Assembly (NCBI RefSeq): GCF_004210375.1
Contig: NC_134833.1
Coordinates: 148,358,127-148,422,126 of the forward strand
Direction of reading: 5' to 3'
DNA from: Tachypleus tridentatus
Taxonomy: Eukaryota; Arthropoda; Merostomata; Xiphosura; Limulidae
DNA length: 64,000 bases
Part shown: positions 1 through 64,000 of the stretch, in pieces
Numbering within the stretch: the stretch's first letter is position 1
Layout: each line of letters starts with the position of its first letter
Notes under the pieces: model-generated
Database searches by the model: none
Told to the model about the DNA's origin: nothing
Seen by the model: only the letters and a program-made list of their open reading frames with translations
Program-made: the position numbers and the translations under genes

Positions 1-3000
1 AGGCTGGCGAAGGCGCTACCACGGTCTCCAACGGAAGGTGTAGAACGTCGGCGTCGGGAGGCTGGCGAAGGCGCTACCACGGTCTCCAACGGAAGGTGTA
101 GAACGTCGGCGTCGGGAGGCTGGCGAAGGCGCTACCACGGTCTCCAACGGAAGGTGTAGAACGTCGGCGTCGGGAGGCTGGCGAAGGCGCTACCACGGTC
201 TCTCCAACGGAAGGTGTAGAACGTCGGCGTCGGGAGGCTGGCGAAGGCGCTACCACGGTCTCTCCAACGGAAGGTGTAGAACGTCGGCGTCGGGAGGCTG
301 GCGAAGGCGCTACCACGGTCTCTCCAACGGAAGGTGTAGAACGTCGGCGTCGGGAGGCTGGCGAAGGCGCTACCACGGTCTCCAACGGAAGGTGTAGAAC
401 GTCGGCGTCGGGAGGCTGGCGAAGGCGCTACCACGGTCTCTCCAACGGAAGGTGTAGAACGTCGGCGTCGGGAGGCTGGCGAAGGCGCTACCACGGTCTC
501 TCCAACGGAAGGTGTAGAACGTCGGCGTCGGGAGGCTGGCGAAGGCGCTACCACGGTCTCCAACGGAAGGTGTAGAACGTCGGCGTCGGGAGGCTGGCGA
601 AGGCGCTACCACGGTCTCCAACGGAAGGTGTAGAACGTCGGCGTCGGGAGGCTGGCGAAGGCGCTACCACGGTCTCTCCAACGGAAGGTGTAGAACGTCG
701 GCGTCGGGAGGCTGGCGAAGGCGCTACCACGGTCTCTCCAACGGAAGGTGTAGAACGTCGGCGTCGGGAGGCTGGCGAAGGCGCTACCACGGTCTCTCCA
801 ACGGAAGGTGTAGAACGTCGGCGTCGGGAGGCTGGCGAAGGCGCTACCACGGTCTCTCCAACGGAAGGTGTAGAACGTCGGCGTCGGGAGGCTGGCGAAG
901 GCGCTACCACGGTCTCCAACGGAAGGTGTAGAACGTCGGCGTCGGGAGGCTGGCGAAGGCGCTACCACGGTCTCTCCAACGGAAGGTGTAGAACGTCGGC
1001 GTCGGGAGGCTGGCGAAGGCGCTACCACGGTCTCTCCAACGGAAGGTGTAGAACGTCGGCGTCGGGAGGCTGGCGAAGGCGCTACCACGGTCTCTCCAAC
1101 GGAAGGTGTAGAACGTCGGCGTCGGGAGGCTGGCGAAGGCGCTACCACGGTCTCCAACGGAAGGTGTAGAACGTCGGCGTCGGGAGGCTGGCGAAGGCGC
1201 TACCACGGTCTCTCCAACGGAAGGTGTAGAACGTCGGCGTCGGGAGGCTGGCGAAGGCGCTACCACGGTCTCTCCAACGGAAGGTGTAGAACGTCGGCGT
1301 CGGGAGGCTGGCGAAGGCGCTACCACGGTCTCTCCAACGGAAGGTGTAGAACGTCGGCGTCGGGAGGCTGGCGAAGGCGCTACCACGGTCTCTCCAACGG
1401 AAGGTGTAGAACGTCGGCGTCGGGAGGCTGGCGAAGGCGCTACCACGGTCTCTCCAACGGAAGGTGTAGAACGTCGGCGTCGGGAGGCTGGCGAAGGCGC
1501 TACCACGGTCTCTCCAACGGAAGGTGTAGAACGTCGGCGTCGGAGGCTGGCGAAGGCGCTACCACGGTCTCTCCAACGGAAGGTGTAGAACGTCGGCGTC
1601 GGGAGGCTGGCGAAGGCGCTACCACGGTCTCCAACGGAAGGTGTAGAACGTCGGCGTCGGGAGGCTGGCGAAGGCGCTACCACGGTCTCTCCAACGGAAG
1701 GTGTAGAACGTCGGCGTCGGGAGGCTGGCGAAGGCGCTACCACGGTCTCCAACGGAAGGTGTAGAACGTCGGCGTCGGGAGGCTGGCGAAGGCGCTACCA
1801 CGGTCTCTCCAACGGAAGGTGTAGAACGTCGGCGTCGGGAGGCTGGCGAAGGCGCTACCACGGTCTCCAACGGAAGGTGTAGAACGTCGGCGTCGGGAGG
1901 CTGGCGAAGGCGCTACCACGGTCTCTCCAACGGAAGGTGTAGAACGTCGGCGTCGGGAGGCTGGCGAAGGCGCTACCACGGTCTCTCCAACGGAAGGTGT
2001 AGAACGTCGGCGTCGGGAGGCTGGCGAAGGCGCTACCACGGTCTCCAACGGAAGGTGTAGAACGTCGGCGTCGGGAGGCTGGCGAAGGCGCTACCACGGT
2101 CTCTCCAACGGAAGGTGTAGAACGTCGGCGTCGGGAGGCTGGCGAAGGCGCTACCACGGTCTCTCCAACGGAAGGTGTAGAACGTCGGCGTCGGGAGGCT
2201 GGCGAAGGCGCTACCACGGTCTCTCCAACGGAAGGTGTAGAACGTCGGCGTCGGGAGGCTGGCGAAGGCGCTACCACGGTCTCCAACGGAAGGTGTAGAA
2301 CGTCGGCGTCGGGAGGCTGGCGAAGGCGCTACCACGGTCTCCAACGGAAGGTGTAGAACGTCGGCGTCGGGAGGCTGGCGAAGGCGCTACCACGGTCTCC
2401 AACGGAAGGTGTAGAACGTCGGCGTCGGGAGGCTGGCGAAGGCGCTACCACGGTCTCTCCAACGGAAGGTGTAGAACGTCGGCGTCGGGAGGCTGGCGAA
2501 GGCGCTACCACGGTCTCTCCAACGGAAGGTGTAGAACGTCGGCGTCGGGAGGCTGGCGAAGGCGCTACCACGGTCTCTCCAACGGAAGGTGTAGAACGTC
2601 GGCGTCGGGAGGCTGGCGAAGGCGCTACCACGGTCTCTCCAACGGAAGGTGTAGAACGTCGGCGTCGGGAGGCTGGCGAAGGCGCTACCACGGTCTCTCC
2701 AACGGAAGGTGTAGAACGTCGGCGTCGGGAGGCTGGCGAAGGCGCTACCACGGTCTCTCCAACGGAAGGTGTAGAACGTCGGCGTCGGGAGGCTGGCGAA
2801 GGCGCTACCACGGTCTCCAACGGAAGGTGTAGAACGTCGGCGTCGGGAGGCTGGCGAAGGCGCTACCACGGTCTCCAACGGAAGGTGTAGAACGTCGGCG
2901 TCGGGAGGCTGGCGAAGGCGCTACCACGGTCTCCAACGGAAGGTGTAGAACGTCGGCGTCGGGAGGCTGGCGAAGGCGCTACCACGGTCTCCAACGGAAG

Positions 3001-6000
3001 GTGTAGAACGTCGGCGTCGGGAGGCTGGCGAAGGCGCTACCACGGTCTCTCCAACGGAAGGTGTAGAACGTCGGCGTCGGGAGGCTGGCGAAGGCGCTAC
3101 CACGGTCTCTCCAACGGAAGGTGTAGAACGTCGGCGTCGGGAGGCTGGCGAAGGCGCTACCACGGTCTCTCCAACGGAAGGTGTAGAACGTCGGCGTCGG
3201 GAGGCTGGCGAAGGCGCTACCACGGTCTCCAACGGAAGGTGTAGAACGTCGGCGTCGGGAGGCTGGCGAAGGCGCTACCACGGTCTCTCCAACGGAAGGT
3301 GTAGAACGTCGGCGTCGGGAGGCTGGCGAAGGCGCTACCACGGTCTCTCCAACGGAAGGTGTAGAACGTCGGCGTCGGGAGGCTGGCGAAGGCGCTACCA
3401 CGGTCTCTCCAACGGAAGGTGTAGAACGTCGGCGTCGGGAGGCTGGCGAAGGCGCTACCACGGTCTCCAACGGAAGGTGTAGAACGTCGGCGTCGGGAGG
3501 CTGGCGCTAGGCGCTCTCTCCAACGGAAGGTGTAGAACGTCGGCGTCGGGAGGCTGGCGAAGGCGCTACCACGGTCTCTCCAACGGAAGGTGTAGAACGT
3601 CGGCGTCGGGAGGCTGGCGAAGGCGCTACCACGGTCTCCAACGGAAGGTGTAGAACGTCGGCGTCGGGAGGCTGGCGAAGGCGCTACCACGGTCTCCAAC
3701 GGAAGGTGTAGAACGTCGGCGTCGGGAGGCTGGCGAAGGCGCTACCACGGTCTCTCCAACGGAAGGTGTAGAACGTCGGCGTCGGGAGGCTGGCGAAGGC
3801 GCTACCACGGTCTCCAACGGAAGGTGTAGAACGTCGGCGTCGGGAGGCTGGCGAAGGCGCTACCACGGTCTCTCCAACGGAAGGTGTAGAACGTCGGCGT
3901 CGGGAGGCTGGCGAAGGCGCTACCACGGTCTCTCCAACGGAAGGTGTAGAACGTCGGCGTCGGGAGGCTGGCGAAGGCGCTACCACGGTCTCCAACGGAA
4001 GGTGTAGAACGTCGGCGTCGGGAGGCTGGCGAAGGCGCTACCACGGTCTCTCCAACGGAAGGTGTAGAACGTCGGCGTCGGGAGGCTGGCGAAGGCGCTA
4101 CCACGGTCTCCAACGGAAGGTGTAGAACGTCGGCGTCGGGAGGCTGGCGAAGGCGCTACCACGGTCTCTCCAACGGAAGGTGTAGAACGTCGGCGTCGGG
4201 AGGCTGGCGAAGGCGCTACCACGGTCTCTCCAACGGAAGGTGTAGAACGTCGGCGTCGGGAGGCTGGCGAAGGCGCTACCACGGTCTCTCCAACGGAAGG
4301 TGTAGAACGTCGGCGTCGGGAGGCTGGCGAAGGCGCTACCACGGTCTCTCCAACGGAAGGTGTAGAACGTCGGCGTCGGGAGGCTGGCGAAGGCGCTACC
4401 ACGGTCTCTCCAACGGAAGGTGTAGAACGTCGGCGTCGGGAGGCTGGCGAAGGCGCTACCACGGTCTCTCCAACGGAAGGTGTAGAACGTCGGCGTCGGG
4501 AGGCTGGCGAAGGCGCTACCACGGTCTCCAACGGAAGGTGTAGAACGTCGGCGTCGGGAGGCTGGCGAAGGCGCTACCACGGTCTCCAACGGAAGGTGTA
4601 GAACGTCGGCGTCGGGAGGCTGGCGAAGGCGCTACCACGGTCTCTCCAACGGAAGGTGTAGAACGTCGGCGTCGGGAGGCTGGCGAAGGCGCTACCACGG
4701 TCTCTCCAACGGAAGGTGTAGAACGTCGGCGTCGGGAGGCTGGCGAAGGCGCTACCACGGTCTCTCCAACGGAAGGTGTAGAACGTCGGCGTCGGGAGGC
4801 TGGCGAAGGCGCTACCACGGTCTCCAACGGAAGGTGTAGAACGTCGGCGTCGGGAGGCTGGCGAAGGCGCTACCACGGTCTCTCCAACGGAAGGTGTAGA
4901 ACGTCGGCGTCGGGAGGCTGGCGAAGGCGCTACCACGGTCTCCAACGGAAGGTGTAGAACGTCGGCGTCGGGAGGCTGGCGAAGGCGCTACCACGGTCTC
5001 TCCAACGGAAGGTGTAGAACGTCGGCGTCGGGAGGCTGGCGAAGGCGCTACCACGGTCTCCAACGGAAGGTGTAGAACGTCGGCGTCGGGAGGCTGGCGA
5101 AGGCGCTACCACGGTCTCTCCAACGGAAGGTGTAGAACGTCGGCGTCGGGAGGCTGGCGAAGGCGCTACCACGGTCTCTCCAACGGAAGGTGTAGAACGT
5201 CGGCGTCGGGAGGCTGGCGAAGGCGCTACCACGGTCTCCAACGGAAGGTGTAGAACGTCGGCGTCGGGAGGCTGGCGAAGGCGCTACCACGGTCTCTCCA
5301 ACGGAAGGTGTAGAACGTCGGCGTCGGGAGGCTGGCGAAGGCGCTACCACGGTCTCTCCAACGGAAGGTGTAGAACGTCGGCGTCGGGAGGCTGGCGAAG
5401 GCGCTACCACGGTCTCTCCAACGGAAGGTGTAGAACGTCGGCGTCGGGAGGCTGGCGAAGGCGCTACCACGGTCTCTCCAACGGAAGGTGTAGAACGTCG
5501 GCGTCGGGAGGCTGGCGAAGGCGCTACCACGGTCTCCAACGGAAGGTGTAGAACGTCGGCGTCGGGAGGCTGGCGAAGGCGCTACCACGGTCTCTCCAAC
5601 GGAAGGTGTAGAACGTCGGCGTCGGGAGGCTGGCGAAGGCGCTACCACGGTCTCCAACGGAAGGTGTAGAACGTCGGCGTCGGGAGGCTGGCGAAGGCGC
5701 TACCACGGTCTCCAACGGAAGGTGTAGAACGTCGGCGTCGGGAGGCTGGCGAAGGCGCTACCACGGTCTCTCCAACGGAAGGTGTAGAACGTCGGCGTCG
5801 GGAGGCTGGCGAAGGCGCTACCACGGTCTCTCCAACGGAAGGTGTAGAACGTCGGCGTCGGGAGGCTGGCGAAGGCGCTACCACGGTCTCTCCAACGGAA
5901 GGTGTAGAACGTCGGCGTCGGGAGGCTGGCGAAGGCGCTACCACGGTCTCTCCAACGGAAGGTGTAGAACGTCGGCGTCGGGAGGCTGGCGAAGGCGCTA

Positions 6001-8157
6001 CCACGGTCTCCAACGGAAGGTGTAGAACGTCGGCGTCGGGAGGCTGGCGAAGGCGCTACCACGGTCTCCAACGGAAGGTGTAGAACGTCGGCGTCGGGAG
6101 GCTGGCGAAGGCGCTACCACGGTCTCTCCAACGGAAGGTGTAGAACGTCGGCGTCGGGAGGCTGGCGAAGGCGCTACCACGGTCTCTCCAACGGAAGGTG
6201 TAGAACGTCGGCGTCGGGAGGCTGGCGAAGGCGCTACCACGGTCTCTCCAACGGAAGGTGTAGAACGTCGGCGTCGGGAGGCTGGCGAAGGCGCTACCAC
6301 GGTCTCTCCAACGGAAGGTGTAGAACGTCGGCGTCGGGAGGCTGGCGAAGGCGCTACCACGGTCTCCAACGGAAGGTGTAGAACGTCGGCGTCGGGAGGC
6401 TGGCGAAGGCGCTACCACGGTCTCTCCAACGGAAGGTGTAGAACGTCGGCGTCGGGAGGCTGGCGAAGGCGCTACCACGGTCTCCAACGGAAGGTGTAGA
6501 ACGTCGGCGTCGGGAGGCTGGCGAAGGCGCTACCACGGTCTCTCCAACGGAAGGTGTAGAACGTCGGCGTCGGGAGGCTGGCGAAGGCGCTACCACGGTC
6601 TCCAACGGAAGGTGTAGAACGTCGGCGTCGGGAGGCTGGCGAAGGCGCTACCACGGTCTCTCCAACGGAAGGTGTAGAACGTCGGCGTCGGGAGGCTGGC
6701 GAAGGCGCTACCACGGTCTCTCCAACGGAAGGTGTAGAACGTCGGCGTCGGGAGGCTGGCGAAGGCGCTACCACGGTCTCTCCAACGGAAGGTGTAGAAC
6801 GTCGGCGTCGGGAGGCTGGCGAAGGCGCTACCACGGTCTCTCCAACGGAAGGTGTAGAACGTCGGCGTCGGGAGGCTGGCGAAGGCGCTACCACGGTCTC
6901 CAACGGAAGGTGTAGAACGTCGGCGTCGGGAGGCTGGCGAAGGCGCTACCACGGTCTCTCCAACGGAAGGTGTAGAACGTCGGCGTCGGGAGGCTGGCGA
7001 AGGCGCTACCACGGTCTCTCCAACGGAAGGTGTAGAACGTCGGCGTCGGGAGGCTGGCGAAGGCGCTACCACGGTCTCCAACGGAAGGTGTAGAACGTCG
7101 GCGTCGGGAGGCTGGCGAAGGCGCTACCACGGTCTCCAACGGAAGGTGTAGAACGTCGGCGTCGGGAGGCTGGCGAAGGCGCTACCACGGTCTCCAACGG
7201 AAGGTGTAGAACGTCGGCGTCGGGAGGCTGGCGAAGGCGCTACCACGGTCTCTCCAACGGAAGGTGTAGAACGTCGGCGTCGGGAGGCTGGCGAAGGCGC
7301 TACCACGGTCTCTCCAACGGAAGGTGTAGAACGTCGGCGTCGGGAGGCTGGCGAAGGCGCTACCACGGTCTCTCCAACGGAAGGTGTAGAACGTCGGCGT
7401 CGGGAGGCTGGCGAAGGCGCTACCACGGTCTCTCCAACGGAAGGTGTAGAACGTCGGCGTCGGGAGGCTGGCGAAGGCGCTACCACGGTCTCTCCAACGG
7501 AAGGTGTAGAACGTCGGCGTCGGGAGGCTGGCGAAGGCGCTACCACGGTCTCCAACGGAAGGTGTAGAACGTCGGCGTCGGGAGGCTGGCGAAGGCGCTA
7601 CCACGGTCTCTCCAACGGAAGGTGTAGAACGTCGGCGTCGGGAGGCTGGCGAAGGCGCTACCACGGTCTCCAACGGAAGGTGTAGAACGTCGGCGTCGGG
7701 AGGCTGGCGAAGGCGCTACCACGGTCTCCAACGGAAGGTGTAGAACGTCGGCGTCGGGAGGCTGGCGAAGGCGCTACCACGGTCTCTCCAACGGAAGGTG
7801 TAGAACGTCGGCGTCGGGAGGCTGGCGAAGGCGCTACCACGGTCTCCAACGGAAGGTGTAGAACGTCGGCGTCGGGAGGCTGGCGAAGGCGCTACCACGG
7901 TCTCTCCAACGGAAGGTGTAGAACGTCGGCGTCGGGAGGCTGGCGAAGGCGCTACCACGGTCTCTCCAACGGAAGGTGTAGAACGTCGGCGTCGGGAGGC
8001 TGGCGAAGGCGCTACCACGGTCTCTCCAACGGAAGGTGTAGAACGTCGGCGTCGGGAGGCTGGCGAAGGCGCTACCACGGTCTCTCCAACGGAAGGTGTA
8101 GAACGTCGGCGTCGGGAGGCTGGCGAAGGCGCTACCACGGTCTCTCCAACGGAAGGT
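1..8157 (+). repeat. Highly homogeneous 60/58-bp tandem array
   Basis: About 137 near-identical units fill the first 8.16 kb. The common unit is 60 bp with 39 G/C bases and eight CpG. A second class is 58 bp, lacking one TC of the CTCT run, and is scattered irregularly (for example near 140, 378, 556, 914, 2395, 2871, 7841). Single oddities are a 1-bp loss near 1543 and a rearranged unit near 3505-3517. Point substitutions are almost absent, unlike the diverged arrays of copies B and E, which implies recent expansion or strong homogenisation. Confidence 0.97.
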
Positions 8158-8163
8158 CATTAA
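1..8163 (+). CDS. Copy A: giant repeat-protein gene, 3' part only, frame interrupted as sequenced
   Basis: This is the 3' part of the largest family member; its start lies left of the window. It consists wholly of tandem units encoding GVERRRREAGEGATTVSPTE and ends, as in the sister copies, with GH and a TAA stop at 8161-8163. About 48 of some 137 units lack a TC in the ggtctctcc segment and are 58 bp long. Each moves the frame, and one of the three frames has a TAG in every unit, so no single reading frame crosses the array. The last coherent stretch, about 7853-8163, reads five units in the family frame. If the 2-bp losses were sequencing or consensus errors, the array would encode roughly 2,700 residues. 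If they are real, the copy is a pseudogene or an expanded satellite. No known family is recognised; a role as secreted peptide precursor or structural repeat protein is inference. Confidence 0.6.
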
Positions 8164-8520
8164 CTAGAACTATGGACTCTTTTTAATAAAATATTGTGGT
8201 GTCATTCGCTTATTTGTAACAATTGTGTTATCTGTATAAATTAAAATTGTACAATTCTTTATCGTTCTTTAAGAACTGGTGTTTCGGAAGTTTTCCTTGG
8301 TTTATGAAACTTCATTCAACAGCACCACGAAAAAGCTTCCTTTGTAATAAAGGAAAGATGCATCTACAGTTACTGTAATTCAGTGTTGATACCCGTAATG
8401 TACATACATAACCAAATTTATATCGGTCTGTATTTCTATTCCTTCTCAAAAAACCTATTACAAACTTCACTTTAAAACCGAAAAACTTTCCTTCACTCTG
8501 ATACAATTATTACAGCGTTT
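8164..8520 (+). promoter_or_regulatory. Copy A 3' UTR and 3' flank with AATAAA
   Basis: The segment after the TAA is conserved after all five gene copies. It contains a poly(A) signal AATAAA at 8185-8190, about 22 bp past the stop, followed by the TTGTGGTGTCATTCGC segment and a shared flank containing AATAAAGG near 8347. The match to the sister copies fades near 8520, where the satellite begins. Cleavage probably falls shortly after 8200, by analogy with animal poly(A) sites. Confidence 0.75.
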
Positions 8521-11500
8521 TTCTGAGCATTTATTGCTTATTCCGTTTTGCATTATCTAACCGAACGTTGATATCAATGTCTTCATTCTTGAACATTCAA
8601 ATATCTATTCTTGCCATTCTGTATATCCAACACCCGAAACTGTCTTCTTCGTTGTATTACTCACCACTTCGCATCTATTCTTCTTCGTTTTACTATTTGA
8701 AATTCATTGACCTGTCCTTTACATTTTTGTTATAATCTGGCACCCAGATCTTTATTTTTCACGTAAATTCTATTTGTATCATATCCATAACACTATTCTT
8801 CCTCGTCTTCATAAGTATTGTATGTAGAAATCTGTTCTTTCCTTTTTTCTAAATATTTATTCCTCAGATGTCCGGTTTGCATTATCTTACTGACTGCATG
8901 ATATTAAGGTCTCTATTTTTCATCCTCTTCCTAATTGACACTGAAATCTCAATTCTTGCCATTCTATATATCTAACAAACAAATATCTATTGTTCGTTCT
9001 ACTTTCCATCCACATCTCTATTCTTCTTCGTCTTTCAATATTGTAATCCTATATCTATTCTAAATAATTTTATAAAAATCTGGCATTCAGATCTTTATTA
9101 TTCAACTACCTTTTAACTGTGTGACCACATCTCTATTCTTCATCGTCTTCCTATGCACTTAACATCATGTAAGAATCTCTATTCTTACATTTTTTCAAAG
9201 CACTTATTCCTCCGATCTCCATTTTGCATTATCTTGCCAACCACATGATATCCAGGTCTCTATTTTTCATCCTCTTCCTAACTATTTCACACTGAAATCT
9301 TAATTTTTACCATTCAGTGTATCTAACACCCAAATATCTATTCTTTGTTGTATTACCCACATCTCTATTCTTCGTCTTGCTATTTGAAATTCGTATATCT
9401 ATTCTTCATATTTTATAAAAATCTGGCATGCAAATCTTATTTTTCACCTTTATTTTAACTGTTTGACATCCATATCTCTTTTTCAACACTTTCATAAGTA
9501 TTTGTATTCCACATCTCTATTCAAACCTTTTTTCTAAGAATTTATTTCTTAGATCTCCATTTTGCATTAAATTACCCATTGCTTGACCTTCATGTCCCTA
9601 TTATTCATCGTCTTGCTATCTATTTCACAACCAAATCTATATTTTTCTTTTTCTATATATCTAACACCCAAATCTCTATTCTTCGTTGTATAACCAACAA
9701 GTTCCAATTCCAACATCTCCATTCTTCTTCGTCTTGCTATTTTATAATCATATATCTATTCTTCATAATTTTATAAAAATCTAGCATTCAGATCTTTACT
9801 CTTCAACTACCTTTTAACTGTGTGACCTCTATATCTCTATTCTTCATCGACTTGCTATGTATTTAACATCTTAATCTCTATTCTTTCCTTTTCTCTAATC
9901 ATTGATTCCTCATATCTTCATTTTGCATTATCTTATTGACCGCACGATATCCAGGTCTCTTTTTCTTATCCTCTACCTAACTATTTCACACCCAAATCTC
10001 TATTCTTCTTTCTATTACCAACCACTTCCCACCCACATCTCTATTCTTTCTTCGCATTGCTATTACAAATTCATATGCTCTTCATCATATTTTTACAAAG
10101 GCATGGCATCCAAATCTTTATTTTCCATTTATTTTAACTGTTTGACATCCATATCTATATTCGTCATTGCCTTGCTAATTGTTTGAGATCCAAATCTTTA
10201 TTGATACTCTTTACTAAGTATTCATTCCTCAGATTTCCATTTTGCATTATCTTACTCAATGCTTGACATCCAGGTCTCTATTCTTGAATGTTTTTAACAT
10301 TTTAACTATTTAACATTCAAATATCTATTTTTGCCATTTTATATATCTCACACCCAAATATTTATTCTTCGTTGTGTTCATACATTTTTCTTTTGTATTT
10401 ATTCCTCAGATCTCCATTTTGCATTATCTTATTGAACGTTGACATCCAAGTCTCCATTCTTGAACTCTTTCTAACTATTTGACATTCAAATATCTATTCT
10501 TACCATTCTATATATATAACACTCAAATTCTATTCTTCGTTGTATTATTCACCACTTCCCATCCATACTTTTATTCTTCTTCGTTTTACTATTTGAAATT
10601 CATAGACCTCTCATTCACATTTTTATAAAAATCTGGCATCCAGATCTTTATTTTTCACATAACTTTTAATTGTTTCACATCCGTATCTTTATTCCTCGTC
10701 GTCTTTTTTAGTATGGGATGTAGAAATATTTATTCTTACCTTTTTTTAAATATTTATTCCTCAGATCTCCATTTTGCATTATGTTTCCACGTCTTGGCAT
10801 CCAAGTATCTATTTTACATCCTCTTCCTAACTATTTCATACTCAAATCTCTATTCTTCCCATTATATATATCTATCACCCAAATCTCTATTCTTCAATGT
10901 ATTACCCTCAACCTCCACCCACATCTCTATTCTTCTTCATCTTGCTATTTGAAATTCATATATCTATTTTTCATATTTTTATAACCATCTGGCTTCCACA
11001 TCTTTATTGTTCATCTACTTTTTAACTCTTTGACATTCATATCTTTATTCTTCATTGCCTTGCTAATTATATGACATCCGAATATCTATTCATACCTTTT
11101 TGTAAGTATATATTTCTCAGTTCTCCATTTTGCATTATCTTGCCGAACTTTTCACATCCAGGTCTCTGTTCTTCATCGTCTTGCTAACTATTTGACACCC
11201 AAATCTCTATTTTTGTCCTTCTTTCTATTGAACACCCAAATTTCTATTCCTTGTATTAAAGACCACTTGCTACCCAGTACTGTACTTTTCATCGTCTTGC
11301 TATTTGAGCTTCATATATCTATTCTTCATATTTTTGTAACTATCTGACTTTTATATCGTTATTCTTCACCTACGTTTCAACTATTTGACATGTAAATCTT
11401 ATTCTTCGTCGCATTTCTTACTATTTGACACCCAAATATCCACTCTTGTCCTTCTATTAAATTAACACCCAAAACTCTACTATTAGTTCTATTATCCACC

Positions 11501-12106
11501 ACTTCCCACCCAGATCTCTTTCTTTCTTCGTCTATCTACTTGAAATTCATCAATCGACTCTTCATATTTTTATAACTATCTCGCTTCCATATTTTTTATT
11601 GTTCACCTACCTTTTAACTGTTTCACGCCCACATCTCTCTTTGTTTATCGCCTTGCTAATTATTTGACATCCGAATTCCATTCTTTACCTTTTTTTCTAA
11701 ATATTTATCCCTCACACCTCCATTTAGCAATATCTTACCGACCGCTTGACATCCAGGTCTCTATTTTGCTGACGATTTGACACTCAAATCTCTATTCTTG
11801 TCCTTCTATCTATTAGACTCCCAAATCTATATTTTTTCTTCTATTACCCACCACTTTCCAATCGGATCTCCATTTTCATCTTGTTACTATTTGAAATTCA
11901 TATATATATTATTCATATTTTTATAACTATCTGGCTCCAACATCATTTTTCTTCACCTACTTTCTAACTACTTATCCCTCACACCTCTATCAGATCTTTA
12001 TTTTTCACCTAACTTTTAATTGTTTGATATTCATATCTCTATTCTTCATCGTCTTCCTTAGTTTTGGATGTAGAAATCCCTATTCTTACCTTTTTTTCAA
12101 TATATA

Positions 12107-13201
12107 CTTTTCAAAATAAGAAACGCAAAAGGTAAATTTTGAGACATATTGTTAACAAGTTTATTCCGGGTAGTTCTGTATGACATGTGTGAAACTTTGC
12201 ACATTCACTGCTGAACATCCAAAGTTTGCAAACACGAAGTCCACGCTCACTAGTTGAAGTTTAACGTCACTCAACGTCAATAACGAGTATGCCCCCCGTG
12301 AGCATCAATAACTGCTTGGCATCTCCTGCCCATGGAAGCGATGAGATGACGAATCACATCCTGTGGAATGGCTGTCCACTCAGCCGAAAAAGCTGCTGCA
12401 AGCTGAGGTAGAGTCTGCGGTTGAGATTGTCGCCGTTGCAGACGTCGGTCCAACTCGTCCCAAAGATGTTCGATGGGATTTATACCTGGTGATCTGGAGG
12501 GCCAGAGAAGAACGTTGATGTTTTAATGTGTCAAGAAGACAGTGGTGAGTCGAGCTGTGTAAGGACGGACGTTGTCATGTTGAGAAACGTCGTTGACGTT
12601 CACCATGATGGGTTGCACATGAGGCCTAAGAATTTCGTCGACGGGTGCGTACGGTCTGATCGGAAATCCTACACAGCCCTGGTATGGTTGAGGCAGTAGA
12701 CGTCGCAGTGGTGGTCCTATCCCGAAGGTGACAAAACCGGATGTAGCAATCTTGTGCGGGCGTGGTCACACGAGGTCTGCCAGATCGTGGACGGTCATAA
12801 GTTCATCCATGTTGTTAGTGACGATTCCATAGCCTTGTGATGGTGCTTAAATGGACATTCACAGCTCAGGCAACATTTCATCGAGATTCGCCTGCTTCCA
12901 AGCGACCAATGGCGTTCAGTCAATCTTGGCATAACTGTATTGCGTGTCGGTGGCTCAACACTGAGCTATGGAAACCGAGAACCCGTCACTTTTTATAGGG
13001 ATTTATTGGACACGAATGGGTTTTGGCGAAAAATCCGTTGTTTTCCTCTCTTTTCAAAGTGCACAACTTTTATTGTCATTTTGGTCTGACATCAGTGCCT
13101 TAACACGTGTAACATTTCATACTCTGAGCTTGTAACGTTATTACATATATTTCTCTTTAAAATAACAAAAATATCCCTTTCGCGTTTCTTTTTTTCAAGA
13201 G
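12107..13201 (-). mobile_element. Tc1-like DNA transposon, degenerate (copy after A)
   Basis: The ends are inverted repeats of the form CTYTTSAAAAWAAGAAACGC, flanked by TA (12105-12106 and 13202-13203), the Tc1/mariner target. The minus strand carries decayed Tc1 transposase, closely matching the copy at 40463-41553 where the motif DINPIEHLWDELDRR is readable. Here there are stops and frameshifts, so it cannot make transposase. It sits at the same satellite position as the copy after gene C, so it was duplicated with the satellite. Confidence 0.9.
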
Positions 13202-14281
13202 TATATTTATTCCTCAGATCTCCATTTTGCATTATATTTCCACCACTTTGCATCCAATGCTCTATTTTACATCCTCTTTCTAACTATTTGATACTCAAAT
13301 CTCTATTTTTGTCATTCTCTATATCTATCACCCAAATCTCTATTCTTCAACATATCACCCATCACTTCCCCTCACATCTCTATTCTTCTTCGCTTTGCTA
13401 TTTGAAAATCATATATCTATTTTTCATAATTTTACAAAAATCTGGCATCGAGATCTTTATTTTTCACCTTTATTTTGACTGTTTGACATTTATATCTATA
13501 TTTTTCATCGCCTTATTAAATGTTTGAGATCGAAATCTTTATTCATACCTTTTTCTGAGTAATTATTCATCTGATCTCCACTTTCCATTATCTACTCACC
13601 ACTTTACATCCAAGTCTTTATTTTTAATCCTCTTCCTAACTATTTGATACTCAAATCCTCTATTCTTCCCATTCTATATATCTATCACCCAAATCTCTGT
13701 TTTTCAATGTATAACCCACAACGTCCACCCACATCTCTATTCTTCTTCCTCTTGCTATTTAAAATTCATATACCTATTTTTCTTATTTTTATAACCATCT
13801 GGCTTCCACACCTTTATTGTTCATTAACTTTTCAACTGTTTGACATTCATATCTTTATTCTTCATTGCCTTAGAAAGTATATGACATCCGAATCTCTATT
13901 CATACCTTTTTTCTTAGTATTTATTTCTCAGTTCTCCATTTTACATTATCTTACCGACCGTTTCACATCCAGGTCTCTGTTCTTCGTCGCATTGCTAACT
14001 ATTTGACACCCGAATCTCCATTCTTGTTCTTCTATGAAATTAACACCCAAAACTCTATTATTAGTTGTATTATCCACCACTTCCCACCCAGATCTCTACT
14101 CTCCTTCGTCTAGCTATTTGAAATTCATTAATTTACTCTTCATATTTTTTATAACTATCTCTGCTTCCATATTTTTATTGTTCACCTACCTTTAACTGTT
14201 TGACGCCCACATCTCTCTTGTTTATCGTCTTGCTAATTATTTGACATCCGAATCTCCATTCTTTACCTTTTTTTCTAAATA

Positions 14282-15517
14282 CAGTCAAACATCGATATAA
14301 GGCGCTAGTTGGGGTCCAAAAAAATTCGACCGCGTTGTATCTGATTGCGCCTTATACCGATTTGATTATATATTTTTTGACTCTCGGGGTGAGCGATAAT
14401 GCAAAATTTACGCGTTTTGTAGTGAAATAAAGAAAACAAACAAAACTACTTACACCAATGATATAGCATTTTTTTATTTATTCAACTCAATTTTAAGACT
14501 GAACTTAAATGTAAAAACAGAATTCTAAAGAAATTTATCGAATTCATTACTTTGATGGGGCTGATATTCTAAAAAAGTAGTTCCGTCAGAGCAATCATGT
14601 GATCGTTTTACGATTAGACGCTGATTAAAATTAGTTCAATTTTAAAAGTTAATACATATAGTAATTATTTTGATAATTTATTTACTAATTATTAAAATCT
14701 AAGTACAAACTGAAGTCAAATAATTACCAAATAAAAAAATGTCATGGCAAAGTTTAAAATACGAATTCAGTACTGAAACAAAACGGATTTTTCAAAAATT
14801 TAATAACAATAAAATATAGTAAGCACATAAAACAAGTTGAAATGCACAAATTTATAGTTACTCAGTAGTCTTCTTTCTTTCAAAAGCCTCCAAAAGTGTC
14901 TGTTGTGTTCCTCTTCAAGAACTCTGGTACGTTGCTGATATCATCGACTATGGCCTTGACCAGTTGAGCTTTGTATTCTCTTGAAGCTGGCGATGATCCC
15001 TTGGTCAAGTGGTTGAATCTTGCTGGTGGTGTTTTGGGTAAGTAGAGTACGGTAATCTTCCATCTCTGCTGGTAAGGTTCTCTGCCGGCGGGTGTGCTGG
15101 GCAAATATCCAATAGTAGTACGTCCTTCTCTTCTTTCTTCTGTGTTCTGAGGTGCTTCCTGACCGCTGGGACGAATTCCTGATGAAACCATTCTTCAAAG
15201 ATTGTTGCTGTCATCCATGGTTTTGCTGCTGTTGTAGTCAAGTGGTAGTGTCTTCATGTTGAGGTGATGGAAACATCTTGGTTGTCGAAACTTGCCAATG
15301 AGGGTTTGATCACAATATGCGGCGTGAAAACCATACAAAATATTGAAGTGGATTTGTTTTTTGATTTTTGATCACATTAACCGGCTGATTACATTAAGCA
15401 GTGGTAATATTAAGCGGCGGCCTCTGTAGAAACCCAAAAAAATTTGGGGCCTAAGACCCCATCGCGCCCAACTGATTATCGCGCTTTATCGATGCGTTTT
15501 GTATCAATGTTTACCTG
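14282..15517 (-). mobile_element. pogo/Tigger-type DNA transposon, internally deleted
   Basis: The element starts CAGTCAAACATCGATATAAG and its opposite end, read inward, starts CAGGTAAACATTGATAC. Both ends are flanked by TA (14280-14281 and 15518-15519), as expected for pogo/Tigger. At about 1.24 kb it is shorter than a full element. Minus-strand fragments at about 14880-15241 match the DDE region of Tigger/jerky-type transposases: TIFEEWFHQEFVPAVRKHL, then a DICPAHPP block in place of the usual catalytic DNCPAHP, then TTSKIQPLDQGIIASFKR. The fragments lie in different frames, so the transposase is dead. The N-terminal HTH/CENP-B region was not found. Confidence 0.88.
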
Positions 15518-16095
15518 TATTTATCCCTCACACTTCCATTTAGCAATATCTTACCGACCACTTGACATCCAGATCTCTATTTTTCATCGTCTTGCTAACT
15601 ATTTGATACTCAAATCTCTATTCTTGTCCTTCTTTCCCAAATAGACTCCTGAATCTATTTTCTTTATTCTATTACCCACCACTTTCTACCCGGATCTCCA
15701 TTCTTCATCGTGTTACTATTTGAAATTCATATATATATTATTCATATTTTTATAACTATCTGGCTCTCACATCATTTTTCTTCACCTACGTTCTAACTGT
15801 TTAACATCCATATCTCTATTCTTTATCGTCTTCCTCACTATTTGACATCCAAATATTTATTCTTCACCTATTTTCTGACTACTTATCCTCACATCTCCAT
15901 TTTGCATTATCTTACCGACTGCTTGACATCCACATCTCTATTTTTAATCGTCTTGCTAACTATTTCACACCCAAATTCCTATTCTTCATTGTATTACCGA
16001 CCACTTCTCACCCAGACCTATATTCTTCATCGTCTTACTATCTGAACTTCATATATCTATTTTTTCATTATTTTATATCTATCTAACATTATCGT

Positions 16096-19000
16096 TATTC
16101 TTAACCAACTTAACAACTGAGACTAAACAATAGTTTATTCTCAAGTTGGAAAGAAATGGTATAGTCAAGGCTTCTTATTATAAACAAAACATTATCATGT
16201 TTACCAAGAGTATAAAAATAACTCGAAAACCAAATATTCAGTGTACTGTTTTATATCAATTCCGACAAGTTGGTACGTTTCCATGTTTTGTATTGTTTAT
16301 AAAAGAAACAGGTTTGTTTAAATAACGTTATTTTTCCAAGAAACAGGCCTCACTCAACCAAGTGCTGCTATACAACAATGTTTCTATATCAGATTGATAA
16401 GTACAGGATGTTTTAAAGCGAAACAAAAGGATGGCGTTAAATTTATAAGTAATCAAATGCATTCAAAATTACGATTTTGTAACCTGCTCAACGCAATACC
16501 TTTAACTCAGTCAATAATAAAACAATATTGATTTTTTTAAACAATAATGCCAGTACCTGAATGGCGTTGACCATATTTGGTTCTTAAAACATATGAAAAT
16601 GTGTATGAATGTTTGTCGTTATGAACATCAACGAACAATAGGTAATAACATTTCACATATGATTACAAAGTTTCAACAAATCCGTTCGTTTTTGTATAAG
16701 ATATGAAACAGAAATAGTGTACAAAATCGGTCTCCATGGTAACAAATATGATTTTTTTTTCGTGAACTCACTGTTACTTTTGACATCGGCCCTCTAAATA
16801 TTAATCACTCCTAAGTTGGGTTATAGTCCCCGTGTATATACTATCTTTCGTACAAATCTACCCAACTGTTTTCGAGAAATATTGGTGATAAACACTCACA
16901 CATGGATGAAAACAAAACGGTAATAATATTGATGTTGAAACTGCTTAAACAATAGTTGTATCATGTTTAAGCTCCATGTAACAAGAGTTATATTAAGTAG
17001 TTAATATAGTACCACTTAATTAAAGATGTCAAATAGCTAAGGCTTAAAACTAAACCCATCATAGCAAGGTACAACAAATAAATAAAATAAGATTCGTATT
17101 ATTCTCAAATACTTACTACAACCTATCAAGTAGTAAAGTCTGAACGGGGAATCCTTACTGAAAACAGAGACTGTGATCCTGGAATGTAGTTGGAGACATT
17201 TTATGAACATCCAATTTATACTCGTACATTTTGAGGAATAATATAGTTTTACAAAACCAGTCCTGTAAATAAAATAACTCGAGACTCAAAATGATTACCA
17301 ATTAGACATACTTTCAATAAAGATGAAAATATTTTAGTGAGACACTGGAACTCAAAACGCATTCTTCAGAACTGTGTTATTCTTTGTGTATCTTAAGGTA
17401 TTTTAAAATAGCACTAAGATAAATGTCGTCCAAAAAGTGAAAATATTAATTATTGCGATTATAACAGCCGAAGCTAATTGTTATTAATGATACATACAAT
17501 ATACAAATTACATTAATATTAACTTGAGATCAAAGCAAGCTGCCTACTTAGAGTGAATCTAAAAAAACAAATAAACCTTTTAATAAGTATAGATTATTTT
17601 ATGTCTTTTTCTGACGTTCTTTTATAAAAAAGTATCATTTTCGGCCTTAATCCCAATAACATCTCACGAGGCTAGACGAGGCTTAGGAGATTTAGGTTAG
17701 TCCCAAATACTTATATTAAGCTGATAATGCGAAACAAAATCTATAACTAAAATTGGCTAAGAAATAAATATTTAAAAAGCAATATAATTAGATACATTAG
17801 CTAATATTATTAACGAGACTACCAGTACAAAGATAAAAGTGGACACGTTATTTATGGAACACGAAACGTACTAGCTGTTGTCTCCAGGCGCTCTTCGTTT
17901 CACCAAACTTTTACTACACGTTTAAAATATATTAATAAAACCTCATATAATCCTAAACTCCAGGAACGTGCAGTTCCTAAAAACTTCAAATACAGTACAT
18001 AACTTATATGACCAGAATTACCGTTACGTAATATTTGTATGTTTATGGCCATCATTGCCGTTTTGTAATATTTGAATTTACATGGCCCACATGACCATTA
18101 AGTAACACTTAAATGTTCTGTTAGGTGTCATATTTACTTAAAATAACACACACATATTCACGTGTAGTGCATTAGATCAAAAACCACCAGCTGGTTCTTT
18201 TTAGTCCGCGTTCGCTTATCACCGCAGAAGAATAAGGGTAAGAGTAGTAGTATTATCAAACAAATCTGTGGAACAAAGTAAAGATTAGAAGCATAAGTTT
18301 ACTGATAAAAGATGTGTCGTTAACTACAATTAAGATTTAGAGAGATAATGGAGATAATGTTACAACCCTCAACTCTCGTCAATTTGTTTTAACTTCAGAG
18401 ACAATAGAGATGGTCTTTATAACGCTCTTTGTCATCAATTCGTTCTAACTTTAAACGAGTCAATATAGATTACTTTATAATGGTCTTTGTCATCAATTTG
18501 TTCTAATTTTAAACAAAAACCAATATAAAATTCCCACTTTAATATCCTAATTCTATACAATTATCAAAATAACTATAATACATACAACAAACCTTTGTTT
18601 ATCATACAGTAGAATTTTAAGTTCTGCCCTTATAACAAGCACCCAACTTTCACGATTGCTAATTCTGAAGGTTTTATTATATCTTTGTTGATGAAATTTA
18701 TAAATATAGCTATAAGAAATGGAGTTTTAAAAACTGTTGTTTATTCATTAAACGGCAGCACATTTAATATATAACAAATGGTTGTTTGTATTTGCACAAT
18801 CCGAACACTTTTCTACTGCCGTAAAAAGAATCTTTTTTCTTAGAAAATGTTCACTTTTTCTAAATCGTTCGGTACCATACTATCTAAAACAGCCCCATGT
18901 TTGCTAACCCTAATTATTAAGCCTCTCACACGAAGTTGAGTAACGTGAATGTTACCTACTTGTTGTCTGACTTTTGTTTCTCATTTCAAGAATTTAATTC

Positions 19001-19260
19001 AGATTTATATAACGATCTTATGTGAATATACATTTAAAATATTTATACAAAACTTTACACCTGCAAATTGTACTGGCCGAAGTACCCATGAAATGTAAGG
19101 TGAGAAACTTTCGACTACAAAATCTTGCTTTTTCTTCGCACAGTTCGGTTCCTACTTTAACATCTTGTCTCCTTAGTTACTATACGCAAATATTCAATAA
19201 CATAATGGTTCCATTTTATTGTTGTCTTTAATAGCTTGTATTGGTTAAAAGCGTAACACT
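16096..19260. other. Conserved intergenic segment, copy A
   Basis: AT-rich DNA with no convincing gene. It begins with AACTGAGACTAAACAATA near 16115 and is shared with 24957-27370 (copy B), 43405-44270 (copy C, about 2.3 kb deleted) and 62346-64000 (copy E). Similarity is nearly base for base apart from small indels, so it belongs to the segmental duplication. Open frames here are short and not conserved in frame between copies. One stretch, about 19075-19110, has AAATGTAAG followed by GTGAGAAA, a good splice-donor-like site conserved in copy C (about 44065-44090), but no partner exon is visible. Confidence 0.7.
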
Positions 19261-19348
19261 ACTCGTCAATCAATTGTTGTAAATATGTGACGTAACCGAA
19301 AGAGAACGTGTGTTTTCTTATAGCAAAGCTGCACCAAACTATCTGCTG

Positions 19349-19420
19349 GGTCCACAGAGGAGAGTCGAACGCCTGATTTTAGCGTTGTAAATCCGTAAAT
19401 TTACCGATGTATCAGCGGGG
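19349..19420 (-). pseudogene. tRNA-like fossil (tRNA-Val-like, TAC anticodon position)
   Basis: Read on the minus strand this resembles a tRNA: a box A-like GATACATCGGTAA, an anticodon-loop-like GATTTACAACGC with TAC in the anticodon position, and a box B-like CGTTCGACTCTCC. The acceptor-stem halves pair poorly, so a functional tRNA is unlikely. It is more probably a tRNA pseudogene or the head of a tRNA-derived SINE. Confidence 0.55.
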
Positions 19421-19429
19421 AACCGAAAG

Positions 19430-20540
19430 AAAAGGAAAATAAAGACAGAAATATAAAACAGATGAGTGAAGGATAGCATTGGGAAAAGACAGATGTTCAA
19501 AGCTGGGCTATAAAACAGACAGTTTCTCCTTTAAAGCTAGTTAACAAATTGTACCTAGATTATAAATAAAGGATTGTTTCTCGCGATCACGTGTATAACG
19601 GTTCACTGGTGTATATCTCAGAACAACAAGTTTTAGATCTGACAAGTTTTGTTTGTCGTCTGTGGATCTATTTTGTACATAAGAGTTTAACCTATTATAC
19701 ACATATATATATATATTTAATGAAATATAAAAATAGAATGAACCACAAAATGTTTTCTGATTAGATTAAAGTACACAAATAGACGCTACAAAGAAACAAA
19801 CATTTAAAGTTGAAAGGATACACAATTTACTCCCAGTGATAAAAACAAATGTGAGATTGTGTGCTACTCTAGAGTAGATGTGTCAAAAGGGTTTTAGTTT
19901 ACTATGTTTGATGTTCCATTTTTGTATAGGAAGTGTTCTGCTAAGAACCACTCAACAGAAATATACCATGATGTCACATGTTGATATGTGAATGAAAGTG
20001 TTATTAATTCATAACAAGTTAGTGTAGAATATCCTGTTTGTTGTCAACATTATTCATACCTCTAATACTGTTATTTAAATAGTTAATGTTGAACCTTGAT
20101 TTCATCCGCTTTTTCAAACTCAGCGCGAGGAAAGGCCACCATAAACAGAAGATAGAGATATATTGATGGACAGACACCACTGTTCATGATATATATAAAA
20201 TAAGTAGTACATAATGTTCTCTGTCCAATCACATTCAAATATTGTCTGCAGCTACTTTCAAAGCCGGCCTTCATTGGTTGTTGTGCAGATCCATTCTGTA
20301 GTATCATACAAGAGTAAAATAAAAAGATTGTCGTTAGTAAACCACTAAGAAAATTGTACAAAAAACCAAACATGAGTAATTAGTACATGAAGAAATGAAA
20401 ATTAGTTAACAAACACAATCATAGGATTTGGGATTAGGTGTTTAAACGCAATAGGTAGATTGTTTTCTGAAGAAACTCTTCAGAGTTATAGTTATAGTAA
20501 ATTGTAATAGTTTTCCTGGAATATATTTTATTATTTTCCT
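19430..20540. other. AT-rich intergenic stretch before copy B
   Basis: This part of the A-B interval has no visible match in the other intergenic blocks. It contains a (TA)n run near 19700-19715 and one small minus-strand open frame described separately. No transposon ends, RNA gene or array was seen. Confidence 0.6.
20083..20373 (-). CDS. Possible small secreted or membrane protein (96 aa), unsupported
   Basis: An ATG-initiated minus-strand frame of 96 codons. The first ~25 residues are hydrophobic and signal-peptide-like (MFGFLYNFLSGLLTTIFLFY), followed by a region with three cysteines and a second hydrophobic stretch (IYLYLLFMVAF). No family is recognised. It lies alone in AT-rich DNA, has no paralogue elsewhere in the window to test conservation, and length alone is weak evidence. 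It could equally be chance or part of a spliced gene. Confidence 0.2.
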   Translation of the reverse strand: MFGFLYNFLSGLLTTIFLFYSCMILQNGSAQQPMKAGFESSCRQYLNVIGQRTLCTTYFIYIMNSGVCPSIYLYLLFMVAFPRAEFEKADEIKVQH

Positions 20541-20700
20541 GGAAGTTGCGTTCAGAAGCTAGTGAATCGTTGGCAGGGAGTAATTAATAATAATGGAATA
20601 TACATTATTAATTAAATAACATTAAAAGCGTTTGAAATCCTTTCTCCTTTACTGAATCTCAAATCAGACATTATTTAAGGGATGACTGATATCAGGAACC
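20541..20700 (+). mobile_element. Mariner remnant: 3' end only
   Basis: This matches the last part of the mariner copies upstream of genes C and D, including the transposase C-terminal coding stretch (reads VNRWQGVINNNG in family frame) and the end sequence GACATTATTTAAGGGATGAC. The body of the element is absent, so this is a deletion remnant of the insertion present before C and D. Confidence 0.75.
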
Positions 20701-21345
20701 CACCTACTTTGTGTATAGCTATCTCGGAATTTCATTAGAATCATTATAGTTTTAATCAAACAACCTTAAAATATTTCTTTTATGAATAATTTACAATATT
20801 TTATGAATACAAAATCTGGGTCCCTATGTTTTGTCAGTTTCAATCCTTTTTGTTTTTATTTTTAAGTTCAGTAGCCAGCTCTACTTATCGACTGAGCTAT
20901 GATTTGGTTTTTCCTTGTATATGTTTGTTTACTATTTTTGTAAGATAATATACGAGGGTTAGTTGTTTGTAAAATGTATTTTATAGATTCGAGACTTTAA
21001 CATAGTATTATAATAAACATAATGGTCAAAGCTCATGTATAGGATTTCGCTCTATAAGTTAATAGAAAGTGTATCTTTCTTATAAAAGAGCGATTACGGT
21101 AGGTAAGACACTATATGTAACTTTTCATGACATGTGGATCAGAAAATCTAGATGAGTTTTCTATTACTTTAAAACTAGTGTCCGTGCCATCCGTACATAA
21201 CGCAATCAACGATAATTATAATACTGTTTAGAGTATATTCCCAATATGCACATAGTGAGGAACCTATGTATAGGGAAAGAGGCCAGCAATCAACATTACC
21301 TCCCTTTATCATACAATGCATACGGACTGTCTCTCTACGGCATAT
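20700..21345. other. Conserved upstream region of copy B
   Basis: AT-rich DNA shared with the regions upstream of C (38256-38760) and D (49770-50440). Copy C lacks about 175 bp corresponding to roughly 20825-21000. No gene is seen. A short minus-strand box A-like motif (about 20873-20902) may be a tRNA/SINE relic. Confidence 0.6.
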
Positions 21346-21430
21346 TTATGCGCATGCGCTATTTCAGAGATGACAAAATTCATCAAAGACGAGTTGTATA
21401 AATACCAGCAGATGAGAAGAAGGAGATGTT
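21345..21430 (+). promoter_or_regulatory. Core promoter of copy B (TATA box, GCGCATGCGC palindrome)
   Basis: A TATA box TATAAATA lies at 21397-21404, about 70 bp before the ATG; with usual TATA spacing, transcription would start near 21425-21435. The surrounding GACGAGTTGTATAAATACC segment is conserved before C, D and E. TGCGCATGCGCT at 21349-21360 matches the NRF-1-type palindrome; the equivalent sites in C, D and E are altered (begin GAGCATGC). Confidence 0.75.
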
Positions 21431-21473
21431 TATAGTTTTAGTTATTCTATACGTATTTTAGAGTGTCGAAACG

Positions 21474-22103
21474 ATGGAATGTAAGATTGTATTAGCAATT
21501 TTGTTTTTATATTTTAACTTCACGTCGTTGCATTTTTATCCTACAGACCCATCTACATCCACGGTATTCGTTACGGACGATAACCAAATGACTGGTGATT
21601 TAGAACGTCAGCGTCGCGAGGCTGGCGAAGGCGCTACCACGGTCTCCAACGGAAGGTGTAGAACGTCGGCGTCGGGAGGCTGGCGAAGGCGGTACCACGG
21701 TCTCTCCAACGGAAGGTGTAGAACGGCGGCGTCGAGAGACTGGCGAAGGCGCTATCACGATCTCTCCAAGAGAAGGTGTAGAACGGCGGCGTCGGGAGGC
21801 TGGCGAAGGCCCTACTACGGTTTCTCCAACGGAAGGTGCAGAACGTCGGCGTCGGGAGGCACGCGAAGGCGCTTCCACGGTTTCTCCAACGGAAGGTGCA
21901 GAACGTCGGCGTCGGGAGGCACGCGAAGGCGCTACCACGGTTTCTCCAACGGAAGGTGTAGAACGTCGGCTTCGGGAGGCTGGCGAAGGCGATACCACGG
22001 TTTCTCCAACGGAAGGTCATTAACTAGAACTATGAACTCTTTTAATAAAATATTGTGGTGTCATTCGCTCATTTGTAACAATTGTGTTATCTGTATAAAT
22101 TAA
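21474..22103 (+). CDS. Copy B: repeat-protein gene with intact leader; frame switch in unit 1
   Basis: An ATG in the context GAAACGATGG opens 209 codons. The leader MECKIVLAILFLYFN looks like a signal peptide, followed by a Thr/Asp linker ending MTGDLERQRREAGEGATTVS. The first repeat is a 58-bp unit, so translation then leaves the family frame and continues through six more units as GRCRTSASGGWRRR-type repeats, one Cys per unit. It passes the family stop at 22021-22023 and ends at TAA 22101-22103. In the family frame the product would be about 180 residues ending PTEGH. Whether the 2-bp loss is real or an error decides which protein is made. A 66-bp GTAAG...CTACAG segment (21481-21546) could also be an in-frame mini-intron covering the leader. 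Confidence 0.6.
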   Translation: MECKIVLAILFLYFNFTSLHFYPTDPSTSTVFVTDDNQMTGDLERQRREAGEGATTVSNGRCRTSASGGWRRRYHGLSNGRCRTAASRDWRRRYHDLSKRRCRTAASGGWRRPYYGFSNGRCRTSASGGTRRRFHGFSNGRCRTSASGGTRRRYHGFSNGRCRTSASGGWRRRYHGFSNGRSLTRTMNSFNKILWCHSLICNNCVICIN

Positions 22104-22380
22104 AATTGTACAATTCTTTATCGTTATTTAAGAACTGGTGTTTCGGAAGTTTTCCTTGGTTAATGAAACTTCATTCAACAGCACCACGTAACAGCTTCCT
22201 TTGTAATAAAGGAAAGATTCATCTACAGTTACTGTAATTCAGTGTCGATACCCGTAATGTACATACATAACCAAATGTGTATCGGTCTGTATTTCTATTC
22301 CTTCTCAAAAAACCTATTACAAACTTCGCTTTAAAACCGAAAAACTTTCCTTCACACACTTTGATACAACTATTACAGCG
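22024..22380 (+). promoter_or_regulatory. Copy B 3' UTR/flank with AATAAA
   Basis: The conserved family 3' end. AATAAA is at 22044-22049, about 20 bp beyond the family-frame stop. In the shifted frame the stop at 22101-22103 would lie beyond this signal, so transcripts cleaved at the usual place might lack the shifted-frame stop. The flank then matches copies A and C up to the satellite. Confidence 0.7.
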
Positions 22381-24956
22381 TTTTTCTAAGCATTTTACCT
22401 CAAATTCACATTTTTTATTATCTTACCCATCGCTTGACATCCAAGTCTCTATTCTTCATGCTCTTCAAACTATTCAACAACTAACTCTCCATTCTTCTCC
22501 CATATATATTTAAACACTCAAATTTCTATTCTTCGTTGTATTACCAACCACATACATCTCTATTCTTCGTCTTGCTATTTGAAATTCATATATCTGTTCA
22601 TATTTTGTAAAAATCTGTCATGCAAATCTTATTTTTCACCTTTATTTTAACTGTTTGACATCCATATCTCTCTTTTTCAACACTTTCATAAGTATTTGAG
22701 TTCCAAATCTCTATTCAAACTTTTTTCTAAGAATTTATTGTCTTTATTTATTTATTAATGTCCCTATTCTTCATCGTCTTGCTATCTATTTCACAAACCA
22801 AATCTATATTTTTTCTCCTTCTGTATATCTAACACCCACATCTCCATTCTTCTTTCGTCTTGCTATTTTATAATCATACATCTATTCTTCATGATTTTAT
22901 AAAAATCTGGCATTCAGATCTTTACTCTTCAACGATTTTTTTAACTGTGTACCTACATCTCTCTATTCTTTTTTTCGTCTTTCTATTTCAAATTCATATG
23001 ATCTTCATATTTTTAAAAGGCATGGTATCCAAATCTTTATTTTCCATTTATTTTAACTGTTTGACATCTATATTTGTTTTTGCCTTGCTGATTATTTGAG
23101 ATCAAAATCTTTATTGACACTTCTTACTAAGTATTCATTCCTCCGATTTCCATTTTGCATTATCTTACTCAATGCTTGACATCCACGTCTCTGATTCTTG
23201 AATGTTTTTCTAACTATTTAACATTCAAATATCTATTCTTGCCATTCTATATATCTAACACCCAAATTCTATTCTTCGTTGTATTACTCATCACTTCCCA
23301 TCCATACTCTATTCTTCTTCGTTTTACTATTTGAAATTATAGACCTCTCCTTCACATTTTATAAAAAATCTGGCGTCCACATCTTTTTTTTTCACATAAC
23401 TTTAATTGTTTCACATCCGTGTTCTCTATTCTTTCGTCGTCTTCCTTAGTAATGGATGTAGAAATATCTATTCTTACCTTATTTCTAAATATTTATTCCT
23501 TAAATTTCCATTTTGCATTATGTTTCCACCCCTTGCATCCAACTCCTCTCACTTTACATCCTCTTCCTAACTATTTGATACTCAAATTCTATTCTTCAAT
23601 GTATTACCCACAACCTCCACCCACATCTCTATTCTTCTTCATCTTGCTATTTGAAATTCATATATCTATTTTTCATATTTTTTTATAACCATCTGGCTTC
23701 CACATTTTATTGTTCATCTACTTTTTTAACTCTTTGACATCCATATCTTTATTCTTCATTGCCTTGCTATTTATATGACATCCGAAACTCTATTCATACC
23801 ATTTTTTCTAAGTATTTATTTCTCAGTTCTCCATTTTGCATTATCTTACCGACCTTTTCACATCCAGGTCTCTGTTCTTCATCGTCTTGCTAACTATTTG
23901 ACACCCAAATTTCTATTTTTGTCCTTCTTTCTATTTAACACCCAAATTTCTATTCCTTGTATTAAAGACCACTTGCTACCCAGTACTGTATTTTTCATCG
24001 TCTTGCTATTTGAACTTCATATATCTATTCTTCATATTCTTGTAGCTATCTGACTTTTATATCGTTATTCTTCACATACGTTTCAACTATTTGACATGTA
24101 AATTTCTTCTTCGTCGCATTTTTACTATTTGACACCTGAATATCCACTCTTGTCCTTCTATGAAATTAACACCCAAAACTCTACTGTTAGTTGTATTATC
24201 CACCACTTCCCACCCAGATCTCTTCTCTTCTTCGTCTAGCTACTTGAAATTCATCAATCGACTCTTCATATTTTATAACTATTCTCGCTTCCATATTTTA
24301 TTGTTCACATACCTTTTAACTGTTTCACGCCCATATCTCTCTTGTTTATCGTCTTGCAAATTATTTGACATCCGATTTCCATTATTTACCTTTTTTTCTA
24401 AATATTTAACCTCGCACCTTCATTTAGTAATATCTTACCGACCGCTTGACATCCAGGTCTTTATTCTTGTCTTTCTATCTATTAGACTCCCAAATCTATT
24501 TTCTTTATTCTATTACCCACCACTTACTACACGGATCTCCATTCTTCGTCGTGTTACTATTTGAAATTCATATATATATTATTCATATTTTGATAACTAT
24601 CTGGCTCTACATAATTTTTCTTCACCTACGTTCTAACTGTTTAACATCCACATCTTATTCTTTATCGTCTTGCTAACTATTTGACATCCAAATATTTATT
24701 CTTCACCTATTTTCTAACTACTTATCCTCACATCTCCATGTTGCATTATCTTACCGACTGCTTGACATCCACATCTCTATTTTTAATCGTCTTGCTAACT
24801 ATTTCACACCCAAATTCCTATTCGTCATTGTATTACCGACCACTTCTCACCCAGATCTATATTCTTCATCGACTTGCAATCTGAACTTCAAATATCTATT
24901 TTTTCATTATTTTATATCTATCTAACATCCATATCGTTATTTTTAACCAACTTAAC
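22380..24956 (+). repeat. CT-rich higher-order satellite, array B
   Basis: The same ~40-bp monomer satellite as after copy A, shorter (about 2.6 kb) and without inserted transposons. The CATTTTGCATTAT marker monomer recurs (near 23150, 23510, 23830), and the order of monomers follows that in A. More small deletions are visible than in A. Confidence 0.88.
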
Positions 24957-27370
24957 AACTGAGACTAAACAATCTTTTATTCTCAAGTTGGAAAGAAATG
25001 GTGTAGTCAAGGCTTCTTATTATAAACAAAACATTATCATGGTTTACCAAGAGTAGAAAAATAACTCGCAAACCAAATATTCAGTGTACTGTTTTATATT
25101 AATCCCGACAAGTTGGTACGTTTCCATGTTTTGTATTGTTTATAAAAGAAACAGGTTTGTTTAAATAACGTTATTTTTCCAAGAAACAGGCCTCACTCAA
25201 CCAAGTGCTGCTATACAACAATGTTTCTAAATCAGATTGATAAGTACAGGATGTTTTAAAGCGAAACAAAAGGATGGCGTTAAATTTATCAGTAATCAAG
25301 TGCATTCTAAATTACGATTTTGTAACCTGCTCAACGCAATACCTTTAACTCAGTCAATAATAAAACAATATTGATTTTTTAAAACAATAATACCAGTACC
25401 TAAATGTCGTTGACCATATTTGGTCCTTAAAACATATGAAAACGTGTCTGAATGTTTGTCGTTATGAACATCAACGGACAATAGGTAATAACATTCCACA
25501 TATGATTACAAGGTTTCAACAAATCCGTTCGTTTTTGTATAAGATATAAAACAGAAATAGTGTACAAAATCGGTCTCCATGGTAACAAATATGATTTTTT
25601 TTTTCGTAAACTCGTTGTTACCTTTGACATCGGCCCTCCAAATATTAATCACTTCTAAGTTGGGTTATAGTCCAAGTGTATACTAACTTTCGTTCAAATC
25701 TACCCAACTGTTTTCGAGAAATATTGGTATGATAACACACACACACATGAATGAAAACAAAACGGTAATAATAATGATGTTGAAACTGCTTAAACAATAG
25801 TTCTATGATGTTTAAGCTCCATGTAAGAAGAGTTAAATTAAGTAGTTAATATAGTACCAGTTTATTAAAGATGTCAAGTAGCTAAGGCTTAAAACTAAAC
25901 CCATCATAGCAAGGTACAACAAATAAATAAAATAAGATTCGTATTATTCTCAAATACTTACCACAACCTGTCAAGTAGTAAAGTTTGAACAGGGCATCCT
26001 TACTGAAAACAGAAACTGTGATCCTGGAATGTAGTAGGAGACATTTTATACATCCAATTTATACTCGTACATTTTGAGGAATAATATAGTTTTACATAAC
26101 CAGTCCTGTAAATAAAATAACTCGAGACTCAAAATGCTAACGAATTAGACATACTTTCAATAAAGATGAAAATATTTTAGTAAGACAATGGAAATGAAAA
26201 CGCATCCTTCAGAACTGTGTTGTTCTTGTGTGTATCTTTAGGTATTCTAAAATAACACTTTGAAGGCTTAGATAAATGTGTCTTTTCAGAAAATTTCGCC
26301 CAAAAGTGAAAATATTAATTATTGCGATTATAACAGCCGAAGCTAACAGTTATTAATGATACATACAATATACAAATTACATTAATATTAACTTAAGATC
26401 AAAGCAAGCTACCTACTTAGAGTGAATCTAAAAAAACAAATAAAGCATAAATAATACAAATAAGACATAAATTTATGTCTTTGTCTAACGTTCTTTTTAT
26501 AAAAGTATCATTTTCGGCCTTAATCCCAATAACATCTCACGAGGCTAGACCAGCTTAGGAGATTTAGGTTAGTCCCAAATACTTATATTAAGTTAATAAT
26601 GCGAAGCAAAATCTATAACTAAAATTTACTAATAAATAAGTATTTTAAAAGCAATATAATTAGATACATTAGCAAATATTATTAACCATTAAGTAACACT
26701 TAAATGTTCTGTTAGGTGTCATATTTACTTAAAATAACACACCCTTATTCACGTGTAGTGCATTAGATCAAAACCACCAACTGGTTCTTAAGTCCGCGTT
26801 CGCTTATCACCGCAGAAGAATAAGGGTAAGGTAGTAGTATTATCAAACAAATCTGTGGAACAAAGTAAAGATTAGAAGCTAAAGTTTACTGATTAAAGAT
26901 GTGTCGTTAACTACAATTAAGATTTACAGAGATAATGGAGATGTTACAACCCTCAACTCTCGTCAAATTGTTTTAACTTCAGAGACAATAAAGATGGTCT
27001 TTATAACGCTCTTTGTCATCAATTCGTTCTAACTTTGAAAGAGTCAATATATATTACTTTATAATGGTCTTTGTCATCAATTTGTTCTAATTTTAAACAA
27101 AAATCAATAAAAAATTCCCACTTTGGTATCCTAAATCCAGACAATTATCAAAATAACTGTAATGCATACAACAAACCTTTGTTTATCATACAGTAGAATT
27201 TTAAGTTCTGTCCTTGCAACAAGTAACCCAACTTTCACGACTTTTAATTCTGAAGGTTTGATTATATCTTTGTTAATATAATTTATAAATATAACTTTAA
27301 GAACTGTCAGCAGATATACTTGTAATGTATCCTGAAAAGTTGCGAACTGTCTCTCCATACACAAGTCCTA
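24957..27370. other. Conserved intergenic segment, copy B
   Basis: Aligns with 16096-18750 of the A interval with many small indels; a ~1 kb part (A 17820-18090) is shortened. No gene is supported. Open frames at about 25427-25630 and 27131-27364 are not preserved in the A copy. Confidence 0.7.
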
Positions 27371-28036
27371 TGGATTCAGTGCTCTCGCGATCTTCAGAGT
27401 AAGTATGCTTTGTTAATGCTTTACTGACACTCTTAATATTTTGTGGAAGAGATGATTAAATACAGAAATACATTAGAATGTTATTGAACGATTCCTTAAA
27501 AAAACATGGTTATTTTACTGTACAAATAAGTGAAAACTGCTACTAGCAGTGCCATGTATGGAAGCGTCATTAACCACGAGAACGTTTTCCCCCAGTTTTA
27601 GCTAACCTATATAAAGGAGAAAGAAAGACCTTACACCCTGAACTGCCCTTGAGGCAGACCTTAATTTTCACTTGGGACATTTAACTGTGTGACCAGGAAT
27701 CGGGAATATTTTTGCTTGTTCTTTCTAGACTCTGCTGGACAGATGATAGCTGAAAGGAACTTGACCGATGTTCACTGGTGTCCTAAACACACGCTTCCAA
27801 ACCTATAGTCGTAATACTTGTTTGTTTATTTTGTGATTATTAATTTGTTTTGCTACTGAATAGTATTACATGCAAATAAAACTAGCTTTGTATGTCACAT
27901 TTTTATCGCATAAATGATGACAACATGTTCGATTCAATGCTCATGTTCCTTTATTGAATCATTAACTGTCAGTGGAAATACTTATAATGTATGGTGAGAG
28001 TTTGCGAAATTTCATAGAGATACACAAGTCCCATGG
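27306..28036 (+). repeat. Pair of ~70-bp direct repeats flanking ~590 bp
   Basis: The segment at about 27306-27374 (contains TGTCAGCAGATATACTTGTA and CACAAGTCCTATGGA) is repeated in diverged form at about 27967-28036 (TGTCAGTGGAAATACTTATA, CACAAGTCCCATGGA). The second copy directly abuts the start of the hAT element at 28037. The DNA between has no recognisable gene. Confidence 0.6.
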
Positions 28037-30990
28037 ACAGGGGCGTAGATCCTGGGGGGATGGGATATACATCCTCCCCTTCATTATATGGTGCATATAA
28101 TGAACCCCCTATAGTTTTCTCTGTTTAATTGTTTTATTGCATCATAGGCCTACAAATTGTGTGTTTGTTCTTGTGATTCTCGTGTTCTTACCAATCGAAT
28201 TACACAATTAGTCCTGGATGTAGGCTTTTTCAGTAGTCGAAATGTACATCTTTAATATAGGCGTACTTCTAAACTTTCGATCCAGGTGATAGTTCGCTAG
28301 TGTCAGTCACTAAGTCTAAGTATACATGCAAGGCTTGCAAGTACTATCACAGAATCTACCTACGTCTTGTACGTAGTGTAAGATAAAGTAAATTTTTATC
28401 ACAACAGATTGAACAGAGCATGAAATTCGAAAATATTACTCTCAAGCGTATTCTCCTGTGATCTAGATCTGGCAGGCCATGTGTAGCTTGTAGCGGTTTT
28501 CCTACGCCATTTGTTCTTATGCATGTCTAGCCGGTTTTATTGTCGAACGCCTTACTCTCCTTAGCTGCTGAAGGCGCTGACCATATAGTATGTTTAGTGT
28601 ACAGTTAACGACAGGTTCCGGCCGCTCGGATCCAGACGCGCCTTACATCAACACCCTCCGCTCCCTTTAGTCTGAGCCTCGATTTTACAACAGGGCACAT
28701 AGACCTGTGTTTGTAGCCCTCAATAATCCATGAAATTTCAGATTATCACCGCCCTCTAATATAGTGCTGGTGCTTTATGGTAAAAGAACAATATATTCTT
28801 TTATCATAGATAGTAAAAATATTGTATTTTCTTGTATAATTAGAACACAAAAGGAACGATTTCAACCTTGTTTAAGTGTTTTTATTTAATAGACGTGCTT
28901 ATAGACATTATATCACAACGTGTTTGTCTTTTGATGAGCTTTAACAGAAAACATATATTTGTGATTAATTAAGAATTTTCGAGAAACTTGTAATTACTTG
29001 TGTTGTAACCAGCATACATTATTGTCCCAGCGATACCCAGGTGGTCTGTCGGCTCGGTGGTAGTCACTGTGACGTTCGAGCGTTTCGACTTAAATACATT
29101 GTACAGTTCAGTCCTACTTCCATTCTATTTTATCTTCGTTTGTTGTACGTTAGAGTTTTTAAATAAAGGCTGTATTTTAGCCTGTTGAGTCATCTGGGAA
29201 ACAGATTCCACTATGACAAGCAAGCGTCTGAAAGGTTCCGATATTAGACAGTTCAGGTCAGTTACTGGTACTACAAGCGACAGTGCAGATGCAGATAATT
29301 CAACAACCTCAAGCAAAGGAATAGAAACTTGCCATACAGAGGAAATACCATGTTCATCAGAGGACGAGTCTGAAAATGCATGTGCAACTATTGCACATCA
29401 TGAACCACCAGATAGTTGTGAAACAAGTTTGTGCAGTAATGAAAAATCTGACACTCCACAGATACAGTGTGGAAAGCCATATCATCCAGACGCACAACTA
29501 ACACCACGACAGAAAGCAAAATTTACAAAATATCAACTTCCAGGGCAAGTGGTTTGATGAGTTCCCATGGCTGCCCTTCGACAATCAGACTCAAAAAGTC
29601 ATATGCTTTCATTGTGCTAAGGCGGAAAATAGAGGCCTTTTACAAGGAAATTGAGAGGCCAGTCGAGTATACCTTCATATCCACCGGTTTTGCAACTGGA
29701 AAAGGCAAAACGAACACCACTTCTCATCTCAGCACAGATTCGTTATATCTCCAGAAGGTTCACTTGATGTAACTCCAGTGACTGTCCAGCTACATGATGG
29801 AAAAAAAAAAGCAGCAGGAAGAATGCAAAAAAAGTCTAGCCAAAATATTCAGAAGTTTACGTTTCTTTCTGCGTCAAGGTTTAGCATCACGTGGACATAC
29901 TGATACGGAGGGAACTTCCTGCAGTTAATGAAGCTCCTGGAAGAGGAAATCCTGAGCTGACGGCCTACTTGTCAAAGAAAACCACATTCATATCAACCCA
30001 GGCTCAGAAAGAAATAATGGAGATGTTCAGCCATCAAATACTGAGGAACATAGCACACAAAGTGCAGCAAAGTAAAATCTTTGCATTAATGGTTGATGGC
30101 ACTAAGATGTCACAGGTGCCGAACAGGAAGCAATATGTGTACGATACATAGATGAAAACCTTGACGTCCATGAGATATTTCTAGGTTTGTACAGTGTTTC
30201 CAATACAACTGGTGAAACAATCCTCGACTCTACTCTGATGTACGGAGTAGACTCAATTTACACCACTGTCAGGATTAAGAGCACAAACTTATGATAGAGC
30301 CGCTAACATGAGTGGTGGCGCAACAGTGGATGCCAGGAAAAAAATAAAAGAGAAGCAGCCTTCAGCTTTGTTTTTTCTTCTGCGGAGCACACAAGGCTAG
30401 TTTAACAATGCAGCATGCAGTTGAAGCTTGTGAATGTGTTCGAGATTCTCATCCAGTGGGTACATGAACTTGCTTCAGAGGTCAGGGAAATACAAGACAA
30501 TCTTTGAAAATATTGTATGGTCAGACAGCCACAATGGTCCAGTTAAATTCATCCGCTCACTGTGTCCAACACGCTGGTTTTGTCCGTCTATCTGCAATTG
30601 CATGTGCTAATGATCACTACAGTGACTCTTTACTTGATTCTTTGTCTGAATTAGCAAATGAAAAATCAGATCTAACGCAGTTAAAGCACAGGGTCTGCTG
30701 GACAGATTTCACAAAGAAAAGACAGTTTTAGAGTTGTTGATGGCTCCAGCATCCATTAGCTGCATTAGAGGAACTAAATCGTGCATTCAAACAAAATCAG
30801 CGACAGTATCTGGCATGATTGAAGCATTTGTAATGACAGTTGAGCAATTGCGGGTATTGCGAACAGAGGAGAATTTCAACAAGATATTTGATGAAGCTGA
30901 GAAAAAGTTAACTTCTCTAGATCTGGTGCCTATTGAACTGCACGCATTTGCAGCCCCCAGAAGAATCTACAGGTAATGGCTCAGCACACC
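28037..30990 (+). pseudogene. ZMYM1-like hAT transposon, broken transposase
   Basis: The left end CAGGGGCGTAGATCC resembles termini of hAT elements carrying zinc-finger MYM-type 1-like proteins. The coding region starts at ATG 29213 (TSKRLKGSDIRQFRS). After a frameshift near 29550 come a TTF-type zinc-finger segment (WFDEFPWL, then VICFHCAKAENRGLL) and hAT catalytic-domain pieces: DPELTAYLSKKTTF-like, FSHQILRNIAHKVQQSKIFALMVDGT (29940-30115), AQTYD near 30280 and a C-terminal stretch to about 30976. Several frameshifts and stops make it non-functional. A matching right end was not found, so it is probably 3'-truncated. Identification rests on remembered family motifs. Confidence 0.8.
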
Positions 30991-31828
30991 ATTACTTGAC
31001 ATCTTTTACATTATAGTAAATACGATTATGTCAGTCACTTTCTTTATAAACCCATCAAACCTTACCAGTCGCTCGTATATTACTTGGCAGTAAAAGATTG
31101 TTATATTTCTCAAATCTGAGGTCAAAGACAGATCTAAACATTTTAAAACGATGGACTTTCACACAGCTTTTAATAAACCAGGAGAAAGTGGAAGCATGAA
31201 TTTACAAAATTCCTTTTCATTAGATAACGCTTGAGTTTGTTGATAATAGAATATTCGCCATTCCTTTGTCCAACGACATTTGCAAACAGGTAACTGAAGA
31301 TTAAGTGTTGGGGTCCAAAAAATCTAAGCAGCTGAATAGACTTCAACTGTGAATTTTAAAAAATCTCAACAGAAAAAGACAGTGTTTTTGTTGTTTTTTT
31401 CTTTCGAAAGGTGTGACTGTTTGTTCCAGAACGATACATACAATTATAGAAAATTTTTCCAAACTATTCAAGTAAGGAAATAGTCAATTATTGATTCTCA
31501 AAATATATAGAAAGTTTAAAAAAGAAACTTTTCATTGAAAAAACTCAAATTACGAAACAGAAGGTTAACGTTTTAGGTATAGAGTAGAAGTGTGTAACGA
31601 AATGCAGAATTTTGATAGCAAATATAAAGTAAAACGTTACAAAATAGTAACTTTGATTGAAAAAGATATATGAAGGTAACAAAACACTTAATACAGTCCA
31701 AATGTGATCAATCAAGGATGCAAACATGTAACAAAAGTCAACATTTGATTATTTAATAAGATGCAATCATACTATAACTAAAATGTTACTTTCACAAATG
31801 CCCTCTCCCAATCACCCCAGAAGATTTT
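30991..31828. other. AT-rich stretch, nothing recognised
   Basis: No open frame with family features, no inverted ends and no tandem repeat. Not found in the other intergenic blocks. Confidence 0.5.
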
Positions 31829-32058
31829 GGTTTGTTTGGAATTTCGCGCAAAGCTACTGAGGGTTTTCTGCGTTAGCCATCTCTAATGTGGCAGTGTAAG
31901 AGTAGAGGGTAAGCAAGTAGTCATCACCACCCACCACCAACTCTTGGGCTACTCTTTTAACAACGAACAGTGGGATTCATCTTCACATTATAACGCCCCA
32001 GGGCTGAAAGGGCGAGTCGAGTGCCTTATCTTCCTGGCTATGCCGGCTCCTCCCAAAT
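31829..32058 (-). mobile_element. tRNA-derived SINE, old minus-strand copy
   Basis: The reverse complement resembles the SINE at 52825-53108: the body (AGTAGCCCAAGAGTTGG, GGTGGGTGGTGATGAC on that strand) and the AAACAAACC tail are clear. The tRNA-like head is largely lost and there are many substitutions, so the insertion is older than the other copy. Confidence 0.85.
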
Positions 32059-33109
32059 AGAAAACAGGGTAATAATAATTTCACCAAATGTCCAATAAAA
32101 TAAATTGCTACATAATGGTTCTGCGGCATCAGTTTTACCAGGTTGAACTTATAAATTTTAGTTATTACCCACGTTTTAAAATACAATTTAAAATAAAAAT
32201 CAGGGTTGAGAAATTACACAGAAATAATACCAAACAATGAGTTTCACTCTTCAAAACTCAAGATCTAAAGAATTTACACGTTTCGATTTAAAAAGTTTGA
32301 AAAATAATTTCGCGCAAAAGTGATAAAGTCAAGATAAATTTTGTTCAAAACTCCTTGATACTTTCATTACCAATATGTATTATAGAGTTTTGAAACAAAT
32401 CTCGAAAATTCTAGAAATAATTTTATAAATGAAGTAGGACAATATTGTAGAATATAACACTATTACATTTTATACAAATGGTTGTAACTCAATGAATTTT
32501 TTTATAAAAACTACACGAAACCTGTTTCATAAAATTATAAATATTTGGTGCAAAATTTTTTTATAAAATAGCTCTATCGAGTCTTTATTAAATTTACGCC
32601 TTTAATAAACCACTGGAGGTTTTATGAAACCTGGAAGAATTTCTTCTCTTTGTCTCCACTCACAAATAACTCTCTTTTTGAGTAGTCATCTGTTTTTAAT
32701 AGTACAAATAGTCAAGTTCTTAGCATGTCGTTTAAGTTTACAGCTTTTAAATTCATCTGACTGTGATGAATGCTGGTTGGTGTCGAATCTGTCATCATAC
32801 TGTTAATCATTGGAAATGTAGTTTACTGTCTCCTATACATCAACATGTACATCTGCCACTATTACATTTCCTTAAAGAGTTGGGTAGCTTGCAGATCACC
32901 ATTGAAATTGTAACCCCAGCAACATGAATATTTATTATCTGAATCTACATGATTCACATTGGAACAAAAATAAGTATAAGGCACTAGAAACCTATAATCA
33001 TGGGTTTGTACACACGAAAAACCTAGTGTGGCTGTCCATGCAACAACACACACACACGTTGAAAATACACTCAGTATCTCTGGCAATATCATCTATTATA
33101 TCATCAAAC
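32059..33109. other. AT-rich stretch, no confident gene
   Basis: Mostly AT-rich DNA. Part of 32620-33109 may be decayed upstream coding sequence of the KIAA1586-like transposon that follows, but I could not follow a frame. Nothing else is seen. Confidence 0.45.
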
Positions 33110-33680
33110 TCAAATGGCGATGAGAAATATTATGAATTGTGATCGCTTAAAATTAACTAATAATGCACAAGAAAATGACAATAAAATTCATGAACTGGTA
33201 AACATACTTGAACCAGATTTTTGGAGTACTGATAAAGTTGTTGCCTTGGAAATACGCTGATGACAAATTGTATGAATTCAGTAAGTTCTCTCATCACGAA
33301 ATCATCATTAATGATTTTTGTGACTATGTGAAAAATGTCCTTCGAAATCACCATAATGATGAGATTTCAAGAACTGTACAAAAGGCTAAAAATATTATCA
33401 ATAGTGGTATTCATAGTTCCGCAGAAGCAGAAAAAGGGTTTTCAATAATAAATATTATATATTCCGATGAAAGAAGCCGCCTCACAGTTGAAAATGTGGC
33501 AAACCTGATGACAATTGATTTGATTCGCCTGCCACTGGTTTCACAGAATCCCAATTTTCCAGTTCAAATTTGGCTATGAAAATACACACAGCTGATGACA
33601 ACGGGTTCAAGCGTGGACGGAATAAAGAATTTAATGATAATCAAGTTGTAATTTGAAAATATTTAAAGCATGCTGAATAA
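33110..33680 (+). pseudogene. KIAA1586-like hAT transposase remnant (C-terminal dimerisation region)
   Basis: The frame 33208-33579 contains SSAEAEKGFSIINIIYSDER followed by SRLTVENVANLMTIDLIRLP, the C-terminal hAT dimerisation signature of the KIAA1586-like group. The next block (HTADDNGFKRGRNKE in another frame, about 33580-33640) continues the same protein after a frameshift. The catalytic core is not recognisable upstream, so this is a fossil. Its last ~120 bp plus flank reappear at 53262 before gene E. Confidence 0.75.
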
Positions 33681-34817
33681 ATTATTTGAGTAAGATATTC
33701 TTGTTGTTATTTTCAATCACACAAAATTGTGGTGTGTAACGCGACACATAATTGGTCGTTAAAATATTTGAATCCCATCACTGTTCTAAACATTACTGAA
33801 TCTAACCAAACTGCGTCGTTTAACCAATACAAAATAATGATAAAAAAATTTAACCAAACACACACTCATGAACTGACATTAAAAGGAGTAAATATTTGTG
33901 ATGTACATGAAGCTTCCTTTGTAATTGCAGATAAACGTAATAATCAATTTTAACATCCTGGAAAGGAATAAATCGACAGATTCATAAAATAAAAAAGTTT
34001 TCTAATGCTGGGCTGCATACCCTCTTAAGGTTCGTAAATTTTTTTTTAATATAGTTACACGCTGTAAATGTGAAAGTTTTCATTTTTTATTCTGCGGTTC
34101 AACAAAACTAAAGTACCAGGAAACAACTGAAGCTACACTGTATGTTGAAGAATGCTTACAAACTAATTGATGTTTAAAACTAGGATATTAGTTTTGGATC
34201 CAAAAACATTTAATTTAAAATAAACAAATACATAAGTTACTCCCTCTCTTTTTTTTTAGGAACGTTAATGCATATCTAATTGGGTATCGATAGCCTCTAA
34301 AGTAGCTGTAATAATGAAGTATTGGTATGATAAATTTACATTTACGATATGTAAGACGTGAGTTTATTTATATTTTATAAATTTTACATAACGAATTCCA
34401 TAAAATGATTATTAAATGCTGTCAGTATCCATACTCTCATGATTTCTTCCACAACTTTTCTAGTTGATTTGGTTTGTATCTCTATTCAGTTGTTTCTTCC
34501 TTCACGTTTTAAGATGACATTGATATAGTAGCCTTTACACAAACCCTTACATGAAATATGCTTATTATTTGACATGAGATTTTCTTCACAAACTATGAAT
34601 TTAACATTTTCCATATCCACACACAAACTGTTAAAACAATAAACCATTTCATTGTTCCAAATATAATTACATCTTCTAAACTACTTCTGAGACACGTAAA
34701 TTCAGTATTGTTGACGGTCAATGGTTAAGTACTAGGAGGTTACAATTGAGGGTTTATAATATTTCGTGATTCGAACGTTTCCTAAACCTCAGAGATAAAT
34801 GTCTACTTACTTTACTG
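33681..34817. other. Shared upstream flank before the hAT insertion
   Basis: AT-rich DNA that recurs at 53385-54456 and, beyond the N gap, from 45745 to 45889. No gene is supported. It ends at the left target site of the hAT element. Confidence 0.65.
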
Positions 34818-36663
34818 CAGTGGTTCTTAACCTTGTTAGAGGTACTGAACCCCGGAAGTTTCACTGAACCCTTCGTAATTGGAAAAATAAAATATGATTT
34901 TTCAAATTCAAAACATAAAAAGATATTTTACTAGAGCACAAAATGAGCCATGCATCAGTTGCACATAATATCACTGTGTTCAAAGAACAAAACCAACAAA
35001 ACATGAATTTCACACAAAACAAAAACATAACTCAATGAATATTTACTGCAAATCAACGTGACTTTTGTGTTGCCTTTCAGAGACAAGTTCAGAAATGCGC
35101 GGCTTCACTTTGGCAAGTGCCACTCTTATATCATTATCGGAACAAAAATGTTCCTTTTCTTCGATTTTATGTCTATCAAGCTCGAAAAGAATTGCTCGCA
35201 AAGATATGTTGTAACAAACGGTATGATTATCTCAAGGGCTTTCTTAGCAATAAGAGGGTACGCTACGAGCTGGTGACACCAGAACGTTGAAAGCGTTGTT
35301 GTTCTAAAAGTTTCTGTTGAACCTCTTAGCTCTGCTGAAGTTCAATGATTTCGTCGAGGTATTCATCATTGGCATCTGCTGTCGCAACACTAAACGTGAA
35401 CGGCTGTCTCACCCTTGCTGGATATGACTCTCTGCTGAGGAAGTATTCGTCGAGAACTTTGCGAGCTCATCTAAGTGCATGACAATTGCTTGCTTCAGTT
35501 CCCAAGCACAGAAATGTCTCCGATTTCAGACACATCTTTGATCTTACTCACACAGTCGTCCAGCAGGGAAAGTTTGCAAAGTTATCATTCTATGTTCGTC
35601 GTTTCTATAACGGTAGCTTTTTTGAAAAGCCTTTCACCAGTGCACCAAAACCAGACTTTCTTCCCAGCATGACTGGAGCTCCGTCCAAACAAACTGCAGA
35701 AACCATATCCTACGAAAGATCGTTGTCTCTGAAGAAGTCATCCACAAGTTTCTTCACGTCGTCTGCCTTAGTTGTTGTTGTAAGAGGATACTTACAAAAA
35801 AATCTTTCTCGTCGTTCTTCACACAGCGCACGAATACAACGAGCTGGCTTAGATTGGAAACGTCAGTGGACTGGTCGAGTTGAAGGCTGAATTTTGCTGG
35901 GCTTGAAATTAGATTTGCAACTACTTGAGCCAAGATGTCATCGCTCATGTCATCTATTCTGCTGCTGATGGTGTCATCTGAAAGAGAAATTTGGAATAAC
36001 GTATTTTCAGCACCTTTCCCGGTATGATATTCGTCATCTTCAACGCAGTTGGTTTTACGAGTGCTTTATTAATGGTGTGGTTTGTCCTGCTTTTGCGATC
36101 AAGTACGCAACTTCGTACGATGCTGTGAGGATCGGTTTGTCGATGGATACAAAGCCAAGAACAGGCAAAGTAGCCTTTTCATCGAGCCTGGCTCTCTTTA
36201 CCTTGAATTCAGCAAACGTTGTACTCTTGTATTTTCCATCTCCATGCAGCTTTAGGGAGTGTTCTTTTACTTTAGCCGGTGCTAGACTAGAATTGCTCAA
36301 CTTGGCATTGCAAATCATGCATTGAGGACGCTGACTCCCATCATGTTACGTTATACACGTGAATCCATATTGTACGTATTCGTCCGACCACTTTCTGTGT
36401 TTGCTCGACATAGTTAGTATGAAGGGATTGAAATTAGGAGAAAAGTAATAAAATGACGCACGATTACTACAGTCACAAGTCAACTACTAAGCGCACGAAG
36501 TTCCCTGCAGCACAGATATTAAGGCCAAATGATGTGCCGTGTTCAGCCGCAACCAATGATGGCCAAGTGGGCATGAACGAAATGGACACACACACAGTAT
36601 GTGTGTTTTGACCTTTGCCGAACACCTGACACTGACTCACCGAACCCCTGGGTTTCGCCACTG
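34818..36663 (-). mobile_element. ZBED5/FAM200-like hAT element, copy before gene C
   Basis: The left end CAGTGGTTCTTAACC and right end (CAGTGGCGAAACCC read inward) are imperfect inverted repeats. The minus strand encodes a broken transposase of the ZBED5/FAM200/SCAND3-like group. It starts near 36410 with RKWSDEYVQYGFTCIT, then a BED-finger-like CNAKLSNSSLAPAKVKEHSL (from 36318) and VLGFVSIDKPILTASYEVAY. MSDDILAQVVANLI (35948) and LQLDQSTDVSNLSQLVVFVR follow. Stops and frameshifts break the frame, and about 0.4 kb of the C-terminal half is missing compared with the copy before gene E. The target-site repeats (CTTTACTG, CTTAATGA) have decayed relative to the perfect ones around the other two copies. 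Confidence 0.87.
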
Positions 36664-37250
36664 CTTAATGAATTGAAGATATTTTCATTATGACTATATT
36701 AATAGTTTCAAATATGTTAGTAGCGTCTTAGTTTTGTTCTAAACAAGAATAACACAATTTGTGCCATTCAATTTTATATATTACACGAATTTGTTGTGTA
36801 ATTGTCCCTCGGTTAGGTAAGTAAATTTTGGACTTACAACACTCATGTCCGGTATTATATTTTTCTAAAACAAAAAATACAGCTCAAAATAATGTGAGCT
36901 TGCATTTTATGTCCTGTAAATTATGTTTAAAATACCTAACATACAAAATAATGTACTTAGTATCTAACCTAAACAAATACGAAAAATCACGAAACACAAA
37001 AGCTAAATAGAACTAGTTAATAAACATGTAAAATGGAACCAAACCAGAGATATAAAAGGACATGCCACCTCACCGAATACTGAACACTTCAGAAGGAAAA
37101 TAATTCATTTATATCAGGTTAACCCATTAGTAATGTCCCAAAATTTAATACAGAAGGGAATCACCATTTCTTTCTTTTTAGAAGGTTGTAATGACTACAA
37201 TATATACTAAGACGTGTATACACCTGTCCAGACAAATGAAAGAGACTAAA
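36664..37250. other. Shared flank between hAT and mariner, copy C
   Basis: AT-rich DNA matching 48168-48740 and 56754-57195. A 60-codon frame beginning MDLQHSCPVLYFS recurs in all three copies (36828, 48330, 56916) with a few residue changes and no gaps, but it has no recognised domain and may persist only because the copies are young. Confidence 0.5.
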
Positions 37251-37289
37251 CCAGCTCCACTTTTTCAGATCATCAATAAAATAAACTCT

Positions 37290-38255
37290 TATGAAGATAG
37301 ATGTGTCTACAGCTAAAGTGATGCGCCACGTTCAGGTCGTCCTGTTGAGTTTATTTCCTGACTTTCTGCTGGTGCACTTGATGAAGATTGTGCTGTTACA
37401 GTTGGAAAATTAGCACAGAAGAATAATTCGACCAATTCAACAGTTCACCGTCATCTGCAACAGCTTGGAAAAGTGTCAACTCTTGAAACGTAGGTTCCCC
37501 ATGATTTGACAGAAGCCAACCTTAGAACAAGAGTGGACATTTGCACTTATCTGTCTTCTCTTGAACGTAACTCACCGTTTTTTGGACATGGTTGTGACTG
37601 GAGATGAAAAAATGGATATTTCATAACAGTTTTTAAGTGCCACAGATAATGGATCAGTGCTGGTAAACTGGTTAAAGCACAGCCCAAAATGGACTTAGAC
37701 CCTAGGAAAGTCTTGTTAAGCATTTGGTGAGATATCGTTGGTGTGATCTACTTTGAGTTGGTGCCACTTAATGTAAGGATTACTTCAGACTTCTATTGTC
37801 AAAACAGTCAGTTGGCTTGAATGTTGCCCCCCGAAAGATAAGAAGCCTGCTTTGGTCAATCGTAAAGGTGTTGTGTTACACCAGGATAATGCACGGCCCC
37901 ATACAACAAGGATTACATCTGCAAAGATTGAAGAGCTAAACTGATTAAAACTTCCATCATTCTCCTTATTCTTCAGAATTTGCTCCATCTGATTATCATC
38001 TCTTCTGAAGTTTGCAGAATAATCTTGATGGAAAAGAGCTTGGAACATAAACATCTCAAAACTACCCTCTCTACATTCTTTTCTTCCAAACACCAACAAT
38101 TTTATGGAAATTGCGTTTAAAAGCTTGTGAATCGTTGGCAGGGAGTAATTAATAATAATGGAACATACATTATTAATTAAATAACATTCAAAGCGTTTGA
38201 AATCCTTTCTCCTTTACTGAATCTCAAATCAGACATTATTTAAGGCATGACTGAT
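37290..38255 (+). mobile_element. Mariner transposon, degenerate, copy before gene C
   Basis: The + strand keeps mariner transposase motifs in several frames: an HTH-region stretch (NSTVHRHLQQLGKVSTLET), VPHDLTEANLRTRVDICTYL, VTGDEKW near 37600, then VNRKGVVLHQDNARPH near 37855-37905 with the second catalytic Asp, and the C-terminal NRWQGVINNNG. Stops and frameshifts prevent function. The end is GACATTATTTAAGGCATGAC near 38232-38251; the exact left terminus was not located. Confidence 0.85.
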
Positions 38256-38795
38256 ATTAGGAACTCACTTACTTTGTGTATAGCTATCTCGGAATTTCAT
38301 TAGAATCATTATAATTTTTAATCAGGCAACCTTAAAATATTTCTTTTATGAATAATTTACAATATTTTATGAATACAAAATCTGGGTCCCTATGTTAACA
38401 TAGTATTATAATAAACATAATGGTCAAAGCTCATGTATACGATTTTGCTCTATAAGTTAATAGAAAGTGTATCTTTCTTATAAAAGAGCGATTACGGTAG
38501 GTAAGACACTATATGTACCTTTTCATGACATGTGGATCAGAAAATCTAGATGAGTTTTGTATTACTTTAAAACTAGTGTCCGTGCCATCCGTACATAGCG
38601 CAATCAACGATAATTATAATACTGTTAAGAGAATATTCCCAATATGCACATAGTAAGGAACCTATGTTTTGGGAAAGAGGCCAGCAATCAACATTACCTC
38701 CCTTTATCATACAATGCATACGGTCTGTTCTCTCTAAGGCATATTTATGAGCATGCCCAATTTCAGAGCTGTCAGAATTCATCAAAGACGAGTTG
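38256..38795. other. Conserved upstream region of copy C
   Basis: Matches the DNA upstream of copies B and D, with a ~175-bp deletion at about 38393-38396 (junction GTCCCTATG/TTAACATAG). No gene is seen; the conserved CAGCAATCAACATTACCTCC segment just before the promoter is present in B, C, D and E. Confidence 0.6.
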
Positions 38796-38830
38796 TATAA
38801 ATACCAGCAGATGAGAAGAAGGAGATGTTT
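38796..38830 (+). promoter_or_regulatory. Core promoter of copy C
   Basis: TATAAATA at 38796-38803, 70 bp before the ATG, within the same conserved block as in copy B. The upstream palindrome is degraded (GAGCATGCCC). Confidence 0.75.
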
Positions 38831-38872
38831 ATAGTTTTAGTTATTCTATACGTATTTTAGAGTGTCGAAACG

Positions 38873-39650
38873 ATGGAGTGTAAGATTGTATTAGCAATTT
38901 TGTTTTATATTTTAACTTCACATCGTTGCATTTTATCCTACAGACCCATCTACATCCACGGTGTTCGTTACGGACGATAATCAAATGACTGGTGATTTAG
39001 AACGTCAGCGTCGCGAGGCTGGCGAAGGCGCTACCACGGTCTCTCCAACGGAAGGTGTAGAACGTCGGCGTCGGGAGGCTGGCGAAGGCGCTACCACGGT
39101 CTCTCAACGGAAGGTGTAGAACGTCGGCGTCGGGAGGCTGGAAGGCGCTACCACGGTCTCTCCAACGGAAGGTGTAGAACGTCGGCGTCGGGAGGCTGGG
39201 AAGGCGCTACCACGGTCTCCAACGGAAGGTGTAGAACGTCGGCGTCGGGAGGCTGGGGAAGGCGCTACCACGGTCTCTCAACGGAAGGTGTAGAACGTCG
39301 GCGTCGGGAGGCTGGGGAAGGCGCTACCACGGTCTCTCAACGGAAGGTGTAGAACGTCGGCGTCGGGAGGCTGGGGAAGGCGCTACCACGGTCTCTCCAA
39401 CGGAAGGTGTAGAACGTGGCGTCGGGAGGCTGGGGAAGGCGCTACCACGGTCTCTCCAACGGAAGGTGTAGAACGTCGGCGTCGGGAGGCTGGGGAAGGC
39501 GCTACCACGGTCTCTCAACGGAAGGTGTAGAACGTCGGCGTCGGGAGGCTGGGGAAGGCGCTACCACGGTCTCTCAACGGAAGGTGTAGAACGTCGGCGT
39601 CGGGAGGCTGGCGAAGCGCTACCACGGTTTCTCCAACGGAAGGTCATTAA
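38873..39650 (+). pseudogene. Copy C: repeat-protein gene, frameshifted in the leader and repeats
   Basis: ATG at 38873 and family stop TAA at 39648-39650. Compared with copy B, two T runs in the leader are one base shorter (about 38901-38906 and 38931-38934), and direct reading hits a stop about 36 codons in. The 11 repeat units carry many 1-2 bp losses (TCTCAACGG for TCTCCAACGG, CTGGAAGG for CTGGCGAAGG, GAACGTGGC), so the array is not open either. If GTAAG at 38880 to CTACAG at 38943 were spliced out, both leader indels vanish and the linker returns to frame, but the repeats remain broken. Dense homopolymer-type indels make assembly error a serious alternative. Confidence 0.75.
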
Positions 39651-40020
39651 CTAGAACTATGAACTCTTTTTTTTTTAATAAAATATTGTGGTGTCATTCG
39701 CTCATTTGTAACAATTGTGTTATCTGTATAAATTAAAATTGTACAATTCTTTATCGTTATTTAAGAACTGGTGTTTCGGAAGTTTTCCTTGGTTTATGAA
39801 ACTTCATTCAACAGCACCACGTAAAAGCTTCCTTTGTAATAAAGGAAAGATGCATCTACAGCTACTGTAATTCAGTGTTGATACCCGTAATGTACATACA
39901 TAACCAAATGTGTATCGGTCTGTATTTCTATTCTTTTCAAAAAACTTATTACAAACTTCGCTTTCAAATAACTTTCCTTCACACACTTTAATACAATTAT
40001 TACAGCGGTTTATTAAGCAT
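39651..40020 (+). promoter_or_regulatory. Copy C 3' UTR/flank with AATAAA
   Basis: Family 3' end. AATAAA is at 39677-39682, after a T run expanded to about 11 Ts compared with 4-6 in the sister copies. The remaining flank matches A and B. Confidence 0.7.
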
Positions 40021-43000
40021 TTTATTCCTCAGATATCCATTTTTGTATTATCTAATTCACAACCTAATGTCTATTCTTTCTTCGTCTTGCTATTTCAAAT
40101 TCATATGCTCTTTATCATATTTCCATTTTGCATTATCTTACTCAATGCTTGACATCCAGGTCTCTATTCTTGAACTCGTTTTAACTAATTCACATTCAAA
40201 TATCTATTCTTGCCATTCTATATATCTAACACTCAAATCTCTATTCTTCGTTGTATTACTCACCACTTCCCACCCATACTTCTATTCTTCTTCGTTTTAC
40301 TATTTGAAATTCATAGACCTCTCCTTCATTTTTATAAAATCTGGCATACAGATCTTTATTTTTTACGTAACTTTTAATTGTTTCCCATCCATATCTCTTC
40401 TTCATCGTCTTCCTTAGTATTGGATGTAGAAATCCCTATTCTTACCTTTTTTTCTAAATATACTCTTCAAAATAAGAAACGCAAAAGGCAAAATTTGAGA
40501 CATATTGTTAACAAGTTTATTCCGTGTAGTTCTGTATGACATGCGTGAAACTTTGCACATTCACTGCTGAACATCCAAAGTCTGCAAAGGCGAAGTCCAC
40601 GCTCACTAGGTGAAGTTTAACGTCACTCAACGTCAATAACAGAGTATGCCCTCCGTGAGCATCAATAACTGCTTGGCATCTCCTGCCCATGGAAGCGATG
40701 AGATGACGAATCACATCCTGTGGAATGGCTGTCCACTCAGCCTGCAAAGCTGTTGCAAGCTGAGGTGGAGTCTGCGGTTGAGATTGTCGCCGTTGCAGAC
40801 GTCGGTCCAACTCGTCCCAAAGATGTTCGATGGGATTTATATCTGGTGATCTGGAGAGCCAGAGAAGAACGTTGATGTTATAATGTCTCAAGAAGACCGT
40901 GGTGAGTCGGGCTGTGTAAGGACGGGCGTTGTCATGTTGAGAAACGTCGTTGACGTTCACCATGATGGGTTGCACATGGGGCCTAAGAATTTCGTCGACG
41001 GTTGCGTACGGTCTGATCGGAAATCCTACACAGCTGATATGGTTGAGGCAGTTGACGTCGCAGTGGTGGTCCTATCCCGAAGGTGACGTAACCGGATGCA
41101 GCGATCTTGTGCGGGCGTGGTCACACGAGGTCTGCAGATCGTGGACGGTCATAAGTTCATCCATGTTGTTAGTAACGATTCCATAGCCTTGTGATGGTGC
41201 TTAAATGGACATTCACAGCTCAGGCAACATCTCATCGAGATTCGCCTGCTTCAAGCGACCAATGCCGTTCAGTCAATCTTGGCATAACTGTATTGCGTGT
41301 CGGTGGCTCAACACTGAGCTATGGAAACCGAGAACCCGTCACTTTTATAGGGATTTATTGGACACGAATGGGTTTTGGCGAAAATCCGTTGTTTTCCTCT
41401 CTTTTCAAAGTGCACAACTTTTATTGTCATTTTGGTCTGACAATCAGTGCCTTAACACGTGTGACATCTCATACTCTGAGCTTGTAACGTTATTACATAT
41501 ATTTCTCTTTAAAATAACAAAAATATCCCTTTCACGTTTCTTTTTTTGAAGAGTATATTTATTCCTCAGATCTCTATTTTGCATTATATTTCCACCACTT
41601 GGCATCCAAGTCTCTATTTTACATCCTCTTCTAACAATTTCAAACTCAAATCTCGATTTTACCGTTCAGTGTATCTAACACCCAAATATCTATTCTTTGT
41701 TGTATTTCCCACCAATTCCTACCCACATGTTTTAACTGTTTGTCATCCATATCTCTATTCTTCATTGCCTTGCTAATTGTTTGAGATCCAAATCTTTATT
41801 CATACATTTTTCTGAGCATTTATTCCTCAATTTCCATTTTGCATTATCTTGCCAACCACATGATATCCAGGTCTCTATTTTCGTCCTCTTCTAACAATTT
41901 CAAACTCCGATTTTTACCAGTGTATCTAACACTATTCTTTGTATTTCCCACCAATTCCACATCTATTCTTCTTCGTCTTTATATTTGAAAATCATATATC
42001 TATTCTTCTTTCTGGAATAAAGATCTTTCACCTTTATTTTGACTGTTTGGCATTTATATCTATATTCTTCATCGCCTTCCTAAATGTGTGAGATCGAAAT
42101 CTTTATTCATACCTTTCTCTGAGTAATTATTCATCTGATCTCCACTTTCCATTTTCACCCACCACTTGACATCCAAGTCTTTATTTTTCATCCTCCTCCT
42201 AACTACTTGATACTCAAATCTCTATTCTTCCCATTCTATATATCTATCACCCAAATCTCTGTTCTTCAATGTATTACCCACAACGTCCACCCACATCTCT
42301 ATTCTTCTACATCTTCCTATTTAAATTCATATTCCTATTTTTCTTATTTTATAACCATCTGGCTTCCACATCTTTATTGTTCATTAACTTTTAACTGTTT
42401 GACATTCATATCTTTATTCTTCATTGCCTTAGTAAGTATATGACATCCGAATCCCTATTCATACCTTTTTTCTTTATTTATTTCTCAGTTCTCCATTTTA
42501 CATTATCTTACCGATCGTTTCACATCCAGGTCTCTGTTCTTCGTCGCATTGCTAACTATTTGACACCCGATCTCCATTCTTGTTCTTCTATAAATTAACA
42601 CCCAAAACTCTATTATTAGTTGTATCATCCACCACTTCTCACCCAGATCTCTACTCTTCTTCGTCTAGCTATTTGAAATTCATCAATCTACTCTTCATAT
42701 TTTTATAACTATCTCGCTTCCATATTTTTATTGTTCAACTACCTTTTAACTGTTTGACGCCCACATCTCTTGTTTATCGTCTTGCTAATTATTGACATCC
42801 GAATCTCCATTCTTTACCTTTTTTTCTAAATATTTATCCCACACCTCCATTCTTACCGACCGCTTGACATCCAGGTCTCTTTTTTCATCGTCTTGCTAAA
42901 TATTTGACACTCAAATCTCTTCTTGTCCTTCTATCTATTTTACTCCCAAATCTATATTCTTTATTCTATTGCCTACCACTTTCCACCGGATCTACATTCT

Positions 43001-43404
43001 TCATCGTGTTACTATTTGAAATTCATATATATATATTATTCATATTTTTATAACTATCTGGCTCCACATCATTTTTCTTCACCTACGTTCTAACTGTTTA
43101 ACATCCACATCTCTATTCTTTATCGTCTTGCTAACTATTTGACATCAAATATTTATTCTTCACCTATTTTATAACTACTAATCCCTCACATCTCCATTTT
43201 GCATTATCTTACCGTCTGCTTGACATCCACATCTCTATTTTTAATCGTCTTGAAAACTATTTCACACCCAAATTCCTATTCGTCATTGTATTACCGACCA
43301 CTTCTCACCCAGATCTATATTCTTCATCGTCTTACTATCTGAACTTCATATATCTATTTTCATAATTTTATATCTATCTAACATCCATATCATTATTCCT
43401 AACC
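40020..43404 (+). repeat. CT-rich higher-order satellite, array C
   Basis: The same satellite as in A and B, about 2.3 kb once the Tc1-like insertion is removed. Part of it (41860-42120) is visibly eroded, with monomers shortened to 20-30 bp. It leads into the conserved intergenic segment as in A, B and E. Confidence 0.88.
40463..41553 (-). mobile_element. Tc1-like DNA transposon, better preserved copy (after C)
   Basis: Inverted ends CTCTTCAAAATAAGAAACGC and CTCTTCAAAAAAAGAAACG, flanked by TA (40461-40462, 41554-41555). The minus-strand frame 40517-40975 encodes the C-terminal half of a Tc1-family transposase: a QHDNARPYTARL block with the second catalytic Asp, then SRSPDINPIEHLWDELDRRL with the catalytic Glu, then ASMGRRCQAVIDAHGGHT near the end. 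Upstream of 40975 the frame is interrupted, so transposase cannot be made. Intact ends mean it could in principle have been moved by another source of enzyme. Confidence 0.93.
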
Positions 43405-44400
43405 AACTTAACAACTGAGACTAAACAATCTTTTATTCTCAAGTTGGAAAGAAATGGTATAGTCAAGGCTTCTTAATATAAACAAAACATTATCATGTTT
43501 ACCAAGGTATAAAAATAACTCGAAACCAAATATTCAGTGTACTGTTTTATATTAAACCCGACAAGTTGGTACGTTTCCATGTTTTGTATTGTTAACAAAA
43601 GAAACAGGTTTGTTTAAATACCGTTATTTTTCCAAGAAACAGGCCTCACTCAACCAAGTGCTGCTATACAACAATGTTTCTAAATCAGATTTATAAGTAC
43701 AGGATGTTTTAAAGCGAAACAAAGGATGGCGTTAAATTTATCAGTAATCAAGTGCATTCTAAATTACGATTTTGTAACCTGCTCAACGCAATACCTTTAA
43801 CTCAGTCAATAATAAAACAATATTGGTTTTTAAACAATAATACCAGTTCCTGAATGGCGTTGACCATATTTGGTTCTTAAAACATATGAAAATGTGTCTG
43901 AATGTTTGTCGTTATGAACATCGACGAACAATAGGTAATAACATTCCACATGTGATTACAAAGTTTCAACAAATCAAACATTTAAAACATTTATACAAAG
44001 TACATTTATATTAATACATTTTTAATATTTATACAAAACTATATCTGCAAATTGTACTTGCCGAAGTACCCATGAAATGTAAGGTGAGAAACTTTCGACT
44101 ACAAAATTTTGCTTTTCCTTCGCACAGTTCGGTTCCTACTTTAACATCTTGTCTCGTTAGTTACTATACGCAAATATTCAATAACATTATGGTTCCATTT
44201 TATTGTTGTCTTTAATAGTTTGTATTGGTTAAAATCGTAGCAATACTTGTCAATCAATTGTTATTAATATATGACGTAAGCGAAGAGAAAGAAAATAAAG
44301 ACAGAAATATAAAACAGATAAGTGAGGGATAGCAGTGGGGAAAACAGATGTTCAAAGTTGAGTTATAAAAAAGACAATTTCTTCTTTAAACTTATTTAAC
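43405..44400. other. Conserved intergenic segment, copy C, with large deletion
   Basis: 43405-43975 matches the start of the segment in copies A, B and E. At about 43975 it jumps to DNA equivalent to A 19020 onward, so about 2.3 kb is missing. The following 200 bp keep the AAATGTAAG/GTGAGAAA motif also seen in A. No gene is supported. Confidence 0.65.
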
Positions 44401-44409
44401 AAATTGTAC

Positions 44410-45244
44410 CTAGAGTATGCATGTCGTGCTGATATATCACTGAGTAATCTACCAGGCATGTATGTTGTACAGATGCATGAGCAAAGTGGTCAATCAGGTA
44501 TGTATGTTGAACAGAAGTATCAGTAAAGTAGTAAACTAGGCATGTACGTTCTACAGATGTAACAGTAAGTTAGTCAACCGGGTATGTATGTTGTACAGAT
44601 ATATCACTGAGTAGTCTACCATGCATTTATGATGTTTAGAGGTATTAGTAAAGTAAACCAGGCATGTATGGTGTTCAGAGGTATCAGTAAATTTGTCAAC
44701 GAGGCATGTATGCTGAACAACAGTACCAGTAAAGTGGTCAACTAGGCATATATGTTGTTCAGATGTACTAGTATAGTAGTCAACCAGGCATGTATGGTGT
44801 TCCAGGTATTAGTAAAGTATACCAGGCATCTATGTTGTCTAGATGTAAAGTTAATTATTGAACCAGGATGTATGTTGTTCAGATGTACCAGTAAAGTAGT
44901 CAACCAGGCAGGTATGTTGTTCAGATGTGTTAGTAAAGTAGACAACTAGACATGCACGTTCTACAGATCTAACAGTAAAGGAACCAGGAATGCATGTTGT
45001 ACAGATGTACCAGTAAATATGTCAAACGGGTATGCATGTTGTACAGATATTTCATTAAAGCAGTCAACCAGACGTGTACGTTCTACAGATGTATTAGTAA
45101 AGCAGTCAACCATGTATATGTGTTGTTCAGACGTATAGGTAAATTAATCAACCAGGCATGTATGTTGTTGAGTGGTATCAGTAGAGTTGTCATGTACGTG
45201 TTGTACAGATTTGTACCAGTAAAGTAGTCAATAGGCAATATCGT
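44410..45244 (+). repeat. ~42-46 bp minisatellite
   Basis: Diverged tandem units read approximately ACCAGGCATGTATGTTGTTC then AGATGTACCAGTAAAGTAGTCA, with about 18 units visible before the sequence runs into the N gap. Not found elsewhere in the window. The short open frames inside it are periodic and are not taken as genes. Confidence 0.9.
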
Positions 45245-45744
45245 NNNNNNNNNNNNNNNNNNNNNNNNNNNNNNNNNNNNNNNNNNNNNNNNNNNNNNNN
45301 NNNNNNNNNNNNNNNNNNNNNNNNNNNNNNNNNNNNNNNNNNNNNNNNNNNNNNNNNNNNNNNNNNNNNNNNNNNNNNNNNNNNNNNNNNNNNNNNNNNN
45401 NNNNNNNNNNNNNNNNNNNNNNNNNNNNNNNNNNNNNNNNNNNNNNNNNNNNNNNNNNNNNNNNNNNNNNNNNNNNNNNNNNNNNNNNNNNNNNNNNNNN
45501 NNNNNNNNNNNNNNNNNNNNNNNNNNNNNNNNNNNNNNNNNNNNNNNNNNNNNNNNNNNNNNNNNNNNNNNNNNNNNNNNNNNNNNNNNNNNNNNNNNNN
45601 NNNNNNNNNNNNNNNNNNNNNNNNNNNNNNNNNNNNNNNNNNNNNNNNNNNNNNNNNNNNNNNNNNNNNNNNNNNNNNNNNNNNNNNNNNNNNNNNNNNN
45701 NNNNNNNNNNNNNNNNNNNNNNNNNNNNNNNNNNNNNNNNNNNN
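45245..45744. other. Assembly gap, 500 N
   Basis: Exactly 500 N, the usual placeholder for a gap of unknown size. The left flank is the minisatellite; the right flank resumes at DNA equivalent to 34674 and 54312. The gap therefore hides an unknown length of minisatellite and some or all of the equivalent of 33560-34670. Confidence 0.97.
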
Positions 45745-45889
45745 CTTCTAAACTACTTCTCATACACGTAAATTCAGTATTGTTGACGGTCAATGGTTAA
45801 GTACTAGGAGGTTACAATTGAGGGTCTATAATATTTCGTGATTCGAACGTTTCCTAAACCTCAGAGATAAATGTCTACTTACTTTAGTG

Positions 45890-48159
45890 CAGTGGTTCTT
45901 AACCTTGTTAGAGGTACTGAACCCCGGAAGTTTCACTAAACCCTTCGTAATTAGAAAAATAAAATATGATTTTTTTTAAATCAAAACACAAGTAGATATT
46001 TTAGTAATGCACAAAATGAGCCATGCATCAGTTGCACATAATATCACTGTGTTCAAAGAACAAAACCAACAAAACATGAATTTCACACACAAACAAAAAC
46101 ATAACTCAATGAATATTTACTGCAAATCAATGTGACTTTTGCTGTTGCCTTTCAGAGACAAGTTCAGAAATGCGTGGCTTCATCTTGGCAAGTGCCACTC
46201 TTACATCATTTTCGAAACAAAGTATGTTCCTTTTCTACGATTTTATGTCTACCATCTTCGAAAAGGATTGCTCGCAAAAATATGTTGTATCAAACGTTAT
46301 GATTATCTCCAGTCACGATTATTATTTTCTTAGCAATAAGAGGGTACGCTACGATTTGGTGACACCAGAACGTTGAAAGCGTTATTGTTCTGAAAAGATT
46401 CTGTTGAACCTCTTGGCTCTGCTAAAGTTCAATGATTTCGTCGAGGTATTCATCATTGACAACTGCTGTCGCAACACTAAACGCGAACGGCTGTCTCACC
46501 CTTGCTGGATATGACTCTCTGGTGGGGAAGTATCCGTCGAGAGACTTTGCGAGCTCATCAAGGGCATGATAATTGCTTGCTTCAGTTTCCCGAGTAAAGA
46601 AATGTCTCCTATTTCAGACACATCTTCGATCTTACTTACACAGTCGTCCAGCTGGGGAAAGTTTGCAAAGTTATTATTCTCTGTTCGTTGTTTCCATAAC
46701 GGTAGCTTTTTTGAAAAGCCTTTCACCAGTGCACCAAAACCAGAGTTTCGTCCCAGCATGACATTGGTCATGTACGACAAAATGAGAATAAACTCAGATT
46801 TTTCGAAGCAATCTGCATGACAATGTTGGTGCTCTCGTTAAAACAAGACTAATTTCACACGCTTGGCAAAATCACGATTCAGCAACTTTCCCTGGGATAA
46901 CCACCGATTGTTAGAATGGTACAGAAGTACATTGAATTCAGAGCACATTTCTTTACATGGCTCTTTGAAGATGCGGTGCTTCAGGCACTATTTCGCACAA
47001 TGTTCACACATTCCACAACAATTTTTAATACTTCTGTCACTTTTGAAGGCAAGGTTTTTGTTGCCAACGCATGCCTGTTCAGAACACAGTGCATTAAAAT
47101 CATGTGTGGTGCATCGGCTTTCACCAGTGCACCAAAACAAGAGTTTCGTCACAGCATGACTGGAGCTCCGTCCAAACAAACTGCAGAAACCATATCCTAC
47201 GAAAGATCGTTGTCTCTGAAGAAGTCATCCACAAGTTTCTTCACGTCGACTGCCTTAATTGTTGTTGTAATAGAAGACTTACAAAATAAAAAAAAATCTT
47301 ATCTCGTCGTTCTTCACACAGCGCACGAATACAACGATCTGGCTTAGGATGGAAACCTCAGTGGTCTGGTCGAGTTGAACGCTGAATTTTGCTGGGCTTG
47401 AACTCAAAGTTGAAACTACTTGAGCCAAGACGTCATTGCTCATGTCATCTATTTTGCTGCTGATGGTCTCATTTGAAGAGAAATTTGGGATAACTTATTT
47501 TCAGCAGCTTTTCCCAGTATGATATTCGCCATCTTCATCGCAGCTGGTTTCACGAGTGCTTTACCAATGGTGTGTGATTTGCTCTGCTTTGCGATCAAAT
47601 ATGCAACTTTGTACGATGCTGTGAGGATCGGTTTGTCGATGGATACAAAGCCGAGAACAGGCAAAGTAGCCTTTTCATCGAACCTGGCTCTCTTTACCTT
47701 GAATTCAGCAAGCGTGTTATTCTTGTATTTCCCATCTCCATGCAGCTTTAGAGAGTGGTCTCTTAGTTTTGCTGGTGCTAGACTAGAATTGCTCAACTTG
47801 GCATTGCAAATCATGCATTGAGGACGCTGACTCCCATCATATTCCGTTATACACGTGAATCCCATATTGTATACGTATTCGTCCGACCACCTTCTGTTTT
47901 TGAAAGATTAGGAAAAACATTAAAATGACGCATGATTACTACAGTCACAAGTCGACTACTGAGCGCACGAAGTTCCCTGCAGCACAGACATTAAGGCCAA
48001 GTGATGTGACGTGTCAGCCGCAGCCAATGATGGCCAAGTGGGCATGACGTCACGAATCGTGCGAGTGGAATGAACGGAATGGACACACACATAGTGTGTG
48101 TGTTTTGACCTTCGACGAACACCTGAGACTGACTCACCGAATCCCTGGGTTTCCCACTG
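45890..48159 (-). mobile_element. ZBED5/FAM200-like hAT element, copy before gene D
   Basis: Ends CAGTGGTTCTTAACC and (inward from the right) CAGTGGGAAACCC, flanked by a perfect 8-bp duplication CTTTAGTG at 45882-45889 and 48160-48167, as hAT insertion makes. The minus-strand frame 47449-47865 keeps MGFTCITEYDGSQRPQCMIC, CNAKLSNSSLAPAKLRDHSL and VLGFVSIDKPILTASYKVAY. Another at 46496-46780 keeps GFSKKLPLWKQRTENNNFAN. Frameshifts separate the pieces, so the element is inactive. It is longer than the copy before gene C, which has lost an internal stretch. Confidence 0.92.
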
Positions 48160-48167
48160 CTTTAGTG

Positions 48168-48740
48168 AATTAAAGATATTTTCATTATGACTATATTGAT
48201 AGTTTCAAATATGTTGGTAGCGTCTTAGATTTGTTCTAAACTAGAATAACACAATTTGTGCCATTCAATTTTATATATCACGCGAGTTTGTCCAATGTGT
48301 TATTGTCCCTCGGTTAGGTAAGTAAATTTTTGGACTTACGACACTTATGTCCGGTATTATATTTTTCTAGAACAAAAAATACAGCTCTAAATAATGTGAG
48401 CTTGCATTTTAGGTCCTGTAAATTATGTTTAAAATTCCTAATAAAAAAAATAATGTACTTAGTATCTAACCTAAACAAATACGAAAAATCACTAAATACA
48501 AAAGCTAGGTAGAACTATCTAATAAACTTGAAAAATGGAATCAAACCAGATAGAGATATAAAAGGACATGCCACTTCACCGAATACTGAACACTTCAGAA
48601 GGAAAATAATTTTTTTACATCAGGTTAACCCATTAGTAATGACCCAAAATTTAATACAGAAAATAATCACCATTTCTTTCTTTTTAGAATGTTGTAATGA
48701 CTACAATATATACTAAGACGTGTGTACACCTGTCCAGACA
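48168..48740. other. Shared flank between hAT and mariner, copy D
   Basis: Matches 36664-37250 and 56754-57195. Contains the recurrent 60-codon frame at 48330-48512 (MDLRHLCPVLYFS) without recognised domain. Nothing else is seen. Confidence 0.5.
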
Positions 48741-48779
48741 AATGAAAGAAACTAAACCAGCTCCACTTTTTCAGATCAT

Positions 48780-49760
48780 TAATAAAATAAACTCTTGTGG
48801 AGATGGATGAGTCTACAGCTTAAGTGAAGCGCTACGTTCAGGTCGTCCTGTTCAGTTTATATTCTGACTTTCTGCTGGTGCACTTGATGAAGATTGTGCT
48901 GTTACAGTTGGAGAACTAGCACAAAATTTTAATTCAACACATTCAACAGTTCACCGTCATCTGCAACACCTTGGAAAGGTGTCAACTCTTGAAACGTAGG
49001 TTCCCCATGATTTGACAGAAGCCAATCTTAGAACAAGAGTGGACATTTGTACTTATCTTTCTTCTCGTGAACGTAACTCACCGTTTTTGGACATGTTAGT
49101 GACTGGAGATGAATGAAAAAATGGATATTTTATAACAGTTTTTCAGTGCCGCAGATAATGGATCAATGCAGGTAAACTCGCTAAAGCACAGCCCAAAATG
49201 GACTTAGACCCAAGGAAAGTTTTGTAAAGCATTTGGTGAGATATCGTTGGTGTGATCTACTTTGCGTTGGTGCCACTCAATGTAAGGATTACTTCAGACT
49301 TCTATTGTCAAAACAGTTAGTGCGCTTGAATGTTGCACTGAAAGATAAGAAGCCTGTTTTGGTCAATCGTAAAGGTGTTGTGTTAGACCAAGATAATGCA
49401 CGGCCCCATACAACAAGGATTACATCTGCAAAAATTTAGGAGCTAAACAGGTTAAAATTTCCATCATTCTCCTTATTCTCCAGAATTTGCTCCATCAGAT
49501 TATCATCTCTTCTGAAGTTTGCAGAATTTTCTTGATGGAAAATAGCTTGGAACACATGAACATCTCAAAACTACCCTCTCTACATTCTTTTCCTCCAAAC
49601 CACAACAATTTTATGGAAGTTGCGTTCAGAAGCTTGTGAATCGTTGGCAGGGAGTAATTAATAATAATGGAACATACATTATTAATTAAATAACATTAAA
49701 AGCGTTTGAAATCCTTTCTCCTTTACTGAATCTCAAATCAGACATTATTTAAGAGATAAC
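48780..49760 (+). mobile_element. Mariner transposon, degenerate, copy before gene D
   Basis: The same element as 37290-38255. Readable pieces: TVGELAQNFNSTHSTVHRHL, VPHDLTEANLRTRVDICTYL, SRERNSPFLDMLVTGDE (near 49060-49110) and VNRKGVVLDQDNARPHTT within the frame 49233-49439, where the second catalytic Asp is kept. Stops include one directly after VTGDE. The 3' end resembles that of copies C and B. Confidence 0.86.
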
Positions 49761-50460
49761 TGATATTAGGAACTCACTTACTTTGTGTATAGTTGTCTCG
49801 GAATTTCATTAGAATCACTATAGTTTTTAATCAGGCAACCTTAAAATATTTCTTTTATGAATAATTTACAATATTTTATGAATACACAATCTGGGTCCCT
49901 ATGGTTTGTCAGTTTCAATCCTTTTTCTTTTTAAGTTCAGTAGCTAGCTCTACTTGTCGACTGAGCTATGATTTGGTTTTTCCTTGTATATGTTTGTTTA
50001 CCATTTTTGTAAGATAATATACGAGGGTTAGTTGGTTGTAAAATGTATTTTATAGATTCCAGACTTTAACATAGTATTATAATAAACATAATGGTCAAAG
50101 TTCATGTCTACGATTTCGCTCTATAAGTTAATAGAAAGTGTATCTTTCTTATAAAAGAGCGATTACATTAGGTAAGACAATATATGTACCTTTTTATGAC
50201 ACGTGGATCAGAAAATCTAGATGAGTTTTGTACTACTTTAAAACTAGTGTCCGTGCCATCAGTACATAGCGCAATCAACGATAATTATAATACTGTTTAG
50301 AGAATATTCCCAATATGCACATAGTAAGGAACCCCTGTATAGGGAAAGAGGCCAGCAATCAACATTACCTCCCTTTATCATACAATGCATACGGTCTGTT
50401 CTCTCTACGGCATATTTATGAGCATGCGCAAGTTCAGAGCTGTCGGAATTCAACAAAGAC
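49760..50460. other. Conserved upstream region of copy D
   Basis: Matches the upstream regions of B and C and keeps the ~175 bp that C lacks. No gene is seen. Confidence 0.6.
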
Positions 50461-50466
50461 GAGTTG

Positions 50467-50500
50467 TATAAAAACCAGTAGATGAGAAGAAGGAGAAGTT
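50467..50500 (+). promoter_or_regulatory. Core promoter of copy D
   Basis: TATAAAAA at 50467-50474, 70 bp before the ATG, in the conserved promoter block; the TATA core differs from B/C by one base. A GAGCATGCGCAA motif lies upstream. Confidence 0.72.
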
Positions 50501-50543
50501 TATAGTTTTAATTATTCTACACGTACTTTAGAGTGTTGAAACG

Positions 50544-51652
50544 ATGGCGTGTAAGATTGTATTAGCAATTTTGTTTTTGTATTTTAACCTCACGTCATTG
50601 CATTTTTACCTTACAGACCTATCTACATTCACGGTATTCGTTACCGACGATAACCAAATGACTGGTGATTTAGAACGTCGGCGTCGGGAGGCTGGCGATG
50701 GCGCTACCACGGTCTCTCCAACGAAAGGTGTCGGCGTCGGGAGACTGGCGAAGGCGTTACCACGGTCTCTCCAACGGAAGGTGTAGAACGTCGGCGCCGG
50801 GAGGCTGGCGAAGGCGCAAGCACGGTCTCTCCAACGGAAGGTGTAGAACGTCGGCGCCGGGAGGCTGGCGAAGGCGCAAGCACGGTCTCTCCAACGGAAG
50901 GTGTAGAACGTCGGCGCCGGGAGACTGGCGAAGGCGTTACCACGGTCTCTCCAACGGAAGGTGTAGAACGTCGGCGCCGGGAGACTGGCGAAGGCGTTAC
51001 CACGGTCTCTCCAACGGAAGGTGTAGAACGTCGGCGCCGGGAGGCTGGCGAAGGCGCAAGCACGGTCTCTCCAACGGAAGGTGTAGAACGTCGGCGTCGG
51101 GAGGCTGGCGAAGGCGCAAGCACGGTCTCTCAACGGAAGGTGTAGAACGTCGGCGTCGGGAGGCTGGCGAAGGCGCTAACACGGTCTCTCCAACGGAAGG
51201 TGTAGAACGTCGGCGTCGGGAGGCTGGCGAAGGCGCTAGCACGGTCTCTCCAACGGAAGGCGTCGGGAGGCTGGCGAAGGCGCTAGCACGGTCTCTCCAA
51301 CGGAAGGCGTCGGGAGGCTGGCGAAGGCGCTAGCACGGTCTTTCCAACGGAAGGCGTCGGGAGGCTGGCGAAGGCGCTAGCACGGTCTCTCCAACGGAAG
51401 GCGTCGGGAGGCTGGCGAAGGCGCTAGCACGGTCTCTCCAACGGAAGGCGTCGGGAGGCTGGCGAAGGCGCTAGCACGGTCTCTCCAACGGAAGGCGTCG
51501 GAGGCTGGCGAAGGCGCTAGCACGGTCTCTCCAACGGAAGGCGTCGGGAGGCTGGCGAAGGCGCTAGCACGGTCTCTCCAACGGAAGGCGTCGGGAGGCT
51601 GGCGAAGGCTGGCGAAGGCGCTACCACGGTCTCTCCAACGGAAGGTCATTAA
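50544..51652 (+). pseudogene. Copy D: repeat-protein gene, frameshifted in unit 2, with a 47-bp sub-array
   Basis: ATG at 50544 gives MACKIVLAILFLYFNLTSLH, a good signal-peptide-like leader, then the linker and a first unit (ERRRREAGDGATTVSPTKG). Unit 2 lacks 7 bp (GTGTCGGCG for GTGTAGAACGTCGGCG), so translation leaves frame and stops at 50784-50786 (80 residues). Units 3-10 are 59-60 bp. From about 51250 to 51600 eight units are shortened to about 47 bp by loss of the same 13 bp, an internally amplified derivative. The family stop is TAA 51650-51652. Gly/Ala/Thr codons vary (GCAAGCACG, GTTACCACG) in blocks, showing local duplication of unit groups. A truncated 80-residue secreted product is possible; otherwise it is a pseudogene. 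Confidence 0.75.
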
Positions 51653-52020
51653 CTAGAACTACGAACTCTTTTTAATAAAATATTGTGGTGTCATTCGCTC
51701 ATTTGTAACTTTTGTATTATGTGTATAAATTAAAATTGTACAATTCTTTATCGTTGTTTAAGAACTGGTGTTTCGGAAATTTTCCTTGGTTAATGAAACT
51801 TCATTCAACAGCACCACGTGAAGTCTTCATTGTAATAAAGGAAAGATGCATCTACAGTTACTGTAATTCAGTGATACCCGTAATGTACTTACATAACCAA
51901 ATGTGTATCGGTCTGTATTTCTATTCCTTCTAAAAAACCTATTACAAACTTCGCTTTAAAACCGATAAACTTTCCTTCACACACTCTGATACAATTATTA
52001 CAGCGTTTTTCTAAGCATTT
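51653..52020 (+). promoter_or_regulatory. Copy D 3' UTR/flank with AATAAA
   Basis: Family 3' end with AATAAA at 51674-51679; the flank matches A-C and E with small changes. Confidence 0.7.
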
Positions 52021-53261
52021 TATTCCTCAGGTCTCCATTTTGGTGTTATCAAATTCACAACCTAATGTCTATTTTTCTTCGTCTTGCTCTTTGAATTGTA
52101 CATGTCGTAATTTTACAAAAACATCGCATCCAAATCATATTTTTTTAACTGTTAGGCGTCGATGTCTCTCTTTTTCAACACTTTCATAAGTATTTGAGTT
52201 CCAAATCTTTATTCAAACCTTTTTTCTAAGAATTTATTTCTCAGATCTCCATTTTGCATTATATTACTCACTGCTTGACCTTCATGTCCCTATTCTTCAT
52301 CGTCTTGCTATCTATTTCACAACCAAATCTATACTTTTCTCCTTCTGTATATCTAACACCCAAATCTCTATTCTTCGTTGTATAACCAACACGTTCCCAC
52401 CCACATCTCCATTCTTCTTCGTCTTGCTAATTTATAATCATATATCTATTCTTCATAATTTTATAAAAATCTAGCATTCAGATCTTTACTCTTCAACGAC
52501 CTTTTAACTGTGTGACCTCTATATCTCTATTCTTCATCGTCTTGCTATGTATTTAACATCATAATCTCTATTCTTTCCTTCTCTCTTAGCATTTATTCCT
52601 CATATCTCCATTTTGCATTATCTCATCGACCGCACGATATCCAGGTCTCTTTTTTCTTATCCTCTACCTAACTATTTCACACCTAAATCTCTATTCTTCT
52701 CCTTTTACATATCTAACACCCAAATCTCTATTCTTCTTTCTATTACCAACCCTTTCCCACCCACATCTCTATTCTTTCTTCGTCTTACTATTTCAAATTC
52801 ATATGCTCTTCATCCATTTCTTTTGGGCCTGGCATGGCCTAGCGCGTTAAGGCGTGCGCTTCGTAATCTGAGGGTCGCGGGTTTGCGCCCGAGTCGCGCC
52901 AAACATGCTCACCCTTTCACCCGTGGGGGCGTTATGATGTGACGGTCAATCCCACTATTCGTTGGTAAAAGAGTAGCCCAAGAGTTGGCGGTGGGTGGTG
53001 ATGACTAGCTGCTTTCCCTCTAGTCTTACACTGCTAAATTAGGGACGGCTAGCACAGATAGCCCTCGAGTAGCTTTGTGCGAAATTCCAAAACAAACAAA
53101 CAAACAAACCATTTCTTTTAACTGTTTGACATCCATATCTATATTCGTCATTGCCTTGCTAATTGTTTGAGATCCAAATCTTTATTGATACTCTTTACTA
53201 AGAATTCATTCCTCAGATTTCCATTTTGCATTATCTTACTCAATGCTTGACATCCAGGTCT
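52020..53261 (+). repeat. CT-rich higher-order satellite, array D (short)
   Basis: Only about 0.95 kb of satellite remains, interrupted by a SINE at 52825-53108. It ends abruptly at about 53261, where it joins transposon-tail sequence instead of the conserved intergenic segment that follows the other arrays. Confidence 0.87.
52825..53108 (+). mobile_element. tRNA-derived SINE, full-length, with target-site duplication
   Basis: The head contains a box A-like TGGCCTAGCGCGTTAAGG and a box B-like GGGTTTGCGCCCGAG, followed by a unique body (GGTGGGTGGTGATGACTAGC) and a CAAA-repeat tail. The 11-bp sequence CCATTTCTTTT flanks it on both sides (52814-52824 and 53109-53119). It lies inside a satellite monomer. 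I associate this SINE with horseshoe crab sequences from memory, which needs a database check. Confidence 0.93.
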
Positions 53262-54456
53262 TTTCCAGTTCAAATTTGGCTATGAAAATACACACAGCTG
53301 ATGACAACGGGTTCAAGCGTGGAAGGAATAAAGATTTTAATGATAATCAAGTGGCAATTTGGAAATATTTAAAGCATGCTGAATAAATTATTTGAGTAAG
53401 ATATTTTTGTTGTTATTTTTAATCACACAAAATTATGGTGTGTAACGCGACATATAATTGGTTGTTAAAATATTTGAATCCCATCACTGTTCTAAACATT
53501 ACTGAATCTAACCAAACTGCGTCGTTTAACCAGTACGAAATAATGATAAAAATAATTTAACCAAATAGACACTCATGAACTGACATTAAAAGGAGTAAAA
53601 GTTTGAGATGTACATGAAGCTTCCTTTGTAATTGCAGATAAACGTAATTATCAATTTTAACATCCAGGAAAAAAATAAATTGACAGATTCATAAAATAAT
53701 AAAGTTTTTCGAAAGCTAGACTGCATGCACTCTTAAAGTTCGTAACATTTTTTAATATAGTTATACGCTGTAAATGTGAAAATGTTTTCATTTTTGATTC
53801 TGCAATTCAACAAAATTAAAGTACCAGGAAACAACTGAAGCTACACCGTATGTTGAAGAATGTTTACACACTAATTGGTGTTTAAAACTGGCATATTAGT
53901 TTTGGATCCAAAAACATTTAGTTTAAAATAAACAAATTCAAGTGTTACTCTCTTTTGTTTTTAGGAACGTTAATGGCATATCTAACTTGAGTATTGATAG
54001 ATTCTAAAGTAGCTGTAATAATAAAGTATTGGTATGATAAATTTACATTTACGATATGTAAGACGTGAGTTTATTTATATTTTTATAAATTTTTCATAAC
54101 GAATTCCATCAAATGATCATTAAATGCTGTCAGTATCCATACGCTCATGATTTCTTCCACAACTGAATTGAGATACAAACCAATCAACTAGAAAATAATG
54201 AGCATATTTCACATGAGATTTTCTTCACAAACTATGCATTTAACATTTTCCATATCCACACACAAATTGTTAAAACAATAAACCATTTCATTGTTCCTAA
54301 TTAAATTACATCTTCTAAACTACTTCTGAGACACGTTAATTCAGTATTGTTGACGGTCAATGGTTAAGTACTACGAGGTTACAATTGAAGGTCTATAATA
54401 TTTCGTGATTCGAACGTTTCGTAAACCTCAGAGATAAATGTCTACTCACTTTAGTG
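53262..54456. other. Shared upstream flank before hAT, copy E (starts in KIAA1586-like tail)
   Basis: Begins with the last part of the KIAA1586-like transposon (equivalent to 33557 onward) joined directly to satellite, then matches 33681-34817 with small deletions (for example about 130 bp near 54170-54200). No gene. Confidence 0.65.
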
Positions 54457-56745
54457 CAGTGTTTCTTAACCTTGTTAGAGGTACTGAACCCCAGAAGTTT
54501 CACTGAACCCTTCGTAATTGGAAAAATAAAATATACTTAACATAAGTAGATATTTTACTAATGCACAAAATGAGCCATGCATCAGTAACACATAATATTA
54601 CTGTGTTCAAAGAACAAAATCAACAAAACTTGGATTTCACACAAAAACAAAAACATAACTCAATGAATATTTACAGCAAATCAATGTGACTTTTGTTTTT
54701 GCCTTTCAGAGACAAGTTCAGAAATGCGCGGCTTCACCTTGGAAAGTGCCACTCTTATATCATTTTCGCAACAAAGTATGTTCCTTTTCTTCGTTTTTAT
54801 GTCTACCATCCTCGAAAAGGATTGCTCGCAAAGATATGTTGTAACAAACGGTATGATTATCTCAAGGGCTTTCTTAGCTATAAGAGGGTACGCTACGATT
54901 TGGTGACACCAGAACGTTGAAAGCGTTGTTGTTCTGAAAAGTGTCTGTTGAACCTAGCTCTGCTGAAGTTCAATGATTTCGTCGAGGTATTCATCATTGA
55001 CATCTACTATCGCAACGCTAAACGTGAACGGCTGTCTCATTCATGCTGGACATGACTTTCTGGTGAGGAAGTATCCGTCGAGAGACTTTGCAAGCTCATC
55101 TAAGTGCATGGCAATTGCTTGCTTCAGTTCCCCGAGTACAGAAATGTCTCCGATTTCAGACACATCTTCGATCTTACCTAAACAGTCGTCCAGCAGGGGA
55201 AAGTTTGCAAAGTTATGATTCTCTGTTCGTCGTTTCCATAACGGTAGCTTTTTTGAAAAGCCTTTAAGTGTTCTTCCGCTTCGATTATGTTGACTCCACC
55301 GACCTGCATCTGTTGATTGAGATGACTGAAAGCGTTGAAGATATCGTCCATGTACGCCAAAATGAGATTTTTCGAAGCAATCAGCATGACAATGTTGGTG
55401 CTCTTGCAAAAACAGGGCTAATTTCACACGCATGGCAAAATCACGATTCAGCACCTTTCCCCAGGATAACCAACGATCGATAGAATGGTACAGAAGTACC
55501 TTGACTTCAGAGCCCATTTCATTACATGGCAATTTGAAGATGCGGTGCTTCAGAGCACTATTTTGCACAAAGTTCACACATTCCACAACAATTTTTAATA
55601 CTTCTGACAGTTTTGAAGGCAAGGTTTTGTTGCCAACGCATGCCTGTGTAGATCACAGTGCATTACAACGATGTGGGTGCATCGGCTTTCACCAATGCAA
55701 CAAAACTAAAGTTTCGTTCCAGCATGACTGGAGATTTGTCCAAACAAACTGCAGAAACCATATCCTACGAAAGATCGTTGTCTCTGAAGAAGTCATCCAC
55801 AAGTTTCTTCACGTCGACTGCCTTAGTTGTTGTTGTAAGAGGAGGCTTACAAAATAAAAAATATCTTATCTCGTCGTTCTTCACATAGCCCACGAATACA
55901 ACGAGCTGGCTTAGATTGGAAACGTCAGTGGTCTGGTCGAGTTGAAGGCTGAATTTTGCTGCGCTTGAAATCAGATTTGCAACCACTTGAGCCAAGATGT
56001 CATCGCTCATGTCATCTATTCTGCTGCTGATGGTGTCATTTCAAAGAGAAATTTGGTATAACTTTTTTCAGCAGCTTTTCCCAGTATGACATTCGCCATC
56101 TTCAACGCAGCTGGTTTTAGGAGTGCTTTACCAATGGTATGTGGTTTGCCCTGCTTTGCGATCAAGTACGCAACTTTATACGATGCTGTGAGGATCGGTT
56201 TGTCAATGGATACAAAGCCGAGAACAGGCAAAGTAGCTGGCTCTCTTTACCTTGAATTCAGCAAGCGTTGTATTCTTGTATTTCCCATCTCCATGCAGCT
56301 TTAGGGAGTGTTCTCTTAGTTTTTTTAGTCTAGGTGCTAAACTAAAATTGCTCAACTTGGCATTGCAAATCATGCATTGAAAACGCTGACTCCCATCATG
56401 TTCCGTTATACACGTGAATCCATACTGTACGTATTCGTCCGACCACCTTTTGTTTTTGCTCGACATAGTTAGTATGAAGGAATTGAAAGATTAGGAGAAA
56501 AATAATAAAATGACAAACAATTACTACAGTCACAAGTCGACTACTAAGCGCACGAAGTTCCCTGCAGCACAGACATTAAGGCCAAGTGATGTGACGTGTC
56601 AGCCGCAGCCAATGATGGCCAAGTAGGCATGACGTTACGAATCATACGAGTGGAATGAACGGATCGGACACACACACAGTATGTGTGTTTTGACCTTCGC
56701 CGAACACCTGAGAATGACTCACCGAACCCCTGGGTTTCGCCACTG
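54457..56745 (-). mobile_element. ZBED5/FAM200-like hAT element, copy before gene E
   Basis: Bounded by CAGTGTTTCTTAACC and (inward) CAGTGGCGAAACCC with a perfect 8-bp duplication CTTTAGTG at 54449-54456 and 56746-56753. This is the most complete copy. Minus-strand frames 56203-56466 (MSSKNKRWSDEYVQYGFTC, BED-finger region), 56016-56231 (VLGFVSIDKPILTASYKVAY), 55765-56010 (MSDDILAQVVANLI, LQLDQTTDVSNLSQLVVFVG) and 55041-55622 (VLLYHSIDRWLSWGKVLNR, GFSKKLPLWKRRTENHNFAN) follow in order. They are out of frame with one another, so the transposase is broken. No C-terminal dimerisation block was clearly found. Confidence 0.93.
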
Positions 56746-56753
56746 CTTTAGTG

Positions 56754-57200
56754 AATTAAAGATATTTTCCTTATGACGAAATTGATAGTTTCAAATATGT
56801 TGGTACCGTCTGACGCTTGTTCTAAACTAGAATAACACAATTTGTGTTATTCAATTTTATATATCACACGAATTTGTCCATTGTGTTATTGTCCCTCGGT
56901 TAGGTAAGTAAATTTTTGGACTTACAACACTTACGTCCGGTATTATATTTTTCTAGAACAAAAAATACAGCTCTAAATAATGTGAGCTCTCATTTTAGGT
57001 CCTGTAAATTATGTTTAAAATACCTAACATACAAAATAATGTACTTAGTATCTAACCTCAATAAATACGAAAAATCACTAAACACAAAAACTAGGTAAAA
57101 CTACTAATAAACTTAAAAAATTGAATCAAGCCAGACAGAGATATAAAAGGACATGCCACTTCACCGAATACTGAATATTTCAGAAAGAAAATAATAAGAG
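56754..57200. other. Shared flank, copy E, ending at a deletion junction
   Basis: Matches 48168-48615 and contains the recurrent 60-codon frame at 56916-57098. At about 57196-57202 it jumps straight to the promoter-proximal CAGCAATCAACATT block, so the mariner and about 1.7 kb present before C and D are absent. Confidence 0.65.
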
Positions 57201-57316
57201 GCAAGCAATCAACATTACCTCCCTTTATCATACAATGCATACGGTCTGTTCTCTCTACGGCATATTTATGAGCATGCGCAATTTCAGAGCCCTCAGAATT
57301 CATCAAAGACGAGTTG

Positions 57317-57350
57317 TATATATACCAGCAGATGAGAAGAAGGAGATGTT
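57317..57350 (+). promoter_or_regulatory. Core promoter of copy E
   Basis: TATATATA at 57317-57324, 70 bp before the ATG equivalent, in the conserved block; a weaker TATA core than TATAAATA of B and C. Confidence 0.65.
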
Positions 57351-57393
57351 TATAGTTTTAGTTATTTTATACCTATTTTAGAGTGTCGAAACG

Positions 57394-57885
57394 ATGGAGT
57401 GAAAGATTGTATTAGCAATTTTGTTTTTATATTTTAACTTAACATCGTTGCATTTTTACCCTACAGACCCATCTACATCCACGGTATTCGTTACGGACGA
57501 TAATCAAATGACTGGTGACTTAGAACGTCGGCGTCGGAAGGCTGGCGAAGGCGCTACCACGGTCTCTCCAACGGAAGGTGTAGAACGTCGGCGTCGTGAT
57601 GCTGGCGAAAGCGCTACCACGGTCTCTCCAACGGAAGGTGTAGAACGTCGGCGTCGTGATGCTGGCGAAGGCGCTACCACGGTCTCTCCAACGAAAGGTG
57701 AAGAACGTCGGCGTCGGGAGGCTGGCGAAGGCGCTACCACGGTCTTTCCAACGAAAGGTGTAGAACGTCGGCGTCGGGAGGCTGGCGAAGGCGCTACCAC
57801 GGTCTCTCCAACGAAAGGTGTAGAACGTTGGCGTCGGGAGGCTGGCGAAGGCGCTACTACGGTCTCTCCAACGGAAGGTCATTAA
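57394..57885 (+). pseudogene. Copy E: repeat-protein gene, family frame intact but stop at codon 3
   Basis: The frame from ATG 57394 to TAA 57883-57885 is 163 codons and free of indels, but codon 3 is TGA (57400-57402) instead of the TGT of copies B and C. Downstream it reads LYFNLTSLHFYPTD, the linker and six units: ERRRRKAGEGATTVSPTEG, ERRRRDAGESATTVS, ERRRRDAGEGATTVSPTKGE and so on, ending PTEGH. The units differ from each other more than in A. The same base change removes the GTAAG donor-like site of the possible mini-intron. AATAAA in the 3' UTR is AGTGAA. Initiation at the Met in NQMTGD would give a leaderless repeat protein. This copy is the best view of the family frame, although it is probably a pseudogene. 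Confidence 0.8.
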
Positions 57886-58290
57886 CTGGAACTATGGACT
57901 CTTTTTAGTGAAATATTGTGGTGTCATTTGTAACTTTTGTATTATGTGTATAAATTGAAATTGTCAATTCTTCATCGTTCTTTAAGAACTGGTGTTTCGG
58001 AAGTTTTCCTTGATTAATGCAACTTCATTGAACAGCACCACGTAAAGGCTTCGTTGTAATATAGGAAAGATGCATCTACAGCTACTGTAATTCAGTGTCC
58101 TTTCCATTTTAATAAAGGAAAGATGCATCTACAGTTACTGTAATTCGGGGTTGATACCCGTAATGTACATACATAACCAAATGTGTATCGGTCTGTATTT
58201 CTATTCCTTCTCAAAAAAACCTATTACAAACTTCGCTTTAAAACCGAAACTTTCCTTCACACACTTTAATACAATTATTATGCGTTTTTC
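57886..58290 (+). other. Copy E 3' flank, poly(A) signal lost, internal duplication
   Basis: The position of AATAAA in the sister copies reads AGTGAA (57907-57912). About 40 bp containing GGAAAGATGCATCTACAG are present twice (about 58063-58097 and 58110-58145), the second preceded by AATAAA at 58111-58116, which could act as a substitute signal some 225 bp past the stop. Confidence 0.65.
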
Positions 58291-61200
58291 TAAGCATTTT
58301 ATTCCTCAGATATCCATTTTGGTGTTATCTAATTCACAACCTAATGTCTATTTTTCTTCGTCTTGCTCTTTGAATTGTACATGTCATAATTTTACAAAGA
58401 CATCGCATCCAAATCATATTTTTTAACTGTTAGACATCCATGTCTTTATTCTACTTGTACTCTATTCAAATATCTATTCTTGCCATTCTGTATATCCAAC
58501 ACCCAAAACTGTATTCTTCGTTGTATTACTCACCACTTCGCATCTATTCCTTCTTCGTTTTACTATTCGAAATTCATCGACCTGTCCTTCACATTTTTAT
58601 TATAATCTGGCATCCAGATTTTTATTTTTCACATAACGTTTAATTGTTTCACATCCATAATACTATTCTTCCTCGTCTTCATAAGTATTGTATGTAGAAA
58701 TTTGTTCTTTCCTTTTTTTTTAAATTTTTATTCCTCAGATCTCCGGTTTGCATTATCTTACTGACTGCATGATATCAAGGTCTCTATTTTCCATCCTCTT
58801 CCTAATTATTTAAAACTGAAATCTCAATTCTTACCATTCTATATATCTAACACCCAAATATCTATTGTTCGTTCTATTATCCATTACTTTCCACCTACAT
58901 CTCTATTCTTCTTCGTTTTTCAAATTTGTAACCGTATATCTATTCTAAATAATTTTATAAAAATCTGGCATTCAGATCCTAATTATTCAACTACCTTTTA
59001 ACTGTGTGACCACTTCTCTATTCTTCATCGTCTTCCTATGAACTTAACATCATAATCTCTATTCTTACATTTTTTCAAAGTACTTATTCCTCGAATCTAC
59101 ATTTTGCATTATCTTGCCAACCACATGATATCCAGGTCTCAATTTTTCATCCTCTTTCTAACTATTTCACACTCAAATCTCAATTTTTACCATTCAGTGT
59201 ATCTAACACCCAAATATCTATTCTTTGTTGTATTACCCACCAATTCCTACCCACATCTCTATTCTTCGTCTTGCTATTTGAAATTCGTATATCTATTCTT
59301 CATATTTTATAAAAATCTGTCATGCAAATCTTATTTTTCACCTTTATTTTAACTGTTTGACATCCATATCTCTCTTTTTCAACACTTTCATAAGTATTTG
59401 AGTTCCAAATCTCTATTCAAACCTTTTTTCTAATAATTTATTTCTTAGATCTCCATTTTGCATTAAATTACCCACTGCTTGACCTTCATGTCCCTATTCT
59501 TCATCGTCTTGCTATCTATTTCACAACCAAATCTATATTTTTTCTCCTTCTGTATATCTATCATCCAAATCTCTATTCTTCGTTGTATAACCAACAAGGC
59601 CACATCTCCATTTTTCTTCGTCTTGCTTTTTTATAATCATATATCTATTCTTCATAATTTTATAAAAAATCTAGCATTCAGATCTTTACTCTTCAACGAC
59701 CTTTTAACTGTGTGACCTCTATATCTCTATTCTTCATCGTCTTGCTATGTATTTAACATCATAATGTCTATTCTTTCCTTCTCTCTAAGCATTTATTCCT
59801 CATATCTCCATTTTGCATTATTTTATCGACCGCACGATATCCATGTCTCTTTTTCTAATCCTCTACCTAACTATTTCACACCCAAATCATTATTCTTCTC
59901 CTTTTACATATCTAACACCCAAATCTCTATTCTTCTTTCTATTACCAACCACTTCCCACCAACATCTCTATTCTTTTTTCGTCTTGCTATTTCAAATTCA
60001 TATGCTCTTCATCATATTTTTACAAAGGCATGGCATCCAAATCTTTATTTTCCATTTATTTTAACTGTTGGACATCCATATCTATATTCGTCATTGCCTT
60101 GCTAATTGTTTGAGATCCAAATCTTTATTGATACTCTTTACTAAGTATTCACTCCTCAGATTTCCATTTTTCATTATCTTACTCAATGCTTGACATCCAC
60201 GTCTCTATTCTTGAATGTTTTTAACATTTTAACTATTTAACATTCAAATATCTATTTTTGCCATTCTATATATCTCACACCCAAATATTTATTCTTCGTT
60301 GTGTTCATACATTTTTTCTTTGTATTTATTCCTCAGATCTCCATTTTGCATTATCTTATTGAACGTTGACATCCAAGACTCCATTCCTGAACTCTTTCTA
60401 ACTATTTGACATTCAAATAACTATTCTTGCCATTCTATATATCTAACACTCAAATCTCTATTCTTCGTTGTATTATTCACCACTTCCCATCCATACTTCT
60501 ATTCTTCTTCGTTTTACTATTTGAAATTCATAGACCTCTCATTCACATTTTTATAAAAATCTGGCAACCAGATCTTTATTTTTCACATAACTTTAATTGT
60601 TTCACATCCGTATCTTTATTCTTCGTCGTCTTTTTTAGTATTGGATGTAGAAATATCTATTCTTACCTTTTTTTAAATATTTATTCCTCAGATCTCCATT
60701 TTGCATTATGTTTCCACGTCTTGGCATCCAAGTATCTATTTTACATCCTCTTCCTAACTATTTCATACTCAAATCTCTATTCTTCCCATTATATATATCT
60801 ATCACCCAAATCTCTATTATTCAATGTATTACCCTCAACCTCCACCCACATCTCTATTCTTCTTCATCTTGCTATTTGAAATTCATATATCTATTCTTCA
60901 TAATTTTACAAAAAATCTGGCATCGAGATCTTTATTTTCACCTTTATTTTGACTGTTTGACATTTATATCTATATTTTTCATCGCCTCCTAAATGTTTGA
61001 GATCGAAATCTTTATTCATACCTTTTTCTGAGTAATTATTTATCTGATCTCCACTTTCCATTATCTACCCACCACTTCACAGGCAGGTCTCTATTTTTCA
61101 TCCTTTTCCTAACTATTTGATACTCAAATCTCTATTTTTGTCATTCTCTATATCTATCACCCAAATATCTATTCTTCAATGTATTACCCACAACATCCAC

Positions 61201-62345
61201 CCACATCTCTATTCTTCTTCATCTTGCTATTTAAAATTCATATATCTTTTTTTCACATTTTTATAACCATCTGGCTTCCACATCTTTATTGTTCATTAAC
61301 TTTTTAACTGTTTGACATTCATATCTTTATTCTTCATTGCCTTGCAAAGTATATGACATCCGAAACTCTATTCATACCTTTTTCTAAGTATTTATTTCTC
61401 AGTTCTCCATTTCGTATTATCTTACCGACCTTTTCACATCCAGGTCTCTGTTCTTCATCGCATTGCTAACTGTTTGACACCCGAATCTCCATTCTGGTTC
61501 TTCTATCAAATTAACACCCAAAACTCTATTATTAGTTGTATTATTCACCACTTCCCACCCAGATCTCTACTCTTCTTCGTCTAGCTATTTGAAATTCATC
61601 AATCTACTCTTCATATTATTATAACTATCTCGCTTCCATATTTTTATTGTTCACCTACCTTTTAACTGTTTGACGTCCACATCTCTCTTGTTTATCGTCT
61701 TACTAATTATTTGTCATCCGAATCTCCATTCTTTACCCTTTTTTTTAATATTTATCCCTCACACTTCCATTTAGCAATATCTTACCGACCGCTTGACATC
61801 CAGGTCTCTATTTTTCATCGTCTTGCTGACGATTTGACACTCAAATCTCTATTCTTGTCCTTCTATCTATTAGACTCCTAAATCTATATTTTTTTCTTCT
61901 ATTACCAACCACTTTCCAATCGGATCTCCATTCTTCATCGTGTTACTATTTGAAATTCATACATATATTTTTCATATTTTTATAACTACCTGGCTCCCAC
62001 ATCATTTTTCTTTACCTACGTTCTAACTGTTTAACATCCACATCTCTATTCTTTATCGTCTTGCTTACTATTTAACATCCAAATATTTATTCTTCACCTA
62101 TTTTCTAACTACTTATCCCTCGCATCTCCATTTTGCATTATCTTACCGACTGCTTGACATCCACATCTCTATTTTTAATCGTCTTGCTAACTATTTCACA
62201 CCCAAATTCCTATTCTTCATTGTATTACCGACCACTTCTCACCCAGATCTATATTCTTCATCGTCTTACTATCTGAACTACATATATCTATTTTTCATAA
62301 TTTTATATATATCTAACATCCATATCGCTATTCTTAATCAACTTA
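58290..62345 (+). repeat. CT-rich higher-order satellite, array E
   Basis: About 4 kb of the same satellite, uninterrupted by transposons, with well-kept order of the ~40-bp monomers. 60600-60900 is nearly identical to 10680-10980 of array A, suggesting recent exchange or conversion between arrays. Confidence 0.9.
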
Positions 62346-64000
62346 ACAACTGAGACTAAACAATCTTTTATTATCAAGTTGGAAAGAAATGGTATAGTCA
62401 AGGCTTCTTATTATAAACAAAACATTATCATGCTGACCAAGGGTATAAAAATAACTCGCAAACCAAATATTCAGTGTACTGTTTTATATTAATCCCGACA
62501 AGTTGATACGTTTCCATGTTTTATTTCTTTATAAAAGAAACAGGTTTGTTTAAATAACCTTATTTTTCCAAGAAACAGGCCTCACTCAACAAAGTGCTGC
62601 TCTAAAACAATGTTTTTAAATCAGATTGATAAGTACAGGATGTTTTAAAGCGAAACAAAAGGATGGCGTTAAATTTATGAGTAATCACGTGCATTTTAAA
62701 TTACCATTTTGTAACCTGCTCAACGCAATACCTTTAACTCAGTAAATAATAAAGCAATATTGATTTGTTTAAACAATAATAACAGTACCTGAATGGCGTT
62801 GACCATATTTGGTCCTTAAAACATATGAAAATGTATCTGAATGTTTGTCGTCATGAACATCAACGGACAATAAGTAATAACATTTCACATATGATTACAA
62901 AGTTTAAACAAACCCGTTCGTTTTTGTATAAGATATGAAACAAAAATAGTGTACAAAATCGGTCTCCATGGTAACAAATATGATTTTTTTTTTCGTGAAC
63001 TCGCTGTTACCTTTGACATCGGCCCTCTAAATATTAATCACTTCTAAGTTTGGTTATAGTCCAAGTGTATACTATCTTTCGTTCAAATCTACCCAACTGT
63101 TTTCGAGAAATATTGGTGATAATCACACACACATGGATGAAAACAAAACGATAATAATAATGATGTTGAAACTGCTTAAACAATAGTTGTATCATGTTTA
63201 AGCTCCATGTAACAAGAGTTAAATTAAGTAGTTAATATAGTACCAGTTAATCAAAGATATCAAGTAGCTGAGGCTTAAAACTAAACCCATCATAGCTAGG
63301 TACAACAAATAAATAAAATAAGATTCGTATTATTCTCAAATACTTACCACAACCTGTCAAGTAGTAACGTTTGAACAGGGCATCCTTACTGAAAACAGAG
63401 ACTGTGACCCTGGAATGTTGTAAAAGACATTTTATGAACATCCAATTTATACTCGTATATTTTGAGGAATAATATAGTTTTACATAACCAGTCCTGTAAA
63501 TAAAATAACTCGAGACTCAAAATGCTAACGAATTAGACATACTTGCAATAAAGATGAATATATTTTAGTAAGACAATGGAAATCAAAACGCATCCTTTAG
63601 AACTATGTTGTTCATTGTGTATCTTAAATAACACTTTGAAGGCTTAGATAAATGTGTCTTTTCAGAAAAATTCGCCCAAAAAGTGAAAATATTAATTATT
63701 GCGATTATAACAGCCGAAGCTAACAGTTATTTATGATACATACAATATACAAATTACATTAATATTAACTTAAGATCAAAGCAAGCTACCTACTTAGAGT
63801 GGATCTAAAAAAACAAATAAACCTTTTTATAAGTTCAGACAATTTTATGTCTTTGTCTAACGTTCTTTTTTATAAAAAAGTATCATTTTCGGCCTTAATC
63901 CCAATAACATCTCACGAGGCTAGACCAGCTTAGGAGATTTAGGTTAGTCCCAAATACTTATATTAAGTTGATAATGCGAAACAAAATCTATAACTAAAAT
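62346..64000. other. Conserved intergenic segment, copy E (runs off the window)
   Basis: Matches 16115-17755 (A) and 24957-26630 (B), continuing to the window edge. No gene is supported. Its presence predicts further DNA of the duplicated block to the right. Confidence 0.7.

Follow-up and report, generated by a model that had tools for sequence, protein, structure and literature searches.

A five-copy family of putative secreted repeat-protein genes, apparently unnamed and largely damaged, in the genome of Tachypleus tridentatus

Positions 57394 to 57885 of a 64,000-nucleotide stretch of Tachypleus tridentatus DNA (the window, to whose numbering all positions refer) hold a hydrophobic leader followed by a short tandem repeat. 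The question raised by this locus is whether it encodes a secreted repeat protein, a precursor of many small peptides, or no product at all. The initial annotation described an intact secreted-type protein, from which cleavage at a tetrabasic site in every 20-residue unit would free identical acidic 16-mers. The repeat array claimed there was confirmed as a 60-bp direct repeat at 57521-57879, with 6.0 copies, 94% matches and a score of 627, the reporting threshold being 50. Six copies matching at 94% were judged too alike to have arisen by chance. The window carries five copies (A1 to A5) of one gene-like unit, all on the + strand, and the locus in question is A5.

A TATA-like box, TATATATA, was found in A5 at 57317..57324 (+), 77 bases 5' of the conserved ATG. 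It is followed by the leader (57394..57520, +), composed of a signal-peptide-like stretch and a linker, with an in-frame TGA as its third codon. The hydrophobic core of the leader reaches a mean hydropathy of up to 3.1 over 9 residues. The proposed layout of leader, linker and repeats was recognized in so far as the array comes after a hydrophobic leader and a linker, but the start reads Met-Glu-STOP (ATG GAG TGA from 57394). The listed open frame begins 3' of this TGA, with a TTG at 57421. The array itself (57521..57879, +) consists of six 60-bp units in which the family frame is open, and the region of the array end and stop codon (57880..57925, +) reads Gly-His-stop and lacks AATAAA. Three of the six reading frames are open throughout the array, and open frames by themselves are therefore weak evidence here. 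A functional gene would have an open frame from the conserved ATG; in A5 this frame is closed at codon 3. A5 is a damaged copy, a pseudogene, and its normal start can no longer yield a product. The description of A5 as an intact copy had to be abandoned because of this stop and the loss of AATAAA.

The basic run is spaced exactly 20 residues apart, as had been stated, but it reads RRRR in only five of the six A5 units. The sixth unit has RWRR, the only Arg change there, which sits at the X of R-X-R-R. R-X-R-R is retained in 6/6 units, and the suggested furin consensus thus stands as a consensus match and a lead, not as evidence of cleavage. The 16-mer expected to be freed, EAGEGATTVSPTEGVE, is present in exact form in none of the six A5 units as judged from the translation, and the exact 20-mer is likewise found in 0/6; release of identical 16-mers from A5 is not supported. 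The unit as quoted represents the family consensus, above all that of A1. Acidity held for the hypothetical 16-mer, which is strongly acidic with a computed pI of 4.05, but not for the whole 20-residue unit, which is nearly neutral (computed pI 6.38). Each basic run in A5 is preceded by Glu, leaving no Gly for amidation.

A1 (1..8190, +) starts beyond the window edge; its array occupies 1-8157 with 137 units, followed by a stop and AATAAA at 8185. A TATA-like box, an ATG, the leader and an array were identified in A2 (21397..22049, +; ATG 21474, array 21601-22017, then a stop and AATAAA at 22044), A3 (38796..39682, +; ATG 38873, array 38998-39644, AATAAA at 39677) and A4 (50467..51679, +; ATG 50544, array 50671-51646, AATAAA at 51674). 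A2 to A5, whose 5' ends lie inside the window, have a common promoter and hydrophobic leader, and the TATA-like box (TATAAATA in A2 and A3, TATAAAAA in A4) is located exactly 77 bases 5' of the ATG in all four. The array, its stop and the 3' flank are common to all five copies, and AATAAA is found at most 45 bases from the stop in A1 to A4. A search of the window with the leader gave no further good match, the next best (E 0.023) lying inside the downstream repeats. The repeat number is 6 in A5, 7 in A2, 11 in A3 and, within the window, 137 in A1.

None of the four complete copies (A2 to A5) can be read from ATG to stop in the family frame. The frame is lost in A2 in unit 1 by a 2-base deletion, in A3 first in the leader and a second time in the array, and in A4 after unit 1 by a 7-base deletion. 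Past the frameshift in A2 the remaining array stays open in a second frame, and the resulting 209-residue open reading frame (21474-22103) gives a basic Cys/Arg/Trp repeat of the CRTSASGGWRRRYHGLSNGR type. A5 is the cautionary case, being the sole complete copy that keeps the family frame in its array, yet with a stop two codons past its start. A4 was judged to be an older pseudogene, and A4, then A5, to have left the coding regime. For A1, A2 and A3, either the frameshifts are recent or the genes are intact and the assembly misreads them. The locus would be a cluster of copies that arose by recent segmental duplication from a single short gene, apparently without introns; we infer both the lack of introns and which of the copies are alive.

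The claim of a multi-copy family with a secretory-type leader was strengthened by codon-position-specific substitution in the leader frame. In the alignment of A2 to A5, 11 of the 16 variable leader sites were found at codon position 3 (P about 0.004), compared to an upstream control of 200 bases in which 24 variable sites were spread 9/7/8 over the same phases (8/24 at position 3). When A4 was left out, a subset picked post hoc with the data already seen, all eight sites were at position 3 (P about 0.00015), and the control gave 5/14. Silent changes made up 9/16 of the total, whereas a share of 0.28-0.31 was expected with the transition bias set to 4 and 8 (P 0.016-0.032); lower biases give a smaller expected share. 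All these statistics are based on 16 sites. Between A2 and A3 all four leader changes are silent, and no others are present in 126 bases except for two one-base gaps in A3, where a single T is missing in each of two T runs. Five of the eight changes private to A4 alter the amino acid, and the three private to A5 include the stop and one Phe-to-Leu change. Silent differences amount to 3/5 between A3 and A5 and 6/13 between A4 and A5, modest shares that were attributed to the decay of A4 and A5. Substitution in the leader versus the promoter was 3.2% vs 4.1% for A2-A3 and 10.2% vs 8.1% for A4-A5. Since the raw divergence of the leader is not below that of the promoter, the case for coding rests on codon position and not on overall conservation. 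Judged from the position-3 bias and the excess of silent changes, the leader was most likely once translated and under selection.

The arrays gave a different picture, and peptide-level constraint on the repeat was not supported. Counts were made on exact 60-mers (88/137 units in A1, 6/7 in A2, 2/11 in A3, 6/9 blocks in A4 and 6/6 in A5) over 57 positions, excluding each unit's final codon and the last unit of A3. Of 31 distinct substitutions 11 were silent, with a share of about 0.32 expected (P 0.38). With the silent share this near expectation, the repeat sequence shows no sign of constraint. The silent counts in the three frames, 6, 5 and 5 of 17 in A2 and 2, 4 and 1 of 9 in A5, do not favour the family frame; in the third frame of the A5 array two changes would create stops. 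Array units are short by 1, 2, 7 or 13 bases, and the indels are mostly of frame-shifting length. In A3, 9 of the 11 units measure 57-59 bp, and by reading one unit is 3 bases short, apparently through a 1-base and a 2-base loss. A4 contains a 47-bp unit, 13 bases short and not a multiple of 3, which was amplified to 8.5 copies, and by reading an apparent 10-base duplication near the array end.

A recently duplicated family of genes for secreted VNTR proteins, glue- or mucin-like in design and mostly decaying, is the explanation we prefer, with about an even chance of being correct. The ancestral gene would have carried a TATA-like box, a signal-peptide-like leader, a linker, n repeats, Gly-His-stop and a polyadenylation signal, and its product would be a secreted, disordered protein of 20-residue Glu/Arg/Thr repeats. 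Four Arg are balanced in each unit by four Glu, next to three Thr, one Ser and one Pro. The charges of RRRR versus Glu, together with Thr/Ser in every unit, could give a self-associating and possibly O-glycosylated polymer, and unequal exchange may change the repeat number, as it does in material proteins of the glue, mucin or silk-like kind. Secretion, material function and glycosylation are presumed. The coding constraint in the leader and the highly variable repeat number among copies are as expected for a material protein, and the homogenised and expanded state of A1, the decay of A4 and A5 and the position-3 bias of the leader are in favour of the preferred explanation. Against it are a Thr/Ser/Pro content of 5/20, modest for a mucin, the neutral array changes, and the finding of 0/4 complete copies with both the start and the family frame. 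These last two features also speak for a wholly dead family, which makes no functional protein now and in which a GC-rich minisatellite still expands as DNA and the frameshifts are real. The units short by 1, 2, 7 and 13 bases and the amplified 47-bp unit of A4 point the same way. We nevertheless regard a wholly dead family as unlikely, because the four silent leader differences out of four between A2 and A3 are hard to reconcile with long-dead copies, and because the TATA-like box and AATAAA are retained in A2, A3 and A4, and AATAAA also in A1. A leader that is mostly a short intron (GTAAG...CTACAG), in a protein that is not secreted, is very improbable. By reading, GTAAG is located just 3' of the start in A2 to A4, and the pyrimidine-rich, acceptor-like CTACAG is present in A2 and A3, in A2 66 bases on, a frame-keeping length. 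However, the four sites inside that vary among A2, A3 and A5 (21482, 21521, 21524 and 21539) are all at codon position 3, and GTAAG is absent from A5.

A1 stands out among the copies by its make-up. It consists of 87 identical 60-mers and a terminal 60-mer, 47 identical 58-mers, one 59-mer and one 53-mer, with zero substitutions across the 88 sixty-mers at the 57 positions compared. All 58-mers (47/137 units) lack the same CT, and the order of 60- and 58-mers is random (66 runs vs 62.7 expected; autocorrelation at lags 1-59 never exceeds 0.18). Either A1 expanded very recently and its CT run is hypermutable, or its consensus is wrong. In the latter case A1 to A3 would be intact and the 57-59-bp units would be consensus errors in CT or homopolymer runs, a tentative reading that is compatible with the preferred explanation and that we consider quite possible, if somewhat doubtful. 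The random order of the CT losses among substitution-free 60-mers, the lack of the same CT in unit 1 of A2 and in one A3 unit, and the single T bases missing from two T runs in the A3 leader all speak for it. On the other hand, the CT is kept in every A5 unit and in every A4 unit listed, so that sequencing error of a general kind would not explain everything and the error would have to be array-specific. The lesions of A4 and A5 also differ in kind, and in the flanking duplicates 16 of 40 one-base gaps fell in runs of at least 3, with no obvious excess (9,926 aligned bases, counted from nine partly overlapping comparisons). An intact A1, its 58-bp units being assembly errors, would give one transcript with at least 137 tetrabasic-bounded 20-mers that are essentially identical, an extreme tandem secretory polyprotein; this we hold to be improbable. 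If true, the product would have at least 2,700 residues and deliver one peptide in huge dose or form a charge-alternating polymer, and it is the reality of the short units of A1 that decides between a giant gene and a giant relic. There is a slightly better, still small chance that the family encodes a multi-peptide precursor, cut at every R-X-R-R and freeing many copies of an acidic neuropeptide or defence peptide. Such a precursor would account for the coding signature in the leader and for the basic run every 20 residues, with consensus sites bounding each copy in A5 (6/6). It fits poorly with the Glu before each basic run and the missing amidation Gly, with an A5 that would release no exact 16-mer and with arrays showing no excess of silent changes. 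A near-identical, conserved peptide is not seen in A5, while A1 has its 87 identical 60-mers. To our knowledge, the freed sequence is more like acidic spacers than known active peptides, and the at least 137 units of A1 would be extreme for multi-peptide precursors. Spider linear-peptide precursors with 13 or more peptides are described in the accessible text of PMC8290080. As far as the sequence goes, cleavage into peptides is possible but unsupported.

All comparisons with known systems concern likeness of design, seen in sequence features, and not kinship. According to the accessible text of PMC6352337, Drosophila glue genes have signal peptides and repeats rich in Thr, whose number is high and variable and reaches 86 in Sgs1 of D. 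melanogaster, and glue repeat regions were misassembled in one data set. The likeness to Sgs genes includes a signal peptide followed by long, variable Thr-rich repeats, clustered duplicates and repeats that diverge fast; several Sgs genes share a signal-peptide intron, as that text has it, and none is evident here (PMC6352337). Unlike Sgs, the unit found here is Arg/Glu-rich with one Pro, and the C-terminus is just Gly-His-stop, with no conserved C-terminal domain. The VNTR of MUC1 has a GC-rich DNA unit of 60 bp. The two also agree in a tandem unit of 20 residues and in having a second frame that is open across the repeat (PMC5074479, accessible text). Unlike in MUC1, no SEA or transmembrane domain was seen in the family. 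Its arrangement of a leader and repeats at basic sites is that of multi-copy neuropeptide precursors, which differ from it in that an amidation Gly is missing here and A1 has far more copies. In the spider PQM/iPQM precursors a leader is followed by repeated segments bounded by Arg with Glu nearby, and the E-RRRR-E run fits the PQM/iPQM motif definitions given in the accessible text of PMC8290080. The family lacks the alternation of cationic peptides with acidic linkers that marks the complex precursors of spider linear peptides; there is a single type of unit, with the acidic 16-mer (pI 4.05).

The initial annotation knew of no named family with this unit, and this was borne out by Pfam, which gave nothing above cut-off for the three family products tried. 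Sub-cutoff matches to DUF4805 (0.019) and PIG-P (0.096) were obtained for two of them, and none for the third. A phmmer search of PDB for a relative of solved structure returned seven designed 'Pizza' repeats with E values from 1.3e-8 to 0.15, which were taken as periodicity matches and rejected. Rfam gave 0 matches at gathering score, and 0 tRNAs were detected. DNA pattern scans gave 0 matches in viral contigs and 0 in genome contigs, collections of viruses and prokaryotes in which absence says little, and no relative was confirmed among the 38 and 116 pattern-matching stretches of the related-protein scans in virus and prokaryote collections. In the literature, three fragments of the repeat, each 8-9 letters long, were matched by 0 papers, and broader word searches brought up analogues only. 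On the basis of Pfam, PDB and the literature search of repeat fragments, the family is apparently unnamed. If it is alive elsewhere in the genome, its product would be a so far apparently unnamed secreted protein whose repeat unit alternates charges in an unusual way. Within this one cluster a coding minisatellite can be seen expanding, being homogenised and decaying.

The copies are located in larger segmental duplications, composed of common upstream sequence and downstream 355-bp-type repeats, and the duplication matches listed (at least 200 bp and at least 80% identity) reach 95.9%. Long degenerate repeats with a period of mostly about 317-357 bp are found 3' of each gene copy and were duplicated with it. 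They extend over about 8570-17800, 22400-26700, 40000-44000, 52000-52800 and 58430-64000, and are pyrimidine-rich on the + strand with a GC skew down to -0.55. Broken pieces of open reading frames at 34566-37104, 45745-48610 and 54312-57195 (-), 5' of A3, A4 and A5 respectively, were also duplicated with the gene and look like a BED-zinc-finger hAT-type transposase; six pieces were scanned, of which two gave zinc-finger matches, both below cut-off, and four gave none. An alignment break at 57195/57196 shows that A5 lacks about 1.6-1.7 kb present in A3 and A4, from some 200 bases 5' of the ATG. An open reading frame at 33202-33576 (+) has a weak match to a hAT dimerisation domain (Pfam E 0.039, below cut-off). 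At 40520-41071 (-) a remnant of a DDE_3-type transposase was observed (Pfam E 5.7e-05, below the curated cut-off), which we take to be Tc1/mariner-like. A 42-bp tandem array at 44443-45192 ends shortly before a 500-N gap at 45245-45744.
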